DNA of 64,000 nt from the NCBI GenBank assembly GCA_900316245.1, contig ONCE01000008.1, positions 52,256 to 116,255 of the forward strand. Direction: 5' to 3'. Below, one piece after another: positions 1-64,000 of the stretch. The notes below the pieces were generated by a model, which saw only the letters and a program-made list of their open reading frames with translations, had not been told where the DNA came from and did no database searches. Source of the stretch: an uncultured Bacteroidales bacterium. GTDB lineage: Bacteria; Bacteroidota; Bacteroidia; Bacteroidales; UBA932. Both the position numbers and the translations under genes were made by a program. Each line of letters begins with the position of its first letter. Within the stretch, counting starts at the first letter, position 1.

Positions 1-474
1 CTAGTAGGCTAAATCATAAAACATGGATTCTTCATCCATAACCAGGAAGAGTTCCTTGTTAAAAGTAAAGCGGATTGGTTTGTAATTGTTCAGATAGAAC
101 TGATATTCTTTCCCCACTTTCAGGCCGCTCACGGCTGAGGACATCTCGTCTATGGTGCAGGAACAATTGGCCGGATGGGTTTCGTAAACCATGTAGTGGA
201 TGGCATCTCCTTCCACAGAGACTTCACAGACAAGGCCATCCTCGCTTTTGATGCCGCAGGAAGCATAGACATTCCTTCGGGTTACGCGGAGGTCTCCGCC
301 TTCGTATTTCAAAATAAGCACGGATGCGGCAGGCATCTGATGGTACTGTCCATCGGCCTTGGTCCCCAATTCTTTGTTGCATCCCGTGTGGGTAAACTCT
401 TTGGTCTTAAATTCCAGATTATTACACCCTGCAAAGACGGTGAGGACAAACAAAAGTGTGAAGATTCTTTTCAT
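1..474 (-). CDS. Putative lipoprotein of unknown function
   Basis: 157 residues if started at the ATG at 474, which puts a lipoprotein signal (MKRIFTLLFVLTVFAGC, lipobox VFAGC) at the very N-terminus; an upstream ATG in frame (507) would bury the signal and is less likely. The mature part is cysteine-containing with no family I can name. The stop codon lies exactly at the window edge (bases 1-3). It follows the lytic transglycosylase gene by about 60 bases on the same strand and may be the tail of that operon or have its own weak promoter (TAACTTTA in the gap). Function unknown. Confidence 0.7.
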   Translation of the reverse strand: MKRIFTLLFVLTVFAGCNNLEFKTKEFTHTGCNKELGTKADGQYHQMPAASVLILKYEGGDLRVTRRNVYASCGIKSEDGLVCEVSVEGDAIHYMVYETHPANCSCTIDEMSSAVSGLKVGKEYQFYLNNYKPIRFTFNKELFLVMDEESMFYDLAY

Positions 475-532
475 AATGCCTGTAAAGTTAATACATCTTA
501 TAAACACACGGAAGCAACCGGGCCTTTAAAAC

Positions 533-1945
533 CTACCGCTTTCCTACCTTGAGGCGCTGGCCTATGGCTATGCGGTCACTCTTGAGGTTGTTCCAGCTCT
601 TGAGCTGACGGACGGAGGTGTGATACTTGCGGGCGATTTTGCCCAGATTGTCACCGGATTTGACTTTGTAATAAACCCACTGCGGTTTTGCAGAAGGACG
701 GGCGGTCTGTACAGGCCGTCCGTTCACCGTTTCACGGCCGTCTTCAATCTTGGAGGCGAAGAGGACATTGGCCTTGTAGCGGTAGATGCTGTCCTGCATC
801 TCCAGGAAGGAAGCGCTGTAGTTGAAGGGAAGGCGGATGACTTCTTCGGAGTGGGCGCCGGGAACGATGTCCGTATAGTACTGGGGATTGAGGTCGCGGA
901 TGTCGTCCAGGGGAATGCCCAGCACTTCGCTGATCTGGCTGAAATGCAGGTTCTTGTGGATGTGGAAGGTATCTACGTAAGTGGGAAGGGACATAGGAGC
1001 GGCCTTGAGACCGTACTCGTTGGCGTAACGGAAGGCGTACATAGCACCAACCATGGCCGGAACGTAGCCGCGGGTCTCGCGGGGCAGGTAATCGTAGATG
1101 CTCCAGAAGTCTCTGCGGCCGCCGGCGCGCTTGATGGCCTTGTTCACATTGCCGGAACCGCAGTTATAGGAGGAAATGGCCAGGGACCAGTCTCCGAAGA
1201 TGCGGTAGGCGTCCTTGAAATAGCGGGCGGCGGCGTCTATGGAAGCCACGGGATCCATCCGCTCATCGGCGTAGGAATCGATGCGAAGGCCATAGCTCAG
1301 GGCCGTCCTGTACATAAACTGCCACATTCCTTTGGCTCCTACCCGGGATTCGGCCCTGGGGTTGAAGGCGCTCTCGATGATGGCCACGTATTTGAGCTCC
1401 AGGGGGAGGTCGTAACGGCGGAGGGTCTCTTCAATGAGGGGGAAATAGTACTGCGACAGGCCCATCATCTCCGACATCTTGGCCGGCATCTTCTCCGTGT
1501 ACAGGATCATAAAGTTCTTGACCGTCTCGTTGAAGGGGAGGGTGATGAAGGAATTCATCTCCTCCAGGCGGTGCATCAGCACGGAATCCGGAACGTCTGT
1601 AGAGAAGTGGACGGAATCCATATCAAACTGTTCGCGGCCCGGAATGCGGGACTGGCGGTGCATATACCACTGGGAGAGGAGGGTGTCCGTGCTGGCGGGG
1701 GAATAGTCTTCCAGGCCGGCCGAAACCTTGTTCTCGTTTTCTCCGGACAGTTCTTCTTCTATGTACTCGCGGTCTATGGCATCGGCCTTGTAGGCGGCTA
1801 CCTCGGCCTCCAGGACTTCTATGCGTTTGTGAAGCTCTTCATTCTCTTTTTCCAGCGCCTTCTTGCTTTTTCGGCCCAATAACTGGGCCTCGGCGGGAAG
1901 GGACAGGATAAGGATACTACTAACTATAAGTGCAATTTTCTTCAT
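533..1945 (-). CDS. mltD: MltD-type lytic transglycosylase with LysM domain
   Basis: 470 residues. A signal peptide (cleavage after LPAEA) is followed by a short coiled coil (about 25-55), an SLT/lysozyme-like domain with the catalytic glutamate in IIESAFNPRAESRVGAKGMW, and a C-terminal LysM domain (YKVKSGDNLGKIARKYHTS). This is the layout of periplasmic or membrane-associated murein transglycosylase D, which cleaves peptidoglycan glycan strands to 1,6-anhydro products. It lies 3 bases after the DUF5683 gene and is last in the parA-parB-DUF5683-mltD run, a gene order familiar in Bacteroidales; co-expression with chromosome segregation genes is likely. Only one LysM repeat is visible; many MltD have two. 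Confidence 0.88.
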   Translation of the reverse strand: MKKIALIVSSILILSLPAEAQLLGRKSKKALEKENEELHKRIEVLEAEVAAYKADAIDREYIEEELSGENENKVSAGLEDYSPASTDTLLSQWYMHRQSRIPGREQFDMDSVHFSTDVPDSVLMHRLEEMNSFITLPFNETVKNFMILYTEKMPAKMSEMMGLSQYYFPLIEETLRRYDLPLELKYVAIIESAFNPRAESRVGAKGMWQFMYRTALSYGLRIDSYADERMDPVASIDAAARYFKDAYRIFGDWSLAISSYNCGSGNVNKAIKRAGGRRDFWSIYDYLPRETRGYVPAMVGAMYAFRYANEYGLKAAPMSLPTYVDTFHIHKNLHFSQISEVLGIPLDDIRDLNPQYYTDIVPGAHSEEVIRLPFNYSASFLEMQDSIYRYKANVLFASKIEDGRETVNGRPVQTARPSAKPQWVYYKVKSGDNLGKIARKYHTSVRQLKSWNNLKSDRIAIGQRLKVGKR

Positions 1946-1948
1946 ATA

Positions 1949-2857
1949 CTAAAACTTGACGCCGATGGACAAACCCACGGCGGGGGGAGCCATCGCGTAT
2001 TCTCCCACGGGGAGGACGGAGGGGGCTACCTTCATACTGATCTCGTCCGTTACCTCGAAATCCCTCATATAGGCAAAGACGTTGGCATCGATGACCTGCA
2101 AGACGTAGGATACGGCTACGGCCAGGATGGAATAGTCTCTCAGACGGCGGTAGGCATCCCTGTAATATTTGGCATTCTCTGCACTCTGCGGCGGTTTTTC
2201 CGTTTCCGGATCTTGGGAAGTGGCTTGGTCGTAGGTCCATTTCCAGCGCTTGTACTGCGTGTTGTTTTCAATCACAAAATGGACGCTGCCGGCCATCAGG
2301 CCCCAGTAGATGGGCACTTTCCAGAACTCTCCGTTGTAGAGCTGTCCCAGGCCCGGAAGCAGGATGGAATAGAGGGTGGACTTGGCGGGATCCGGGTTCT
2401 TGGTGGACGGATAGCAGACGGCTCCGTCCAGCATACTGCCCCAGTAGAACAATCCGGCCCCCACATAGGAAAGGGTGCTGTACAGTCTGTACTTGTCTTC
2501 TCCGGTATTCTTGTAGAGTTTGTTGAAATGGATACCGCCGTAAATGCCGGCGCCGATTCCGCCATAGATGATGGGAAGCTTCCAGTACTGCTTGTTGTAA
2601 ATCTGGGTGCCGCCCACCAGGATGGCCGATCCCATACTCAACGTCTTGAGGGAAGCGGGTCTCTTGTGGGCCAGACCGCCGAAATACTCCTTGAAACTGA
2701 AGAGCTGGCTGGTGTCGGTCTTTGTCTTTTCCGTGGTATCTGCGTACGTCTGGGTAAAGGCGTCCCTTTTGAATTGGTCGTCTCTGTACTGTGCACGGAG
2801 GGGGAGGGAAGCCAGCAGGCATCCCAGAGAGAGCGCTATGAGCCCTTTGAAATTCAT
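1949..2857 (-). CDS. DUF5683-family membrane/exported protein
   Basis: 302 residues with a signal peptide (LIALSLGCLLASLPLRAQ) and several hydrophobic segments rich in glycine and tyrosine (about 95-115, 127-150, 163-195, 243-262). The repeated pattern SxLLPGLGQLYNGEFWK is the hallmark of the DUF5683 family, found next to parB in many Bacteroidales. Its molecular role is not known. Its ATG overlaps the parB stop by 4 bases (translational coupling), and the transglycosylase starts 3 bases after its stop. The conserved linkage suggests a cell-envelope function tied to segregation or division. Confidence 0.8.
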   Translation of the reverse strand: MNFKGLIALSLGCLLASLPLRAQYRDDQFKRDAFTQTYADTTEKTKTDTSQLFSFKEYFGGLAHKRPASLKTLSMGSAILVGGTQIYNKQYWKLPIIYGGIGAGIYGGIHFNKLYKNTGEDKYRLYSTLSYVGAGLFYWGSMLDGAVCYPSTKNPDPAKSTLYSILLPGLGQLYNGEFWKVPIYWGLMAGSVHFVIENNTQYKRWKWTYDQATSQDPETEKPPQSAENAKYYRDAYRRLRDYSILAVAVSYVLQVIDANVFAYMRDFEVTDEISMKVAPSVLPVGEYAMAPPAVGLSIGVKF

Positions 2858-3777
2858 CGCTGGTCCAGCGCCTTCATAAATTCTTCCATCTGGGCGTCGG
2901 AATCGAATTTGATGGTGAGAACGCCCTTACCCTCGCGGTTGCGGCGAAGGGAAATGTTCTCTCCAAAGTACTTGCCCACGTTTTCCAGAAGGCGGTAATA
3001 CATTTCCGGCAGGGTGCCGGGCTCTTCTTTCTTTTTGGCCGATGGGGCCTTGTTTTCCAGGGCCTTCACCTTTTCTTCCAGCTGGCGCACGGACAGGCCG
3101 CCCTTGACAATAAGGTCACAGAGCAGTTCCTGGGTAGCGGGATCTTCCACGGCCAGGAGCACCTTGGCGTGGCCCACGCTCACCAGGCCCACCTTCAAAT
3201 CGTGCTGCACCTTGGCGGGCAGTTTGAGAAGGCGGAGCTGATTGGCCACCGAAGCGCGCTTCTTGCCCACGCGGTCTGCCATCTGCTCCTGGGTGAGGCG
3301 GCATTCCTCCATCAGGCGCTGATAACTCATAGCTACCTCGATGGGGTCCAGGTTTTCTCGCTGGATATTCTCCACGATGGCCATTTCCAGCATACCTTGC
3401 TCGGAGGCATCTCGGATGTAGGCGGGCACCATATCCATACCGGCCATAATGGAAGCACGGTAACGGCGCTCACCGCTGATGATCTGGAATTTTTCTCCCC
3501 TGCGACGCACCGTGATGGGCTGGATAAGGCCGAAGGAACGGATGCTTTCGCACAGCTCCTGCATGGCTTCGTTGTCAAAGTTCATACGGGGCTGGTAGGG
3601 GTTGGGCTCGATGAGGCCCACGGGAATGCGCAGGACATCGGAGGTGTCCTGGGGTTTGGTTTCGGCCGAAACGACCTGTTTGTTGATGTAACCTACCGGT
3701 TTGCGCAGTTCGGAGAGGTCTTCTCCTCCCAGGAGGGCTCCCAGGCCCTTGCCCAGGCGGGACGGATTATTGGGCAT
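2854..3777 (-). CDS. parB: Chromosome-partitioning protein ParB
   Basis: 307 residues. N-terminal ParB/Spo0J nuclease-like (CTPase) domain with IEPNPYQPRMNFD and GERRYRASIMAG, then the helix-turn-helix parS-binding domain (LTQEQMADRVGKKRASVANQLR) and a basic C-terminal dimerisation region. It binds parS sites and, with ParA, segregates the chromosome. The start codon overlaps the end of parA by 11 bases and the stop overlaps the next gene by 4. No canonical parS (TGTTNCACGTGAAACA type) was found in this window. Confidence 0.95.
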   Translation of the reverse strand: MPNNPSRLGKGLGALLGGEDLSELRKPVGYINKQVVSAETKPQDTSDVLRIPVGLIEPNPYQPRMNFDNEAMQELCESIRSFGLIQPITVRRRGEKFQIISGERRYRASIMAGMDMVPAYIRDASEQGMLEMAIVENIQRENLDPIEVAMSYQRLMEECRLTQEQMADRVGKKRASVANQLRLLKLPAKVQHDLKVGLVSVGHAKVLLAVEDPATQELLCDLIVKGGLSVRQLEEKVKALENKAPSAKKKEEPGTLPEMYYRLLENVGKYFGENISLRRNREGKGVLTIKFDSDAQMEEFMKALDQR

Positions 3778-4543
3778 CTTTATTCTTGTCTAAGACTTCC
3801 TTTGCCAGATTGAGGTAATTGGAAGTACCGTTGTTCATTACGTCGTACAGGATGATGGGCTTGCCGTAAGACGGAGCCTCGCTCAGGCGGATGCTGCGCT
3901 GGATGATGGTGTTGAACACCATATCCTTGAAATGCTCACGCAGCTGGGCCACCACCTGGTTGTGGACCTTGGTGCGGCCGTCGTACATAGTGACCACAAA
4001 GCCCTCGATGGTGAGGTTGGGGTTGATGCCGTTCTGCACCAGGCGGATGGTCTGGATGAGTTTGGCCAGGCCTTCCAGGGCAAAGAATTCCGGCTGTACG
4101 GGAATCATCACGGAATCTGCGGCCGTGAGGCTGTTCACGGTGATCAGACCCAGGGAAGGGGAGCAGTCGATGATGATATAGTCGTACTGGTCCTTGATGG
4201 GCGCAAGGGCCTTCTTGAGGATGGATTCGCGGTCCGGGGTTTCCAGGAGCTCGATCTCTGCACCCACCAGGTTGATGTGGGAGGGAATCATATGCAGCTT
4301 GGGAAGCTCGGTCTGGATGAGGGCGTCCGAGGCTGCGATTTTTCCGATGAGAATCTCGTACAGGGTACGGTGTTCCTCGTTCTCGGGGTCAAAGTTGAGA
4401 CCGGAGGTGGTATTGGCCTGAGGGTCTGCGTCAATGACCAGAACGTTCTTTTCCAGGACGGCCAGGGAGGCGGCCAGATTGATGGCTGTGGTGGTTTTAC
4501 CCACGCCGCCTTTCTGATTGGCGATAGCTATGATTTTGCCCAT
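3767..4543 (-). CDS. parA: Chromosome-partitioning ATPase ParA (Soj)
   Basis: 258 residues from the ATG at 4543 (MGKIIAIANQKGGVGKTT), chosen because the deviant Walker A motif KGGVGKTT begins about ten residues in, as in all ParA/Soj; a longer frame to 4678 has no homology in its extension and crosses the promoter. Walker A' DADPQANTT and Walker B IIIDCSPSLGL are intact, and the family residues for nonspecific DNA binding are expected in the C-terminal third. First gene of the parA-parB-DUF5683-mltD operon, divergent from the priA-like gene. Confidence 0.95.
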   Translation of the reverse strand: MGKIIAIANQKGGVGKTTTAINLAASLAVLEKNVLVIDADPQANTTSGLNFDPENEEHRTLYEILIGKIAASDALIQTELPKLHMIPSHINLVGAEIELLETPDRESILKKALAPIKDQYDYIIIDCSPSLGLITVNSLTAADSVMIPVQPEFFALEGLAKLIQTIRLVQNGINPNLTIEGFVVTMYDGRTKVHNQVVAQLREHFKDMVFNTIIQRSIRLSEAPSYGKPIILYDVMNNGTSNYLNLAKEVLDKNKDAQ

Positions 4544-4565
4544 AATTCTAATTCTATTTAGCTCA

Positions 4566-4573
4566 CAAAAATA
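4566..4573 (-). promoter_or_regulatory. Promoter of the parAB operon (-7 box TATTTTTG)
   Basis: Read on the minus strand, TATTTTTG matches the Bacteroidetes -7 consensus TAnnTTTG, about 22 bases from the parA ATG; a TTG lies about 20 bases further upstream as the -33 element. Confidence 0.65.
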
Positions 4574-4600
4574 GGTTAAAATTTTGACATCCCCAAGAAA

Positions 4601-4619
4601 TGTTCCACAAAGTTCCACA
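4601..4619. promoter_or_regulatory. Two directly repeated parS-like half sites
   Basis: TGTTCCAC and GTTCCACA lie 3 bases apart, in the same direction, between the divergent parA and priA promoters. The octamer TGTTCCAC equals one arm of a parS palindrome, but the arms are not inverted, so this is not a parS site. It could be an operator for ParA/ParB autoregulation; this is inference only. Confidence 0.3.
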
Positions 4620-4642
4620 TTGATTTTACCGGAAAATATTGT

Positions 4643-4650
4643 TATATTCG
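4643..4650 (+). promoter_or_regulatory. Promoter of the priA-like gene (-7 box TATATTCG)
   Basis: TATATTCG is one base from TAnnTTTG and lies 8 bases before the chosen ATG at 4659, implying a nearly leaderless transcript. It supports the downstream start over the upstream ATG at 4584. Confidence 0.5.
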
Positions 4651-4658
4651 CAAGATTA

Positions 4659-6392
4659 ATGACGTGCACTTCCTTCATACAGGTTATCCTGCCTCTCCGC
4701 CTGGAGTGGGAACCTTATTATAAGGTACCGGATGAGGTAAATGTGCAGGTAGGGGACCGTGTGAGGGTCATTTTTGCCAATGCCTTCTATGTGGGTACGG
4801 TAAGCGCCGTCAATGTTACCCCCACGCTGGAAGCCAAGAAGATTCTTCCCGTGCAGGCCGTGGAGCAGGACCTTCCTGCCGTGGGCCCGGAAGAGATTCA
4901 TTTTTGGAGAGAACTGGCCGCCTATTATCTGTGTACGGTGGGGGAGGTCTACAAGGCCGCCTATCCCCGGATGGCCCACCATAAGTCCCGCCTGACCCTG
5001 CCGGTAACGGAAGAGCCTAAAGAGGCTCCCGCTGTGGATGTAAAGGCCATCCAGTCCGGTTTCCGGGAAGGCAAGCCCGTGCTGCTGTGCGGCCCGTCCC
5101 GAATGGACCATTATCTCAACCTGGCCCTGGAAACCTGGAAAGAGGGCAAGAGTACCTTGATCCTGGTTCCCGAAGTGGCCCTTTCCAGCCAGTTGGAGGA
5201 GCAGGTGCGGAAGGTTTTTCCTTCGGCCCTCCTGTATCATAGCCGCCTTACGCCCGGCAAGAGGAAAGCCGTGGCCGAAAAGCTGAGGTCCGGTGAGCCG
5301 TACGTGCTGCTGGGAACCCGCAGCGCCCTCCTTCTGCCTCACCGCAACCTGGGCCTGGTGGTTGTGGACGAAGAGCACGACCCTTCCTTCAAGCAGGATG
5401 CTCCGGCCCCGCGTTACCACGTTCGGGAAAGCGGCATTATGCTGGCCCTGGCCCACGGAGCCAAGGTCCTGCTGGGTAGCGCCACTCCTTCTTTGGAGTC
5501 GGTCTATAACGCTCAGTGCGGCCGCTTTGTAAGGGTTGATTTGAAGGACACCTCCAAGAATGTGCCCTCCGAGGTAGAGATTATCAATACGGCGGCCGAA
5601 GCCCGCAAAAAGGGGATGGCCGGTTCGTTCTCCCTCAAGCTGCTGGCCCATATGCAAAACGCCCTGGCCGTTGGAGAGCAGATTATGGTCCTGGGCCCCC
5701 GCAGAAACTATGAAGGAAAGAAACTGGAGGCCGAGGTCCTGGAGGTTTTCCCGGATGTCCGCCTGGCCAGCCTGAACGAAGGAACCCCCGAAGAACAGTT
5801 GGAAACCCTCCGCGGCTTTGCTGCAGGAGAGTTTGATATACTGGTAGGCAACAACCTGTCCACCAGAGGAATAGAAAGCCGGAAACTGGGCCTGGTGGCC
5901 ATTGTGGCAGCGGATGGAATTCTAGCCCGTCAGGACTTCAGGGCCGATGAAAGGGCGGTCCAGGTGCTCCATCTTCAGAAGGGCCGATGCTCCCGTTTTG
6001 TGATCCAGACCCGGGAGCCCCATCATCCGGTCTTCGAGGCCATCCGGGAAGGGACGGATCCCACCGGGCGCATCCTGGAAGAGCGCCGCTCCTTTGGCTA
6101 TCCGCCGTTCTCCCGCCTGGTAAAAGTCCAGGTGAGGGACAAGTATGAGAAACGGCTGGCCTCCCAGAGCAGAGAACTGGCCCGGGAACTTGGTGACATC
6201 TGCCCGGTTACCGGTCCTTATGCGCCCTCCTGGTGGCCCATCCCGGACGAAAAAGTGCAGGAGATGCTGCTCCTGCTCCCGCGGGACAAAGACCTGGGCC
6301 TCCGCAAGCAGGCCATCAGCCGCTGCGTATCGGCCTTTGAACAGGCCCAGAAGTATCCTGGACATATCATCATAGACGTGGATCCCGTATGA
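4659..6392 (+). CDS. priA: Degenerate PriA-like primosomal protein N' (catalytic motifs lost)
   Basis: 577 residues from the ATG at 4659; typical PriA is about 730-820. The N-terminal 3'-DNA-binding domain (VILPLRLEWEPYYKVP, VGDRVRVIF) and a superfamily 2 helicase core are recognisable: motif II VVVDEEHD (about 234) and motif III GSATPSLES (about 272). However the Walker A loop, normally GVTGSGKTEVYL, reads GPSRMDHYL (about 142), with neither lysine nor threonine; the whole cysteine-rich zinc module after RRNY (about 347) is absent; and motif VI, normally QVAGRAGR, reads QVLHLQKGR. ATP hydrolysis and helicase action are therefore unlikely. The frame is open and the codon use ordinary, so it is probably expressed as a structural restart factor. 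The next gene overlaps its stop by 4 bases. Confidence 0.8.
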   Translation: MTCTSFIQVILPLRLEWEPYYKVPDEVNVQVGDRVRVIFANAFYVGTVSAVNVTPTLEAKKILPVQAVEQDLPAVGPEEIHFWRELAAYYLCTVGEVYKAAYPRMAHHKSRLTLPVTEEPKEAPAVDVKAIQSGFREGKPVLLCGPSRMDHYLNLALETWKEGKSTLILVPEVALSSQLEEQVRKVFPSALLYHSRLTPGKRKAVAEKLRSGEPYVLLGTRSALLLPHRNLGLVVVDEEHDPSFKQDAPAPRYHVRESGIMLALAHGAKVLLGSATPSLESVYNAQCGRFVRVDLKDTSKNVPSEVEIINTAAEARKKGMAGSFSLKLLAHMQNALAVGEQIMVLGPRRNYEGKKLEAEVLEVFPDVRLASLNEGTPEEQLETLRGFAAGEFDILVGNNLSTRGIESRKLGLVAIVAADGILARQDFRADERAVQVLHLQKGRCSRFVIQTREPHHPVFEAIREGTDPTGRILEERRSFGYPPFSRLVKVQVRDKYEKRLASQSRELARELGDICPVTGPYAPSWWPIPDEKVQEMLLLLPRDKDLGLRKQAISRCVSAFEQAQKYPGHIIIDVDPV

Positions 6393-7546
6393 GCCTGAAA
6401 CCTTATATCGCACTTGTAACCATGGCGTTGGTATCCTGCAATAACACCTTGGAGAGCCGCCTGGACCGCATTCTGAAGCCCCTTTTCCCGGCCGATGAAC
6501 CCGGCGCCGCCGTCCTGGTCCTGAAAGGAAACGACATCCTCTTTGACAAAGGCTATGGCCTGGCCCGCTTAGAACAAGATAGCTCAATTCGGAGGGAAAT
6601 TGGTTTTTCGGAAAGCCTTCCGAAAAATAATTTCCCGGAGAATGCATTAATTGACGGAGATACCCATTTCAATATCGCTTCTGTTTCCAAACAGTTTACT
6701 GCTGTAGCCGTTTTACAGTTGGTTCAGGAAGGAAAGATTTCGTTGGACGATCCTGTGAGCCAATACTTTCCGGAATTTGAAAGCGACATGTGGAAGGAGG
6801 TCTATATCAAGCACCTGTTGTCTCATAGCTCCGGTATTCCTGATGTGCGGGCCGATATTCTGACCAGAGAGCAGAGGGTTTTTGGAGACGAGGACCTGAG
6901 CATAGAGTATATGAAGACCCTGGACTACCGTCACTTTGCTCCCGGTACCGCCTACGAGTATATGAACCCCACTTATACTTTATTGGGCTTCCTCATTGAA
7001 AAGGTTAGTGGAGAACCGTTTACGGAGTTTTTTCAAAAGCATATCTTCAATCCTGCGGGCATGGACGATACCTACTATTTCGACCGCAACAACGAGCGTC
7101 CGGACGCCGCCCACGGATACATCTATGACAACGGCTGGAAGGAGTATGACTTTGGAGAAGAAACCTTCTTTGCCACCCGTCCGGACGGAGGAATCTACAC
7201 CACTACCCACGAATTCGTAAAGTGGGAGAAAGCCCTCAGGGAAGGGAAAGTGCTGTCCCCGGACCTGCTGGCAGAAGCTATGACGGGGCATACCGAAGTG
7301 AGTTACAGCCGCTGGAGTGATTACCAGAACCGTCCCAATACCTGGTATGGTTACGGCTGGTTCATTGAACCGGCCCTGGATGGTGCTCCCAGGCGCGTTT
7401 ACCATACCGGAGACAACGGCGGATTCATGATTATGGCTGCCCGTTATCCGGATGAGGACCTCCTGATCCTGATCTTTGCCAACCGCAACGACTGGGACCG
7501 TTATGAACTTTTAATGAAATTGGAAAAAGAAATCAACCTTAACTAA
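6389..7546 (+). CDS. Lipoprotein serine hydrolase of the class C beta-lactamase fold
   Basis: 385 residues. A lipoprotein signal (LVTMALVSC) is followed by a beta-lactamase/penicillin-binding-protein-like domain: SVSK with the nucleophile near residue 100 (SxxK), a YxN-type motif in YEYMNPTY, and HTGDNGG in place of KTG. This set is typical of the broad serine hydrolase family (D-aminopeptidases, esterases, PBP4-like), so the substrate cannot be told; it is not evidence of antibiotic resistance. It starts inside the stop codon of the priA-like gene (ATGA overlap) and is therefore translationally coupled. A local patch around 6560-6720 has more AT-rich codons than its flanks. Confidence 0.8.
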   Translation: MSLKPYIALVTMALVSCNNTLESRLDRILKPLFPADEPGAAVLVLKGNDILFDKGYGLARLEQDSSIRREIGFSESLPKNNFPENALIDGDTHFNIASVSKQFTAVAVLQLVQEGKISLDDPVSQYFPEFESDMWKEVYIKHLLSHSSGIPDVRADILTREQRVFGDEDLSIEYMKTLDYRHFAPGTAYEYMNPTYTLLGFLIEKVSGEPFTEFFQKHIFNPAGMDDTYYFDRNNERPDAAHGYIYDNGWKEYDFGEETFFATRPDGGIYTTTHEFVKWEKALREGKVLSPDLLAEAMTGHTEVSYSRWSDYQNRPNTWYGYGWFIEPALDGAPRRVYHTGDNGGFMIMAARYPDEDLLILIFANRNDWDRYELLMKLEKEINLN

Positions 7547-7565
7547 TAAACTAAACCATTTTTTT

Positions 7566-9062
7566 ATGACCAACGAAGAGTATTTCTATTCGCTGCTTCC
7601 CAAAGAGGAAATTGAGCGCCTCCCTTATTTGCCCACCATGGGTGAGTTTGTGGACTGGTTTACTAAAGAGTATGCCAACAATCCGGCTATCTCTGACATG
7701 ACCAACACCATCACCTATAAGGAGCTGGGAGAGCGGGTAGCCCGCCGCCGTGCCTTTATCGAGGGCCTGGGCCTTCAGAAAGGCGCCCATATTGCCATTA
7801 TGGACCGCAACAGCCAGGATGCCATGGAACTGTTCCTGGCCATCACCAGTGCCGGTTATGTGGCCATGAACTTCCCGGCCTCCCTGCCGGAAATGGCCGT
7901 GGTTGGCTGCTGCATGAAATTTGATATTGCCGCTATCTTCGTGCGGGAGGAGTTCATGCCCCTCACCGCCAAGATCCAGGGTACCAAGGTGCTGCCGGCT
8001 GCTTCCATCGCAGAGACCGGTGTTCCTTCGGCCCAGATCGATCCCGACAGCCCCGCCGCCATCTTCTTCACCGGCGGTACCACGGGTGCTCCCAAGGGCG
8101 CTGTCCTGAGCCACCGTGCCCTGATGAGAGGCAACTTCAACACCATCTTCAAACCCGGTCCCATCATTGGCGTGCACCGTTATCTGGCCCTGCTTCCGCT
8201 GAGCCACGTATTCGGCCTCATTGCCGGCTGCATGGGCTGCTTCTATTCCGGTAACCTCATCTTTACCTGCGAGGATATGAAGGCCGCCGTGGGCAAGCTT
8301 CCCGCCATCAAGCCCACCATCCTGGTCATCGTGCCCGGTATCTGCGACATTCTCGCCGGCCTGGTGAAGATGTACGGTCCGCAGTTCCTGGGCGGTCAGC
8401 TGCGCATGATTATCTCCGGCGCCGCCAATGTTCCGCCGCGCCTGACAGATATCTTCACCAAGCTGGGCGTGCAGTTCTGCTTTGGCTACGGCCTTACGGA
8501 AAGCGCCAACCTCACCAGCGCCAATGCCTATCCTACTACCAATCCCACTTCCATCGGCCGCATCTATCCCGGTCAGGAGGCCAAACTCGTAGACGGAGAA
8601 CTGTGGATCAAGGGAGACAACATCTTCTCCTATTACTACAAGGATCCCGAGCGTACGGCCGAAGCTCTCACCCCCGACGGCTGGCTCCGTACCGGAGACC
8701 TCTGCCGCTTTGACGAGGAAGGCTTCCTCTACATCACGGGCCGAATCAAGAACATCATCGTGCTGGCCAACGGCGAGAATGTGAGTCCCGAGGCCCTGGA
8801 AGAGCCCTTCTATGCCGATCCTTGCGTGCGCGACGCCATGGTGAAGGAAGACGAGCTCAATGGCACCCAGGTAATCGCCGTGGAGATTCTCCCGCTGATG
8901 CCCGCCTTCGACGGCAAGCCCTTCGAGGAGGTGGAAGCCTACATGCACAAGCTGGTGGACAAGATTAACGCCACCCTGCCTTCTACCCATCAGATCCGTA
9001 AAGTGACGGTACGTACGGAAGACTTCAAGCGTACCGGAAGCATGAAAGTATCCCGCGTATGA
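7566..9062 (+). CDS. AMP-forming acyl-CoA/acyl-ACP synthetase-like ligase
   Basis: 498 residues of the ANL adenylation superfamily. The phosphate-binding loop FFTGGTTGAPKGAVLSH, the A5 motif FGYGLTES, the hinge GWLRTGDLCRFDEEGFLYITGR and downstream IKNIIVLANGENVSPEALEE are all present; the region of the A10 lysine is FKRTGSMKVSR near the C-terminus. It activates a carboxylic acid as acyl-adenylate and passes it to a thiol. The gene for a free-standing acyl carrier protein overlaps its stop by 4 bases, so the acceptor is plausibly that carrier rather than CoA; what acid is used is unknown. Confidence 0.85.
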   Translation: MTNEEYFYSLLPKEEIERLPYLPTMGEFVDWFTKEYANNPAISDMTNTITYKELGERVARRRAFIEGLGLQKGAHIAIMDRNSQDAMELFLAITSAGYVAMNFPASLPEMAVVGCCMKFDIAAIFVREEFMPLTAKIQGTKVLPAASIAETGVPSAQIDPDSPAAIFFTGGTTGAPKGAVLSHRALMRGNFNTIFKPGPIIGVHRYLALLPLSHVFGLIAGCMGCFYSGNLIFTCEDMKAAVGKLPAIKPTILVIVPGICDILAGLVKMYGPQFLGGQLRMIISGAANVPPRLTDIFTKLGVQFCFGYGLTESANLTSANAYPTTNPTSIGRIYPGQEAKLVDGELWIKGDNIFSYYYKDPERTAEALTPDGWLRTGDLCRFDEEGFLYITGRIKNIIVLANGENVSPEALEEPFYADPCVRDAMVKEDELNGTQVIAVEILPLMPAFDGKPFEEVEAYMHKLVDKINATLPSTHQIRKVTVRTEDFKRTGSMKVSRV

Positions 9063-9304
9063 TGACCAGGGAAGAAGTGTTTGAAGGCCTCAAGGAGGTC
9101 CTGTCCGTGATCCGTCCCAAGACGGACCTGTCCAAGGTGAATTTCGATACCGAGCTCGTCCGCGAGCTCGGCATCGACTCCCTTTCCATGATGCTGCTGG
9201 CCCTGGCCTCCGAGGAGAAATTCCAAATGAAATTCCCCGAAGGAAAACCGCTGCCGGTAACCGTCGGGGAAGTGTGTGATACTATAATTGAGGAGAGAGG
9301 CTAG
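9059..9304 (+). CDS. Acyl carrier protein
   Basis: 81 residues, acidic, four-helix carrier type. The phosphopantetheine attachment serine sits in LGIDSLSMM (DSL motif, about residue 41). Coupled by ATGA overlap to the ligase upstream, which probably loads it. Divergent enough from a housekeeping AcpP that a role in a dedicated acyl transfer (lipid or small metabolite) is more likely. Its stop overlaps that of the convergent GNAT gene (shared CTAG). Confidence 0.85.
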   Translation: MMTREEVFEGLKEVLSVIRPKTDLSKVNFDTELVRELGIDSLSMMLLALASEEKFQMKFPEGKPLPVTVGEVCDTIIEERG

Positions 9305-10443
9305 ATTTCTTCGGCCTTGATTTCCTTTACATAACTGCGGCGACGTTGATACGGCTGCGGGTCGTAGGGCTCAAAGAGCGTCTGCACCTTGTAGTTTTCT
9401 TCCAGCTGCGGGTTCATTAACATCCGCTTGATTCCCAGGCGGATGTAATTTTCGTGCAGGTACTTGGTCATCAGGAGGGCGGCGCCTTTGGCCTGGTACT
9501 CCGGCAGCACGCCAATCAGAAGGCCTTCCGTGATGTGGTTCTTCTTGGCATTGAGCCAGGGGAGGATGTGTATCCAGCCAAAGGGGAAGATGCGGCCCTT
9601 GGCCTTGCGCACGCCGGCGCTGATGTGCGGGCAGGTAACGGTAAAGGCCACCAGCTCGTCTTTTTCGTTTACTACAAAGGCTACCAGGTCCTTATCCAGA
9701 ACCGGGACGTACTGTCTTACATATCCGTCAATCTGCTTTTCAGAGAGTTTGGTGTACTCATAAAGGGGATCGAAGGCCGCGTTGAGCACATGGAACATCT
9801 CACGGCCGCGGCGGGCCATCTGCTTAAGGGAATGGGCTTTATAGATATGCAGGCCGAAACGCTTTTCAATAATTTCGGCATATTTGTACATGGGGGGCAG
9901 TTCCTCGTTGAAATTGAGGAAACGCTGCGTCCAGTCCACGTCTTTGGTAAAGCCGAGCCGCTCCAGGTATTCGGGATAATAGGGGTAGTTGTAAATGACG
10001 GTGAAAGGACTCTCTTTTTCGAAGCCGTCTACCAGCAGGCCTTCGCGGTCCATATCCGTGAAGCCCAGGGGACCTTTGATTTGGGTGGCGCCGCGCTTGG
10101 CGCCCCAGACAATAACCGTATCGATGAGGGTTTTGGCTACGTCAAAGTCTTCGATGAAGTCTATCCAGCCAAAACGGACGGTGTTTTCTCCAAATTTCTT
10201 ATTGGCCCGGTGGTTGATGATGGCCGCCACACGGCCCACGATCTTCTTGTCTCTGTAGGCCAGGAAAAGCTCTTTTTCGCAGAACTCCAGGGAAGGATTC
10301 TCCGGTCCCAGGGAGTTGAATTCGTCGCTTTCAAAAGCCGGGACGTAGTTCTCGCAGTCTTTGTATAGGTCCAGGGGAAAGCGGATAAATGCCTTGAGCA
10401 TTTTACGGTCTTCCACCGTGCGAATAGTTATTTCAGGTTTCAT
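9301..10443 (-). CDS. GNAT-superfamily N-acetyltransferase-like protein
   Basis: 380 residues from the ATG at 10443; a GTG two codons upstream is also possible. Large GNAT-fold family common in Bacteroidetes: N-terminal part with IVGRVAAIINHRANKKF and a C-terminal acetyl-CoA-binding type strand-helix (LLIGVLPEYQAKGAALLMTKYL, with the pattern near QxxGxG/A). Substrate unknown. It has its own promoter and is separated from the SusD gene upstream by a strong terminator. Confidence 0.75.
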   Translation of the reverse strand: MKPEITIRTVEDRKMLKAFIRFPLDLYKDCENYVPAFESDEFNSLGPENPSLEFCEKELFLAYRDKKIVGRVAAIINHRANKKFGENTVRFGWIDFIEDFDVAKTLIDTVIVWGAKRGATQIKGPLGFTDMDREGLLVDGFEKESPFTVIYNYPYYPEYLERLGFTKDVDWTQRFLNFNEELPPMYKYAEIIEKRFGLHIYKAHSLKQMARRGREMFHVLNAAFDPLYEYTKLSEKQIDGYVRQYVPVLDKDLVAFVVNEKDELVAFTVTCPHISAGVRKAKGRIFPFGWIHILPWLNAKKNHITEGLLIGVLPEYQAKGAALLMTKYLHENYIRLGIKRMLMNPQLEENYKVQTLFEPYDPQPYQRRRSYVKEIKAEEI

Positions 10444-10462
10444 TTTCACGTCTTTGTGATTG

Positions 10463-10470
10463 CAAAGATA
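10463..10470 (-). promoter_or_regulatory. Promoter of the GNAT gene (-7 box TATCTTTG)
   Basis: Perfect TAnnTTTG on the minus strand, about 20 bases before the ATG at 10443, directly downstream of the susCD terminator. Confidence 0.7.
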
Positions 10471-10484
10471 CTAATTTCTTGGCA

Positions 10485-10515
10485 ATAAAAAAGGCCTCCC
10501 GAAAGGGGAGGCCTC
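10485..10515 (-). terminator. Rho-independent terminator after SusD copy 1
   Basis: On the minus strand: GAGGCCTCCCC, loop TTTC, GGGAGGCC followed by TTTTTTATT. An 8-bp GC-rich stem plus T-run, 17 bases after the SusD stop. Confidence 0.85.
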
Positions 10516-10531
10516 TATTAAGCGGTGAGAA

Positions 10532-12130
10532 TTAATCCAGCGTGATCAGATCGTTGTAGTCTGTTTCGTTCCTGGGGATCTTCCAGGTCCACTTGTTGCC
10601 GTCTCCTACATTGATAGTAATGGCAAAGGCGTCGGCGAAGCTACCGCCCTGGGCCTTGTTCTTGCGCACGATGGGCTCATTCCAACGCTTATAGTCGTAC
10701 CAGTCAAAGCCTTCACCCCAGAGGTCTACTCTGCGGTAGAGCTTTACCTCGGTGAGGAGTTCGGCACCGGTCTTGGTGCAGCTATAAGAAGGATCCAAGT
10801 TCTTGTTGAGTTCATTCAGCAGCCCCTGAACCTTGGCGTCCTGTCCACCAATGTGGCAGAGGGCTTCGGCCTCGGCCAGATACATCTCAGCAGAACGATA
10901 GATATTGAAGCTGCCACCGCCGGGATAGAAGGTGCACTGGAACTTGAACTGCATGTACTGGTAGACATGACTTGTGTATGCCTTCTGTGAAGAATCATAG
11001 TACAGCTTGTTACCGTATTCTGTGCAGGCACGGGTAAACAGCTTCTTGGTGCTGCGGCCGGCAGCATTGAGCTCTGCAGCTTCTTCTGCAGTGGGCTCCA
11101 GCCAGAGGGCGCGGCGCACATCGGAGGAAGGAATCTGGTCATAGAGTTCCTTGCTGATAGCCAAGGGATATTGACGTGCCATGGAGCTGGAAGCGTTGGA
11201 ACCCTGGTAAGAGAAGAACGCATAGTAGTAGATGGTCTGATCCTCTGCGTCATACACGCCCCAGAGCCATTCGTTATTGGGAGTACTGAATCCTCCGTCC
11301 ATGTACTCTTCTTTGCTCATGAGAGGGTGGCCCTTGCGGGCTTCGGGAGCGCAGGCCGCTACCGTGTTCCAGTCTTCGCGGACCAGGGCGGCGCGGGCCT
11401 TCACGGCAAAAGCCACGTTGGCATCGGGCAGGAAGAAGTCCGCTTTTGCGCGGGAGAGACCGCTCTCGTTGAAGAGACGGATGGCTTCGTCGCAGTCGTC
11501 GTAAATCTGTTTGTAGCATTCGGCCTGGGTAGAAAGGGCCATCTCGTAACCAATTTCAGGATCCTCGTCGGGGTCCGGAGTGAGACGGAGGACCACACCA
11601 GGACCGGCGCCGTTGTTGCTGTCCTGCCAGCGATAGGCGTACAGCTGCATGAGCATGGTGAAAGCATGGGCGCGGTAAACCAGGGCCTGGGCCTTGATGA
11701 ACTTACGCTCGGCCTCAGGACCTTCTGCGTTGTCCACATTCTTGATAATCATATTGGCGTTGCCAATAACCTTATAATAGTAGAACCAGGGATAAGTCAG
11801 GTAAACGGAGTTTACCATCTCGTTATAAGTGTGGTTCCACAGGACAGCCCAGCCGGTATGGTTGCATCGCTGGAGGTCGTTACCAAAGTTACCGTACCAG
11901 GTCTTGATGACACCTTCACCATTGAGGCCCTGGTTGCTCAGGTACTGGCTGGTCATCATTTTGGCAATACCGTTGATGGCCAGCTTACAATTCTCCGTGG
12001 TAGAAAAGATAGTTGCAGGGGATACGGAGCTCTCGGGAGCGGTTTCCATATAATCCTTGGCGCAAGCTGAGGCCAGGAAGATAGCTGCAATCACTAAAGA
12101 GATTCTGATGATATTTTTCATAACTTTCAT
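10532..12130 (-). CDS. SusD/RagB-family nutrient-binding lipoprotein (copy 1)
   Basis: 532 residues. Lipoprotein signal (LVIAAIFLASAC) and the SusD/RagB helical TPR-rich fold (for example AQALVYRAHAFTMLMQLY, YKQIYDDCDEAIRLF). It caps a SusC porin at the cell surface and binds oligosaccharide or peptide before TonB-driven uptake. Starts 12 bases after the SusC gene; strong terminator behind. Very similar to the SusD at 19763-21337 over its full length, but with its own C-terminal differences and a short insertion around SSQKAYTSH. No glycoside hydrolase or protease is adjacent to identify the ligand. Confidence 0.92.
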   Translation of the reverse strand: MKVMKNIIRISLVIAAIFLASACAKDYMETAPESSVSPATIFSTTENCKLAINGIAKMMTSQYLSNQGLNGEGVIKTWYGNFGNDLQRCNHTGWAVLWNHTYNEMVNSVYLTYPWFYYYKVIGNANMIIKNVDNAEGPEAERKFIKAQALVYRAHAFTMLMQLYAYRWQDSNNGAGPGVVLRLTPDPDEDPEIGYEMALSTQAECYKQIYDDCDEAIRLFNESGLSRAKADFFLPDANVAFAVKARAALVREDWNTVAACAPEARKGHPLMSKEEYMDGGFSTPNNEWLWGVYDAEDQTIYYYAFFSYQGSNASSSMARQYPLAISKELYDQIPSSDVRRALWLEPTAEEAAELNAAGRSTKKLFTRACTEYGNKLYYDSSQKAYTSHVYQYMQFKFQCTFYPGGGSFNIYRSAEMYLAEAEALCHIGGQDAKVQGLLNELNKNLDPSYSCTKTGAELLTEVKLYRRVDLWGEGFDWYDYKRWNEPIVRKNKAQGGSFADAFAITINVGDGNKWTWKIPRNETDYNDLITLD

Positions 12131-12142
12131 CTCATTAACAGG

Positions 12143-15100
12143 TTAGAAGCGCACATTGATTCCGGCGGTGACAACGCGGGCCGTTACGAAGTCGTTGCTG
12201 CTGGTGGTACCGCTAAAGTTGTACTGGGGGTTGAGACCCTTGCGGGCAGCAAACGTGAAGAGATTCTCGCAAGCCACGGATACGGAAAGACCCTGGACCT
12301 GGAGCGGAGTGAGCCAACGTTTGGGCAGCTCGTATGAGAGGGCAATGTTCTTGATCACCAGGTAATTGCCGGAGGTAAGCCAACGGGTGGAGGTGCCTGC
12401 ATCGTTGGAGATGGTAACATCCTTCCCGTTCATCTTATAAGTGCTGAAGGTGTACAGCATGGGAGTGCCGTTGGGATCGATACGGTCGGGGCTGTCCACC
12501 GACATGCCAACGGGGGCTTCCGTCCAGCTGTTCAGGTTGTCCTGGTGGGCGCTGCTGGGATTGGCGCTTACGCCCATCTTTCCGGCATAGAGGCCGTCAT
12601 AGACCTTGGAGCCCAGGGCATAGGTGAAGAGGGTGGAGAGGGTAAGACCCTTCCAGCTCAGGTTCAGGCCGAAGGCGCCGTACACAGTAGGCGTAGCGGT
12701 GCCGGACCAGTCCTTCTTACCATAGGAACCGGGGTTCCAAACGTAGGGCTGACCATTGATGATGGTGTAGTTCTGGGCTTCCATCAGAGTGTGGGCGTTG
12801 CCATCCTCATCGGTAGCGGAACCGTAAATCACATTACCATCCTTGGTGTTGTCGTCGGTGATGTAGAAACGCTCGTCGTCGAACTGATAGAGGGACAGAC
12901 CGGTGAGCTGGTCCACGCCGGCATACTGATACAGCCAGAAAGCGTAGCGGTCTCCGCCTTCCACGAAGCGCTTGGTACCGTCAATGATACCGTCCTTGCG
13001 GTTCTGTTCCGGCAGGGAGATGATGCGGTTCTTCAGGAACGTGGCGTTGGCAAAGACGTTGAGTCTGAAGTTGCGGTTGCGCACAATGTCAACGTCGGTC
13101 TCGATTTCGACACCGCGGTTGGACATGGTGCCTACGTTACGCGTAACGGAGGGGTTGGTGCCACCTGTAGAGGTAGGACCGGCAGAAATGGGCAGAATCA
13201 CGCTGAAGAGCAGGTCCTTGTTGCGGCGGTCAAAATACTCGATATTGAGATTCCAGCGGTTGAACAGGCGGGATTCGATACCTACACCCCAGGACTGACC
13301 GGTTTCCCACTTGAGCTGCTCGTTGCCAAGCTGACTCAGGTAGTAAGCGCCCTTATTGGCGTTTTGGTCAGAGGTATAGAGAGCCTGGTAGCCATACAGA
13401 CCGGAACCGGAGTCGTTACCTACCTGGCCAAAGTCTGCACGGAGTTTGAGGCTGTTGACCCAGGTGACGTCCTGCATGAATTCTTCCTTGGAGATCATCC
13501 AGTTGGCACCGATACTCCAGAAGTTACCCCAGCGGACATCGCTGGCGAAGCGGGAAGAACCATCACGACGGAAGGAAGCCTCCACGTTGTACTTGTCCAT
13601 ATAGTTGTAACGGACACGGGAGAGGAAGCTTTCCGTGCGGTAGTTGTTGGCATAGTTGTACAGGTCGGTGATGGAGGTGAAGTTGTTCAGGTTGTTTACA
13701 CCGGGGAACACTTCGGCCGTCTTGTAACCGTACATGTAGTCGTAGTAGTTGGCATAGTTTTCGTGGCCGAGGAGGGCACTTACGCTATGCTTGCCAAACT
13801 GGTGGGCCCAGCGCAGCTGCTGCTGGAAGGTGTAGTTCTTGTAAACGTATTCTACACGTTTTCCACGACCGTGGTTACCTACACCGTCGCCGATGACGGC
13901 GGAATCGTAGGTCTGGTTCACGGAGTTGCGCAGACTGATATTGCCGGTTACGCTGAAGGTGAAGTCCTTGAGGAAGTAGACCTCGGCGGTAGCAATGGCA
14001 TTGACCGTATTGCGGAGGGTCTTGTCCTGGTTGAGTTCGTTCTCCCATATCACGTGACGGTTGGGATACTGGTTACGGGTGGTAACAGACGTTCCGGTTT
14101 CGTCTACATAGGAACCGGGGTCGTACTGCTTGTTCCCGTCAATGTCCAGGATATATTCGCCGGTATTGATATTGTGCAGGTGAACAGGATAGATAGGGGC
14201 AATGTTGCGGCAATACATGAACGGGTTGATATAGGAAGAAGAGCCCGTAGAGGTATTGAGGAAGTTCTGATGGGTGGCGTCTACATTCAGGCCGAACTTG
14301 AGGTAGCTGGTGGGCTTGACGTTTACGGAAGCACGGCCGGACAGACGGTTGAAGCCGGAAGTGCGGAGGTAACCGTTCTCATCCAGATATCCGACAGACA
14401 TATAGTAGTCACTCTTGTTGGTAGCGCCGCTGGCGCTCACATTGTATTCCTGGCGGAAACCACGGCGGATAGCCTGGTCAAACCAGTTGATATCGTCTGC
14501 ATAACCACTCTTGATGGCGGCATCGGATACCAGGTGGCCGTCCTTGAACAGGGCGTTGTCGGCCTTGTCGAAGATGTTCAGAATGAGACGCTCGGTGATG
14601 AGATTTTCGTTGGCATAAGTGATGGCCGCTTCGGCGGAATCTCCATAGTAATACTGGCGGTCATTCTTGAGGGCGCGCCAGGAGATGTCCATGAATTCGC
14701 GGGCGTCTGCCAGCTGATACTCGGGAATACCTCTCTCGTACACACCGGCAGAGATGCTGGCCTGCACGGAAATGCGGCCCTGGGTACCCTTCTTGGTGGT
14801 GATGAGGATCACACCGTTGGAGGCTCGGTTACCATACAGGGCGGCTGAAGCAGCATCCTTGAGGACGGTCATGGACTCAATATCGGCCGGGTTCAAGTCT
14901 GCAATGCTGCCACCGAACGGAACACCGTCAATCACGTACAGGGGAGAGGAGCTACCGTTTACGGTACCGTTACCACGAATCATGATGGAAGGGGCAGAAC
15001 CGGGGTTGCCATAGGTGCTGTTGACCTGCACGCCGGTTACCGTACCTTCCAGGGCCGAAGTGACGGTGGAAGTGGGACGATTAGCAATCTTCTCAGAGGT

Positions 15101-15478
15101 TACGGAAGAAATCGCGCCAGTAAGGGAAGACTTCTTGGCGGCACCGTAGGCGATGGTGACCACGGCCTCGTCCAGGGCTTCGGCATCAGAGGTCATAACC
15201 ACGTTGACGGTGGCCTTGATGGGAAGTTCCTGGGTAACCAGGCCGATAAAGGAGAATACCAGTTCCTTTGCGTTGGAAGGGACCCCGGTAATGAGGTAGG
15301 TTCCGTCCACGTCCGTGATAGCACCCACGTTGGTGCCCTTGACCATTACGGACACACCCGGAAGGGGAGAGCCGTCCTCGTCAAAGGTAACCTTACCACG
15401 CACGGTGGAGGGAGCCTGAGCGGAGGCGATACCTACCATGACCAGCAAAGCGGTCACGAAAAGAAATAATCTCTTCAT
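12143..15478 (-). CDS. SusC/RagA-family TonB-dependent outer-membrane transporter (copy 1)
   Basis: 1111 residues. Signal peptide (LLVMVGIASA), carboxypeptidase-regulatory-like beta-sandwich (about 25-100, VRGKVTFDEDGSPLPGVSV), plug domain (IMIRGNGTVNGSSSPLYVIDG, TVLKDAASAALYGNRASNGV) and a 22-strand type barrel ending in NVRF with terminal Phe. TonB-dependent import of a large nutrient with the SusD lipoprotein downstream. By eye well over 80% identical to the SusC at 16412-19750, with almost the entire last 85 residues the same. I see no TAnnTTTG box in the 110 bases upstream, unlike copy 2, so expression of this copy is doubtful in the present arrangement. Confidence 0.93.
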   Translation of the reverse strand: MKRLFLFVTALLVMVGIASAQAPSTVRGKVTFDEDGSPLPGVSVMVKGTNVGAITDVDGTYLITGVPSNAKELVFSFIGLVTQELPIKATVNVVMTSDAEALDEAVVTIAYGAAKKSSLTGAISSVTSEKIANRPTSTVTSALEGTVTGVQVNSTYGNPGSAPSIMIRGNGTVNGSSSPLYVIDGVPFGGSIADLNPADIESMTVLKDAASAALYGNRASNGVILITTKKGTQGRISVQASISAGVYERGIPEYQLADAREFMDISWRALKNDRQYYYGDSAEAAITYANENLITERLILNIFDKADNALFKDGHLVSDAAIKSGYADDINWFDQAIRRGFRQEYNVSASGATNKSDYYMSVGYLDENGYLRTSGFNRLSGRASVNVKPTSYLKFGLNVDATHQNFLNTSTGSSSYINPFMYCRNIAPIYPVHLHNINTGEYILDIDGNKQYDPGSYVDETGTSVTTRNQYPNRHVIWENELNQDKTLRNTVNAIATAEVYFLKDFTFSVTGNISLRNSVNQTYDSAVIGDGVGNHGRGKRVEYVYKNYTFQQQLRWAHQFGKHSVSALLGHENYANYYDYMYGYKTAEVFPGVNNLNNFTSITDLYNYANNYRTESFLSRVRYNYMDKYNVEASFRRDGSSRFASDVRWGNFWSIGANWMISKEEFMQDVTWVNSLKLRADFGQVGNDSGSGLYGYQALYTSDQNANKGAYYLSQLGNEQLKWETGQSWGVGIESRLFNRWNLNIEYFDRRNKDLLFSVILPISAGPTSTGGTNPSVTRNVGTMSNRGVEIETDVDIVRNRNFRLNVFANATFLKNRIISLPEQNRKDGIIDGTKRFVEGGDRYAFWLYQYAGVDQLTGLSLYQFDDERFYITDDNTKDGNVIYGSATDEDGNAHTLMEAQNYTIINGQPYVWNPGSYGKKDWSGTATPTVYGAFGLNLSWKGLTLSTLFTYALGSKVYDGLYAGKMGVSANPSSAHQDNLNSWTEAPVGMSVDSPDRIDPNGTPMLYTFSTYKMNGKDVTISNDAGTSTRWLTSGNYLVIKNIALSYELPKRWLTPLQVQGLSVSVACENLFTFAARKGLNPQYNFSGTTSSNDFVTARVVTAGINVRF

Positions 15479-15489
15479 AGGTTAAATGA

Positions 15490-15501
15490 TTAAGTTAAAC
15501 A
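15490..15501 (-). repeat. Inverted repeat, left arm, upstream of SusC copy 1
   Basis: TTAAGTTAAACA here is repeated in inverted orientation at 16390-16401; it sits at the same distance (about 11 bases) from the ATG of each SusC gene. A second shared octamer AAACGGTC is at 15547-15554 (inverted at 16343-16350). Together with the SusC and SusD genes these form the inner ends of a 5-kb inverted duplication. Confidence 0.7.
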
Positions 15502-15555
15502 ATAAATTGATATAATTGAGCTATTTATCTTACACTACCCACTAATAAACGGTCC

Positions 15556-15563
15556 TATATTTG
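15556..15563 (+). promoter_or_regulatory. Promoter of the recombinase gene (-7 box TATATTTG)
   Basis: Perfect TAnnTTTG, 32 bases before the ATG of the serine recombinase. Confidence 0.65.
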
Positions 15564-15595
15564 TAGCAATTTGTAAGCATAAAAAGTCCAACTTT

Positions 15596-16200
15596 ATGAA
15601 TTTCGCCTATATTCGGGTAAGTACGGAGATACAGTCCTATGAAGGCCAGCGTTTCGAAATCGAGCACTGGAGTGCCCAGAACGGTATAATCATAGACAAG
15701 TGGGTACAGGAAAAAGTGTCTGGAAATCAGCGCTTACAAAAAAGAACCCTCGGTAAACTCCTGAAACAGATGCGAAAAGGAGACATACTTGTCTGTACGG
15801 AAATCTCCCGTCTGGGCCGAAATATGATGATGGTGATGTCCATCCTGAACACCTGTTCGCAGAAAGGGATTCAGATCCGGTCCATCAAGGACAATTTTGA
15901 GCTTTCAGACTCCCTGAATTCGAAGATAATTGCCTTCGCATTCTCCCTGGCGGCCGAGATTGAGCGCAACCTAATATCCCAGCGCACGCGCGAGGCGCTC
16001 GCTGCCAAAAAATACGCCGGCATCAAGCTGGGACGGCCTTCCGGCCCCTCAAAACAACGGAAATGTTTTGAGGACCACTATGAAATGATTTTACGGAATC
16101 TGGACAACGGACAAACTATCAGACAGATAGCCCTACGCTGAAGATGCATCCCAATACGCTGTCCAGATATTTGAAGGAGAAAAATAACGGTCCCTTTTGA
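15596..16200 (+). pseudogene. Mpi/Hin-like serine recombinase, frameshifted in the DNA-binding domain
   Basis: The open frame gives 181 residues ending at a TGA at 16139-16141. It contains the resolvase/invertase catalytic domain: YIRVSTEIQS with catalytic Ser9, EISRLGRNMM arginines, and a long E helix (AFSLAAEIERNLISQRTREALAAKK). The C-terminal Hin-type helix-turn-helix begins (NLDNGQTIRQIALR) and is cut off; reading on after one missing base gives KMHPNTLSRYLKEKNNGPF and a stop at 16198, exactly the rest of a helix-turn-helix. A single-base deletion in what was CGCCTGAAG is the simplest explanation. Intact length would be about 200, as in B. fragilis Mpi, which inverts promoters. Located between two head-to-head SusC genes. 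Could be inactive, a sequencing error, or rescued by frameshifting. Confidence 0.8.
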
Positions 16201-16362
16201 ATGGAATCTGCATATTTATCGCAGGAAATAGCATTTTTTTCACAAAATATGCTTATCTTGTGAACCACTTGTTATTAAATTTACTTAAAAAGTGTAGATA
16301 TTTAACAGGCAGAAAAGACCTTGAAAAGACTTAACAATTAACGACCGTTTTCTGTTAATTTG

Positions 16363-16370
16363 TTACTTTG
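16363..16370 (+). promoter_or_regulatory. Likely promoter of SusC-SusD copy 2 (-7 box TTACTTTG)
   Basis: TTACTTTG is one base from TAnnTTTG and lies about 41 bases before the SusC ATG, leaving an AT-rich leader. The matching place in front of copy 1 has no such box. Confidence 0.4.
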
Positions 16371-16389
16371 GATATGTTTATTTTTTATA

Positions 16390-16401
16390 TGTTTAACTTA
16401 A
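16390..16401 (+). repeat. Inverted repeat, right arm, upstream of SusC copy 2
   Basis: TGTTTAACTTAA, the inverted counterpart of 15490-15501, 10 bases before the SusC ATG; marks the shared leader of the two duplicated susC genes. Confidence 0.7.
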
Positions 16402-16411
16402 AACTTTACCT

Positions 16412-19400
16412 ATGAAGAGATTAGTTCTTTTCTTGACCAGTATTTTGGTCATGGCAGGTATCGCCTCTGCACAGGCCCCCTCCACGGTTCGTGGCAAGGT
16501 CACCTTTGATGAGGACGGATCCCCGATTCCGGGCGCTTCCGTATTTGTTAAGGGTACCACAGTGGGTGTGGTAACCGACGTAGACGGTACCTATGTGCTT
16601 ATGGGCGTTCCCAACAACGCCACCACGCTGGTGTTTTCCTGCATCGGAATGGTGTCTCAGGAACTTCCTGTCAAAGCCGTTGTCAATGTGGTAATGTCCT
16701 CCGACGCCGAAGCTCTGGAGGAGGCCGTAGTTACCATCGCTTACGGTGCAGCCAAGAAGTCTACCCTTACGGGCGCCATTTCTTCCGTCAGCGCTGAAAA
16801 GATTGCCACCCGTCCCACTTCTTCCGTTACTTCCGCCCTGGAAGGCACGGTAACCGGTGTCCAGGTGAACAGCACCTACGGCAACCCCGGTTCCAGCCCC
16901 TCCATCATGATCCGCGGTAACGGTACCGTGAACGGCAGCTCCTCTCCTCTGTATGTGATTGACGGTGTTCCTTTCGGTGGCAGTATCGCCGACCTGAACC
17001 CTACCGATATCGAGTCCATGACCGTCCTGAAGGATGCCGCTTCCGCCGCCCTGTACGGTAACCGCGCTTCCAACGGTGTTATCCTCATTACTACCAAGAA
17101 GGGTACCCAGGGCCGATTCTCCGTGCAGGCCAGCATCTCTGCCGGTGTGTACGAGAGAGGTATTCCCGAGTACGAACTGGCCAATCCCCGTGATTTCATG
17201 GACATTGAATGGCGTGCCATGAAGAACGACCGTCAGTATAACTACGGTGACGACGCCGCTGCTGCCGCCGCCTATGCCGACAAGAACCTCATCGCCGAGC
17301 GCCTCTTCCTGAATATCTTCGACAAGGCTGACAACGCCCTGTTCAGCAATGGCCATCTGGTTTCCGACGCTACCATCAAGCCCGGATTCGCAGAGGATAT
17401 CAACTGGTTTGACCAGACCATCCGCAAGGGTTTCCGCCAGGAGTACAACGTGAGCGCCAGCGGTGCCACCAACAAGAGCGACTATTATATGTCTGTCGGT
17501 TACCTGGATGAGAACGGTTACCTCCGCACTTCCGGCTTCAACCGTCTGTCCGGCCGCGCTTCCGTCAATATCAAGCCCACCACTTACCTGAAACTGGGTT
17601 TGAATGTGAACGCTACCCACCAGAACTTCCTCAATACTTCCACGGGCTCCTCTTCCTATGTGAACCCGTTCATGTATTGCCGTAACATCGCCCCCATCTA
17701 TCCCGTGCACCTGCACGACGTGAACACCGGCGAATATATCCTGGACGCCAACGGCAACAAGCAGTATGACGGCGGTTCCTACACCGACGCCGACGGCACC
17801 GTGATCGTTACCCGTAACCAGTATGCAGACCGCCACGTCATCTGGGAGAATGAACTCAACCAGGACAAGAGCGTCCGCAACACCATCAACGCCATCGCTA
17901 CCGCCGAGGTGTACTTCCTGAAGGACTTCACCTTCACCGTGACCGGTAACATCGGCCTCCGCAGCGACATCGAGCAGACCTACAACTCCGCCGTCATCGG
18001 TGACGGTAAGGGTAACAACGGCCGTGGCAGCCGCGACGAGTACAACTACAAGAACTACACGTTCCAGCAGCAGCTGCGTTGGGCCCACCAGTTTGGCAAG
18101 CATAGCGTGAACGTCCTCATCGGCCACGAGAACTATGCCAACTACTACGACTATCTGTACGGTTACAAGACCAACGAGGTGTTCCCCAACGTGAACCATC
18201 TCCGTAACTTCACCGATATCACCAGCCTGTACAACTACGGTAACAACTACCGCACGGAAAGCTATCTCTCCCGTGTCCGTTACAACTATATGGACAAGTA
18301 CAATGTGGAGGCTTCCTTCCGCCGTGACGGTTCTTCCCGTTTCTCCAACACCGCCCGTTGGGGTAACTTCTGGAGCATCGGTGCCAACTGGATGGTTTCC
18401 AAGGAAGAATTCATGCAGAGCGTAACTTGGGTGAACAGCCTCAAGGTCCGCGCCGACTTCGGTCAGGTAGGTAACGACTCCGGTTCCGGTCTCTATGGCT
18501 ACCAGGCCCTCTACACCTCCGGCCAGAACGCCAACGAGGGTGCTTACTGGATTTCCCAGCTGGCCAACGACCAGCTGAAGTGGGAAACCGGCCAGTCCTG
18601 GGGTATCGGTGTCGAATCCCGCCTGTTCAACCGCTGGAATCTCAATATCGAATACTTTGACCGCCGCAACAGGGACCTGCTCTTCAGCGTGATCCTGCCC
18701 ATTACCGCCGGCGGTACCTCCACAGGCGCTTCCAACCCGTCCATCACCAAGAACATCGGTACCATGTCCAACCGCGGTGTCGAAATCGAAACCGACGTGG
18801 ACATTGTCCGCAGCCGTGACTTCAGACTGAACGTGTTTGCCAACGCAACGTTCCTGAAGAACCGCATCATCTCCCTGCCTGAGCAGAACCGCAAGGAAGG
18901 TATCATTGACGGTACCAAGCGCTTCGTGGAAGGCGGTGACCGCTACGCTTTCTGGCTGTATCAGTACGCCGGTGTGGACCAGATGACAGGTCTGTCCCTC
19001 TACAAGTTCGACGACGACCGTTTCTACATCACCGACGACAACACCAAGGACGGTAACGTCATTTATGGTAGCGCCACCGACGAGGAGGGCAACGCCCATA
19101 CCCTGATGGAGGCCAAGAACTACACCGTCATCAATGGTCAGCCCTATGTCTGGAACCCCGGTTCCTATGGTAAGAAAGACTGGTCCGGTACCGCCACTCC
19201 TACCGTGTACGGTTCCTTCGGCCTCAATCTGAGCTGGAAGGGTCTCACCCTTTCCACCCTCTTCACCTACTCCCTGGGCTCCAAGGTATATGACGGCCTC
19301 TATGCCGGCAAGATGGGTGTTGGTTCCACCAGCCCCAGCAGCGTACACGTGGACAACCTGAAGAGCTGGAGCGAGATTCCCGCCGGTATGACGGAAACCA

Positions 19401-19750
19401 GCGCAGACCGTATCGATCCCAACGGTACTCCTCTGCTGTACACGTTCCCCACTTACAAGATGAACGGTCAGGATGTGAACATCTCCAACAACGCCGGTAC
19501 TTCCACCCGTTGGCTTACCTCCGGCAACTACCTGGTGATCAAGAACATCGCCCTCTCTTACGAGCTGCCCAAGCGTTGGCTCACCCCGCTCCAGGTCCAG
19601 GGTCTTTCCGTTTCCGTGGCCTGCGAGAACCTCCACACGTTCGCTGCCCGCAAGGGTCTGAACCCCCAGTACAACTTCAGCGGTACCACCAGCAGCAACG
19701 ACTTCGTAACGGCCCGTGTTGTCACCGCCGGTATCAATGTCCGCTTCTAA
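16412..19750 (+). CDS. SusC/RagA-family TonB-dependent outer-membrane transporter (copy 2)
   Basis: 1112 residues. Same architecture as copy 1: signal peptide (ILVMAGIASA), CarboxypepD_reg-like sandwich, plug (IMIRGNGTVNGSSSPLYVIDG), barrel ending in NVRF. Differences from copy 1 cluster in extracellular-loop-like stretches (for example about 245-275, 430-460, 990-1020), while plug and barrel strands are almost identical, which suggests related but not identical ligands or ongoing gene conversion. Codons here end in C or T far more uniformly than in copy 1, as in highly expressed genes. SusD follows after 12 bases. Confidence 0.93.
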   Translation: MKRLVLFLTSILVMAGIASAQAPSTVRGKVTFDEDGSPIPGASVFVKGTTVGVVTDVDGTYVLMGVPNNATTLVFSCIGMVSQELPVKAVVNVVMSSDAEALEEAVVTIAYGAAKKSTLTGAISSVSAEKIATRPTSSVTSALEGTVTGVQVNSTYGNPGSSPSIMIRGNGTVNGSSSPLYVIDGVPFGGSIADLNPTDIESMTVLKDAASAALYGNRASNGVILITTKKGTQGRFSVQASISAGVYERGIPEYELANPRDFMDIEWRAMKNDRQYNYGDDAAAAAAYADKNLIAERLFLNIFDKADNALFSNGHLVSDATIKPGFAEDINWFDQTIRKGFRQEYNVSASGATNKSDYYMSVGYLDENGYLRTSGFNRLSGRASVNIKPTTYLKLGLNVNATHQNFLNTSTGSSSYVNPFMYCRNIAPIYPVHLHDVNTGEYILDANGNKQYDGGSYTDADGTVIVTRNQYADRHVIWENELNQDKSVRNTINAIATAEVYFLKDFTFTVTGNIGLRSDIEQTYNSAVIGDGKGNNGRGSRDEYNYKNYTFQQQLRWAHQFGKHSVNVLIGHENYANYYDYLYGYKTNEVFPNVNHLRNFTDITSLYNYGNNYRTESYLSRVRYNYMDKYNVEASFRRDGSSRFSNTARWGNFWSIGANWMVSKEEFMQSVTWVNSLKVRADFGQVGNDSGSGLYGYQALYTSGQNANEGAYWISQLANDQLKWETGQSWGIGVESRLFNRWNLNIEYFDRRNRDLLFSVILPITAGGTSTGASNPSITKNIGTMSNRGVEIETDVDIVRSRDFRLNVFANATFLKNRIISLPEQNRKEGIIDGTKRFVEGGDRYAFWLYQYAGVDQMTGLSLYKFDDDRFYITDDNTKDGNVIYGSATDEEGNAHTLMEAKNYTVINGQPYVWNPGSYGKKDWSGTATPTVYGSFGLNLSWKGLTLSTLFTYSLGSKVYDGLYAGKMGVGSTSPSSVHVDNLKSWSEIPAGMTETSADRIDPNGTPLLYTFPTYKMNGQDVNISNNAGTSTRWLTSGNYLVIKNIALSYELPKRWLTPLQVQGLSVSVACENLHTFAARKGLNPQYNFSGTTSSNDFVTARVVTAGINVRF

Positions 19751-19762
19751 TTTGTTAAAGAG

Positions 19763-21337
19763 ATGAAAGTCATGAAAAATATCTTCAGAATCTCCTTAGT
19801 GATTGCGGCTCTTTCCCTGGCCTCCTGCGCCAAGGACTATATGGAAACCGCCCCTGAGAGTGCCGAATCTCCCGCCACCATCTTTGCCACTACCGACAAC
19901 GTCAAGTTGGCCATCAACGGTATTTGCAAAATGATGACCACCCAGTATTGGAGCCAGCAGGGCCTCAATGGCGAGGGTGTCATCAAGACCTGGTACGGTA
20001 ACTTTGGTAACGACCTCCAGCGCTGCCGTCAGACCGGTTGGGCTCCTCTGTGGAACCACAGCTATCACGAGAACGTGAACTCCTCGTACCTCTGCTATCC
20101 CTGGTACTACTACTACAAGATCATCAGTAACGCCAATACCATCATCAAGAACGTGGACGACGCCGAAGGTACCGAGGCCGAGCGCCAGTACCTCAAGGCC
20201 CAGGCCCTCGTGTTCCGTGCCCACGCTTATACGATGCTTATGCAGCTGTATGCCTATCGCTGGCAGGACAGCAACAACGGTGCATCCAACGGTGTTGCCC
20301 TCCGTCTGAGCCCCGACGCCGATCCGGATCCGGAGGTGGAATGGGATATTCCCCTTTCTACCCAGTCTGAGTGCTACAAACAGATTTACGACGACTGCGA
20401 CGAGGCCATCCGCCTCTTCAAGGAAAGCGGCATGGACCGTGAGGCCAAGGAATTCTACAAGCCCAACATCAATGTCGCTTATGCCGTGAAGACCCGCGCC
20501 GCCCTGGTCCGTGAAGACTGGAGCACCGTCGTGGCCTGCGCTCCCGAAGCCCGCAAGGGTCACCCCCTTATGACCAAGGCTCAGTATGTGGACGGCGGCT
20601 TCAGCGATGCCAACAACGAGTGGCTGTGGGGCGTGTACGATGCCGAAGACCAGACCATCTACTACTACGCCTTCTTCGCCTATCAGGGATCCAATGCTTC
20701 CAGTTCCATGCAGCGTCAGTATCCGCTGGCCATCAGCAAGGAACTATACGACCAGATTCCTGCCACCGACGTCCGTCGCAAGATGTGGCTGGAGCCCACT
20801 GCTGCTGAAGTGAAGGAACTCGACTCCTTCGGCCGCAGCACCAAGACCCTGTACAAGCGCGCCTTCGCTGAATACGGCACCAAACTGTACAGCACCAGCT
20901 TTGTCTGCCAGTATATGCAGTTCAAGTTCCAGTGCACCTTCTATCCCGGCGGCGGCAGCTTCAACATCTACCGCAGCGCTGAGATGATTCTCTCCGAGGC
21001 CGAGGCCCTCTGCCACCTGGGTGGTCAGGACGCCAAGGTCCAGAGCCTGCTGAAGGAACTGAACAAGAACCTCGATCCTTCCTACGACTGCACCAAGACC
21101 GGTGCCGAACTCCTCACCGAAGTAAAGCTCTACCGCCGTGTAGACCTCTGGGGTGAAGGTTTCGACTGGTTCGACTACAAGCGTTGGAACGAGCCCATCG
21201 TGCGCAAGTCCATGAAGAATGGCGGCAGCTTCGCCGACGCCTTTGCTGTTACCATCAAGGTGGAAGACGGCAACCGCTGGACCTGGAAGATCCCCAAGAA
21301 CGAGACCGACTACAACAAGCTCATCACCCTGGAGTAA
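19763..21337 (+). CDS. SusD/RagB-family nutrient-binding lipoprotein (copy 2)
   Basis: 524 residues. Signal MKNIFRISLVIAALSLASC gives a lipobox LASC. SusD helical fold throughout, highly similar to copy 1 (for example NGICKMMTTQYWSQQGLNGEG, YLKAQALVFRAHAYTMLMQLY, VDLWGEGFDWFDYKRWNEPI). Partner of the SusC 12 bases upstream; transcription ends at the strong terminator 18 bases downstream. Confidence 0.93.
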   Translation: MKVMKNIFRISLVIAALSLASCAKDYMETAPESAESPATIFATTDNVKLAINGICKMMTTQYWSQQGLNGEGVIKTWYGNFGNDLQRCRQTGWAPLWNHSYHENVNSSYLCYPWYYYYKIISNANTIIKNVDDAEGTEAERQYLKAQALVFRAHAYTMLMQLYAYRWQDSNNGASNGVALRLSPDADPDPEVEWDIPLSTQSECYKQIYDDCDEAIRLFKESGMDREAKEFYKPNINVAYAVKTRAALVREDWSTVVACAPEARKGHPLMTKAQYVDGGFSDANNEWLWGVYDAEDQTIYYYAFFAYQGSNASSSMQRQYPLAISKELYDQIPATDVRRKMWLEPTAAEVKELDSFGRSTKTLYKRAFAEYGTKLYSTSFVCQYMQFKFQCTFYPGGGSFNIYRSAEMILSEAEALCHLGGQDAKVQSLLKELNKNLDPSYDCTKTGAELLTEVKLYRRVDLWGEGFDWFDYKRWNEPIVRKSMKNGGSFADAFAVTIKVEDGNRWTWKIPKNETDYNKLITLE

Positions 21338-21354
21338 TCTTCCCAACCTCTCTC

Positions 21355-21389
21355 ATAGCCTCCCGCTTTTGCAGGAGGCTATTTTTTTG
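21355..21389 (+). terminator. Rho-independent terminator after SusD copy 2
   Basis: ATAGCCTCC, loop CGCTTTTGCA, GGAGGCTAT then TTTTTTTG. The stem-loop also contains the -33 region of the next promoter. Confidence 0.85.
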
Positions 21390-21397
21390 TATCTTTG
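21368..21397 (+). promoter_or_regulatory. Promoter of the Nudix-gltS pair, nested in the terminator
   Basis: TTTG (21368-21371) and TATCTTTG (21390-21397) with 18 bases between match the Bacteroidetes -33/-7 pair. The TTTG lies in the loop of the preceding terminator, and the -7 box follows its T-run directly; the ATG is 7 bases further on. Confidence 0.7.
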
Positions 21398-21403
21398 CGT
21401 AGT

Positions 21404-21799
21404 ATGAAAACCATTGAGGTAGTAGCCGCCATTATCCGGAGAGGGGACAAGATCTTTGCCACCGAGCGGGGGTACGGCCCTTGGAAGGACTGGTGGGAAT
21501 TCCCCGGCGGGAAGATGGAGGCAGGGGAGAGCCCGGAAGAAGCCCTGGTGCGGGAAATAAGGGAAGAGTTATCGGCCGATATTGCCATAGACCGCTTCCT
21601 GAGCACCATCGAGTGGGATTATCCGGAGTTTCACCTTACTATGCACTGCTTCCTTTGCTCGCTCAAAGGGGAGGCCCTGCACCTCAATGAACACGAAGCG
21701 GCCCGCTGGCTGGGCAAGGAAGAGTTGGACGAAGTCCGCTGGCTCCCGGCCGATGTGCAGCTGTTGCCACTGATTGAAAAAGAACTAAAACGCATATGA
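21404..21799 (+). CDS. Nudix hydrolase, MutT-like (8-oxo-dGTP diphosphatase type)
   Basis: 131 residues from the ATG at 21404 (an upstream TTG at 21395 lies inside the promoter). The Nudix box is complete: GGKMEAGESPEEALVREIREEL, i.e. G-x5-E-x7-REUxEE. Short length and WEFPGGKMEAGE match the MutT/CTP pyrophosphohydrolase subgroup that cleans oxidised nucleotides from the pool. Overlaps the start of gltS by 4 bases. Confidence 0.88.
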   Translation: MKTIEVVAAIIRRGDKIFATERGYGPWKDWWEFPGGKMEAGESPEEALVREIREELSADIAIDRFLSTIEWDYPEFHLTMHCFLCSLKGEALHLNEHEAARWLGKEELDEVRWLPADVQLLPLIEKELKRI

Positions 21800-22977
21800 C
21801 CCTGGACCTTGATATGTATATGACGGCCGGAGTAGGCGTAGTAGCCCTCCTGCTGGGAATGTGTTTCAACAAATGGATTCCTTTCCTCAAACGGTTCTGC
21901 ATCCCGGTTCCGGTGTCGGGCGGTCTGCTAATATCGCTCTTCTTCCTGCTTCTGTATGCGGTATTCGGGCTGGACATCGAATTTGACGGCACCATCAAGG
22001 ATATCGCCATGACCCTGTTCTTCACTTCGGTGGGTTACCAGAGCAATGTGCGTGTGCTGAAACAGGGTGGAAAACCCCTCGTCGTGATGATTGTCCTGGT
22101 AGCGGTCCTCATTGTCTCCCAGAACCTTCTTTCGCTGGGCATTGCCAAAGGCATGGGCGTAAGTTCGCTGGTGGGTATGGCCACCGGTTCCATCCCTATG
22201 TGCGGCGGCCACGGAACGGCCGGCGGCTTCTCTCCGCTTCTGGAAAAGATGGGCCTGGAAGGGGCCGATTCCATCACGATGGCTGCGGCAACCTTCGGCC
22301 TGATTGCCGGTTCCCTGATTGGCGGTCCGCTGGGTGAAATGCTCATCCGCAGGCATAAACTGGCCGAAGAAACCAACACCAACGACGAAATCATGACCCT
22401 GGAGGCCCACGAGGGCGAATCTTCCCTCAAGCGTTATACGCAGGCACTGGGCCAGCTGTTTGTAGCCATGGCTCTGGGTATGGGCCTGAGCAGGCTCCTG
22501 GCCCTGTCGGGCATCACTTTTCCCACCTATTTCGGCTCTCTGGTGGTGGCGGCCATCCTGCGCAATCTTTTCGGCCACAAAGAGGAGGCATTGTGCCTGA
22601 AGGAGACCATAGGCATAGGGGAACTCAGTCTGTCCATTTTCCTGGGCATTGCCATGTCCACCCTCAAGCTGTGGGAACTGGCCGGCCTTATGCTCCCGTT
22701 GTTTGTTATCCTGATGTCCCAGGTCCTGTTTATGGCCCTATACGCCACTTTCGTGGCCTTCCCGGCCTTCGGACGCAACTACGACGCCGCCATGCTGGTG
22801 AGCGGTCTCTGCGGCTTCGGCCTGGGCGCTACGCCCAATGCCATGGCCAATATGTCGGCCGTGAGTTACAAGTATCACTACAGCGTAAAACCGTTCATCA
22901 TAGTCCCTGTAGTAGGGGCCATGTTCGTGGACATCATCAATACGGGCGTAATTACTTTCTTCTTGAATCTCTTGTAG
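21796..22977 (+). CDS. gltS: Sodium/glutamate symporter GltS
   Basis: 393 residues, about ten to eleven hydrophobic segments in two inverted halves. The first half carries the GltS signature around SIPMCGGHGTAGGF with FFTSVGYQ before it; the second half has GFGLGATPNAMANM. Inner-membrane Na+-driven uptake of glutamate. Translationally coupled to the Nudix gene, a linkage that is probably incidental. The 3' end overlaps the convergent C26 gene by 26 bases. Confidence 0.92.
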   Translation: MTLDLDMYMTAGVGVVALLLGMCFNKWIPFLKRFCIPVPVSGGLLISLFFLLLYAVFGLDIEFDGTIKDIAMTLFFTSVGYQSNVRVLKQGGKPLVVMIVLVAVLIVSQNLLSLGIAKGMGVSSLVGMATGSIPMCGGHGTAGGFSPLLEKMGLEGADSITMAAATFGLIAGSLIGGPLGEMLIRRHKLAEETNTNDEIMTLEAHEGESSLKRYTQALGQLFVAMALGMGLSRLLALSGITFPTYFGSLVVAAILRNLFGHKEEALCLKETIGIGELSLSIFLGIAMSTLKLWELAGLMLPLFVILMSQVLFMALYATFVAFPAFGRNYDAAMLVSGLCGFGLGATPNAMANMSAVSYKYHYSVKPFIIVPVVGAMFVDIINTGVITFFLNLL

Positions 22978-23947
22978 CGCGGGCTTCCTGCACCAGGGCA
23001 CGGAAGTACGCCAGGGCCGATTCATAATCCATATAGTCGGATGCGTTGTCGGCGCCTTCCAGGTGCTTTATGACGGCTACTTCCGGATGGAACTGCACGC
23101 CCACGGCAAAGTGCTGGTCCGTGCGCTCGACGGCTTCATAAATCTCCATTCCCTCTTCCCGGAAGGAGGCGGTGAGCCGGAGGGCCGTGCTGTCCAGGGC
23201 TGCCACCGACTGGTGGTGCCAGGAGGGAACGTTGCGGATGGTATCGGTTTGGGCTATCCTGTAAATCCAGGAATCGTGGGAGAGAACGATGACATCGTGG
23301 GGATTGTAGTCCCTGCGGATGCCGGGAACGGCCGGCTGGCGGTGGTCATAATCGTAACGGACCCCTTTCTGGGCATAATGGACCGGGATATCCTGGATCA
23401 GGCTGGCCCCGGAGACAACTCCCAGCATCTGCATACCGCGGCACAGGCCCAGGATGGGAATATCCTGTGCCAGGCAATAAGCCATAGTGAGGTATTCGGA
23501 AATGTCACGGGTGGCGTTGAAGTTCTTTTCCTCTTCCAGTCCGTGCCACGGTTCGGGTACCCGGAACAGGGTAGGGGCTATGTCCTGGCCTCCGGTAAAT
23601 ACCACGGCGTCCACACCCTCCACAGCCTCGGCCGCATTGCAGGAGGAAAAGCCGTTTTTAGGCTCGTTTTTGACGTTATTGGCGTATTCCTGGAGGAGAA
23701 CCTCATTCCGGTCCAGACACTCGTCAGAAAGCTTGTAATCCTCATATGGGAGGGTATACTCCTTTACCTGGTCCAGGATTACCGGAATCCCTCCGGCTTC
23801 CTCGATGGCGCGGGAGACGATCGCGTAGGAGGTGGAGTCCGCCACCGAGCGCCAGGCTATGCCTATACGCACGGGTTCATCGGCCTTCTTATTATTGCAC
23901 TGGACCGATAAGAGGACCAGGAGAATCAAATACCATCTATGCTTCAT
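22952..23947 (-). CDS. Peptidase C26 / gamma-glutamyl-GABA hydrolase-like lipoprotein
   Basis: 331 residues. Lipoprotein signal (LLVLLSVQC) then a class I glutamine-amidotransferase fold: [12 protein letters not shown], nucleophile Cys in GLCRGMQ, and catalytic His-Glu in GVQFHPEVA. This is the PuuD/C26 family, which hydrolyses gamma-glutamyl bonds; a lipidated, periplasm-exposed version suggests processing of gamma-glutamyl compounds outside the cytoplasm. An internal stretch of about 40 residues ([15 protein letters not shown] and following) is extra relative to short PuuD enzymes. Its start overlaps the end of the broken sstT upstream, so it may depend on the sstT promoter. Confidence 0.82.
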
Positions 23948-25140
23948 CGCATTTCTGTTTCATTCTGTCCTTGTATTCTGCCGTGGCCGTAAAGAAGGCA
24001 TCTGCGCTGGAGTTCAGGGCCGTCTCCACGGAATCCTGGATTACGCCGATAATGAAACCAACGGCTACAGCCTGCATGGCAACGTCGTTACCTATGCCCA
24101 GGAAAGAGCAGGCCATGGGGATAAGCAGCAGGGAACCGCCAGCTACTCCGGAAGCGCCGCACGCACCCAGGGTGGCAATAATGCAGAGTAACAGGGCCGA
24201 TACAAAACTCACTTCCACGCCCAACGTATGCGCCACAGCCATGGTCATGACGGTAATGGTGACGGCCGCACCATTCATGTTGATGGTGGCGCCCAGCGGA
24301 ATGCTCACGGAATAGAAATCCTCGTCCAGTCCCAAGCTCTTGCAGAGGGACAGGTTAATGGGAATAGGCGTTGAGACCGCTTACCTTCAGGCAGTTCCAG
24401 AGCAGCGGGTAGGGGTTCTTACGGGTGGCTATAAAAGACCACAGGGGATTCATGATAAGCGTATTGAACACCATGCAGCCCACCAACAGCAAGAGCAGCT
24501 TGCCATAAGTGGTGAAGATGTCCAGGCCGCTCTCGGATACCGCACTGAATACCAGGCCCAGGATGCCGAAAGGTGCAAACTGGATGATCCATCGGACGAT
24601 AAGGGTAATGACATCGGCGAAATCGGAGACCACTTCAATGGTGGCGGGCCGGGCAATCATTTTAAGGCCCAGGCCGATCAGAATGGCCCAGAAAAGGATG
24701 CCAATATAGTTGGCCGATGAGATGGAGGCCAGGGGATTGGACACCAGATTGGTGAGCAAGTTGCTGAAGACGTCGGAAAGGGCACTGGGGGCGCTTCCGT
24801 GGGCCATATCCTGCAGCTTGAGCGTAATGGGAAAGAGGGTACTGCCTATGACCGCTATCAGGGCTGCGGTAAGGGTACTTACAATATAAAGCCGGATTAC
24901 CGTGCGGAAACGGGAGCCCAGCCCTCCGTGTGCCTTGGCAATGGCGGACAGCACCAGGATGGCCACCAGCACGGGAGCCACCGCCTTGAGGGCGCTTACG
25001 AAGATCTGTCCCAGAATGCCTATCCACGTCCATCCCGGAACGCAGAGGCCCAGGACGGCGCCAATGACAAGACCTATGAGGATGCGGATGACCAGGCTGC
25101 TGTCCATCCACTTTTGGAAGAGTTGGGCTGCTTTGTTCAT
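23937..25140 (-). pseudogene. sstT: Serine/threonine:Na+ symporter SstT, disrupted by a deletion
   Basis: Two frames make one SstT (DAACS family). The 5' part (25140-24355, 261 residues) has the N-terminal membrane helices through [19 protein letters not shown] and then stops (TAA at 24355-24357); the 3' part (to 23937) resumes with [20 protein letters not shown] and [14 protein letters not shown]. Between SGL and PINLSLC, family members have TAFFTRSSAANIP; here this serine-rich hairpin that forms the substrate site is missing and the frame is shifted. A deletion of roughly 30 bases, not a multiple of three, explains it. The promoter and the rest of the gene look healthy, so the lesion seems recent. 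Confidence 0.85.
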
Positions 25141-25147
25141 AGTAGTG

Positions 25148-25155
25148 CGAAGATA
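25148..25155 (-). promoter_or_regulatory. Promoter of sstT (-7 box TATCTTCG)
   Basis: One mismatch to TAnnTTTG, 7 bases before the sstT ATG on the minus strand. It lies back-to-back with the promoter of the YbaK-type gene. Confidence 0.5.
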
Positions 25156-25168
25156 CTAATTTTTATTC

Positions 25169-25176
25169 TAACTTTG
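25169..25176 (+). promoter_or_regulatory. Promoter of the YbaK-to-GreA operon (-7 box TAACTTTG)
   Basis: Perfect TAnnTTTG, 6 bases before the ATG at 25183. First promoter signal of the run of six plus-strand genes up to 30858. Confidence 0.65.
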
Positions 25177-25182
25177 CAGTAT

Positions 25183-25716
25183 ATGTTTAAAGTCAGTGAC
25201 CCCATCAGCACGCCGCCGGAGGCCTTTGCTTCGGCCCTGCAGCAGAAAGTATATGAGACCTTCCAGGCCCTGTCCATCCCCTTTGAGCGGGTGGATACGG
25301 ACCCTGGCTTAACTATGGAGGACTGCCAGCACATAGACGCCAAGATTGGCGTACGCATTGTCAAGACGGTGTTTCTGTGCAACCGGCAGCAGACGGAGTT
25401 CTATCTGTACGTGACCACGGACGACAAACCCTTTGTCACGCGGGATTTCTGCGGTACCCTGGGCATTCCCCGGGTCTCCTTCGCCCCTTCGGACCAGCTC
25501 TGGGAGCTCACCGGCGTGGAAGTGGGGGCCACCACCATCCTCAGTTGCATCCTTCCGTCGGCCCAAAATGTCCACCTGGTAATGGACAAAGGGGTAGCGG
25601 AGGCGGAATGGTTTGCCTGCACGGATGGTACGCCCACTTGCTTTGTCAAGTTCCATACGCAGGATCTCCTGCAAAAGTACATCCCTTCCTCCGGGAATTC
25701 TTTAACGCTTATTTAA
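25183..25716 (+). CDS. YbaK/ProX-type aminoacyl-tRNA deacylase
   Basis: 177 residues from the ATG at 25183, right after its promoter; the longer open frame to 24799 runs through sstT and is spurious. It matches the free-standing prolyl-tRNA-synthetase editing domain family: VDTDPGLTMEDC, KTVFLCNRQQTEFYLYVTT, LELTGVEVGATTILSCI. Such proteins hydrolyse mischarged tRNA (for example Ala-tRNA-Pro). Probably a cytoplasmic translation-quality factor. Confidence 0.82.
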   Translation: MFKVSDPISTPPEAFASALQQKVYETFQALSIPFERVDTDPGLTMEDCQHIDAKIGVRIVKTVFLCNRQQTEFYLYVTTDDKPFVTRDFCGTLGIPRVSFAPSDQLWELTGVEVGATTILSCILPSAQNVHLVMDKGVAEAEWFACTDGTPTCFVKFHTQDLLQKYIPSSGNSLTLI

Positions 25717-25722
25717 TTCTTT

Positions 25723-26349
25723 ATGAAAAAGTTAGTCAGTATTATCATAGGCTTTGCTTTCGCTGTGGGCGGTATGGCCCAGACGGCGGAGGAAATCCTG
25801 GCCAAAATGGAAGAAGTTTTTGACCGGCACGAGAAAGACGGGGTTTCTATGGTGGTGGAGACCAAGATTCCCATCCTGGGAACCATCAGCGCCAAGACCT
25901 GGGTTTTGGGGAATAAAACCCGTATGGATACCAAGATGCTGGGCCGGCAGCTGATGATCTGGGACGACGGCGTAACGGAGTATACTTACGATGTCAAGGG
26001 CAAGGAACTCACCATAGCCGACGGCTCCGGAGAACCTGCCGAAGAGAGCGGAGACCTGGAAATGTTCTCCGGAATTGCAGACGGATACGACGTTTCCATC
26101 AGTAAGCAGACGGCCGATGCCTGGTACATCCTGTGCAAGAAGTCCAAGAGCAACACCGAGGAAGGAGTGCCCGAAACTATGGATTTGGCCGTGGCCAAAG
26201 GCACCTATCATCCCATCAGCCTGAGCACCAAGGTGGAAGGCGTGAAAATGACCATGAAGGATCTGAAATTCGGTGTTTCAGAAGAAGAGGTAACCTTTGA
26301 TATCAGCCGGTACCGGGGTATCAAGATCAACGATAAACGCAAAAAATAA
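25723..26349 (+). CDS. Exported LolA-like protein
   Basis: 208 residues with a signal peptide (IIIGFAFAVGGMA). The predicted strands (VSMVVETKIPILGTISAKTWVLGNKTRM, DGVTEYTYDVKGKELTIA, HPISLSTKVEGVKMTMKDLKF) resemble the half-barrel LolA/LppX fold used to bind lipids or lipoproteins in the periplasm. Family assignment rests on pattern only; it may be a DUF with that fold. Six bases after the deacylase gene and six before the BACON lipoprotein. Confidence 0.55.
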   Translation: MKKLVSIIIGFAFAVGGMAQTAEEILAKMEEVFDRHEKDGVSMVVETKIPILGTISAKTWVLGNKTRMDTKMLGRQLMIWDDGVTEYTYDVKGKELTIADGSGEPAEESGDLEMFSGIADGYDVSISKQTADAWYILCKKSKSNTEEGVPETMDLAVAKGTYHPISLSTKVEGVKMTMKDLKFGVSEEEVTFDISRYRGIKINDKRKK

Positions 26350-26354
26350 GGCCT

Positions 26355-27533
26355 ATGAAGAAACTGATTATCATTCTGTTGGCGTTTTTTGCGGTGACGG
26401 CCTGCCGGCCGGAACTGAACTTCCTGCCAGATTCCTTCGAATCCAAGGATGCCATCCTTGCCGGTGACGAGGATAGGGTCTCGCTGGTGTTTGGATCCTC
26501 CAAGGCAGGATCGGCCCGATTGTCCATCCAGACCAACAAGCAATGGACGGCCACTTTTGTGAATGACCGTGCCAGGGAATGGTGCTCCCTTTCTGAAGAA
26601 GGCGGAAAGAAAGGCACTTTTACGCTGACGGTTTCCGTCAAGGAGAATTCAACCTACGACGACCGCGAGGCGGCCATTGTTCTCCAATGCAAAGAGGTAC
26701 AGCGCACGATAGTGGTGACGCAGAAGCAAAAAGATGCTCTGCTGATGTCTCCGAGCCGTGTGGAACTGCCGCAGGAAGGCGGAAATTTCATCATTGAGGT
26801 TAAAACCAACGTGGGGTATACTTTATCCATCCCCAGTGAGGTTTCCCAATGGGTTCACTGGGCGGAAACCAAAGCACTGATTCCCTATAAGATGACCATT
26901 GAGGTGGATCCCAATACGGACTTGAATCCCCGTCAGGCCGTCCTTACGGTCAAAAGCACTCTTGGAAACGAAGAGGTGACCATCTATCAGATGGGCGAGG
27001 ACCCGGCACTGGTTATCAGTGAACGGGAAGTGGAAGTTCCCACCGTGGGCGGTGAATTTGATGTACGGATAACCAGCAATCTGGACGTAGAGGTGGAACT
27101 TTTGCCCGCCACCTGCGACTGGGTAGAGGAGGTGAAGACCAAAACCATCTCCACCAATACGTATTCCTTCACGGCGGCAGCCAACGATACGGAAGAGCCC
27201 CGTAAAATGTCCCTGGTTTTCAAGAACGCGGAATACGGACTCTCCGATACCCTGCACGTAAGTCAGGCGTTCCTGCCCGGATTCTCCTATTCTACTTCCA
27301 AGCAGGAAGTGAAAGGCCCCTGGCTCAGTGAAGACGTCGAGGAAGTAACGGTCTTCTGGGGGGACGGCAGTTTTGAACCCTATGCCCCCAACCTGGTCCA
27401 TCGTTATGCAGGACCTGGTTCGCATACGGTCCAGGTAGAGGGAAATACCTTGCTTCCGGTCCGGATTCCCGAACTGGAAGACGGTATGGTGATTGATTTC
27501 AGCCGCATTAAGAAAAAGGAGGAGGCACAATGA
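26355..27533 (+). CDS. BACON-domain lipoprotein
   Basis: 392 residues. Lipoprotein signal (LLAFFAVTAC), then three consecutive Ig-like BACON-type modules (about 35-112, 115-200, 205-300), each with the pattern of an N-terminal VxLPxxGGxFxIxVxTNxxY strand pair and an ending such as TIVVTQ or VTIYQM, and a final beta-rich region (about 300-385). BACON domains occur in surface proteins of Bacteroidetes and are thought to bind carbohydrate or mucin. Overlaps the C10 protease start by 4 bases, so the two are likely a surface pair. Confidence 0.75.
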   Translation: MKKLIIILLAFFAVTACRPELNFLPDSFESKDAILAGDEDRVSLVFGSSKAGSARLSIQTNKQWTATFVNDRAREWCSLSEEGGKKGTFTLTVSVKENSTYDDREAAIVLQCKEVQRTIVVTQKQKDALLMSPSRVELPQEGGNFIIEVKTNVGYTLSIPSEVSQWVHWAETKALIPYKMTIEVDPNTDLNPRQAVLTVKSTLGNEEVTIYQMGEDPALVISEREVEVPTVGGEFDVRITSNLDVEVELLPATCDWVEEVKTKTISTNTYSFTAAANDTEEPRKMSLVFKNAEYGLSDTLHVSQAFLPGFSYSTSKQEVKGPWLSEDVEEVTVFWGDGSFEPYAPNLVHRYAGPGSHTVQVEGNTLLPVRIPELEDGMVIDFSRIKKKEEAQ

Positions 27534-29299
27534 AAAAATCCATCTTATTCAGTTTTTTCCTGCTTGCCTTATCGGTTCCCGGTTGGGCCGATAAAGTAAC
27601 GCCGCAGCAGGCCGCAGCGGTGGCAGAACGCTTTCTGCAGGCCCAATCTCCCTCCACCAAATCTTCCCCAGGTACCCTCCGTCTGGCCGGCACCTGGCCC
27701 CAGGCGCAGACCAAGAGCGCAGCACAGGAACCGGCTCTCTACCTCTTTGAACGCAATGGAGGCGGTTTCGCGGTTGTGGCGGCCGATGATGTGTCGCAAC
27801 CGATTGTCGGGTATTCCACAACGGGCCGGCTCCCTAAGGGTGAGATTCCGTGCAACGTTCGCTATATCCTGGACTGGCACGCTTCCATGATTGATTACGC
27901 CCGTACCCACGGCCCTAAGCCTTCATCGGCCATCCGGGAGCAATGGGAGTCTTTAAACGGGGAGGAGGAGGAAAAAGAAGTGCATCTGGAAACAGCCCTC
28001 TGGGACCAGAGCGGTCTTCCCTGGAACGCAATGATTCCCAAGTTGGATGGAATGGATTGTCATGCCGGTTGTGTGGCTACAGCCATGGCCATTGTCATGC
28101 GCTACCATCAGTGGCCCGAGAAAGGGACGGGCACATTGCCTAGCTATTACTGGTACAGCGGCAAGAGGGAGATGGAAGGGCATGCCCTGGGGCATAAGTA
28201 TGATTGGACCCAGATGCCGCTCGTTTATGAGAGTGGGCAGTATACGGACGAACAGGGCAGGCAGGTTGCTCAGCTGCTGTTTGATCTGGCCATCGCCAGC
28301 GAGATGGATTTCAACCCGTATGGATCCGGTGCAGCGGTGGACGCTGTATTATGCCTTGCCAAGTATTTCGGATACGACAAGCAAATGCGTGTGTTGGACT
28401 GGGATTACTATGTCAGAGACGTCTGGGAGGATATGATAAAAGCCGAGATTGACGCCAACCGCCCCCTCTACTATATGGGGGTGTCGGGTGATGAAGGTCA
28501 CGCTTTTGTGTTGGATGGCTATAAGGGCCCCTATTTCAGCTTTAACTACGGTTGGAGTGGGTACTTTAATGGATTCTTTCTGCTCCGCCCTACGGTGGAG
28601 TTGGATCCGGGAAAGGTAACTATGTTCAGCAGTTGGCAAGCTATGGTTACCAACCTATATCCGGACAGGGGAGGGGAAGTGTATCCCATCTTTACGGACG
28701 ACACACTGATTCCCTTTCCGTGGGATTTCCGGAGCAAGTCTTTCCCCGTAGGCGGTCGGGAAGTAGATATATATACTTCGGAAGATACCGAGGCGTGGCT
28801 GGGATTCGTGCTGTTTGACAGGGAGGGCCGGTTCAAAGCCACTACAGGCGAGCCTTTCCTGGTAAGTAGTTCCAACCCGTATATCCCGGAAGTTACCTGC
28901 AACATCACCTGCAGCATCGAGGAGGGCGACTGCCTCAAACTGGCCCAGCGGATGGGAGACCAGTGGGTACCCGTCCAGCAATCGGCCAATGCCTATCTGG
29001 AGTTCCATCCAGGGAAGAAGATATCCGAGCTGCTTACGCTGGAATTGATTTCTTCCTTATACTTGCGTGGCACAAAGGATCTCTACTGGGAAATGTGGTC
29101 CGAGACCGAGGACGTGTGCGTGGCCACAAGCCAGTCTACCTTCAGTAGCAAGCAAATAGAGGGGAAGAACTATAGGATGGTGGCCCGCTGGGACCGTGAC
29201 AAAAACGAATACAGCGCCTCATTCGATCTTGCCCCCGGAACCTATCGCCTCTTCCTGCGCAATTTTGACGAAGAGATGACGGTGTATATAAAGCTATAA
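27530..29299 (+). CDS. C10-family (streptopain-like) secreted cysteine protease
   Basis: 589 residues. Signal peptide (LLALSVPGWA), an N-terminal Spi/propeptide-like region (about 22-150, including GGGFAVVAADDVSQPIVGYS), then the papain-fold catalytic domain: catalytic Cys in CHAGCVATAMAIVMRYH (about residue 183), catalytic His in GDEGHAFVLDGY (about 324) and the supporting NYGWSGYFNGFF. The C-terminal 200 residues are beta-rich, perhaps for surface attachment. The zymogen design matches SpeB, interpain and the B. fragilis Bfp proteases, which degrade host or food proteins. Coupled to the BACON lipoprotein by ATGA overlap. Confidence 0.88.
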   Translation: MKKSILFSFFLLALSVPGWADKVTPQQAAAVAERFLQAQSPSTKSSPGTLRLAGTWPQAQTKSAAQEPALYLFERNGGGFAVVAADDVSQPIVGYSTTGRLPKGEIPCNVRYILDWHASMIDYARTHGPKPSSAIREQWESLNGEEEEKEVHLETALWDQSGLPWNAMIPKLDGMDCHAGCVATAMAIVMRYHQWPEKGTGTLPSYYWYSGKREMEGHALGHKYDWTQMPLVYESGQYTDEQGRQVAQLLFDLAIASEMDFNPYGSGAAVDAVLCLAKYFGYDKQMRVLDWDYYVRDVWEDMIKAEIDANRPLYYMGVSGDEGHAFVLDGYKGPYFSFNYGWSGYFNGFFLLRPTVELDPGKVTMFSSWQAMVTNLYPDRGGEVYPIFTDDTLIPFPWDFRSKSFPVGGREVDIYTSEDTEAWLGFVLFDREGRFKATTGEPFLVSSSNPYIPEVTCNITCSIEEGDCLKLAQRMGDQWVPVQQSANAYLEFHPGKKISELLTLELISSLYLRGTKDLYWEMWSETEDVCVATSQSTFSSKQIEGKNYRMVARWDRDKNEYSASFDLAPGTYRLFLRNFDEEMTVYIKL

Positions 29300-29303
29300 A
29301 ACG

Positions 29304-30383
29304 ATGCGAGCTGGAGCCCTACTGACCATTATGGCGCTTGTCCTGGCGCTTACCGGCTATGTCTGCTGGCACTTGTGGCGGATTGCGCCGCAGGGGTGGA
29401 AACTGGTTGCCGTGGGCGTTTTCCTGCTTTGGATGGCTTCGTTGTTTGCTGGATTTGCCCTCAATGACAGAATCCCTATGACGGCAGCCTCCGTGCTGTA
29501 TGAGGTAGGGAATACCTGGCTGGTCGCTTTTCTTTACTTTCTGCTGGTATTCCTGCTGGCCGATCTTTTATCCCTTGTCCACGTGCTTCCCAAGACATTC
29601 CTGAAGGATAGTTTGGCGGGGCTTTGCACCGTAGTAGGAATAGTAGCCCTCATTCTCACCCTGGGCGGTTTCCATTACCACCACAAGTACCGCGAGGAGA
29701 TGACGCTTGTCACCGAAAAGCCTCTGGAGAAGCCTCTGACGCTGGTTCTGGCCAGTGACCTTCACGTGGGCTATCACAACCGCAAGCCGGAACTGGCCCG
29801 CTGGGTCCGCCTGATCAACGCCGAAAATCCGGATCTCATTCTCTTCGGTGGAGACGTCATAGACCTCAGTCTTCGGCCCGTAATGGAAGGAAACTGCCAG
29901 GAAGAATTCCATAAGTTGAATGCGCCGGTGATGACCGTCCTGGGAAACCACGAGTTCTACAGCAACCTGGATGGTGCCCAAAAGTTCTTTGAGGATGCCG
30001 GAATCCTTCTCCTGAAGGACTCCGTAGCCCATTTCAAAGGGTTGGATATCATAGGCCGAAACGACCGCACCAGCCAGGAAAGGGCCGATGTGAAAGATCT
30101 CGCAGAGGGTCTGGAGGGCTTCACCATCCTGCTGGACCACCAGCCTTACCATCTGGAAGAGGCGGAGGAGGCGGGAATCGATTTCCAGTTCAGCGGCCAC
30201 ACGCACAGGGGACAGGTATGGCCTTTGTCCTGGGCCACCGACGCTATGTATGAAAAGGCCTGGGGGCATCACCGACGCGGAAATACGCAGTATTACATCA
30301 GTTCCGGCCTGGGCATCTGGGGACCGAAGATCCGCATTGGAACCCGTTCGGAATACCTTGTGCTGCACATTGTCAACCAGTAA
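29304..30383 (+). CDS. Membrane-anchored metallophosphoesterase (YkuE-like)
   Basis: 359 residues. Four hydrophobic helices in the first 125 residues, then a calcineurin-like phosphoesterase domain with all metal motifs: SDLHVG, GGDVID, GNHEFY, and GHTHRGQ with an upstream DHQP. YkuE relatives act on UDP-diacylglucosamine-type lipids or similar membrane substrates; substrate here unknown. Confidence 0.85.
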   Translation: MRAGALLTIMALVLALTGYVCWHLWRIAPQGWKLVAVGVFLLWMASLFAGFALNDRIPMTAASVLYEVGNTWLVAFLYFLLVFLLADLLSLVHVLPKTFLKDSLAGLCTVVGIVALILTLGGFHYHHKYREEMTLVTEKPLEKPLTLVLASDLHVGYHNRKPELARWVRLINAENPDLILFGGDVIDLSLRPVMEGNCQEEFHKLNAPVMTVLGNHEFYSNLDGAQKFFEDAGILLLKDSVAHFKGLDIIGRNDRTSQERADVKDLAEGLEGFTILLDHQPYHLEEAEEAGIDFQFSGHTHRGQVWPLSWATDAMYEKAWGHHRRGNTQYYISSGLGIWGPKIRIGTRSEYLVLHIVNQ

Positions 30384-30390
30384 AAGGGCT

Positions 30391-30858
30391 ATGGAATACC
30401 TTTCAAAGCAAAGATACGAAGAGATTGCGTCCGAACTGAAGAACCTTATCGAGGTAGTCTACCCCAAGGTCCAGGAGGATCTTCAGGAGACTGGCTCCCA
30501 AGGGGACCGAAGTGACAATGCGGGATATCGTGAAGCCAGACGCATTCAAGCCAAAACCATCAGCCGCATCCGTTTCCTGCAGAAGATCCTGGAGCATTCC
30601 CGCGTGATTGACCCCAACGTTCTCCCCAAAGACAGGGTCAGTCTTTTGAGCCACGTGGAGTTTACGAATCTGGCCACGGGTACCCGGATGAAATTCGAGA
30701 TTGTAAGCCCCCACGAGATGAACCTGGAGGCCGGCAAGATTTCGTTGAAATCACCCATTGGCGCTGCTCTGATGGGAAAGAAGGTGGGGGAAATAGCAGA
30801 GGCGCAGGTCCCCTCCGGAGTCCTGCACCTCAGAATCGAAAGTATTACGTTTGACTAG
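30391..30858 (+). CDS. GreA/GreB-family transcript-cleavage factor
   Basis: 155 residues from the ATG at 30391, the usual GreA size. N-terminal coiled-coil finger with the tip pattern GDRSDNAGY (GDxSENAEY in canonical GreA, so one acidic residue is retained as Asp) and a C-terminal FKBP-like domain (ISLKSPIGAALMGKKVGEIAE). It rescues backtracked RNA polymerase. Bacteroidetes often carry two such paralogues, so I give no symbol. Its stop overlaps the stop of the convergent outer-membrane gene. Confidence 0.85.
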   Translation: MEYLSKQRYEEIASELKNLIEVVYPKVQEDLQETGSQGDRSDNAGYREARRIQAKTISRIRFLQKILEHSRVIDPNVLPKDRVSLLSHVEFTNLATGTRMKFEIVSPHEMNLEAGKISLKSPIGAALMGKKVGEIAEAQVPSGVLHLRIESITFD

Positions 30859-31535
30859 AAGGTATAACCCAGCTTGGGGCCTATCGAGAAATTGACTTTA
30901 TTCTGCTTGGGATGGTTGTAGTAGCTGAAGGCTACCGGCTGAAGGTCCATGGAAACGCCGAGATTCAATTTCCCGCCTCTCCTGTGCTTTCCCAGATGGA
31001 CGGCGGCTCCGACGCCAAGGGAAGCAAATACATTGCCTTTTACGCCCAGGGAGTGGTCCAAATCCCTTAAGTAATCGAACTCACTGGTATCCAGACCATA
31101 CATAATACCTCCTTCCGGTCCGGTCAGCGCAAACGGATTGACTCCGTAGGAAAGGCTGGAGTTGGAGAAGAAGGCATATCCCAGTCTGGCATCTACAAAG
31201 GGCGTCCATTTGGAGTTGGGCAGGATGTCATAATGGACATAGGCGAAAGGACGGAAAGCCTGATAGGGATTGGTAATGATATAAACATCCTCAATTCCAC
31301 TGGGGAGGTCCCACCTGCTTTGAAATTTGGCGTAATTCAAACCTGCGCCAAAAGACAGGGCGTCATTTACCTTGTAACCTCCGAAGATACTGAAACTGTA
31401 ATGGTTGTGTTCACGGTTCTTATTCCCGAAACTGAACAATGCATCTGCTCCGATTTCATACTTTCTGGTTTCCTGGGCATTCAGGCTGGGGATCAGGAGC
31501 AAGGCTCCTAGCCATAAAATGAGAATTTTTTTCAT
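30855..31535 (-). CDS. Outer-membrane beta-barrel protein
   Basis: 226 residues. Signal peptide (LWLGALLLIPSLNA) and alternating amphipathic strands with aromatic girdles (YSFSIFGGYKV, LSFGAGLNYAKF, WTPFVDARLGYAFF, GNVFASLGVGAAVHLG), closing with the terminal Phe (LGYTF) of an outer-membrane barrel. Eight-stranded porin-like/OmpW-like type; no specific role can be assigned. It is the last gene that looks like host backbone before the mobile island. Confidence 0.75.
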   Translation of the reverse strand: MKKILILWLGALLLIPSLNAQETRKYEIGADALFSFGNKNREHNHYSFSIFGGYKVNDALSFGAGLNYAKFQSRWDLPSGIEDVYIITNPYQAFRPFAYVHYDILPNSKWTPFVDARLGYAFFSNSSLSYGVNPFALTGPEGGIMYGLDTSEFDYLRDLDHSLGVKGNVFASLGVGAAVHLGKHRRGGKLNLGVSMDLQPVAFSYYNHPKQNKVNFSIGPKLGYTF

Positions 31536-31571
31536 TTGGTTCTTTAGATTCGTTTTTTACAAATAATAACT

Positions 31572-31583
31572 AGAACATGTTCT
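31572..31583. repeat. Perfect 12-bp palindrome AGAACATGTTCT
   Basis: Dyad of the operator type between the outer-membrane gene and the island. A related dyad CCAGAATGTGTTCTGG lies at 31784-31799. Together they look like a pair of binding sites for a dimeric protein (repressor, or recombination factor); no assignment possible. Confidence 0.45.
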
Positions 31584-31770
31584 GGGCCCTTTTTTATTCA
31601 AATGGTATGCCACACCGACGGCCTACTTTCGGGATTTGTAATGATGCACGTATTTGGTACAAGAGCGAATGCGTGCATTCAGTTTATACTCAAAAAAGAT
31701 TTTTTCTATACCCAGCGTCTCCTTCCGAGGACTTTACAAAATACGAGAAACTCGATTTAAATAGGTCCGT

Positions 31771-31822
31771 GCCGCGTTGACAGCCAGAATGTGTTCTGGA
31801 AGGGATTTTTTGTCGAGGCGGC
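31771..31822. repeat. 52-bp inverted-repeat unit 1
   Basis: Arms GCCGCGTTGACAG (31771-31783) and TGTCGAGGCGGC (31811-31822) can pair as a long hairpin. Same size and arms as unit 2, 83 bases downstream. In an otherwise gene-free stretch of about 740 bases (31536-32276) at the left border of the island. Confidence 0.6.
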
Positions 31823-31853
31823 AAGGGAATGGGCCGATTTCCCCGATTTTGTT

Positions 31854-31905
31854 GCCGCCTTGACAGTTGAAGTGCCGCCAGAGGCCGATTTTCTGTCAAC
31901 GCGGC
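31854..31905. repeat. 52-bp inverted-repeat unit 2
   Basis: Arms GCCGCCTTGACAG (31854-31866) and CTGTCAACGCGGC (31893-31905). Both units are exactly 52 bases, share GATTTT before the right arm, and are separated by 31 bases. Possible integrase arm sites, REP-type elements or a structured transcript. Confidence 0.6.
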
Positions 31906-31929
31906 AATTAATAATAATCGGAGCATTTT

Positions 31930-32024
31930 CGGAGGCCGAAGGCCGACCGAAGGGGGAGCGGCGCAGCCGCGTGGGGGAATCCTTTCCCCCTGCCCCTGGG
32001 GGCAGCCGCGAAGCGGCGGGGGAT
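31930..32024. other. GC-rich hairpin cluster at the left end of the island
   Basis: Three consecutive stem-loops: GGCCGAAGGCC; GGGGGAATCCTTTCCCCC; GCCGCGAAGCGGC. Base composition differs sharply from the AT-rich flanks. Open frames here lack ribosome sites and cross the hairpins. Sequences like this sit between genes of Bacteroides integrative elements; role unknown (transfer origin, structured RNA and insulation are all possible). Confidence 0.45.
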
Positions 32025-32036
32025 AAGAGGTGCTTG

Positions 32037-32088
32037 CACCACAAAAATAAAGCCCTCAGGACATCCTGCGGGCTATTTTTGTGGTGCT
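32037..32088. terminator. Bidirectional terminator-like hairpin
   Basis: Outer arms GCACCACAAAAATA and TATTTTTGTGGTGC pair perfectly; inner arms AGCCCTCAGG and CCTGCGGGCT pair with one mismatch; loop ACAT. The A/T-rich outer arms give a U-tract on either strand, so it could end transcription from both sides and shield the integrase promoter. Confidence 0.7.
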
Positions 32089-32192
32089 GGGAAAATGAGT
32101 ATTTTACAGTTTTCCGGAGTTTCAAATTTCCTTCGTAACTATCGAAATAACAACTTTTTACGCAAATTATTGTTTATTTGAGTTTCTTGTGG

Positions 32193-32200
32193 TATCTTTG
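32193..32200 (+). promoter_or_regulatory. Promoter of the integrase gene (-7 box TATCTTTG)
   Basis: Perfect TAnnTTTG, with TTG about 20 bases upstream. The sequence from here (GTATCTTTGTGTGTAG) is repeated in front of the 1102-residue gene at 33814-33829. Confidence 0.7.
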
Positions 32201-32210
32201 TGTGTAGGAA

Positions 32211-32234
32211 AAAGTGTGAACAAAAGTGTGAACA
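32211..32234 (+). repeat. Tandem 12-bp repeat in the integrase leader
   Basis: AAAGTGTGAACA occurs twice in exact tandem between the promoter and the integrase ATG. It may be an attachment-site arm or operator for the integrase itself or for an excisionase. Confidence 0.55.
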
Positions 32235-32276
32235 AATTTTCCATAGGTTTAGGTTTAACGCAAAGTGCTGATAGTT

Positions 32277-33677
32277 ATGAAGTTCCATTATTATCTAGAC
32301 AAGAAGGAAAACAAGAAACAAGAGCATCAGGTCCGCATTACGGTGGCAATGCGCGGTGTTCGCATGGTGGGGACGATCGGATACAATGTCCCTTTGGCAA
32401 TGTGGGATGCCAAGAGAAAGCAGTTTAAAAAGGGGGTATCGAATGCGGATGGAGTGGATAGTGACATCATAAAATCCCGTCTGTCCGACATAGAATCCCA
32501 CTTTGCAAATCTGGAACTTCGCACTACGGAGAAGTTCACGATGGAACAGCTCCGCGCAGAACTCGCCAAAGCAATTGCCAAGCACGAGGCAAAGCTGGCC
32601 GCCATCAACTCCGGCTCCTCTGAAGAGGTAATTGAGAAGAAGGAAGAGGAAGCCGAGAAGAAAGAGCGCAAGCCCAAGGTCAAACCAGCCGTTGAATACA
32701 TGGATGAATTCATCAATGAGGAAAGCCGCCTCAAGGAATGGAGCTGGGAGACCCTCAAGATGGTCAAATCCTTCCAGAACATACTGAAAGAATTCAACAA
32801 AAAAGCCGGCCTGGACTTTTTCAATCGTGACGGGCTCGACAAATTCCTCACTTTCCTGCGCACCTCCAAAGACCGCGAGGAGAACTCTGTCCAGAAGCAG
32901 TACAAAAACCTCACCTGGTTCCTTCGCTGGGCCATACGGAAAGGATACACCCAGGTGCGTGACGTTGAAACCTACGAACCTGTTTTCAAGACCGTTAAGA
33001 AGCCGGTAATCTTCCTCACCAAGGAGGAGTTGGATAAACTGTACAACCTTGAGATTCCGGAAACCGGTACCACACTTAAATTGACAGATATGAACGGCAA
33101 TGAGTATGAAAAGACTGTTCTGGAGCATGATGGGATGTCCATCGCTCGGGATCTCTTCTGCTTCTGCGCCTTCACCAGCCTCCGTTACTCCGATGTCGTT
33201 GAAGTCCGTCGTACTGACATCAACAATGGCGTAATGACCATTACAACCCAGAAGACCCATGACCGCCTTCCCATCGTCCTTCACAAGAACGCAAAGGCAA
33301 TTCTCAAGAAATACGAAAAAACGGATTTTCCCAAAGGCAGGGCTCTCCCTTATATGACCAATCAGCAGATGAACCGTTGTTTAAAGGAGCTGGGGGAAAT
33401 ATGTGGCTTTACAACTCCGTACACCATCACATGCTATAAAAACGGAACCCGTTATGATGAGGTCTATCCCAAGTACGAACTTATAGGCACGCATACCGGT
33501 CGCAAAACCTTCATATGCTTCGCCCTCAGCAACGGCATTGCACCTGACGTTGTGATGAAATTTACCGGCCACTGTGATTACAAGTCTATGAAACCGTACA
33601 TCGACATCACCGAGGACGCGAAGAAAGATGCCATCAAGAAAATGGAACAAGCGTTCAAGACAAAGAAGAAAAAGTAA
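32277..33677 (+). CDS. Tyrosine recombinase / island integrase
   Basis: 466 residues from the ATG at 32277 (MKFHYYLDKKENKKQE, the usual start of Bacteroidetes phage-integrase proteins). N-terminal arm-binding type domain, charged linker (about 115-145, KKEEEAEKKERKPK), SAM-like core-binding domain (about 150-235), and C-terminal catalytic domain with Arg in SLRYSDVVEV, Lys in TTQKTHDRL, HTGRKTF (HxxR), GHCDYKSM and nucleophile Tyr in MKPYIDI. It is likely responsible for integration of the island; attachment sites could not be fixed because no tRNA or clear long direct repeat was found. Confidence 0.92.
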   Translation: MKFHYYLDKKENKKQEHQVRITVAMRGVRMVGTIGYNVPLAMWDAKRKQFKKGVSNADGVDSDIIKSRLSDIESHFANLELRTTEKFTMEQLRAELAKAIAKHEAKLAAINSGSSEEVIEKKEEEAEKKERKPKVKPAVEYMDEFINEESRLKEWSWETLKMVKSFQNILKEFNKKAGLDFFNRDGLDKFLTFLRTSKDREENSVQKQYKNLTWFLRWAIRKGYTQVRDVETYEPVFKTVKKPVIFLTKEELDKLYNLEIPETGTTLKLTDMNGNEYEKTVLEHDGMSIARDLFCFCAFTSLRYSDVVEVRRTDINNGVMTITTQKTHDRLPIVLHKNAKAILKKYEKTDFPKGRALPYMTNQQMNRCLKELGEICGFTTPYTITCYKNGTRYDEVYPKYELIGTHTGRKTFICFALSNGIAPDVVMKFTGHCDYKSMKPYIDITEDAKKDAIKKMEQAFKTKKKK

Positions 33678-33702
33678 TGGTGTCTCAAGCACCACCTAAT
33701 TT

Positions 33703-33737
33703 CGGCCTTCCAGCTACTTGGAGGGCCGTTTTCTTTT
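33703..33737 (+). terminator. Rho-independent terminator after the integrase
   Basis: CGGCCTTCCA, loop, TGGAGGGCCG followed by TTTTCTTTTT; 26 bases after the integrase stop. Confidence 0.8.
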
Positions 33738-33814
33738 TCCCATTTTGGGACATTGTGGGGCACAAATATATCGGTCTTTTCGAGAATCTCTTTATTCTTT
33801 AGAGGATAAATCAG

Positions 33815-33822
33815 TATCTTTG
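33815..33822 (+). promoter_or_regulatory. Promoter of the 1102-residue gene (-7 box TATCTTTG)
   Basis: Perfect TAnnTTTG, 23 bases before the ATG at 33846, in the same 16-base context as the integrase promoter. Confidence 0.65.
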
Positions 33823-33845
33823 TGTGTAGTAGAAGGAAACCACAT

Positions 33846-36800
33846 ATGGATACATATAGAGACGTCGTTCTTAATGCGCTTGACATATACAGTAAGGAGA
33901 ATACCAACCTGCTTTTTTTAAAGGCAGTCCGTTTGCTGGGCTTTCCAGGATCAGCCGCCGACAGAGACACCATCGATAGTATTGTGGATAGTGCCAGGGA
34001 TATAAGTGTTTTTCTCAAGGAAATCCCACTTGATTTCGATAGCCATAAATTATATCCTTCCATACGCTCCACAATAGCCGCGTACAAGGACAAACCTGCG
34101 GAGCTGGAATTCTTTATTTGTGATATCATTGCCAAGTTCAACGGTATCTCTCGTTACCTATATCCAATTCCTGCTTCTGGCGATTACGACACTCAAGTGG
34201 CTGCTTTTACCCTTTGGAATACCACGCAGCATTATCATCCGGCCGATAGTGTTCTCAACGAATGGAGGAAGTACGAGAGGCGTTGCAATCCATCTCTTTC
34301 TGATGAGGGTATTGAGCGAGCTGTTAATTATCGTCTTGAACTATTTCAAAAGTTCATTGATTCTGACTACTACCGATATGTTTTTGCGACCTACAATACA
34401 CTTCGGTATGTCGCAAGTCTTATCGATGCTGCTCTTCTCGAATGTGGGTACGACCAGGATTATTTTTACTTCCAAAAGTCTGCTAATTCTGTTCTTACAT
34501 ACGAGCTGGATTCAATAGATCTTTATTCCAGTTCTGGCGTTAACCCAGAGCGCATCAAAAAGAAATGGTTTGACAGGTGTTTCTACCAAGATGTTGCACC
34601 TTCTGGTCTTCTCCTTTGGGATTTCCGTGATGAGGTTGCCGAGTATCGTTCTACCGGAGTCTGGAATATGACACGGGAGTTATATACCAAAGTGATAGCG
34701 GCCCCGAATGATATTAGAAAAGCGAACCTCAACACATATCTGTCTTGCTATAAGGATTATGTTTATTTGCTTAATGAAGACCAGAGCATCAGGGAGATGT
34801 CCGCAGTTTTCTACGACTTGTACGAGTTATGGGGCGAAGTGACTTTCTTCCTTAAGAATGATACTTTTGCTCCGCATCCATGTCGGGAAATGGTAAAACT
34901 GCTTCGTGAGCAGTTTGTCCATCACTTAGCTTATGCATACTTCATTTATTTGATAAACAGTAAAACTTCCTGGTTTGACATCTATTCTCTATATCCCGGT
35001 GTGAAAAAGGAAGAGGTTGAAGACTTCTTATGCGAAGAATTCCATTTCCTATCACATGAGGATTTTGCCAAATATGAAAAAGAATTGCCTTCTATTGGTA
35101 AACGGTACGAACCTTTCCCGGGGTTCTATCCAAAGGAGGTGTCTGTGCCCACTAACAAGCCTGTTATCGTTGATCCGGTATCATCTCCGAAATTAGGCGA
35201 TAGGGAGTATACAGAGCTGTCTGTCATATATAAGGGGAAGCCGGATACTATTGATTCCCTGAACCTTATCGAACTCTGTGGCGTTTACGAGATTGACCGC
35301 CTGTTCGTCCTGGATTTACAAGATAATCCTGTTTACACCAATGATGATTTTTACCCCGACTTGGCTTCTTTTTCCAAGAAATGCACCAGGATTGCCGAAA
35401 GCGATATCTCTGTCAAGAGGAAAGAGACATGGATTGCCAGAGTCTTGGATGTATTACTTGAGTCATATTGCTTTTATGACTACGGTGAGAAGAAGAAGTT
35501 TTTACCGTATGTGATTCAATTTGCCGCCAAGATGGACGAGATCTTTATGAAGGTTCCCGAACAGATTTGCGTCCGCCGCATTGCACAAGAGGTCGGTGAC
35601 CCGTTAATATTTGAGCACCTTGACCCGAATATTCCAGAAGAAGGGAGAAAGAATAGAGAGGAGGATGGGCTTGAAATGCCAACGTGGGAGGACGGGATAA
35701 TATTTGAGAACATCGGTTCCTCAATGATTTACCATCAACGTCGTATGTGCCGGGATTGCAAAGAAAAGAAATGTAGATTCCGTTTTGGGCTTAAGAAATA
35801 CTATGCGGACGTTGATTATGGTTTTGGTAATCCGGAACTTGAAATTAAGGATGCCAATGCTGCAGAACCGAATGATGAGACCCCGCAGATAGTCTCAATC
35901 CCATCAGAGCCGATAGACTACATTAAGGATTGTCACAAAACCCTTTGCTCGGAAGAGGTTGATATTTTCCTGAATTGTGTGTCATTATACTTGACTATTA
36001 CGCCACCTTGGGACGTCAATTATACCGTTGAAAATGAACTGGAAGATTTTATAAATGAGCATCTTACGCCACCCTGGTCACTGTATTACCAGAAAGCATC
36101 CGAATTGTCGGAACAGCTTGCGCAAAAGATTAAATCTCTAAAAGACGATGAATTAGAGTTGTCAAATTTCATCGACGGGTTTTTGTCTCCCTTTTATGAC
36201 ATCGCCTGGTCATTGCGCCCTTTCTGCAATGCACATGCTGATTATTTGAGTCTGATAACTCTTGTTTGTGCGGGAGAGTTTAATCATTGTACTCTGGATG
36301 AATATAAGGCTCACCTTGCTGCTTCTATTGATGCCGTTCCTTACAAACAGCTGGCAAACAAGAAGGAGTGTTATTTATATATGCTCAAGAATTTGCTTGA
36401 ACGTATTCCTGAGCGCACAGGTGATGAAGAGAATCCGACCATGGGCGCAATTCGTTTATTGTATTGTTCGTTGAATCATGTAGAGGGCGCATTAGAATCT
36501 GCTCTTCTCAAAGCCGGCGTTAAAAATGACTATCTTTATTACGAAGATGAAGTTGGAATCGATCTTGGACAGGACATTGATTACATGAGCCTAACCTTCA
36601 TAACAAACCTTACACCTCATGTTCTTTCTTCTCGTATAAAGAAGTTTGGTCACAGAACGGAATTGGATACATCGAAACGAGAGAATACAATTACCTATCT
36701 TGAGCGTGTTATCAGAAGTGTCAATGACGAAGGAGAGGAGTATACCAGTGCCGAACTGCCTAATAATACCCCAAATCAACAGGTTACTATTTCAAATCCC

Positions 36801-37154
36801 ACCCAGGATGTTCAATTAGAATCCAAGTCATGCCAGTTCCCTCCAGACAAAGTAGGTGAGCTTGTCCTAAGCTCTCGTATGAAAGATTACCTGTCAAAGG
36901 CTTCTGCGTACTTTGTAAATGGCAAGTGGTACAACACTGACAGGAAGGAATACTCTGTTTTTTTGAAAACGCTGTATTACAAGGTACATCGAAAAGACTG
37001 GGGTAGTTATGTCAGTTGGGCAAAGATTCCAATATTTCCTCTTTCTGACGGAACTGTATTGACCGTCGATCAATTGAAGGGGGCCTTCAAAGGGTATGAT
37101 GAAATAGATGATATTGACATGAGGAAAGATTTTGAAAAAATGCTTACGATATAG
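33846..37154 (+). CDS. Large (1102-residue) island protein of unknown function
   Basis: I recognise no domain. The start at 33846 follows its promoter. The protein is rich in aromatic and acidic residues, has no signal peptide or membrane segment, and looks mostly helical. Two stretches resemble each other, LRYVASLIDAALLECGYDQ...DYFYFQK (about 190-215) and LNHVEGALESALLKAGVKND...YLYYED (about 880-910), each followed 25-35 residues later by a xxRIKK(K/F) segment, so the protein may be an internal duplication. A cluster MCRDCKEKKC (about 635-645) could bind zinc. The last 90 residues (LSSRMKDYLSKASAYF onward) look like a separate small domain. Codons are AT-rich compared with host genes. It occupies the cargo slot just behind the integrase, has its own promoter and terminator, and could be a defence or regulatory factor. 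Confidence 0.8.
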   Translation: MDTYRDVVLNALDIYSKENTNLLFLKAVRLLGFPGSAADRDTIDSIVDSARDISVFLKEIPLDFDSHKLYPSIRSTIAAYKDKPAELEFFICDIIAKFNGISRYLYPIPASGDYDTQVAAFTLWNTTQHYHPADSVLNEWRKYERRCNPSLSDEGIERAVNYRLELFQKFIDSDYYRYVFATYNTLRYVASLIDAALLECGYDQDYFYFQKSANSVLTYELDSIDLYSSSGVNPERIKKKWFDRCFYQDVAPSGLLLWDFRDEVAEYRSTGVWNMTRELYTKVIAAPNDIRKANLNTYLSCYKDYVYLLNEDQSIREMSAVFYDLYELWGEVTFFLKNDTFAPHPCREMVKLLREQFVHHLAYAYFIYLINSKTSWFDIYSLYPGVKKEEVEDFLCEEFHFLSHEDFAKYEKELPSIGKRYEPFPGFYPKEVSVPTNKPVIVDPVSSPKLGDREYTELSVIYKGKPDTIDSLNLIELCGVYEIDRLFVLDLQDNPVYTNDDFYPDLASFSKKCTRIAESDISVKRKETWIARVLDVLLESYCFYDYGEKKKFLPYVIQFAAKMDEIFMKVPEQICVRRIAQEVGDPLIFEHLDPNIPEEGRKNREEDGLEMPTWEDGIIFENIGSSMIYHQRRMCRDCKEKKCRFRFGLKKYYADVDYGFGNPELEIKDANAAEPNDETPQIVSIPSEPIDYIKDCHKTLCSEEVDIFLNCVSLYLTITPPWDVNYTVENELEDFINEHLTPPWSLYYQKASELSEQLAQKIKSLKDDELELSNFIDGFLSPFYDIAWSLRPFCNAHADYLSLITLVCAGEFNHCTLDEYKAHLAASIDAVPYKQLANKKECYLYMLKNLLERIPERTGDEENPTMGAIRLLYCSLNHVEGALESALLKAGVKNDYLYYEDEVGIDLGQDIDYMSLTFITNLTPHVLSSRIKKFGHRTELDTSKRENTITYLERVIRSVNDEGEEYTSAELPNNTPNQQVTISNPTQDVQLESKSCQFPPDKVGELVLSSRMKDYLSKASAYFVNGKWYNTDRKEYSVFLKTLYYKVHRKDWGSYVSWAKIPIFPLSDGTVLTVDQLKGAFKGYDEIDDIDMRKDFEKMLTI

Positions 37155-37223
37155 TGTTAGGAGACTCTTCATGCCACAATTTCTCCACAATTAACACCCC
37201 AATCCACAAACCGATACCCAATC

Positions 37224-37258
37224 ACCGTCACAATCATTATGTGGCGGTTTTTTCTTGT
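37224..37258 (+). terminator. Terminator after the 1102-residue gene
   Basis: CCGTCACA, loop ATCATTA, TGTGGCGG (one wobble pair) followed by TTTTTTCTTG. Confidence 0.75.
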
Positions 37259-37330
37259 TTTTTTCATATAGCTTCGCAGCACAAACTTTCACGACAGAGG
37301 CCTCTGAAGTGATTTTAAAATCACAACAGT

Positions 37331-37627
37331 ATGTCAAAAGTTTCTGACTCTCGTCTCATAGGGGACATCCCTATCGAGGAGTTCTGGGAGCTGTACGAGC
37401 AGCGCTACGGAGTGAAACCCCTCTCTTCTCAGAACATTGTTAACAGACCTACCGGTCGCTTGGTCTACGGTCTCCGTGGTATCGAGTCCCTGTTCAACTG
37501 CTCCCACAAGATGGCGCAGTATTACAAGGACAATGTGATCAAGGAAGCCGTGAAGCAGAATGGTCGCAAGATTGTCGTGGACGCGGACTACGCGCTTGAA
37601 CTTTTTAACGAAAGGAGGGCAAAGTAA
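37331..37627 (+). CDS. DUF3853-family DNA-binding protein
   Basis: 98 residues. Pattern YGLRGIESLFNCSHKMAQYYKDNVIKEAV and QNGRKIVVDADYALELF is that of the small helix-turn-helix DUF3853 proteins found next to the replication genes of Bacteroides integrative elements; probably excisionase-like or a regulator. Its TAA overlaps the ATG of the next small frame (TAATG). Confidence 0.8.
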   Translation: MSKVSDSRLIGDIPIEEFWELYEQRYGVKPLSSQNIVNRPTGRLVYGLRGIESLFNCSHKMAQYYKDNVIKEAVKQNGRKIVVDADYALELFNERRAK

Positions 37628-37785
37628 TGAAGCGTCTGAGTTTAGGTCAAAACAAGGTGAACCATGGGAAGTTCACGCCAGAAAGCACAACCCCGCTCCT
37701 CTGGAACAAGCCCACGGGCAGCCGCACCACCCGCATTGGTGGCGGATACTACAACTATAGGAGGCATGCTTATGTCAGACGATAG
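37627..37785 (+). CDS. Small basic 52-residue protein, coupled to its neighbours
   Basis: ATG at 37627 shares a base with the DUF3853 stop, and the stop (37783-37785) lies 14 bases inside the ATPase gene. Product MKRLSLGQNKVNHGKFTP then TTPLLWNKPTGSRTTRIGGG and YYNYRRHAYVRR: basic, no cysteines, ending in arginines. The tight overlaps argue for real translation; family unknown to me. Confidence 0.5.
   Translation: MKRLSLGQNKVNHGKFTPESTTPLLWNKPTGSRTTRIGGGYYNYRRHAYVRR
37759..37764 (+). promoter_or_regulatory. Strong Shine-Dalgarno AGGAGG deciding the ATPase start
   Basis: A full AGGAGG, unusual for Bacteroidetes, sits 7 bases before the ATG at 37772 and only 1 base before another in-frame ATG at 37766, which favours 37772. 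Confidence 0.65.
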
Positions 37786-38935
37786 AGAATGGCAGGGAAC
37801 TCTTCCCGCCGAGGACCTTCCCGGGGACAACACCCCGGTACAGGAACTCATGGAAGAGGTAGAGAAAGCACAGCGTCAACCGGACAAGTACGGCATCTTC
37901 GCCGCCAAGTCCGGCAACTCCTGGATAGAAGACTGTATCAACATGGCTGCACCTATTATTTTCTTTTTCGGTCTCATCGTTCAGTATGAGATTACCGCTC
38001 TGTTCGGACCTACGGGATCGGGCAAGACCATCTTCGCAATGATGATTGCGGAGGAAATCGCCCGCTTCTTCAAGGTCATGTACATCGACCTGGAACTCAG
38101 CGCCAAGCAGTTCCAGATGCGCTTCTCCGACCCCGAGACGGGCCTTATCCACGTCTTCCCGGACAACTTCATCCGTGCCGAAATCGACCCGGATCTGATT
38201 ACTCGGGAGGACCTGGAACTGGAAATTCTCGATTCCATCGAGGCCGCCGCTCAAAAGGGTATCCTCTTCTTCATCCTTGACAACATCACCTTTGCCTGCA
38301 ACGACTCCGAGAAAGGTGCCACCGCCGGGCAGTTCATGATGCGCCTCATCCGCCTGAAGAAGAAGTACAATCTCACCATCATCTGCGTGGCGCACACGCC
38401 CAAAATCCGTGGTTATGAGCCGCTTACAACGTCTCACATGGCCGGCAGCGCCAAGCTGATGAATTTCTTTGACGAGGGCATCGCCATCGGTAAATCCGCC
38501 CGGGACGCCAACCTCCGCTATGTCAAGCAGGTAAAGACCCGCTCCATCCCCATGACCTATGACGAAGAGAACGTCATCATCTATGAGGTGACCAAGGAAT
38601 CCGGCATCCTTACCTACGACTTCAAGGGCCACGGCAACGAGAACGACCATCTCAAGCACGGCAATCCCGCCGAAGACCTGGATGAAATCTACGCCATCCT
38701 TCGTCTCCAGAAGCAGGGAATGTCCCAGCGCGAGATTGCCAAGACCCTGGAAATCTCCCTTGGCAAGGTCCAGCGTCGCCTGGAGAAGGCCCGTGAGAAG
38801 AACATCACGCTCCCGGACGATGATGCCGCCGCTGACTCGAATGTATCGCCCGTATCGGAACCGATACAACCGATTCAGCCCGATACGGCACCCGCCCAGC
38901 AGGTTTTACCCTTAACTACTGAAGACCATGAGTAG
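37772..38935 (+). CDS. RecA-like AAA ATPase of island replication (RepA/DnaB-helper type)
   Basis: 387 residues. Walker A GPTGSGKT (about 90), Walker B ILFFILDN (about 170), a RadA/RepA-like sensor stretch IICVAHTPKIRGYEP, and a C-terminal helix-turn-helix (GMSQREIAKTLEISLGKVQRRL, about 312-333). Resembles the RepA-like helicase/ATPase encoded next to the primase in Bacteroidetes mobilisable elements. The C-terminal tail (VSEPIQPIQPDTAP) is encoded by a phased CGATAC repeat. Overlaps the primase start by 8 bases. Confidence 0.8.
   Translation: MSDDREWQGTLPAEDLPGDNTPVQELMEEVEKAQRQPDKYGIFAAKSGNSWIEDCINMAAPIIFFFGLIVQYEITALFGPTGSGKTIFAMMIAEEIARFFKVMYIDLELSAKQFQMRFSDPETGLIHVFPDNFIRAEIDPDLITREDLELEILDSIEAAAQKGILFFILDNITFACNDSEKGATAGQFMMRLIRLKKKYNLTIICVAHTPKIRGYEPLTTSHMAGSAKLMNFFDEGIAIGKSARDANLRYVKQVKTRSIPMTYDEENVIIYEVTKESGILTYDFKGHGNENDHLKHGNPAEDLDEIYAILRLQKQGMSQREIAKTLEISLGKVQRRLEKAREKNITLPDDDAAADSNVSPVSEPIQPIQPDTAPAQQVLPLTTEDHE
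38843..38886. repeat. Phased GTATCG/CGATAC repeat, copy A (inside the ATPase gene)
   Basis: GTATCG at 38843 and 38852, then CGATAC at 38862 and 38881 with CGATTC at 38871. Half sites every 9-10 bases, inverted about the middle. Same architecture as copies at 57392-57444 and 58241-58283. Confidence 0.65.
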
Positions 38936-40037
38936 GAACTACCGCTACCATCTTCTGAAGTACCACGGTAAGGCCAGCAGGCTGACCTGCCCCCAGTGCG
39001 GCCGTCCGCATTGCTTCACGCCCTATGTCGATGATGACGAGAACATCATCGGCGAGGAGTACGGCCGCTGTGACCACGAATCCAGCTGTGGCTACGTCAA
39101 GTACCCGCCCTCTCAGGACGAGTCTTGGCGTCAGCCGCCGGGCTGGCTCTCCAAGCAGAAGAAGACATCGAAACCACTCCGGAAACCCACTCCGGAACCG
39201 GAGGGGGATGTCTCCACGCTCCCGATGGAGATTGTCCAGAAAACCATCAGGACCAATCCTCTCAGCGCCTTCCTTCTATTCCTCACCAAGCTCTTTGACA
39301 CCGACACCATCCTGCGCGTGATTGCCGATTACCTTATCGGCGTCACCAAGTCCGGCGATGTCATCTTCTACCAGTTTGACATCAAGGGTCGCTGCCGTAC
39401 CGGCAAGGTGATGAAGTACAATCCTGATACCGGCCATCGCATCAAGGACGAAGCCCAGCCGGGCCGTATCACCTGGGTTCACACCCTCCTGAAGAAACAG
39501 CTCCCGGAGAAATGGGAACTCAAGCAGTGCCTCTTTGGTGAACACCTTCTGGCCAAGTACCCGGATAAGCCTGTAGTGCTGGTTGAGGCCGAGAAGACCG
39601 CCATCATCGGCGCTGCCGTGATGCCCGAGTGCAACTGGCTGGCCACCGGTGGTAAGGGACAGCTAAACGACCGTGTGGACGTACTTGAAGGCCGCAAGGT
39701 TGTTGCTTTCCCGGACTCCGATGCCTACGACACTTGGCGTGAGAAAGTGGCTGAACGTCCCTGGCTCGCCATCCACGTATCCGACTACATTCTGCGCAAG
39801 GCTACGCCCGAGCAACAGGCCGCCGGTGCTGATGTGGCCGACATTCTCATCGCCTGGAAGCTGGGAAGGCTCACTACACCTCCAGCCGTGCCGGAGACAA
39901 ACCCAATCCTTGAGGAGATCCGTCGCTACATCTCTCCGGAATACCTGGATAATGTGATGGCGCTCATCGAGGAATTGGATCTGGAAATCGTATCAGTTGA
40001 ACGTATAATCCCAAGGGACGATGAAAATCCTGCTTGA
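38928..40037 (+). CDS. Zinc-ribbon Toprim-type primase (DUF6371-like)
   Basis: 369 residues. N-terminal zinc ribbon CPQCGRPHCF...CDHESSCGY (about 21-57), linker, then a Toprim-like domain with VVLVEAEKTAIIGAA (catalytic Glu, about 225) and KVVAFPDSDAYDTW (DxD, about 265). This is the DUF6371-type primase-like protein that pairs with the RepA-like ATPase on Bacteroides islands, suggesting autonomous replication of the excised form. Ends 17 bases inside the amidase gene. Confidence 0.78.
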   Translation: MSRNYRYHLLKYHGKASRLTCPQCGRPHCFTPYVDDDENIIGEEYGRCDHESSCGYVKYPPSQDESWRQPPGWLSKQKKTSKPLRKPTPEPEGDVSTLPMEIVQKTIRTNPLSAFLLFLTKLFDTDTILRVIADYLIGVTKSGDVIFYQFDIKGRCRTGKVMKYNPDTGHRIKDEAQPGRITWVHTLLKKQLPEKWELKQCLFGEHLLAKYPDKPVVLVEAEKTAIIGAAVMPECNWLATGGKGQLNDRVDVLEGRKVVAFPDSDAYDTWREKVAERPWLAIHVSDYILRKATPEQQAAGADVADILIAWKLGRLTTPPAVPETNPILEEIRRYISPEYLDNVMALIEELDLEIVSVERIIPRDDENPA

Positions 40038-40614
40038 TAACGGCCACGGGATTGAGACCCCTGGCAAACGCTCTCCAGACGGAGTTCTGCTGGAGTACGC
40101 CTACAACCGGGAGATTGCCAGCGCCATCCTTGAACACCTCCAGCTTCGGGGCATTGACTCCGAACTGGTGGTGCCGGAGGAGGCCGACATCTCTCTCTCC
40201 GAACGCTGTCGCCGCATCAATGTGGCTGCTATGCGGAATGGGATTGCCGATACCGCTGTCATATCTATTCACGTCAATGCGGCCGGTAATGGCCAGCAGT
40301 GGATGAATGCCACCGGTTGGTGTGCTTACACCTATCCTGGCCACTCTCAATCCGACGAGATTGCCACGTGCCTGTACAAATCTGCCAAGCGCTATTTGAA
40401 AGGCCAGCGCCTGCGTACGGACTACAGCGACGATGACCCGGACTTTGAGGCACCGTTCTACATCCTTAAACATACCTACTGCGCAGCCGTGCTCACAGAA
40501 AACATGTTCATGGATGCATTGCCTGACTACCGTTTCCTTCTCTCCGATGAAGGGAAGCGGGCGATAGTGAACCTTCACGTAGATGGAATCCAGAATTACA
40601 TCAACGGTTGGTAA
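40021..40614 (+). CDS. N-acetylmuramoyl-L-alanine amidase (Amidase_3)
   Basis: 197 residues, no signal peptide. Zinc ligands of the amidase_3 fold are visible: His in LLDNGHGIETPG (His9), Glu in LLEYAYNREIA, and His in VISIHVNAA; catalytic Glu in VLTENMFMD. It cleaves the bond between MurNAc and the stem peptide. Without an export signal it needs a holin-like route or cell lysis, as in phage endolysins; it is common in this position on Bacteroidetes islands. Overlaps the primase gene by 17 bases. Confidence 0.85.
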   Translation: MKILLDNGHGIETPGKRSPDGVLLEYAYNREIASAILEHLQLRGIDSELVVPEEADISLSERCRRINVAAMRNGIADTAVISIHVNAAGNGQQWMNATGWCAYTYPGHSQSDEIATCLYKSAKRYLKGQRLRTDYSDDDPDFEAPFYILKHTYCAAVLTENMFMDALPDYRFLLSDEGKRAIVNLHVDGIQNYINGW

Positions 40615-40641
40615 ACTATCAATTTGACACTTTTTGCAATT

Positions 40642-40675
40642 TCGCCTCGATTTCTTTGGAAGTTGAGGCGATTTT
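40642..40675 (+). terminator. Terminator after the replication genes
   Basis: TCGCCTC, loop of about 16 bases, GAGGCGA followed by TTTTG; 27 bases after the amidase stop. Confidence 0.65.
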
Positions 40676-40688
40676 GTATGCTGATTTT

Positions 40689-40739
40689 AACTCTGTTATA
40701 CTTTGTTACCTATCTTTTAAAGTTTTTTCGTTAAATTTG
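40689..40739 (+). promoter_or_regulatory. Promoter region of the methyltransferase cassette
   Basis: TAAATTTG (40732-40739) is a perfect TAnnTTTG, 25 bases before the ATG. Upstream, AACTCTGTTATACTTTGTTA begins 43 bases before the -7 box; nearly the same segment at nearly the same distance precedes the operon at 45281. Confidence 0.65.
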
Positions 40740-40764
40740 TACGATATAGCAGTAAAATATAGTA

Positions 40765-41895
40765 ATGGCCAATAATATAAATCTCGGAACAGCAAAGTCA
40801 GTAAAGAACGATGAGTTCTATACTCAGTATTCTGATATTCAAAAAGAGATTAATGCCTACCTGGAATACAATCCGGATGTTTTCCGAGATAAGGTTGTTC
40901 TTCTACCATGTGATGACCCTGAATGGAGTAACTTCACTCGTTTCTTTGCACAGAATTTCGAGCGCCTTGGTCTGAAGAAACTAATTAGTACATCATACGC
41001 TGTAGAGAGTAAAAGATTTAAAGACTACGAACCCACTCTATTTGAAACGGAAAGCCCCATTTTTGATGTCGATAAGACTCGTACAAATGGCAAGATTTTT
41101 ATCCTTTCCAGAGATGTAAACCAAAATGGTCATATCGATATTGATGACCTTGAATTCGAGTATCTTGAAGGTGATGGTGATTTTCGTAGTTTGGAAGTCT
41201 GTAAACTTCGAGATGAGTCTGACATAATTGTAACGAACCCTCCATTTAGTCTTTTTAGGGAGTTTCTTAATTGGATTATGGTGGCTCAGAAGCAATTTTT
41301 GATTCTTGGTAATTTCAATGCCATTCACTACAAGGAAGTATTCCCTCTTATTAGAGACAATAAGATCTGGACGGGGAATAAGAATTTCGGTGGAGGCATG
41401 GATATGATTATGCCAAAGGGCACTTTTGACCCTACAAAGCTTAAGAAATATCGAATTGATGAGCGGGGCAATATCATTCAAAATATAATGGGCGTAATAT
41501 GGTTTACTAATATTGACCATGGGCGTCGTCATGAGCCTTTGAGTCTTATGACTATGAAGGACAACCTAAGATATAGCCCTCACAAGGAAGTGAAGGAAAA
41601 GGGATATCCTCATTATGAAAATTATGATGCTATTGATGTTCCATTTACCGATGCTATTCCAAGTGACTACGATGGAGAAATGGGTGTCCCTACCACGTTC
41701 ATTGACAAGTATTGTCCGGAGCAATTTACAATTATTGGTTGTGCGGAAGGAGATTCGGGAAAGTCATTAGGTCTAAAGCCTTTTGATAGAGAACTTAAGA
41801 AGTTAAATAAGAGTTTACGTGACGGGCAACTGTTCTATATGGACAACGGAATGCCCATAAAGCCTTATTCGCGAATCTTGATTCGCAAGAAATAA
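40765..41895 (+). CDS. EcoRI-family adenine-specific DNA methyltransferase (first of two)
   Basis: 376 residues. [32 protein letters not shown] and the N6-adenine methyltransferase motif [13 protein letters not shown] (NPPF, about 157) match the EcoRI methylase family. Methylates adenine in a target site using S-adenosylmethionine. The first about 170 residues are close to identical to the gene 13 bases downstream, while the middle (about 195-245, IMPKGTFDPTKLKKYRI), likely the target-recognition part, differs. AT-rich codons. Confidence 0.85.
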   Translation: MANNINLGTAKSVKNDEFYTQYSDIQKEINAYLEYNPDVFRDKVVLLPCDDPEWSNFTRFFAQNFERLGLKKLISTSYAVESKRFKDYEPTLFETESPIFDVDKTRTNGKIFILSRDVNQNGHIDIDDLEFEYLEGDGDFRSLEVCKLRDESDIIVTNPPFSLFREFLNWIMVAQKQFLILGNFNAIHYKEVFPLIRDNKIWTGNKNFGGGMDMIMPKGTFDPTKLKKYRIDERGNIIQNIMGVIWFTNIDHGRRHEPLSLMTMKDNLRYSPHKEVKEKGYPHYENYDAIDVPFTDAIPSDYDGEMGVPTTFIDKYCPEQFTIIGCAEGDSGKSLGLKPFDRELKKLNKSLRDGQLFYMDNGMPIKPYSRILIRKK

Positions 41896-41908
41896 CAGTC
41901 AGATAATT

Positions 41909-43024
41909 ATGGCCAACAACAATAGCCTTGGAGCAGCAAGAATGGCAAAGAACGATGAGTTCTACACCCAATATGCTGACATACAGAAAGAAATCAATGC
42001 GTATCTGGAGTATAATCCGGATACGTTCAAGGATAAAGTTGTCCTCCTGCCTTGTGATGACCCAGAATGGTCTAACTTCACCCGATTCTTTGCTCAAAAT
42101 TTCGAGCGCCTCGGGTTGAAGAAGTTGATTAGCACTTCTTTCGCTGTAGAAAGTAAGCGATATAAGAATTACGAACCTACGCTATTTGAAACAGAAAGTC
42201 CTATCTTCGATGCCGATAAAACACGCACTCACGGTAAAATCTTTGTTCTCGAAAGAGATGTCAACGGAAGTGGGCGAATTGATATAGATGATCTCCAATT
42301 TGAATACTTAGAAGGGGATGGGGATTTCAGGAGTCCTGAAGTGTGTAGGTTGAGGGACGAATCTGATGTTATCGTGACAAACCCGCCGTTTAGCCTCTTC
42401 AGAGAGTTTATGGCATGGCTGATAGAATCTGGCAAATCTTTTCTGATTATTGGCAACCAGAATTCAATTGCATACAAGGAAGTCTTCCCCCTCATTCAGT
42501 CTAACATGCTGTGGTTAGGCGCTACTGGTTATATGACTGACATGGTCTTTGCCGTGCCTAAAGGTGCTGTAGTTGATCCTAAAGACAGAGCAAAGGCTGC
42601 TAAGCTGGGTTATGTGGGTGATTATACACGGTTGGGTAATTCATGCTGGTTTACAAACTTGGACCATGGTAGACGTCATCACCCCATGATGCTTATGTCG
42701 TTTCAGGATAACCAAAGATACAGTAAGCATAAGGAATTAAGAGAACATGGGTATCGTCATTATGTAAACTACGATGCTATTGAGGTCCCTTATGTTGATT
42801 CTATTCCGTCCGACTATTCTGGCGAAATGGGCGTGCCAATTACCTTCTTGGATAAGTATTGTCCTGAACAGTTTGTGATTGTTGGCCACAGTCTACAACT
42901 GGCTGATATGAATATTATAAAGAAACGGATGGGAAAGGCCGGAGGTGGCCCCAGATTTTATGTTGAGGACGATGGTAATCTTATCCGTTTATACGAAAGA
43001 CTTGTAATCCGTAAAAAACAATAG
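41909..43024 (+). CDS. EcoRI-family adenine-specific DNA methyltransferase (second of two)
   Basis: 371 residues. Same family, NPPF at about 157, and a tandem paralogue of the preceding gene. The central region ([38 protein letters not shown]) differs strongly from it, as expected if the two enzymes recognise different sites or strands. The DUF262-HNH gene starts 2 bases after its stop. Confidence 0.85.
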
Positions 43025-43026
43025 CC

Positions 43027-44199
43027 ATGGAAGCTAAACTATACCTTGACTGGACCATCGGAGACATCTGCAAAGGTTTCCAGTACAACGAATACGAAGG
43101 CAAAGGCCTCTACGGTCTTGCAGGACGCCTGACCATCCAGCCCGAATTCCAGCGCCACTATCTGTATGCGGAAAACGGCGGCAAGAAGGAAATCGATGTC
43201 ATCCAGTCCGTCCTCAATGGCTACCCGCTGGGCCTCATCTATTTCTCCAAGGTGGGAGAAGACCGCTACGAAGTCCTCGATGGCCAGCAGCGCATCACCT
43301 CTCTGGGCCGCTTTATTACCGAGAAGTTTGCCTGGATTGACAAGGACGGCAAGCCCTGGTATTTTACCGCCTTCAACAAAGACGAGCAGGAGAAGTTCCT
43401 GAACACAAAACTCCTAATCTACGTCTGCGAAGGAACAGAAAAGGAAATCAAGGACTGGTTCCGTACAATCAATATCGTGGGTATCCCGCTGAATGCCCAG
43501 GAGACCCTCAACGCCATCTATTCTGGTCCGTTCGTGACTAAGGCCAAGGAAGAATTCTCCAATTCCAACAACACCAACATCAACAAATGGAGCTACTTCA
43601 TCCCCGGTACCGCAAGGCGCCAGGACTATCTGGCAGCAGCATTGGACTGGGTAAGTAAGGGTAATACTGAAGCTTACATGGCTGCCCACCGCTACGACAC
43701 CGACATCACAGAACTCAAGGCCTACTTCACCTCGGTTATTGACTGGATCACCTCTGTCTTCGATATGGCCCCGGAAAAAGAGATGTGCGGTCTGAAGTGG
43801 GGCGAACTCTATGAGAAATACCACCAGAAGGGCTACAACCCCGAAGAAGTAGCGGCCAAGGTAAAGGAACTCTACGAGAGTTTCTACGTCAAGGAGAAGA
43901 AGGGAATCTACGAGTACATCCTCGGTGGCTGCCAGGAACCCCGCCTACTTAACGTCCGCGTCTTTGACGAGCCTACCAAGAAAACTGTGTACCTCCAGCA
44001 GACCAATGCTGCAGAAGCCGAAGGCATCTCCAACTGCCCCCTGTGTGCCATTGGACACGATGCAAACCGCACCCGCATCTGGAAACTCATCGAGATGGAC
44101 GCCGATCACGTTACTGCGTGGAGTAAGGGTGGAGAAACCGATATCTCCAATTGCCAGATGCTCTGCAAAACTCACAATAGAGCGAAGGGCAACCGTTAA
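43027..44199 (+). CDS. DUF262-HNH endonuclease (GmrSD-like)
   Basis: 390 residues. N-terminal DUF262/ParB-nuclease-like domain with [11 protein letters not shown] and [16 protein letters not shown] (about 38-100), helical middle, and a C-terminal HNH nuclease with [18 protein letters not shown] and [14 protein letters not shown] (about 338-388). This layout occurs in modification-dependent restriction enzymes and in BrxU/GmrSD-like defence proteins. Placed directly behind two methyltransferases it is the likely restriction partner; whether it cuts methylated or unmethylated DNA cannot be told. Codons are far more C-rich than in the methyltransferase genes, so the cassette was assembled from different sources. 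Confidence 0.82.
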
Positions 44200-44219
44200 T
44201 TTTGTTTAATTGCTAAACT

Positions 44220-45119
44220 TTGAAGGAAGCCCTCATATATGTTGGCCTTGTTGCTTTAGGCGCTTTCATTCTCTATCTGATAGTCAAATCTATCATAGAG
44301 AGCATCAAGCGTGAGCAGTTCCGTAAGAAGAACCGTGAGACTCAGTTCTCGGGCAGTGCTGTAAAGGAGGAGAAAGGCTTCTGGGCAGCATTGTTTACTC
44401 CCAAGTATAGCAGCCGGGCAGAGGCCATTGGTGATTACGGAGAGAAGAGGGTATCTTCTTTCCTGGAGGATTTGGACTGCGAAGACTACAGGGTTTACAA
44501 TGATCTACTGGTGCGTAACGGGAATTACACAACGCAGGTCGACCACATTGTTATTTCCCGCTATGGCGTATTTGTGCTGGAGACTAAGAATGTTCACGGG
44601 AAGGTCTATGGCGGCGGTAATGCCGAGTTCTGGAAGCAGTATTTGCCGGACACCGGATATAAACGCTACGGCTTCACTCAGGAACATCAGTTGCGGAATC
44701 CCATCTGGCAGAATGACGGGCATATCAAGACGCTGAGGAAACTTGTATTTGGCAACGATGTTCCCGTCTATGGTATAGTTGTTTTCCCCAGCGATACCGA
44801 CATCAATGTGACAGCTGAGCAACCGGTCCTGAATATGTACAACGTTGTGCCATACATCAAGCAGTGCCGGGACGTGGTTCTGTCGTCAGATCAGATGGGC
44901 TTTTATCGCCGGCGACTTCTTGAGGTAATCTCCACATCGGAATCTGACCGCAAGGAGCATCTCGGTAATGTTTACCGCAACAAGGAACGCCGTGATGAAG
45001 CCGTTGCCAGTGGTAGATGTCCTCGGTGTGGCGGCACTTTGGTCCTTCGCAACGGAAAATACGGCCAATTCTATGGCTGTTCCAACTATCCAAAGTGTAA
45101 TTACATTTTGAACAAATAA
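44220..45119 (+). CDS. Membrane-anchored NERD-domain nuclease-like protein with zinc ribbon
   Basis: 299 residues; no ATG is available near the start, so the TTG at 44220 is used. One transmembrane helix (about 6-24), then a NERD domain (about 65-185; QVDHIVISRYGVFVLETKN carries the restriction-fold D...ExK), and a C-terminal topoisomerase-type zinc ribbon (CPRCGGTLVLRNGKYGQFYG then CSNYPKC). NERD proteins are predicted DNA-processing nucleases and recur in defence contexts. 20 bases behind the DUF262-HNH gene. Confidence 0.8.
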   Translation: MKEALIYVGLVALGAFILYLIVKSIIESIKREQFRKKNRETQFSGSAVKEEKGFWAALFTPKYSSRAEAIGDYGEKRVSSFLEDLDCEDYRVYNDLLVRNGNYTTQVDHIVISRYGVFVLETKNVHGKVYGGGNAEFWKQYLPDTGYKRYGFTQEHQLRNPIWQNDGHIKTLRKLVFGNDVPVYGIVVFPSDTDINVTAEQPVLNMYNVVPYIKQCRDVVLSSDQMGFYRRRLLEVISTSESDRKEHLGNVYRNKERRDEAVASGRCPRCGGTLVLRNGKYGQFYGCSNYPKCNYILNK

Positions 45120-45143
45120 CCCCATTTGAGGTGTGTAGAAGGG

Positions 45144-45167
45144 CCGTATTCGCAATTGTGAGTGCGG
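45144..45167 (+). terminator. Weak terminator-like hairpin after the NERD gene
   Basis: CCGTATTCGC, loop AATT, GTGAGTGCGG pairs over 10 bases with three wobble pairs; only a short T-rich tail. Confidence 0.35.
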
Positions 45168-45187
45168 TCTATTTGTGTATCGTTAGT

Positions 45188-45237
45188 AACTCTATTACAC
45201 TTTTTTATACGTTTTTGCTCCAAAATTATTAAATTTG
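45188..45237 (+). promoter_or_regulatory. Promoter region of the ten-gene motor/cytoskeleton operon
   Basis: TAAATTTG (45230-45237) is a perfect TAnnTTTG. AACTCTATTACACTTTTTTA starts 42 bases before it, matching the region before the methyltransferase cassette (40689-40739) in sequence and spacing. The leader to the ATG at 45281 is 43 bases. Confidence 0.65.
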
Positions 45238-45280
45238 TTCGATTATACCCGTACGTTAGAAATATTAAAATCTATAACCA

Positions 45281-46645
45281 ATGAGAACTCATAGATTGAC
45301 CCAAATCTTGGCCCTCAGCATTTCTGCATTGCTTCTAACGGCATGCATTAATGGAACTCCCGGTAATTCTGGGAACAGTTCCGTCAAAAGGAATACTCCT
45401 GCTGTGGCCGCCAACGATGGTAATCAAAGTAATCCTCAGCAGGCTGGTTCTGACCAAACGCAATCAAATGTAGCGCCTACCGTTCCTAATCCGGTTGTTA
45501 ATGTTTACTTGGAGACTTCTGGCAGCATGAACGGCTACGTGAATGGTGGAACTTCTATTTTCCAGCAGGTTGTCAAGGAATACCTTTCCGGGATTAATAA
45601 CGCCAATTTTGCTTCGGCAGTTAATTACAACTACATCAATAGCAAGATTATCCCCAGAGGGAATGACTTGGATCAGTATATTACGAAACTGACTCCTCAG
45701 AGTTTCTCTTCTCAGGGGAACACCGCCACGACCGATATTGGCGGCATCTTCAAAACAATCCTGGATGCAACGGATAACAATACCATCTCGATTTTCATAT
45801 CTGATTGCATTATCTCGCCTGGACGAAACAATAATCCTCAAGCGTATGCGCGTGGGCAGATGACGGACGTGCGTGATGCTATTGTTGGTTATGTGAACAA
45901 GTATCAGGATTTAGCCTGCATGGTTTATCAGTTTGATTCTGGTTTCAAAGGTACTTATTACGATTACTTGAACACGGCTCACCGGAACATTGACATGGAG
46001 CGTCCCTTCTATATCTGGGTTTTTGGCCATACAGCCCAGGTTGCAATGCTTAAGTTGAAACATGTCCCTGATAGAGATTTCCGTATCGCTCCTATCCGTA
46101 ACCAGTGGTTTATTTTCAATACTCCACTTGCTGAACTTCAGCCTGAGAACAAGTACGGCTTGCTCCTTTCAACTGGCGCGCAGAACGGTAATTATACCCG
46201 TGTAAATGCCACAACAGCAAGGGGAATCCAGAGATATGGTGAAGGATACCGCTTCTCATTTGGTGCCTACCTTGGAACCGCAGAGTATCTTATGGGCTCT
46301 GATTACATTGAGGACACGGACAATTACGTTCATCTTGTCAACAAAGCCACCAAGCAGGAATTCTATGGCGTAATTGAAAAAGACGAAGGTAGCACTTCAC
46401 CGTATACGAACATCTTCAGGGTGGAATCCCAGAATCCTTTCCAGAAAGGTCCGTTCACCCTGGCTTTTATCCCGAAGGTTCCCAAATGGGTTGAGGCTTG
46501 CAACGATGACGATGACAGAACCTTCAATGGAAGCAATAACAACAAGACATACGGCATTATAAACATCTTCAATGGTGTCTATAATGGTTTCAATAGCGGC
46601 AACCACGACAACATCCTTGCCCAGTTTGACTTCGAAATAAAATAA
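45281..46645 (+). CDS. Lipoprotein with von Willebrand A-like domain; operon gene 1
   Basis: 454 residues. Lipoprotein signal (ISALLLTAC, Cys22), a long Asn/Gln/Ser/Pro-rich linker (about 23-70), then a domain starting NPVVNVYLETSGSMNGY. ETSGS (78-82) sits where a vWA metal site has DxSxS, so the first acidic residue is Glu. TTDIGGIFKTIL and ISIFISDCIIS fit the following strands and helices of that fold. The C-terminal half (about 270-450) is beta-rich and unassigned. Displayed on the periplasmic side of a membrane, it may act as the sensor or docking part of the complex. First gene behind the operon promoter; the next starts 9 bases on. Confidence 0.7.
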   Translation: MRTHRLTQILALSISALLLTACINGTPGNSGNSSVKRNTPAVAANDGNQSNPQQAGSDQTQSNVAPTVPNPVVNVYLETSGSMNGYVNGGTSIFQQVVKEYLSGINNANFASAVNYNYINSKIIPRGNDLDQYITKLTPQSFSSQGNTATTDIGGIFKTILDATDNNTISIFISDCIISPGRNNNPQAYARGQMTDVRDAIVGYVNKYQDLACMVYQFDSGFKGTYYDYLNTAHRNIDMERPFYIWVFGHTAQVAMLKLKHVPDRDFRIAPIRNQWFIFNTPLAELQPENKYGLLLSTGAQNGNYTRVNATTARGIQRYGEGYRFSFGAYLGTAEYLMGSDYIEDTDNYVHLVNKATKQEFYGVIEKDEGSTSPYTNIFRVESQNPFQKGPFTLAFIPKVPKWVEACNDDDDRTFNGSNNNKTYGIINIFNGVYNGFNSGNHDNILAQFDFEIK

Positions 46646-46654
46646 AACACAGAT

Positions 46655-47119
46655 ATGGAATTCTTTTCACTATTCTATCAGCTCAATGTCTACGGGCAGG
46701 ATCTGTTCTACCACTTGAAGGGGTGGGATAACGGAATGCAGGACTTTGTGGCTGCGAATAACCAGTTCCCGACCATCTGGCTGGTTACATTCTTCTCCGC
46801 CTTGCTGGTGTTTGTGGTTTACTACTACATTCTGAACCATCCTCGTTTCAACAAGGTATGGCATTGGCTTATCACGATGGCGGTTCTTGCTATCGGTATA
46901 TTTATCTGGTCAAGAGGCCTTGTGATGTCCGACATTGCTGGTGTTTCCCTACATCCGGTTGACCCCGCACTCAATGTCAGCGCAGATAACGCTTTGATGT
47001 TCGGAGTTTACAATGCAGTTCTTTCTGCCATCTTCTTCCTCTTCTTCTCCATCGTGGGTAGGTTTGGAAGCAAGAACTGCAAGAATTCTCCTTGGAAATC
47101 ACTCATTAACAGGAAGTAG
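46655..47119 (+). CDS. Small multi-pass membrane protein; operon gene 2
   Basis: 154 residues with three transmembrane helices (about 45-65 IWLVTFFSALLVFVVYYYIL; 69-90; 110-140 ALMFGVYNAVLSAIFFLFF). No family recognised. Its stop lies 2 bases before the tubulin-like gene, so the two products are probably made in step; it may anchor the cytoplasmic partners. Confidence 0.7.
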   Translation: MEFFSLFYQLNVYGQDLFYHLKGWDNGMQDFVAANNQFPTIWLVTFFSALLVFVVYYYILNHPRFNKVWHWLITMAVLAIGIFIWSRGLVMSDIAGVSLHPVDPALNVSADNALMFGVYNAVLSAIFFLFFSIVGRFGSKNCKNSPWKSLINRK

Positions 47120-47121
47120 CC

Positions 47122-48564
47122 ATGGCAAAGTTATATGTATTTGGTATAGGCGGTACCGGTTCAAGAACCCTCCGCGCCCTCACAATGATGCTGGCCAGCG
47201 GTGTTGAATGCAAGTTCGACACAGTTGTTCCTGTAATCATCGACCCGGATGCTTCCGCAGCGGACATGAGCCGTACAGTGGATGCGATGACACGTTATAT
47301 GGAGGTCCGCAAATCCCTGGACTTCAATTCGGCCAACGAGAACCGTTTCTTCAAGACGGAGATTTGCCCTATTCAGGACATGTCCACGTTCAAACTCACT
47401 TTGGAGAATACCGAGAATGTCACTTTCCGTGACTATATGAAGACGAATCAGATGGACGCCCCCAGCAAGGCGCTCATCAATATGCTCTTCTCTCAGGCCA
47501 ACCTCGATTCCGATATGGTTGTCGGTTTCAAAGGCAACCCTAATATCGGTAGCGTGGTGCTGAATCAGTTCTCTACTTCTGATGCATACAAGGCCTTCTC
47601 AAACAATTTCGAGGAGGGGGATCGTGTTTTCATCATCAGTTCCATCTTTGGTGGTACCGGAGCCAGCGGATTCCCTCTGCTTCTTAAGACGCTTCGTAAC
47701 GACCAGACTTCTCAGCACTGGAACTATATCAAGAACGCCAAAATTGGTGCTGTGACTGTACTACCGTATTTCAGCGTCGAGCAGGATGACGATAGCGGCG
47801 TTGATTCTTCCACGTTCTATTCCAAGACGAAGTCGGCTCTTGCTTACTATGACAGGAATATCACCGGAAACAACTCGGTGAATGCCCTGTATTACATTGG
47901 TGACAGCATGCCGGCTACTTACAAGAATCATGACGGTGGTTCAGAACAACGCAACAATGCACACATGGTTGAGTTGTTCGCTGCACTTTCTATCTTGAAG
48001 TTCGCCGCCACACCGGATAACGAATTCGGTGAGAGGACTCAAACTTACGAGTATGGCATCGATACCAATGACGAGGACATCAAGCAGGTTATCTTCAAAG
48101 ACCTCGGTTCTGAGACTCGCCGCCTCATACAGAAACCGCTCACCATGTTCCTGCTTATGAACAAGTACATGAAGAGTTCTCTTTCTTCTCAGTATAAGTT
48201 CCAGCCCTGGGCAAAAGACTGCGGTTTGGACGAGAACTTCTTCACTTCGCAGTATTACGCCGACCTTGTCAAGTTCCAGGATGCTTTCCGCGTATGGCTG
48301 CAGGAACTGGACGACAATAAGCGTTCCTTTAAGCCTTTCGATGAAGATCGGATTATACCGCTCTTCGACCTTGTAAATGGTCAGAAGGCTCATAAGATTT
48401 TCTGGCCGCTGCACGACCTTTTCGCCAAGAATTACGCGTTGATGGATTCTTTCCTCAACACAAATTGGCCCAAATGGAACAAGACAGCCACCAAGGAACA
48501 AAAGTTCATGGAACTGTTCTATCGTGCCACAGATAAGTTGACCCTCAAGAAATATAACTTCTAA
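47122..48564 (+). CDS. Tubulin-like (Tubulin_2/FtsZ-related) protein; operon gene 3
   Basis: 480 residues. The N-terminal strand-loop LYVFGIGGTGSRTLRAL (about 4-20) and a second glycine-rich loop, SSIFGGTGASGFPLLLKTL (about 172-190), are placed as in tubulin/FtsZ-type GTPases, whose T4 signature is GGGTGS/T-G. The rest (about 200-480) is helical with no obvious polymer-contact motifs. Such tubulin-like proteins occur in bacteria beside vWA and other conflict-system genes. Predicted to bind GTP; polymerisation is unproven. Four bases before the actin/Hsp70-like gene. Confidence 0.65.
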   Translation: MAKLYVFGIGGTGSRTLRALTMMLASGVECKFDTVVPVIIDPDASAADMSRTVDAMTRYMEVRKSLDFNSANENRFFKTEICPIQDMSTFKLTLENTENVTFRDYMKTNQMDAPSKALINMLFSQANLDSDMVVGFKGNPNIGSVVLNQFSTSDAYKAFSNNFEEGDRVFIISSIFGGTGASGFPLLLKTLRNDQTSQHWNYIKNAKIGAVTVLPYFSVEQDDDSGVDSSTFYSKTKSALAYYDRNITGNNSVNALYYIGDSMPATYKNHDGGSEQRNNAHMVELFAALSILKFAATPDNEFGERTQTYEYGIDTNDEDIKQVIFKDLGSETRRLIQKPLTMFLLMNKYMKSSLSSQYKFQPWAKDCGLDENFFTSQYYADLVKFQDAFRVWLQELDDNKRSFKPFDEDRIIPLFDLVNGQKAHKIFWPLHDLFAKNYALMDSFLNTNWPKWNKTATKEQKFMELFYRATDKLTLKKYNF

Positions 48565-48568
48565 GATT

Positions 48569-51500
48569 ATGGCAAAGGTTTTCAGAATACATAAGGAAGG
48601 CTCTGGCAACATTATTGACTGGGCAAAGAGCCATTCGTACGGAGACAACGTAATCAAACAGATTACCGACCCCTTTGGTGCTAAGGCAACCAAGGAGATT
48701 ACCTCCATACCTTCGCCGTTCTCAAGAATTGATCTGGCTGTCACCGCGTTTAAGACCGTGGTTGAAGCCGGGCTTGAAGGTACGACCATCTATCATAAGA
48801 TTGTGTCCGACTGCCTTGATATTGGCGAGATCTTCTTCAATGCGGAGAATTTCAAAGACCCGCGTGACCACAGCAAGAATAAGATTGAAATTCTTGTTTG
48901 GGACCGCGCCCAGGAGATTGCGAAACTTAAGGCGTCTCCGGTAAAGGAGCATAAGATTGTTGGCGAGACTCTTGATATGTATCTTAATCAGGATGCCAAG
49001 GCCTACAACTTTGACAAGATGGACAAGGTCTATCTCCTCAACTATAAAGGACCGGACCGTAAAGACCCGCAGATTAACATCATCGGTGCCACATCGCCGG
49101 CAACGCTGTTCTTCAGCTCTGCCAACGATCTGACTTACGTTTCAGACCATCTCCGTTTCCGTAACAACGACCGTCCATTCGATTCCGAGTACACGCCCCT
49201 ATATAAACGTGACATCGAATTCCAGAAGTTCCTGTATGCGTTGAGGCTCAGTATTGGAAAGACCCAGTTTGCTGCCTTATTCGGCGCTGTGGATTCCTAT
49301 ATGGATCTCTCTTACGGTTATCTCAGCGAGGAATACAAGGCTAAGATTGATGCCCTGAACGAGGAATCCGTGGAGAATTATGAAGTTCTTACCGACGGTG
49401 GCAGCAACCGTGTTGACATCCTTGGTTATCCGGTCCGTAAACGCAATGAGACTGGTGTCATCGAAAGCGATTTCGAAATTCTGGCCACCAACAAGTGTGC
49501 TATTAAGCCTCTCGTTCTCCCGATTGAGGCTGGTAACACGTACAAGAATCTGAATTATGTTCAGGGCCAGTGGAAGGAGACTTATCAGGCCCCCATGCAT
49601 GACGATGCAGATTTAGCAAATCGTCAGCTTCCTTATGTTGGCCTGAAGTATCCTTATCTCACCATTGACGACTTCCTTGCAAGGGATATGGTATTCTTGC
49701 CTTATTCCTTCAATGCGAACGACTATTACAATGGGAATAAAGACCCCAGGAAGAGCAACAATACCTTCCTGCTCCCTCTGACAAAGACTTTCTTCAAGTA
49801 CTTCTCCGTGAATGACTTGATGGGCACGATGAAGGATGGAAAGAATATGTTCGAAATTCAGCCTCTCCAGGGAGGAAGTGTGAACGTCGAACTCCGTATT
49901 CCCATTAAGAAGGGAGGATACATCCGCTACTCCAGAATGTATGTGCCTGGAAAAGCCATCGATTTTACTGATAATTCTGGCTGCATTACTGAAAAGCAGT
50001 TCGGTCTTGGCGTGATGCCTCTTGTCCGCTTTGGGGATGGCATCCTTCCCAGTTATCGTATTGCGATGTTCAGCAAGTCGAACCGTACGGAACTGGAGTT
50101 CGCCAATGGCGAGAACACCTGCCAGATTGAGCATCACATCACTCGTCGTGAAGCCGGCCAAAATGCTTGTAGCGTAGAATCCTATGTGATGGAGCACAAT
50201 TTCGATGTTATTTACGCCACGGTTGACGGCCTTACAAACGTGATTATCCCTCGTTTCCGGAAGGCCTCCGGTGGTTCCCAGTTCACATTCGCCATTGACT
50301 TTGGTACGACCAATACGCATATCGAGTATTCGGTGGATGGATCTGCTCCTAAGGCGTTTGATATGCCGGCAGCAGAAAGCCAGCTTTGCCGTCTGAGTAC
50401 CGATTATGATGAGCAGGAAGCCATTGATATCAATGTGGCCTTTGATGAGGCATTCATCCCGTCCACTATTGGTGATGCTTCTGATTATCACTTCCCGATG
50501 CGTACCGTATACGCTGAGTGGACCGATGTCAATTACCAGCAGCACACGGAGACTCTGGCAGAAGGAAACATTCCTTTCCGCTATGAGAAGGCTCGTAACC
50601 CTCTGTATAACAAGGTTAAAACCAATCTTAAGTGGTCTAAGGCAGAGGAAGCGAATACCCGCGTCAAGTTGTATATTGAGAACCTGTTTATCATGATGAG
50701 GAATAAGGTCCTCCTTTCCGGTGGCCGCCTTTCCGATACTAAGATCATCTGGTTCTACCCGGCAAGTATGACGGAATTCCGCCTCAACGCCTTCCGTGGC
50801 GTTTGGGAGAAATTGTTTGCCAAGTACATCAATGCCAATTCTGCAGACAAACTCCTTTGCCTGTCTGAATCTGCTGCGCCTTACTTCTTCTACAAGAACC
50901 GTCGTGGTCTGACATCCAATGCTGTTACAATCGATGTGGGTGGTGGCACTACGGATGTCCTTGTCATCAAGGATGATGTCCCTGTAGCAATGACTTCATT
51001 CCGCTTTGCTTCCAACGCCATCTTTGGTGACGGCTATAACTGGAGTCCTGAAACCAATGGCTTCGTGAAGAAATACAAGGGCGATATTAATGACCGCCTG
51101 GTTGGTAACTCCATGCACCTGAAAGACGCCCTCAACGCCTATCAGGAAATCATGAATAGCGACAATTCAAGCGACATCGCAGCCTTCTTCTTCTCGTTAG
51201 CTGGCAATGCCTCCGTTGTGAAGAACCGCATTCCTCTTGACTTTATGGATATGCTCTGCAATGACACTAAGATGAAGTATGTCTTCATCGTGTTCTATGG
51301 CTCAGTGATTTACCATATCGCCAAGATGATTAAGGCCAAGGGCCTGCCCATTCCTCAGGTTGTTGCTTTCAGCGGTAACGGCTCTAAGACCCTCAATGTT
51401 CTTTCACCTTCGGACCAGACCATCTCCGAGTTTGTCACCCGCATCTTCCGTAAAGTACTTGGTGAATGCCCGGACATCCGTGTTATCAAGGAGGCTGAAC

Positions 51501-51940
51501 CAAAACTCGCTACCAGCAAGGGCGGCATCTATTACGACAACTCTTTGTCCTACGAAGGAATCGAGAAACTTCGCTTCTCGCTCCTTGGGGATGACGATAC
51601 CACCTCCACCGAAGGGAAGAAGTACAACGAGGTCAACAACGATGCTGCCATCAATGCAGTAAGCAACAATGTCAGCAAGTTCATTGATGAACTCTTCCAC
51701 ATCACCGATGCCAATAAGTTCATGGTGCGCTCCTTGGGTGCCGACCCGAGCCTGTTCGAGCAGATTCCTGAACTTTGCAAGTACAACCTCGTCGAATTTA
51801 CCCGCCAGGGCCTCAAGGCCAAGCTGAACGAACTCAGCGATTGGGGACAAGATCCGTCTGCGCCTATTGAGGAGACCATGTTCTTCTATCCAATCGTAGC
51901 CATGTTGAACAACCTCGCCCGCGAGATTAGCAATAAGTAA
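48569..51940 (+). CDS. Actin/Hsp70-superfamily ATPase with large N-terminal domain; operon gene 4
   Basis: 1123 residues. The C-terminal half is an actin-fold ATPase: phosphate-1 AIDFGTTNTHIEY (Asp577), phosphate-2 TIDVGGGTTDVLV (Asp789) and an adenosine loop VVAFSGNGSKTL (about 930). The first 570 residues contain no family I recognise and are unique to this protein class; no Hsp70 substrate-binding domain follows. It probably uses ATP to switch shape or polymerise, working with the tubulin-like protein next to it. Soluble; no signal peptide. Confidence 0.8.
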   Translation: MAKVFRIHKEGSGNIIDWAKSHSYGDNVIKQITDPFGAKATKEITSIPSPFSRIDLAVTAFKTVVEAGLEGTTIYHKIVSDCLDIGEIFFNAENFKDPRDHSKNKIEILVWDRAQEIAKLKASPVKEHKIVGETLDMYLNQDAKAYNFDKMDKVYLLNYKGPDRKDPQINIIGATSPATLFFSSANDLTYVSDHLRFRNNDRPFDSEYTPLYKRDIEFQKFLYALRLSIGKTQFAALFGAVDSYMDLSYGYLSEEYKAKIDALNEESVENYEVLTDGGSNRVDILGYPVRKRNETGVIESDFEILATNKCAIKPLVLPIEAGNTYKNLNYVQGQWKETYQAPMHDDADLANRQLPYVGLKYPYLTIDDFLARDMVFLPYSFNANDYYNGNKDPRKSNNTFLLPLTKTFFKYFSVNDLMGTMKDGKNMFEIQPLQGGSVNVELRIPIKKGGYIRYSRMYVPGKAIDFTDNSGCITEKQFGLGVMPLVRFGDGILPSYRIAMFSKSNRTELEFANGENTCQIEHHITRREAGQNACSVESYVMEHNFDVIYATVDGLTNVIIPRFRKASGGSQFTFAIDFGTTNTHIEYSVDGSAPKAFDMPAAESQLCRLSTDYDEQEAIDINVAFDEAFIPSTIGDASDYHFPMRTVYAEWTDVNYQQHTETLAEGNIPFRYEKARNPLYNKVKTNLKWSKAEEANTRVKLYIENLFIMMRNKVLLSGGRLSDTKIIWFYPASMTEFRLNAFRGVWEKLFAKYINANSADKLLCLSESAAPYFFYKNRRGLTSNAVTIDVGGGTTDVLVIKDDVPVAMTSFRFASNAIFGDGYNWSPETNGFVKKYKGDINDRLVGNSMHLKDALNAYQEIMNSDNSSDIAAFFFSLAGNASVVKNRIPLDFMDMLCNDTKMKYVFIVFYGSVIYHIAKMIKAKGLPIPQVVAFSGNGSKTLNVLSPSDQTISEFVTRIFRKVLGECPDIRVIKEAEPKLATSKGGIYYDNSLSYEGIEKLRFSLLGDDDTTSTEGKKYNEVNNDAAINAVSNNVSKFIDELFHITDANKFMVRSLGADPSLFEQIPELCKYNLVEFTRQGLKAKLNELSDWGQDPSAPIEETMFFYPIVAMLNNLAREISNK

Positions 51941-51948
51941 CAGTACAG

Positions 51949-52608
51949 ATGGATTCGAATTACTTGATTTTGATAGTCGTTCTGATTGCGGTTGCCCTTG
52001 CGCTGGTGGCCTCAGTGATTGCCTTACTTAAAGCCCTTAAGGCACTTGAGAAGAGCCGTGGTGAAAGAATTGAAAGTATTGCTAAGCGCACGGTTGAGAA
52101 CTATATGCTTCTGAATTACAATCAGAAGATTAGGAATATGGTTCATGAAGAACTGGTACGAGAGCAGCAAAAGAAAGAAGGACCTATATCGGAAGTGGTT
52201 AAGCCTGCAGAGACGGTTGTGAACGCTCCAAAGGAAGAAGAAAAGCCCGTTGAGGTTGTTCCCACCCAAGAGCCAGAAACAGAGAAGGCCCCTGTCGAGA
52301 TTTCGTTGCCGGAGCCTGTGACTCTCTACACTGGAATCTGCAAGGATGGCGCATTCAAGCACGTCACTACTGTTCCGGACAGTAAGACGATCTATACCAT
52401 TTATGCCGATAGTAAAGAGGCGGTTACCGGTATCCTCAACGTAGACCAGAGCGCATACGATAAGATTGCACAAACTCCCGACTACCTACAGAATGCCTGT
52501 GTATATAGCGGGAATGGTACACAACTCAAAGTAACCAAGACCGGTACCGTTCAGAAAGAGAACGGCACCTGGGTCGTTAAAGAGCCCATCGTGGCAGAGT
52601 TTAACTGA
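51949..52608 (+). CDS. Single-pass membrane protein with long acidic linker; operon gene 5
   Basis: 219 residues. Transmembrane helix at about 5-27 (LILIVVLIAVALALVASVIALL), a basic helical stretch (to about 75), a Pro/Glu/Val-rich linker (about 80-125), and a C-terminal globular domain (about 125-219). Arrangement resembles adaptors that bridge membrane and cytoplasm. Unknown family. Spacing of 8 bases on both sides. Confidence 0.65.
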   Translation: MDSNYLILIVVLIAVALALVASVIALLKALKALEKSRGERIESIAKRTVENYMLLNYNQKIRNMVHEELVREQQKKEGPISEVVKPAETVVNAPKEEEKPVEVVPTQEPETEKAPVEISLPEPVTLYTGICKDGAFKHVTTVPDSKTIYTIYADSKEAVTGILNVDQSAYDKIAQTPDYLQNACVYSGNGTQLKVTKTGTVQKENGTWVVKEPIVAEFN

Positions 52609-52616
52609 TAGATTAA

Positions 52617-54194
52617 ATGACAGGAATAGGTATTACCAAGTTCATCCCAGAACTGATCTTTGTTGCCATAATTGTTATTCTGCAGTTCAGGTTTTTCTTT
52701 GCAAATTCTTGGAAGAGAAACATACTGAAGAATATCTTTCCCAAGGACCTTGATGAGAAACTTAAAGTCGCTAAAGATGTAGAAGGAGTAGCCAAGATAT
52801 GGGCTTCCAACGATGTCAGCAGCACCTTAAATGATGAAATCGTTGCCCCTATTAATTCTTATCTCGAGAATAACAAAGGTGCAACAGATTATCATATCAT
52901 CAAGGATTTGACTGACCGCACTTGTGACAAGATCCAGGATGAGGTTGATTCATACAACCCCATTCCTTTGTATCTTGGCCTTTGCGGTACGATGTTGGGG
53001 ATAATCTTCGGTATCTTCTTCCTCTTTAGGGCAGGTGGTCTTGAATCGCTTTTAGCATCAGCATCATCTACCAGCACGGTATCAGGAGCGGCAGCATCAG
53101 AGGGTATTCAGCATCTTCTCGGAGGTGTTGCTGTCGCTATGATAGCCAGCTTGGTTGGCGTTATACTGACAATCATCGGCACACGTCATACCAAGGAAAC
53201 GGTCTCTGCAAATGAGGAAGGGCGCAATAAGTTTTTGTCTTGGATTCAGAGCAATCTGCTCCCCAAGATGAGCAGTGATGTCGTAAGCACGCTGGGAAAC
53301 TTCTATCAGAATCTGAATGAATTCAATAGGACGTTCTCTCAGAACTCCAAGGATTTGCAAAAGGCCTTTGAAGCCATCAAAACCGCTTATGCGGGCCAGA
53401 CAGAATACACCAAGGAGCTCAATAAGCTGGACATTGCCAAGGCCCAGATGGCCTTTGCAGCGTTGGGAAGTGCTACGGATAAGATTAACGATCTCAACGA
53501 GTTCCTAAAGGGGTCATCTCAATATCTTGCCAGCGTTGTTGCCTTGGCTAATAAGCTGGATACTGCTGATGAAAGGACAAAAGCCATCGAGCGGATGGGA
53601 CAGTTCTTCCAAAGTGAGATTGAACAGATCTCCGCACGCAAGGCCCTTCTTTCCGAAACGGTTGGTAAGATTGACCTAAACCTTAAGAACTCGCTTGACG
53701 GCCTTCAGACTTCCTCCACGGAACATGTAGGAAAACTACAGACACACCTCAATAAGGTTTATCTGGACTTCCAGGATGCCGTAGCAGAGCAGCAGAGATT
53801 ACTCGAGCAGAAACTTTCAGAATCCTCACTCTATCTTGAACAGTTCAAACGCCTTGAAACCATTCAGGGCCAGTTGGATAAGCTGCTTAAGTCCGAAGAA
53901 TTCATTGGAAAGGCCGATGCGGAGATAGCAAAACTTGATACCCAAATAGGAAGATTAGATCGAATTGAAACGGCCCTAAACCGCCTGATAGAGATTGTCT
54001 CAAAGCGACCCGCTAATGCAACCCCGGCGGTGAGAGAAGCAACCTTGTTCGATAATCCTCAACAGCCACAAGACGTGAAAGTCAAAGTTAACCTTCCTGT
54101 ACCGCGTTGGTTGGCTTTCACTACATGCGGCGTTCTCATTGCTGCCGGTCTGTTCTCTATCATCTATCCGCTATTGATAAAGTTCCTCGGTTAA
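52617..54194 (+). CDS. MotA/TolQ/ExbB-like channel subunit with long coiled coil (ZorA-like); operon gene 6
   Basis: 525 residues. Transmembrane helices at about 8-28, 115-138 (IPLYLGLCGTMLGIIFGIFF) and 163-188 (HLLGGVAVAMIASLVGVILT) carry the MotA/TolQ pattern of glycine-rich helices lining the ion path. A coiled-coil tail of about 280 residues follows (about 205-475). A further transmembrane helix ends the protein (about 498-522). ZorA of Zorya defence has the MotA part and a tail but, as far as I know, no closing membrane helix. With the MotB-like gene one base downstream it should form a proton- or sodium-driven stator. Confidence 0.75.
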   Translation: MTGIGITKFIPELIFVAIIVILQFRFFFANSWKRNILKNIFPKDLDEKLKVAKDVEGVAKIWASNDVSSTLNDEIVAPINSYLENNKGATDYHIIKDLTDRTCDKIQDEVDSYNPIPLYLGLCGTMLGIIFGIFFLFRAGGLESLLASASSTSTVSGAAASEGIQHLLGGVAVAMIASLVGVILTIIGTRHTKETVSANEEGRNKFLSWIQSNLLPKMSSDVVSTLGNFYQNLNEFNRTFSQNSKDLQKAFEAIKTAYAGQTEYTKELNKLDIAKAQMAFAALGSATDKINDLNEFLKGSSQYLASVVALANKLDTADERTKAIERMGQFFQSEIEQISARKALLSETVGKIDLNLKNSLDGLQTSSTEHVGKLQTHLNKVYLDFQDAVAEQQRLLEQKLSESSLYLEQFKRLETIQGQLDKLLKSEEFIGKADAEIAKLDTQIGRLDRIETALNRLIEIVSKRPANATPAVREATLFDNPQQPQDVKVKVNLPVPRWLAFTTCGVLIAAGLFSIIYPLLIKFLG

Positions 54195-54195
54195 G

Positions 54196-54843
54196 ATGGC
54201 CAAGAAGAAAAGAGAATCCTTTTTCTGGACAAGCTATTCGGACATGATGACGAGTCTCTTCTTCATCATGCTCACGCTGTTTGTCCTGGCCATTGCTTTG
54301 CTACACAGAGAGGTAGTTCAGATTGGGAAAGACAAGGAAGCGACGGAAGCTGAACTTCAGAAAATCAATGAAATACGTACGGCTGTTCAGAGTATTGACC
54401 CCAATTACTTCTCGTATGATCCTGCGTACAAAAAACATATTCTGAAGACCGAAGTGAAATTCCGGGCTGGCAGTTCAAATATGAATGATTTGGACCAGGC
54501 TACCCAAAATGAACTCCTCGCAGTCAGGGACACCATCAAGTCTTTCCTCGATGACCTTATTGCGAAAGATAAGAGTGCGTCATATCTTCTCATTATTGAA
54601 GGACAAGCCTCAAGGGACAATTACCCTTTGAACAACCAGCTCAGTTACGAGAGGGCATTATCTTTGTTCAAATTCTGGTTCCCTAACCAAAAGGAAACTA
54701 CGCTGCAGTTCTACAATCTTCCATGCGAGGTTGTGATTGCAGGCGCGGGCTATATGGAAGGAAAGCCTCGTGCGGCCAAGAATGAAGATAACCAACGCTT
54801 CCTGATTCAGATTATCCCCAAGCCAGGCATCATCGATGAGTAG
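54196..54843 (+). CDS. MotB/OmpA-like stator subunit (ZorB-like); operon gene 7
   Basis: 215 residues. Short cytoplasmic N-terminus, then SYSDMMTSLFFIMLTLFVLAI: the transmembrane helix of MotB/ZorB with the ion-carrying aspartate (Asp16). The periplasmic part is an OmpA/MotB-type peptidoglycan-binding domain (IEGQASRDNYPLNNQLSYERA, about 135-155). Together with the MotA-like protein it makes an ion-driven channel fixed to the cell wall. Its last 8 bases overlap the nuclease gene. Confidence 0.8.
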   Translation: MAKKKRESFFWTSYSDMMTSLFFIMLTLFVLAIALLHREVVQIGKDKEATEAELQKINEIRTAVQSIDPNYFSYDPAYKKHILKTEVKFRAGSSNMNDLDQATQNELLAVRDTIKSFLDDLIAKDKSASYLLIIEGQASRDNYPLNNQLSYERALSLFKFWFPNQKETTLQFYNLPCEVVIAGAGYMEGKPRAAKNEDNQRFLIQIIPKPGIIDE

Positions 54844-55627
54844 ACTGCTCACATACTTTCTGCTGAGCGTCGTGCTTGCGGTTAGCTGCATTCCTGCTCG
54901 TCCCAATGGGAATACGGGAAGGCAGCAGCGTCCAACTGGTGCAAGTCTGCTCGAACTGCCAGCAGTAAGGCAAGGTGAGGTTATAACTGTCCATGCCGGA
55001 TACACATCGTCGTTCAATTCAACGTTGATGATTCCAAACTGGGTTGCATACGAGTTGACAGCAGATGAATTGCAGGGGACGGTAAGGCGGCCGAGTAACT
55101 CTCCGTTCCAGCCCGATCCAGATTATCGCGGTAAGCAGCCGGACAGAAGCGATTATTCACGCACCGGATGGGATAAAGGCCATTTGGCTCCTTGTGCCGA
55201 TATGAAATGGAGCGAGCAGGCCATGTTTGAGAGTTTCTTTTTCACCAACGTCTGCCCTCAGAATCATGACTTCAATGAGAAGGACTGGCAAAAACTGGAA
55301 GACAAGGCTCGTTCCATCGCCCGGAAGAAGGGATCAGTCTTCATCGTCTGCGGACCTTTAGTGACGACCAACGAATATGGTCGGCTCGGACGGAATCATG
55401 TAGCCATTCCCGATTACTTCTTCAAGGCCTTGCTTTATAAAGACGAATCCGGGTTCCACTCTATCGCTTATGTAATGCCAAACCAGTATACAGGGAAGCC
55501 GGTAAATGAATTCGCAATGACGGTGAATGAGCTGGAGAAAATCCTTGGCATTGATTTGTTTACACGCCTCAACGACAAGATTGAGGAGGAAGTTGAGAAC
55601 CAGATGAATCTGGCCGAATGGAGATAG
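54836..55627 (+). CDS. Exported lipoprotein DNA/RNA non-specific endonuclease (NUC); operon gene 8
   Basis: 263 residues. Lipoprotein signal (LLSVVLAVSC, Cys18), then a beta-beta-alpha-metal nuclease of the NUC1/EndA family: DKGHLAPCAD (113-122; DRGH in canonical members, catalytic His116) and TNVCPQNHDFNEKDWQKLE with the metal-binding Asn. It degrades DNA or RNA without sequence preference, here outside the cytoplasm. Translationally coupled to the MotB-like gene, so it looks like the effector or uptake-processing enzyme of the complex. Confidence 0.85.
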   Translation: MSRLLTYFLLSVVLAVSCIPARPNGNTGRQQRPTGASLLELPAVRQGEVITVHAGYTSSFNSTLMIPNWVAYELTADELQGTVRRPSNSPFQPDPDYRGKQPDRSDYSRTGWDKGHLAPCADMKWSEQAMFESFFFTNVCPQNHDFNEKDWQKLEDKARSIARKKGSVFIVCGPLVTTNEYGRLGRNHVAIPDYFFKALLYKDESGFHSIAYVMPNQYTGKPVNEFAMTVNELEKILGIDLFTRLNDKIEEEVENQMNLAEWR

Positions 55628-55633
55628 TTTACT

Positions 55634-55948
55634 ATGACAAAGAAAGATAAATCCACCCTTACCATCATATACATTGCCTTGGCGTTTCTGCTGCTGCTTT
55701 GCCTTGCCAAAATGCCTTACGGCTTCTATCAGGTAGTTAGATTCTTGGCTTTCGCGGGATTCGGTTATTCGGCATATCTGCAGCACAAGGACAAGAGCAT
55801 TGACCGGATGATACTGTTCATTGTGCTTGCGCTGTTATTCCAACCTTTGTTACCAATTGCCCTGGGCCGGGTTATTTGGAATATTGTTGATGTAGTTGTG
55901 GCTGGCTACCTCATCTACCTGCTGGTAAAAATGCATCTCAAGAAATAG
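55634..55948 (+). CDS. Small membrane protein (DUF6804-like); operon gene 9
   Basis: 104 residues with four short hydrophobic helices. The pattern MPYGFYQVVRFLAFAGFGYSAYL and LFQPLLPIALGRVIWNIVDVVVAGYLI is that of the DUF6804 membrane family, whose function is unknown. Six bases after the nuclease gene; could be an immunity or anchoring protein for it. Confidence 0.65.
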   Translation: MTKKDKSTLTIIYIALAFLLLLCLAKMPYGFYQVVRFLAFAGFGYSAYLQHKDKSIDRMILFIVLALLFQPLLPIALGRVIWNIVDVVVAGYLIYLLVKMHLKK

Positions 55949-55960
55949 AAAGCGTCGCAT

Positions 55961-57379
55961 ATGTATAAGCCTCCCTACGTCATACAACCCTCTTCGCTGG
56001 ACTTCTTCGGCGATAAACTGCACGGTACCGGCAAATGGACGCTGCATAAAACGACTCATCCTTATGACAGTATCAACCATGATGCGGGAGAGGACTTTGC
56101 CTCATACAATTTCTATGAGTGGGTCGGCAAGTCTGTCAGGACGGTAGAAGACGTTCTTAAAGAAGACGCTAAACTCATACGTCCGGAAGAATACACCCCA
56201 GTCCCTTATGTCAGGAAGAAATTCGATGTCCCGCATCCGACTCAAGAGTCGGTAGATGCCATGCTTGAGAAAGAGGCTCGCAAGGCAATACTTATCTCAT
56301 TGTTTGGCAATACTGAAAAGAAGCGTCAGATGTATGTCATTGAGAGGCGTGGTAGCCGTCTTGATGAGGAAGAGAGGAAATGGATTGCTGCAAAGGAAGC
56401 ATTTGATAAGGCCGAGGACGAAAACGCTGCCGTTCACGAAGCTAAAGAAAAAGAAAAGCAAGAGGCCGCTAATGCAAAGATCGAGGAGTACAATAAAAAG
56501 CATGGGCTGAATGAGATGTTCCAGTATGCGAGTCAAGAAGAGGTCGAGCATATGCTGAAATGGATAGATCCTTTCTTCCCGTACGATTTTACGATGTTCT
56601 ATCAATTTGACATGCCTCATAAACTTGTTAATATCAGCTTTGAGGCTCCTACAGATAGAATCATTCCTCTGGAGAAGGCGGTGGTTCATTCAAGAGGCAC
56701 CTCACTTAAGCCAAAAACCAAAACGGAAGTAAACAGAGATTATCTTGATTGCGTCTGTTCTCTTGCTTATGTCATAGCAGCGAATTGCTTCGATAGAACG
56801 GCAAGGATTGACAATGTCTACATTTCGGCATATGTAAAGCGATTAGACCCCCAAACAGCAACATTTGAAGAGGATACCCTCTATGCAATAGTATTCGATA
56901 GGGAAACCTTCAATTGGGTCATTAAGCCGAAATCCTTCCTGCCGTACGAATCATTGGTCTTCTTCCCGCATACCATAGAACTGGGCGCAAGAATGAATAT
57001 TCTTCCGGTTGATCCTCTTGACCTTTCCCCAGCGGGAGAAATCCTCCCAGGGAACAATCAGTTTGTGGACACATCAAGGAAAGACGGCCGATTCCCTGAA
57101 TATGACCCGTACATCGGCGTGACTCCGGATGGAACCATAGACATTGCCTCCCTCGATGAAAGATTCGAAGAGGCTGCCAGAACTGTGGTTCTAAATCAAA
57201 GAGGGTCAACTTCTGATCTTCAGCGCAAACTTGGCCTGGGGTATGCAAAAGCAGGCAGAGTGATGGACCAGTTAGAGGCTGCTGGAATAGTCGGCCCTCA
57301 GAATGGTGCCAAGCCAAGAGAAGTCTTTGTGAAGGACATTGCCGAGCTGGAAGGAATACTATCGCATTTTAGGCGCTAA
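55961..57379 (+). CDS. Protein with C-terminal FtsK-gamma-like winged helix; operon gene 10
   Basis: 472 residues. N-terminal two thirds unassigned, with a charged coiled coil (about 140-185, EDENAAVHEAKEKEKQEAAN). The last 65 residues (AARTVVLNQRGSTSDLQRKL, YAKAGRVMDQLEAAGIVGPQ and KPREVFV) match the gamma domain of FtsK almost residue for residue in pattern; that domain reads KOPS sequences and touches XerD. No FtsK motor is attached. It could direct the machinery to oriented chromosomal or invading DNA. Last gene of the operon, 12 bases after its neighbour and followed by a phased repeat. Confidence 0.75.
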   Translation: MYKPPYVIQPSSLDFFGDKLHGTGKWTLHKTTHPYDSINHDAGEDFASYNFYEWVGKSVRTVEDVLKEDAKLIRPEEYTPVPYVRKKFDVPHPTQESVDAMLEKEARKAILISLFGNTEKKRQMYVIERRGSRLDEEERKWIAAKEAFDKAEDENAAVHEAKEKEKQEAANAKIEEYNKKHGLNEMFQYASQEEVEHMLKWIDPFFPYDFTMFYQFDMPHKLVNISFEAPTDRIIPLEKAVVHSRGTSLKPKTKTEVNRDYLDCVCSLAYVIAANCFDRTARIDNVYISAYVKRLDPQTATFEEDTLYAIVFDRETFNWVIKPKSFLPYESLVFFPHTIELGARMNILPVDPLDLSPAGEILPGNNQFVDTSRKDGRFPEYDPYIGVTPDGTIDIASLDERFEEAARTVVLNQRGSTSDLQRKLGLGYAKAGRVMDQLEAAGIVGPQNGAKPREVFVKDIAELEGILSHFRR

Positions 57380-57391
57380 CACGCACAGTGT

Positions 57392-57444
57392 GTATCGAAG
57401 CGTATCGGCCGTATCGCATCCGATACGAGCGATACAACCGATAC
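57392..57444. repeat. Phased GTATCG/CGATAC repeat, copy B
   Basis: GTATCG at 57392, 57402 and 57411, then CGATAC at 57421, 57430 and 57439: three half sites facing three, spaced 9-10 bases. It lies between the stop codons of the convergent genes ending at 57379 and 57459. Confidence 0.7.
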
Positions 57445-57458
57445 ACCTTTTACCATCA

Positions 57459-58097
57459 TCATTCCTCCACAACCACACACCCTCCAGCGCTATCGCTTAC
57501 CAGCACACGTCCATTTCCGAGTCTGTGCCTGGTAATCTTGTGTTCCTCCGGCGGCAGCACCAATTCTTCTTCAGACACGTTGAGGTAACGCAACAACTCC
57601 TGGATAGTGGCCGGTTCAAAGCCCGGGTGCCAGAACTGCATCCTCCGGCCCCGCTTCAGGTCCTCTTCCTGCGTGGCCTTGAGTGCTTCGCTACGAATTC
57701 TCCAGCCGGATTCAGTGGTACGTGTGACCAAGCCGCAGCAAGGGCAGGCATGGCTGATGTCAAAGCGGCCGCTCAGAGGGGAACCGTTGTAACTGTACCC
57801 GTAGGCCTGGTGGCGGCACTCACATTGAGTGCCGAATAGGTCCGGATGCACGATAGAGTTCCGGAGAATTGTGCCGATGAAGTAGGGAGGGAATGCTACT
57901 GCAGCAGCCCATCCGGCGCAGAAATACGCCATATTCAGCTTGATGGGAATGTAGTAGAAGCGGTCGATCTCTTTCCACCGGTCGAATTCCCGCAGCAGTG
58001 TGGCGGCGTGTTTGAAATACAGACGAAGGGCGATACGTTCATCACCCTGAGGCACACAGTTAAAGCCGTGGCCAAGCCTAAATAGATCCTGTGACAT
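57459..58097 (-). CDS. Hypothetical zinc-binding protein
   Basis: 212 residues, no signal. A cysteine/histidine set CECRH (about 92-96) and ISHACPCCG (about 114-122) suggests a bound zinc. The C-terminal part (about 140-212) looks like a separate small domain with LLRYLNVSEEELVLPPEEH. No family recognised. The gene is bracketed by phased repeats: copy B just behind its stop and copy C just upstream of its promoter. Confidence 0.65.
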   Translation of the reverse strand: MSQDLFRLGHGFNCVPQGDERIALRLYFKHAATLLREFDRWKEIDRFYYIPIKLNMAYFCAGWAAAVAFPPYFIGTILRNSIVHPDLFGTQCECRHQAYGYSYNGSPLSGRFDISHACPCCGLVTRTTESGWRIRSEALKATQEEDLKRGRRMQFWHPGFEPATIQELLRYLNVSEEELVLPPEEHKITRHRLGNGRVLVSDSAGGCVVVEE

Positions 58098-58196
58098 AGC
58101 AACAGATTTTTTTGATTGAACATCCGCATCGCTTTACCACCGTGGCTTCTGGCTGCTCGGTTGGTGCTCCTCTGGGGAGACTCTTGATGCACGTCA

Positions 58197-58204
58197 CAAA
58201 AGTA
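58197..58204 (-). promoter_or_regulatory. Promoter of the zinc-binding protein gene (-7 box TACTTTTG)
   Basis: Matches TAnnTTTG on the minus strand, 99 bases before the ATG at 58097, leaving a leader of about 90 bases. Confidence 0.5.
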
Positions 58205-58240
58205 TGTATTTTTAAGCAGATTTCCAATTTGTATTATCCT

Positions 58241-58283
58241 GTATCGAACATATCGCACCCAATACAAGCGATACAACCGATGC
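58241..58283. repeat. Phased GTATCG/CGATAC repeat, copy C
   Basis: GTATCG at 58241, ATATCG at 58250, CAATAC at 58260, CGATAC at 58269, CGATGC at 58278. Its right half (GCGATACAACCGAT) is identical to copy B. It sits between the stop of the nuclease at 58307 and the promoter of the gene at 57459-58097, where it could be an operator. Confidence 0.65.
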
Positions 58284-58306
58284 GCAAAGACTTTGCCCTA
58301 ATCCCA

Positions 58307-59146
58307 TCATTTTCCGGCCTCCACAACTTCAGCTGCAGCAGCCCCGACCAATCTCACCAGATTAGGGAATAGGTCCAGGTCGATAATAGCTTCCAGCTCA
58401 TCAATGCTGACTTCCAAGGCCGATGCCTTCTGTTCAAAGCCGGAGAAACCATAGCTCCGATTCTCCACGATCCAGGCGTGTGCTTCATAGCGTTCCCCGC
58501 CATTGGAGTCGGCTGGCCAGTAGAGAAGCACTGCCTTGAAGAAGGCCTCCGGAACGGCAATGTGTTTCCCGGTCACGTCCGTTACCCAGTTACTGTAATC
58601 TGTGTCGATGCATCCAGTCACCACCCAAGCATTACAGGCCGATATAGCAAGCTGCTGGACATACTCCTCCAGCCAGGCCCATAGACCGCCGTTGAGGTAG
58701 GGGTCTTGCGGGGCCATATTGGTGAAATAGAAAGTCTGCTCATTCATCCCTGTCTTCAATCGGTCATTTGAAGGACACAAATGCCCACGGATGTACCCCT
58801 CCACGGAACCCATCTGGTAAGTCCGCTTCAAGTTCGGCTGCTTCTTGGTAGCCATGAATTTGTCGTACTGCCACGCACCAGAGCGAGGACCTTTGCCGAT
58901 AAGCTTCTGATTGAGCGGATATGCCACCCAGATTGGGATTAACCGATTCTGGTCCCAGAACAGGGAATAGTTCCGCTGCTTGCCCCAGTATTCATCGGTG
59001 TAGTGGGACACGAAGAAATGTTCAGGATCTTCACTGAACGATGGCAGTTCAAGCCAGCCAAGTTCAGCAGTCTTTGGAGAAACCTGGCCCGCCGCAGAGA
59101 GTGCAGCCATGGCCATCAAAAGAAAGAAAATCATCAAGCGTTTCAT
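58307..59146 (-). CDS. Secreted DNA/RNA non-specific endonuclease (NUC)
   Basis: 279 residues. Signal peptide (LLMAMAALSAAG) and NUC1/EndA fold: YIRGHLCPSNDR (catalytic His122; Arg-Gly-His retained, the leading Asp replaced) and FTNMAPQDPYLNGGLW with the metal Asn. No lipobox, so it is periplasmic or secreted, unlike the lipoprotein nuclease at 54836. It stands alone on the opposite strand, with its own promoter. Could serve nutrient scavenging or act with the neighbouring system. Confidence 0.85.
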   Translation of the reverse strand: MKRLMIFFLLMAMAALSAAGQVSPKTAELGWLELPSFSEDPEHFFVSHYTDEYWGKQRNYSLFWDQNRLIPIWVAYPLNQKLIGKGPRSGAWQYDKFMATKKQPNLKRTYQMGSVEGYIRGHLCPSNDRLKTGMNEQTFYFTNMAPQDPYLNGGLWAWLEEYVQQLAISACNAWVVTGCIDTDYSNWVTDVTGKHIAVPEAFFKAVLLYWPADSNGGERYEAHAWIVENRSYGFSGFEQKASALEVSIDELEAIIDLDLFPNLVRLVGAAAAEVVEAGK

Positions 59147-59187
59147 AGCGTTTAAGCATTAACGCCCTTTGACTTCCATCGCTGAAG

Positions 59188-59195
59188 CAAAGATA
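59188..59195 (-). promoter_or_regulatory. Promoter of the secreted nuclease (-7 box TATCTTTG)
   Basis: Perfect TAnnTTTG on the minus strand, 41 bases before the ATG at 59146. Confidence 0.65.
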
Positions 59196-59297
59196 CGAAT
59201 AATAAGGCAGTCTTAATAGTCAAAACCATCACAGGGAACCAAAATCATAGACGAAGTGTGAATTAGTACCTCTTATATGTATGTTCCGGATAATTAG

Positions 59298-59305
59298 TAT
59301 CTTTG
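59298..59305 (+). promoter_or_regulatory. Promoter of the AT-rich gene cluster (-7 box TATCTTTG)
   Basis: Perfect TAnnTTTG, 22 bases before the ATG at 59328. It opens the run of small genes to 62634. Confidence 0.65.
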
Positions 59306-59327
59306 CATTTAAGCAGGTTTTTCTATT

Positions 59328-59852
59328 ATGGGTTGGATACGTATAGGTACTCCTTCTAAGGAGCAATCACAAGCAGGCTGTTTGTTGGCCATTATTATCG
59401 TTGTTGTTTCTGTTGTTGCTATTGTTTACAACGAGTCAACGTTTAAAATGATTCGGGTTATTCATAGCAAACCTGCTTCTGAATCTAATTCTGCCGCTTT
59501 TGAATATCTTAAGCGAAAGCCTCAAGGTCGGCATGCACAAGAGGCTAGCGATACATTGCTAGAGTTTATTTCATCACTCCCTTCATATACTATCCCCACT
59601 GTGAATGGAAAGCCGACTCCGATGTCGTGGGAAAACAATAACCTACTTAAAATTAGAAATACTAAGAATCAAGTCCCAGGTAGTCCTGCAGAGTCAGCTT
59701 TGGATTCACTTATTCGAGCAAGACTTGATGAAGAATATGAGAAAGCGTGCAAATTAAATACAGAAGAGGGCTGGAAACTATTTGATTTTATTGTTCCGGA
59801 TGAGTATAAAGGATTACACACAAGGAACAGTAATCTAACAGAGAAACATTAA
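59328..59852 (+). CDS. Hypothetical single-pass membrane protein
   Basis: 174 residues; one transmembrane helix at about 18-36 (CLLAIIIVVVSVVAIVY), followed by a charged, helical domain rich in Asn and Ser. No family recognised. AT-rich codons unlike the host genes at 1-31 kb, shared with the four genes that follow. The lipoprotein gene starts 11 bases after its stop. Confidence 0.6.
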   Translation: MGWIRIGTPSKEQSQAGCLLAIIIVVVSVVAIVYNESTFKMIRVIHSKPASESNSAAFEYLKRKPQGRHAQEASDTLLEFISSLPSYTIPTVNGKPTPMSWENNNLLKIRNTKNQVPGSPAESALDSLIRARLDEEYEKACKLNTEEGWKLFDFIVPDEYKGLHTRNSNLTEKH

Positions 59853-59863
59853 TTTGATTAATC

Positions 59864-60787
59864 ATGGAAAGTAGAAATAAGATAGCAAAAAGAGTTTCTT
59901 CCTATTTGCCCATATTCATATTGGCGGCTTGTTTTGTATCGTGCGGCAATAAACAAAAAGTGCCAGAATCTCTGAAGGATGTTAAACATTATGTTGCCAC
60001 ACTTGATTCTACCGTCACTTCTATGTATGGATGGGAGCCACGTGATTCTACTTATAATTCATCTATAGACACACTTGTCGCCGATATGATGGATCGTTAT
60101 AACGAATCTCATCCCAGTGAAGAGAAACCATCAAAGAATGGACACGCCATCGAGCAGCGTGCATATGATGAGGCACGTATTACTTGGAATGAATTTAAGC
60201 AGCTTATTGATTCCGACAAGTATGAAGAGGCATTGGATTTTTATCTGGGTGAGGGGCAGGATTACATAAAAAAGAATTCTGGTGATTTTCTTGTTTTCCT
60301 AAAGCATTCTAACCAACGTTTTGTTTTCTTCTCATCGGTTCTTCGACCTTTGATGGCGGAATACAAGGGTGAAGAATATGCGACAAAGGAGTATCAAAGC
60401 TTGTTACAATTAGAAAAAGCTCTGGAAGACAATACCATTGCAATGAGCGCCGAATCAACAGGTTATATCCCCGAAGTCTATCCATATGTCATACAAGATC
60501 TCGGTAATACCCTGGTCTCTACAGGGAACCTGGATGAGGCGATGAATCTTTTTGAGGATTATATTCATGCCATAGTGGGACTTACCGGAGATGCTTTATA
60601 TGCCAACCTGTGCGGAACTTATTACATCACCAACTTATACATACAAGATGGGAAACCTGATTGGGCACTAGGCTCATGGGAGAATTTCAAAGAATATCTG
60701 GAAAAGAATAGGGCTTATTATGACTCTGAAGCTTTAGAAGAGTGCTTTGAGAGGATTGATGAAGAAGTGGCAAAATTGTCTGAATGA
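59864..60787 (+). CDS. Hypothetical lipoprotein with TPR-like helices
   Basis: 307 residues. Signal with lipobox (ACFVSC, Cys27). Helical throughout; DLGNTLVSTGNLDEAMNLFEDYI (about 210-232) and the following helices look like tetratricopeptide repeats, which mediate protein contacts. Function unknown. 20 bases before the WG-repeat gene; probably one operon from the promoter at 59298. Confidence 0.6.
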   Translation: MESRNKIAKRVSSYLPIFILAACFVSCGNKQKVPESLKDVKHYVATLDSTVTSMYGWEPRDSTYNSSIDTLVADMMDRYNESHPSEEKPSKNGHAIEQRAYDEARITWNEFKQLIDSDKYEEALDFYLGEGQDYIKKNSGDFLVFLKHSNQRFVFFSSVLRPLMAEYKGEEYATKEYQSLLQLEKALEDNTIAMSAESTGYIPEVYPYVIQDLGNTLVSTGNLDEAMNLFEDYIHAIVGLTGDALYANLCGTYYITNLYIQDGKPDWALGSWENFKEYLEKNRAYYDSEALEECFERIDEEVAKLSE

Positions 60788-60807
60788 ATGAATCATAACT
60801 TAAGGAC

Positions 60808-61488
60808 ATGGACGAGCGCCAATTAAAACGTGCGGCTGACGCGATTTCCAAAATGGAGATCGACCAAAATGAACTTGATGCTATCCGTCTCGGGACTAAC
60901 AAGAAAACGCTTCAATGTGGAAGCCTATATGTTATAGAGCACCAAAATGGTGATTACGGGGTGGTAGATAATGAAGGTCATATCATTGTGCCTTTTGGGA
61001 AGTATGGATGGATAGATGGTTTTTCTTTTGGTTTAGCCAGAGTGCGGACTAAAGGACACTCGGGAAGGGTCGGTAATACCATAGGAGTGGTGGATTTGGA
61101 TGGGCCGCTTAATATTTTGGGCAAATCCGAAGTAAAACGATATATTGCTGAAGATCGAAAGATAAATCCGCAGAAATATGCCAAGTGGGGAATTATTAAT
61201 GAACGTGGAGAGGAGGTATTGCCTTTGGAATACGATGATATCTGGGGATTTTTCAACAGAGACATCAGTTATACAACCGTTGAGAAAGATGGCAAATCTC
61301 AACAAGTGTCTTTGTATAATTTGAATCCAACGCTGCGCACTGCGCGGGTAAGGAAACAAGTGCGCCATCGAAGTCTTGATTTTGAGTACCCAGAGTATCC
61401 TGATTATTATGATTCTGAAGGGTTTCTTGATGAAGAACGATTGGAAGACGCCTATCTTGATGGAGAATGGGTGCCGGATGACATGTAA
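60808..61488 (+). CDS. WG-repeat-containing protein
   Basis: 226 residues, no signal peptide. Repeats of the WG type, YGVVDNEGHIIVPFGKYGWIDGF (about 51-73), IGVVDLDG (about 91-98) and WGIINERGEEVLPLEYDDIW (about 130-149), form short beta-hairpins of a likely beta-solenoid or sandwich for ligand or protein binding. The tail (about 190-226) is very acidic and rich in Tyr. Role unknown. Confidence 0.7.
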   Translation: MDERQLKRAADAISKMEIDQNELDAIRLGTNKKTLQCGSLYVIEHQNGDYGVVDNEGHIIVPFGKYGWIDGFSFGLARVRTKGHSGRVGNTIGVVDLDGPLNILGKSEVKRYIAEDRKINPQKYAKWGIINERGEEVLPLEYDDIWGFFNRDISYTTVEKDGKSQQVSLYNLNPTLRTARVRKQVRHRSLDFEYPEYPDYYDSEGFLDEERLEDAYLDGEWVPDDM

Positions 61489-61574
61489 TTCATTTTACCT
61501 TTTGATATTTCATTATTCCTGATGTACAATCACTATTACCCCGTGTTTAATTAACCTGATTGTGTATTTTGATT

Positions 61575-62273
61575 ATGCAATTTTTAGCTTTTGTGGGCGC
61601 AATTACGCTTCTCGCTTTAATTACTTATTTCTTCGTTACCTTAGAGGATCGTCACAATGACGAGGAGAAAGAGAGCCTTGACATTATTTATCATAGTGCC
61701 GCATTGAAAGAGGAATTTAAGCGCTTTCGAATGCAGCATCCGCACTGGACAGAAAGAAAAGCGGCATGGAGATTCTTTGTTAAAACAGGACGTTTAGAGC
61801 AAGCTCGCATAGAAAAGGAGAGATATGCAAATAGTCTTAAGGCTGAAGAGAAAAAACGGGAAAAAGAATACATTATCAAGCGTGCATATGCACGCAAATA
61901 TGAGGACTTTATTTTTTCGTTGTTTTCCCCTTTCGCCAAATCGGTTTATGGTGGAGAGAAGTGGGAATTACAACTTTTCTGCCATTTGCCGGTGGACTAT
62001 ATAAAGTATCGAATGAAAAAAGCCGGATTCGAGAATGTGGATGACTTGTATAATGAATTCATCAATAATGATTTATTACATCTATTCATCCGGCATGAAG
62101 GATCAAGTAATGCAACCGTAGAGGGATGTTATATCGGTGATACTCTTGGTCGATATGCAAATGTCATCAGCGAAGACGATTATAATATTGATTCGTGGAT
62201 AAAAAAACATGGGCAATCAATGAGCAAGGTGGATCTTGAGTTTGATCTTAATACCTATATGCTACCTTTCTAA
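61575..62273 (+). CDS. Hypothetical membrane-anchored protein
   Basis: 232 residues from the ATG at 61575, which places a transmembrane helix at the start (FLAFVGAITLLALITYFFVT); an upstream TTG at 61560 is weaker. A basic, Lys/Glu-rich coiled coil (about 85-110) is followed by a soluble domain. No family recognised. Last but one of the AT-rich cluster. Confidence 0.55.
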   Translation: MQFLAFVGAITLLALITYFFVTLEDRHNDEEKESLDIIYHSAALKEEFKRFRMQHPHWTERKAAWRFFVKTGRLEQARIEKERYANSLKAEEKKREKEYIIKRAYARKYEDFIFSLFSPFAKSVYGGEKWELQLFCHLPVDYIKYRMKKAGFENVDDLYNEFINNDLLHLFIRHEGSSNATVEGCYIGDTLGRYANVISEDDYNIDSWIKKHGQSMSKVDLEFDLNTYMLPF

Positions 62274-62322
62274 CGATTTTACGTTATTTACAAAAGTAAT
62301 AATTGACTTCAATAATCAGCCT

Positions 62323-62634
62323 ATGAAAAAGATACTTGTAATCCTAATTAGCATACTCGTTTTGGCATCATGCAGCAGAGTGTCTGGCACATATGTAAAT
62401 GATGGATCAGGCTTAGTTGATCAAATCGAGTTTGTAGGAAGCAGTTCCTGCATCTTAACCTACTTTGGAATGGAGCTCTCTGCTACTTACAAGGTTGATA
62501 ATGGGCATATTATTGTTGACGGCCCGGAGAATCTTGATATAATGTTCAAAATCCAGGACTCTAATACTATCATAGGCGAGAGTACCTGGAATAGTGGCAC
62601 TTTTAAGAAGGCCCATTCTTCATCAAACCCTTGA
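62323..62634 (+). CDS. Small putative lipoprotein
   Basis: 103 residues from the ATG at 62323 (lipobox VLASC, Cys16). The mature part is a short beta-rich domain (GTYVNDGSGLVDQIEFVGSS, ATYKVDNGHIIVDG) of the kind seen in small bacterial lipoproteins that report on a scalar value; no function assigned. Terminator 35 bases downstream. Confidence 0.6.
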   Translation: MKKILVILISILVLASCSRVSGTYVNDGSGLVDQIEFVGSSSCILTYFGMELSATYKVDNGHIIVDGPENLDIMFKIQDSNTIIGESTWNSGTFKKAHSSSNP

Positions 62635-62668
62635 ATGTTAATGCAGGGAAAGAAGTAAGTATTCGTAT

Positions 62669-62706
62669 ATGCCGATGGGGCTCTGTTCCATCGGCATTTT
62701 TTTATC
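62669..62706 (+). terminator. Rho-independent terminator after the AT-rich cluster
   Basis: ATGCCGATGG, loop GGCTCTGTT, CCATCGGCAT then TTTTTTTAT: a perfect 10-bp stem with a long T-run. The rest of the 355-base gap to the transposase gene holds two hairpin repeats and the IS end. Confidence 0.85.
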
Positions 62707-62788
62707 CGGGCCGATAAGGAAAGCGGTACTTGCCCTTCTGGGACGGACAAGCCGCCCAGAAAGGCAACCTTCATTGCCACCCTTCGCT

Positions 62789-62825
62789 GGGAGACTGTGC
62801 CGGAGCAAGTCCGTCACAGACTCCC
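62789..62825. repeat. 37-bp hairpin repeat, copy 1
   Basis: Begins GGGAGACTGTG and ends CACAGACTCCC, near-palindromic; the second copy is 101 bases downstream with the same length and ends. Confidence 0.6.
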
Positions 62826-62889
62826 TGACGCCCCACCGCACACATGGCCAACGCCCCAACCTCCCGCACATATAAAGGGAGAAAGGTAT

Positions 62890-62926
62890 GGGAGACAGTG
62901 TCCGGCACAGCCGGCCACAGACTCCC
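62890..62926. repeat. 37-bp hairpin repeat, copy 2
   Basis: Begins GGGAGACAGTG and ends CACAGACTCCC. GC-rich, REP-like, between the AT-rich cluster and the IS3 end. Confidence 0.6.
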
Positions 62927-62954
62927 ATCTGGTTAATCCCCCCAGCCCCTGATA

Positions 62955-63901
62955 TGAACCCCAAAAGTTGGACGGTTAATAATAGATTTTTATATGCAAT
63001 GAGTTCGGTACTGCACCGGACTCATTCCGTTTAACCGCAGTTTGATTCGTTCGTGGTTGTAGTAATGTATATACTTTCGGAGTTCCTTCTTGAACTCGTC
63101 CATACTATTCCACTGACGCGAATATAGCAATTCTGTTTTCATTATCCCAAAGAAGTTCTCCATCATAGCATTGTCAAGACAGTTTCCTTTCCTGGACATA
63201 CTTTGTTCTATTCCATTCTTTTTCAGTGTATCTTGATACTTAACATGCTGATAATGCCATCCTTGATCAGAATGAAGGATTAGGCCATCATGGTTGGGGA
63301 TCTTTTTCATGGCACTATTGACCATATCTATAACCATTTTTAGATCCGGTCTTGATGTCACTGTATAGGTTATGATTTCTCCATTGAACATATCCAGAAT
63401 CGGAGAAAGATACATTCGTTCATCTTTTATCATAACCTGAGTTACATCAGTAGTCCACTTCTTATTTGGCTCTTTTGAACGGAAGTTACGATCCAAGGTG
63501 TTCGGCGCGACCTTCCCCACATTCCCTTTGTATGTGTGGAACTGACGAGGTGTCCTCAGAGCCTTTAGATGTAACTGGCGCATTAACTTGCTAACAGTCT
63601 TATGATTTACATATATCCCATACCTGCGCAACTCAAGCGTTATGCGCCTATAACCATACCGGCTATGATGCTTCTCGAAGATTCTCTTGATATTATTCCT
63701 CAAGTCATCATAACCATCGTCGAAGTCCAGTCGACTAAGGTGGTAATAGAATGTTGCTTTGGCCATCCCTTGCAGTCTCAGGAGACGCCTGAGACCATAT
63801 TCTGGCCTTAGTTCTTGGATGGCTTCGACCCAGTCTCGCGTAGTTGGGCCTCCCTCTTTTCGACTAAGGCTTTCACTTTTTTTAACAGCGCGTTCTCCGC
63901 C
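62955..63901 (-). mobile_element. IS3-family element (IS150-like group), 5' end truncated
   Basis: The terminal repeat TGAACCCCAAAAGTTGGAC (62955-62973) is the typical IS3 end next to the orfB stop. The body contains orfB and the tail of orfA. The orfA head and the other terminal repeat are missing because a second element begins at 63902. Confidence 0.75.
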
Positions 63902-63937
63902 TGTAAATTGCCACCGAAAAGTGAACAGTTTTGCCAA
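62990..63937 (-). CDS. IS3-family transposase orfB (DDE integrase)
   Basis: The open frame is 315 residues, but residues 1-12 come from the adjacent element's end, so genuine IS3 coding starts near 63901. HTH_21-like region (MAKATFYYHLSRL, RYGYRRITLELRRYG) and an rve integrase core with Asp in KKWTTDVTQ, Asp in LILHSDQGWHY and Glu in NAMMENFFGIMKTEL. In an intact copy this product is made by -1 slippage from orfA at A7G (63876-63883). All catalytic residues are present, but with orfA cut the element is unlikely to move itself. Confidence 0.85.
   Translation of the reverse strand: MAKLFTFRWQFTGGERAVKKSESLSRKEGGPTTRDWVEAIQELRPEYGLRRLLRLQGMAKATFYYHLSRLDFDDGYDDLRNNIKRIFEKHHSRYGYRRITLELRRYGIYVNHKTVSKLMRQLHLKALRTPRQFHTYKGNVGKVAPNTLDRNFRSKEPNKKWTTDVTQVMIKDERMYLSPILDMFNGEIITYTVTSRPDLKMVIDMVNSAMKKIPNHDGLILHSDQGWHYQHVKYQDTLKKNGIEQSMSRKGNCLDNAMMENFFGIMKTELLYSRQWNSMDEFKKELRKYIHYYNHERIKLRLNGMSPVQYRTHCI
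63808..63901 (-). pseudogene. Remnant of IS3 orfA (leucine-zipper end)
   Basis: In the frame overlapping orfB, LQAENALLKKVKALVEKREA and a short tail end at a TAA (63808-63810): the C-terminal leucine zipper of orfA. Its helix-turn-helix part is missing, cut at 63901/63902. Confidence 0.7.
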
Positions 63938-64000
63938 CGAAAGTTGAACAGTTAGAGATCGTCTGCAAAGGTATTCATTTTTCTGGTTTTTGCTTCATTT
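63902..64000. mobile_element. Probable end of an IS21-family element running off the window
   Basis: Begins TGTAAA and contains two direct 22-bp repeats, TTGCCACCGAAAAGTGAACAGT (63908-63929) and TTGCCAACGAAAGTTGAACAGT (63931-63952; shown as 20-22 bases each). Multiple tandem repeats next to a 5'-TG end are typical of IS21 termini. No istA/istB coding is inside the window. Confidence 0.5.

Follow-up and report, generated by a model that had tools for sequence, protein, structure and literature searches.

The ten open reading frames at 45281..57379 of the window, by which we mean the whole 64,000-nucleotide stretch analysed here from an uncultured Bacteroidales bacterium, appear to encode a conserved machine of seven genes, A-G, with H, I and J as accessories (Table 1), and the operon is a stator-bearing variant of a kind of gene set that is already known but uncharacterised. 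As read from sequence, the chance that A-G form a trans-envelope machine that controls periplasmic hydrolases, with conflict with phages or mobile elements as its purpose, seems to us just short of even. All ten frames lie on the + strand with 1-12 bases between neighbours, and G and H overlap by 8 bases, in line with the original prediction of ten tightly packed same-strand genes. A single promoter-like match, to a relaxed pattern, lies upstream of A at 45173. The further claim that the ten genes are a unit did not hold up. The last three genes behave as accessories, and beyond the window itself a complete J was seen in only one of the 81 loci described below, L033.

Table 1. Genes of the operon (A-J) and features of the surrounding island, in positions of the window.
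Feature	Description	Position	Strand	Basis
A	vWA-like lipoprotein; MIDAS-type motif E-x-S-x-S followed by a later Asp; core	45281..46645	+	
B	Small membrane protein, ~3 hydrophobic segments, core	46655..47119	+	
C	Tubulin/FtsZ-like GTPase (Tubulin_2), core	47122..48564	+	
D	Large protein, actin/Hsp70-like ATPase motifs in C-terminal part, core	48569..51940	+	
E	Single-TM membrane adaptor, variable linker and conserved C-terminal domain	51949..52608	+	alignment
F	Stator subunit resembling MotA/TolQ/ZorA; long tail, probably helical	52617..54194	+	
G	MotB/ZorB-like subunit, TM Asp16 and OmpA-like peptidoglycan-binding domain	54196..54843	+	
H	Exported lipoprotein nuclease (Endonuclease_NS, DKGH), variable hydrolase slot	54836..55627	+	
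I	DUF6804 membrane protein, accessory	55634..55948	+	
J	N-terminal domain (about 1-374) without assignment, FtsK-gamma winged helix	55961..57379	+	
Integrase	Tyrosine integrase, near left island edge	32265-33677	+	
Cassette	Defence-like: two EcoRI-type methylases, GmrSD_N-HNH, NERD nuclease	40765..45119	+	

The case for a machine begins with the neighbourhood itself. We compared 81 loci, made up of a Prevotella locus from a plasmid collection (L030) and the top 80 out of at least 544 relatives; many come from metagenome bins, and a few carry titles from other phyla and are perhaps misbinned. Named carriers in the wider set include Flavobacterium akiainvivens, Maribacter antarcticus and Winogradskyella thalassocola. 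Counts out of 81 include loci cut by contig ends, and those out of 69 and 64 exclude such loci by length. A was found in 79/81 loci, and A and B together in every one of the 69 with sufficient upstream DNA; among the 64 with sufficient downstream DNA, both stator genes occur in 50, as does E, and F and/or G is absent from 14. Gene order is repeated where C is 39-61% identical (96% in one locus) and again in two loci where it is 33% identical. This recurrence across 81 related loci with divergent C rules out a chance gene order, and in place of scattered homologues, the outcome named at the outset as telling against the original prediction, the neighbourhood proved strongly conserved. A remote relative, L029, has OmpA-, vWA-like, tubulin, actin-like and MotA-type genes, with an A match of 2e-3, a MotA_ExbB match slightly below the cut-off and an OmpA partner at 1.2e-16. 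At the other extreme, L033 keeps A-J as a block at 80% DNA identity to the window, and spacing is overlapping or a few bases in both. Presence is patchy (13/395 phylum genomes, 24/393 order genomes). Certain copies have settled synteny: three follow purE/purK-like genes, and three share one neighbourhood. Tubulin C had no match in the phage records searched and matches in six plasmid-collection records; against viral contigs it gave none with a single-sequence query and three loci with a profile.

Conserved residues point to what the core proteins may do. C matches Tubulin_2 (4.5e-8) and Tubulin (3.5e-4), and scores as a divergent-type FtsZ-tubulin GTPase domain through Tubulin_2 (PF13809) at 33.2 bits against a cut-off of 27; the motifs GGTG[SA]R and FGGTG are kept in 10/10 aligned sequences, window included, and its profile found no match among PDB sequences. 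D, like C, has no membrane segments. Its profile matches to FtsA, MreB and Hsc70 are weak, and its motifs DFGTTNTH, IDVGGGTTD and FSGNGS correspond to the phosphate-1, phosphate-2 and adenosine motifs of the actin/Hsp70 superfamily. In all 33 aligned sequences (including the window) D577, G579, T580, D789, G791, G792, D796, S935 and G936 are invariant, with G793 differing in two rows, and an AlphaFold2 model has a mean pLDDT of 85.9 and a pTM of 0.75. Taken with the weak profile matches, these conserved phosphate motifs mark D as a predicted actin/Hsp70-like protein. For A, the MIDAS-like motif is well kept (E78 36/36, S80 33/36, S82 36/36 and D175 36/36, window included), which upholds that part of the predicted vWA lipoprotein, but Pfam VWA matches one of the 36 sequences, weakly (0.0016), and the A profile met no vWA chain among PDB sequences, its one match being poor (0.14), so that the vWA assignment is likely rather than proven.

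F and G carry the sequence hallmarks expected of an ion-driven MotA/MotB-type stator, with the candidate ion-binding Asp in G. PADLOC matches G to ZorB at 2.6e-13 and F, weakly, to ZorA at 3.6e-5; against the NCBIfam cut-offs the pair reaches 27.2 of 400 and 16.2 of 190 bits. The G profile finds the MotB-related PDB entry 8vvn (1.3e-15) and the ZorAB entry 8qyd_F (2.7e-8), and the transmembrane Asp16 is present in 30/30 aligned sequences, window included. F has a GLxGTxxG stretch of the MotA/TolQ/ExbB type, with G121, T125, G128 and G132 invariant in 28/28, again with the window; among defence profiles, other coiled-coil proteins match F at least as well as ZorA does, and most of its PDB matches are generic coiled coils, ZorA appearing at 0.0011. 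The GLxGTxxG stretch and Asp16 are in keeping with the MotAB-like character of the stator proposed earlier, and an envelope-spanning, ion-driven make-up stands at the level of gene content and conserved neighbourhood.

Downstream of the stator lies a variable slot, which we defined as up to four same-strand genes, each no more than 300 bases apart, after the last E, F or G gene found; the rule takes in a few missed core genes (L045, L082). In the window this slot holds H, which matches Endonuclease_NS at 1.1e-50 and has DKGH at residues 113-116, so that the earlier placing of His116 is correct; a nuclease of this type was matched in 10/81 loci. Where the slot holds any gene, 43/60 loci have an exported hydrolase there: a protease in 40 (trypsin-like in 25, aspartyl in 15, never both) and a nuclease in 17, of three unrelated folds, with three slots having a nuclease and no protease. 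Pfam families downstream agree with these counts. The hydrolase profiles used for slot, flank and control were built from slot genes, and slot counts therefore follow by construction; rarity elsewhere is tested by the flank and control counts only, which are 8 of 515 flank frames (possibly including opposite-strand NucA-type genes near the operon, as in L052) and 1 of 302 control frames. In 46 loci G is followed by 1.2 kb of sequence, and 35 of these have a hydrolase within 2.5 kb on either strand (protease 30, nuclease 20). Four of the eleven misses (L048, L063, L066, L091) have a trypsin-like frame that begins more than 40 bases before G ends, and within 2.5 kb of G on either strand none was seen in the remaining seven. 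A NucA-type gene appears again in the divergent operon with C 33% identical (L186, L187); on this and on the recurrence of slot hydrolases we reject H as a one-off passenger.

The majority of slot hydrolases are lipoproteins, their N-terminal motif being basic. Net charge after the Cys is +2.8 in slot lipoproteins and -0.5 in controls, uncorrected for relatedness; the lipobox was placed at the last Cys that fits within residues 1-75 for the slot, and at the first that fits within residues 15-41 for controls. Within a locus, non-homologous hydrolases have this motif in common, at 10.9 against 2.4 when permuted (n=8, relatedness uncorrected). Bacteroidetes lipoproteins require negative charge for surface export (PMC5080379), and a periplasmic location is thus expected for the slot lipoproteins. 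The original idea that the machine deploys a nuclease gains from three unrelated exported nuclease folds in one slot, but the protease is the commoner occupant (40/60 against 17/60).

Of the remaining accessories, I matches DUF6804 at 1e-28 and was matched in 10/81 loci. J matches FtsK_gamma at 8.5e-24 and no FtsK motor in a Pfam scan; its alignment shows 61% identity over 467 residues, a 266-aa gene of L058 matches the J profile, and the N-terminus had no match in the phages or plasmids searched. In both full copies the gamma domain is closest to the FtsK of its own host, and the genome carries a separate 807-aa FtsK frame; the gamma domain of J would most simply be host-derived.

The mobile island and adjoining restriction-like cassette proposed for the surroundings are both there: the tyrosine integrase is accompanied by a step in GC from 0.54-0.56 left of 31.6 kb to 0.43-0.49 onward to the contig end, and the methylases, GmrSD_N-HNH and NERD nuclease lie just upstream. 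A second exported nuclease gene is found nearby at 58307-59146. Around the relatives, PADLOC families number 58 among 150 flank proteins and 27 among 139 control proteins, tallies that include generic ATPases and helicases, and among the 25 families listed for each, restriction enzymes of types I and III occur in flanks only. This enrichment is weak, and we reject a strong defence-island association; together with the settled synteny of some copies, it keeps the predicted action against phage or mobile DNA a hypothesis.

The set had been thought to resemble no named system, yet its kind is already known. Makarova and Koonin (2010) described FtsZl1/vWA/OmpA operons, for which they proposed a role in membrane remodelling (PMC2875224), and in which a divergent tubulin-like gene sits beside membrane proteins, in most cases a vWA gene and in several genomes an OmpA-family protein, much as C neighbours the likely vWA protein A and the OmpA-like G in the window; the OmpA feature is matched by the resemblance of G to MotB/OmpA-type structures and by the OmpA partner in L029. 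These operons are patchy across many phyla, with a Bacteroides caccae protein in the published alignment (PMC2875224). FtsZl1 proteins are mostly long, with a coiled coil and a helical C-terminal domain, and their loop reads GGGTG(S/T)G (PMC2875224), whereas C has 480 aa and reads [IV]GGTG[SA]R in 10/10 aligned sequences; because the first and last loop positions differ, we do not file C as FtsZl1 proper. The main text of that paper has no mention of MotA, TolQ, Hsp70 or nuclease, and the passages found name no actin-like operon partner (PMC2875224). Kaur et al. (2020) read tubulin and extracytoplasmic vWA genes as NTP-driven conflict systems (PMC7159879); some are said to join tubulin with HSP70, and related systems have trypsin effectors, comparable to the trypsin-like slot proteases here. 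In section 29 of that paper tubulin and HSP70 are separate themes, without overlap, in firmicutes and actinobacteria, and the text has no mention of MotA or TolQ, unlike the stator pair here (PMC7159879). Of the TRAFAC/DO-GTPase and GAP1 that mark GTPase-centric systems, Pfam, NCBIfam and PADLOC scans of the ten proteins named neither; tubulin was the one GTPase family named, and FNIII was not. PMF-driven vWA force transducers, also present in Bacteroidetes, pair a vWA fold with a TolQ/MotA-type motor (PMC12204202), but there the vWA domain is anchored through a TM helix of its own, where A is a lipoprotein, and the window adds a separate MotB-like subunit and an NTPase pair. With Zorya (PMC11890865) the operon appears to share a MotAB-type pair, a peptidoglycan-binding ZorB-like protein, a ZorA-like, probably helical tail and a nuclease partner, and it differs in its tubulin/actin/vWA-like core and in exporting the nuclease. 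Membership of Zorya is rejected: the ten proteins include no C, D or E partner, and ZorC, ZorD, ZorE, ZorF and ZorG had no PADLOC match among them. The FtsZ-FtsA-FtsK division set also joins a tubulin and actin-like pair with FtsK, as this operon does with the FtsK-gamma domain of J; in contrast, J has no FtsK motor match and D runs to 1123 aa. Our search of the literature, whose coverage excluded most subscription journals, found no description of the stator-bearing branch.

How might such a machine work? We propose that A is the periplasmic part, where it would detect or bind a ligand, that the assembly of C and D at the inner face depends on nucleotide, and that force or a conformational signal travels through the wall by way of the F-G stator, which would recruit or switch on periplasmic lipoprotein hydrolases, here nuclease H. 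We are less sure that the targets of these enzymes would be phage or mobile-element DNA or proteins on their way across the envelope, and that J might tie the machine to the host chromosome through its host-matched FtsK-gamma domain. A defence role is no more than plausible. We favour a conflict machine on account of the conserved order, the invariant functional residues, the recurrent slot hydrolases that are rare elsewhere, their shared basic motif and expected periplasmic place, the conservation of the A-J block, and the island with its integrase. Counting against it are the weak enrichment of defence genes near relatives, the settled synteny of some copies, which is unusual for a defence gene, a same-strand nuclease in only 17/60 loci with proteases commoner, and the 14/64 loci without F and/or G, together with the non-specific ZorA matches of F.

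Other explanations deserve weight. A second divisome-like or Tol-Pal-like apparatus could bend or constrict the envelope while the hydrolases clean up; we think this rather unlikely, though membrane remodelling was proposed in 2010 for the related FtsZl1/vWA/OmpA operons (PMC2875224), a tubulin with an FtsA-like protein and a stator mirrors the division/Tol set, D weakly matches FtsA and MreB, and some loci are in settled synteny. Remodelling alone is hard to square with presence in 13/395 phylum and 24/393 order genomes, or with a mobile setting in this genome and partner nucleases that span three folds. The settled loci, along with a protease as the commonest slot gene (40/60), would also suit envelope stress or quality control, in which the stator senses damage and the machine regulates periplasmic proteases while nucleases serve as alternative stress effectors or scavengers, but the three slots in which a nuclease occurs without a protease, the window itself and the patchy distribution make this improbable. 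One might also expect swappable lipoprotein hydrolases with a common N-terminal motif, behind a conserved motor, if an export or antagonism apparatus carried them to the cell surface, neighbours or outer-membrane vesicles. This we regard as very unlikely: no outer-membrane channel or constant immunity gene is evident among the 25 listed of 96 downstream families, and the basic motif is the opposite of the surface-export signal (PMC5080379). Finally, H, I and J could be island passengers without a link to A-G, given that H and I were each matched in 10/81 loci, full J in one besides the window, and another exported nuclease gene lies close by; in both the window and L033, however, the genes overlap or lie a few bases apart, which with the conserved A-J block and the return of hydrolases to this slot across loci leaves that very improbable.

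A bolder extension of the conflict machine, which we consider quite unlikely, is a new envelope immune architecture in which a tubulin-actin pair, a peptidoglycan-anchored motor and vWA sensors would fire swappable hydrolases recognised by a tag, while J would read host chromosome motifs and tell self from entering DNA. The shared basic lipopeptide would be that tag, and FtsK-gamma would be replaced to match each new host. Few defence systems are known to act in the periplasm. What was an orphan neighbourhood can now be tested as a machine in which a bacterial tubulin and an actin-like ATPase may be wired to a flagellar-type motor and exported enzymes. The lipopeptide motif common to slot hydrolases and the match of FtsK-gamma to its host are predictions of it that are specific and cheap to examine. 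If the machine works as proposed, cytoskeletal NTPases and ion-driven stators would be linked to the control of periplasmic enzymes.

Relatives of C, the tubulin-like protein, occur in 13 of 395 phylum genomes and 24 of 393 order genomes (own genome counted in each), and around them stands a recurrent set of genes. For comparison we took the best 80 of at least 544 loci from a profile scan of named genomes, and added the Prevotella oral taxon 299 locus. Across these 81 loci, core matches at E <= 0.01 number 79 for A (vWA-like lipoprotein), 79 for B (small membrane protein), 81 for C, 81 for D (actin/Hsp70-like), 65 for E (single-TM protein), and 65 and 55 for the stator-like F and G, and the usual gene order is A-B-C-D-E-F-G. 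Where enough sequence is available, A and B are both present in 69/69 loci, E in 50/64, and F and G together in 50/64, with F alone in 8 and neither in 6. Remote relatives retain portions of this core. L029 has OmpA-family, vWA-like (2e-3), tubulin, actin-like and MotA-type (4e-5) genes, MotA_ExbB falling slightly below the cut-off; A, C and D are kept in two loci on cyanobacterial plasmids, where F and G are unmatched; in three others (L021, L025, L026) the place of the unmatched F and G is taken by another protein, which carries WG repeats or weakly matches SH3; and in L028, where no stator was matched, the tubulin gene adjoins a large second protein and three paralogues that we take to be TerD-like. 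A divergent A-B-C-D-F-G operon (C 33% identical) lies on the viral-labelled IMG/VR contigs L186 and L187, which may be mobile elements instead of viruses, with a NucA-type gene second after G; their 108-aa upstream protein resembles DUF6804 by eye. One locus (L023) is a degraded copy, its tubulin gene split over two ORFs and its actin-like gene unmatched, with an aspartyl protease kept alongside A, B, F and G. Proteins labelled L,D-transpeptidase-like from their sequence lie close to the operon end in L051 (14486-15061) and L025 (17501-18112).

In the window, the ten same-strand ORFs A-J of the original prediction were borne out, with gaps of 1-12 bases and a single overlap of 8 bases. Family scans of the window's proteins give C as Tubulin_2, H as Endonuclease_NS, I as DUF6804 and J as FtsK_gamma, with G ZorB-like and F weakly ZorA-like. 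D carries actin/Hsp70-type motifs, with weak profile matches, and its AlphaFold2 model is of good confidence (mean pLDDT 85.9, pTM 0.75; residues 1-48 poor), with strands at 572-589 and 785-801 around the phosphate motifs. A by itself gave zero matches in Pfam, PADLOC and NCBIfam scans; an alignment of 36 A sequences shows E-x-S-x-S, and an Asp further on, to be nearly invariant, one of the 36 weakly matches VWA_CoxE, and on sequence we label it vWA-like.

A slot after the stator often contains an exported hydrolase. We define the slot as up to four same-strand genes, each within 300 bases, after the last E, F or G gene found; an exported hydrolase occupies it in 43 of the 60 loci having a same-strand gene directly after the machine, and H does so in the window. 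Across the 60 loci the proteases are trypsin-like (25) or retropepsin-like aspartyl (15), never both together, and SNase, DNase I-like (EEP) or NucA-type nucleases occur in 17. An independent Pfam tally of 140 downstream proteins gave Trypsin_2 25, gag-asp_proteas 15, SNase 7, Endonuclease_NS 6 and Exo_endo_phos 6, none of which is among the 25 commonest families listed for 150 flank proteins, where rarer matches are possible. Hydrolase profiles built from the slot genes themselves match 8/515 flank ORFs and 1/302 ORFs from 20 stretches of carrier genomes taken as controls. Of 46 loci with G and sufficient sequence, seven show no hydrolase of any kind (four known misses subtracted).

These hydrolases also share an N-terminal motif. 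A lipobox is present in 47 of 60 slot hydrolases, the DNase I-like ones mostly being without it (present in 1/6). Over the ten residues that follow the Cys, mean net charge is +2.8 in the 47 slot lipoproteins versus -0.5 in 37 control lipoproteins; at least three basic residues and no more than one acidic residue occur there in 31/47 versus 3/37. Hydrolases of different fold within one locus are alike here (CARRSRNVR and CARKRSNVS in L106; CGRKSGRMV and CTRKSGPNA in L072), with a mean score of 10.9 for same-locus partners and 2.4 for shuffled ones (5e-5) over eight pairs, part of them from related taxa. The common motif is either a tag read by the machine or the product of signal regions shuffled among genes. 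According to PMC5080379, lipoprotein surface export in Capnocytophaga requires a net negative signal, as it does, by its consensus, in other Bacteroidetes, so the slot lipoproteins should face the periplasm.

Features of the window around the operon
Feature	Position	Strand	Remark
BACON-domain protein, Peptidase_C10 with Spi-type propeptide, metallophosphatase	26355-30383		consecutive; left of island edge
Tyrosine integrase	32265-33677		
1110-aa protein	33822-37154		adjoins integrase; without Pfam match
Two tandem EcoRI-type adenine methylases, GmrSD_N-HNH protein, NERD nuclease with zinc ribbon	40765-45119		
Operon A-J	45281-57379	+	
Second exported-looking Endonuclease_NS gene	58307-59146	-	5.7e-34; shortly past operon end
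Transposase with Pfam rve and HTH_21	62990-63937		

The mobile island proposed for this region also holds, because GC content steps from 54-56% left of ~31.6 kb to 43-49% from there to the contig end, an integrase and a transposase (presumably IS3-type) are present, and the tubulin gene was not found in the five other same-family genomes listed in the order search. The island's right end lies outside the sequence covered. Between integrase and operon lie an AAA_25 ATPase, a DUF6371 protein, an amidase and the methylase/GmrSD_N-HNH/NERD genes, which resemble a restriction or modification-dependent cassette of unusual make-up.

An A-J block at 80% DNA identity (45338-57070) is common to the window and L033, the match stopping shortly before the gamma domain of J; the rest of the window has no match in L033, where just ~1.2 kb of right flank follows J. 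The N-terminal part of J is rare (1/199 family and 2/296 phylum genomes, own genome counted). The window's J gamma is 88% identical to its own host's FtsK and at most 72% to 20 other FtsK compared. A tree was built from two J gammas and 21 FtsK gammas, the latter sampled from the window's family except for L033's host; in it each J groups with the FtsK of its own host, with support of 1.0 for the window and 0.965 on a long branch for L033 (53% versus 48% for the next). This suggests that the J gamma was replaced by host sequence (n=2), and hence that reading host DNA motifs is probably required of J. A 542-aa frame next to the L033 operon (L162) is related to the J N-terminal domain (34% over 83-354), with no gamma match seen in it; in L058 the J profile matches a 266-aa gene upstream of A.

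In earlier work, Makarova and Koonin (2010, PMC2875224) described FtsZl1/vWA/OmpA operons, and Kaur et al. (2020, PMC7159879) GTPase conflict systems that include tubulin, vWA and HSP70 parts; vWA force transducers were proposed on TolQ-like motors (PMC12204202), and in Zorya ZorAB is coupled to nucleases (PMC11890865). The operon unites elements of all four. It is without one defining feature of Zorya and one of the GTPase systems, and it departs from the FtsZl1 loop motif. A single unit here brings together an actin-like partner, MotAB and exported hydrolases, and we regard it as a new form of a known but uncharacterised kind.

Defence genes are weakly enriched around the relatives: PADLOC gave 58 families among 150 flank proteins versus 27 among 139 control proteins, with 25 families listed for each and generic ATPases included. 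A gene labelled tyrosine-recombinase-like by sequence lies upstream of five operon copies, but purE/purK-like genes precede three copies and three lie in a common neighbourhood of Prevotella or Prevotellaceae, so the system is part mobile and part settled. Its composition and order recur, functional residues are invariant, exported hydrolases with a common N-terminal motif are recurrent, and the gamma of J is host-matched. We infer that F and G would act as a stator, that the NTPases would assemble, and that the machine would be coupled to the hydrolases and may serve a role in conflict.
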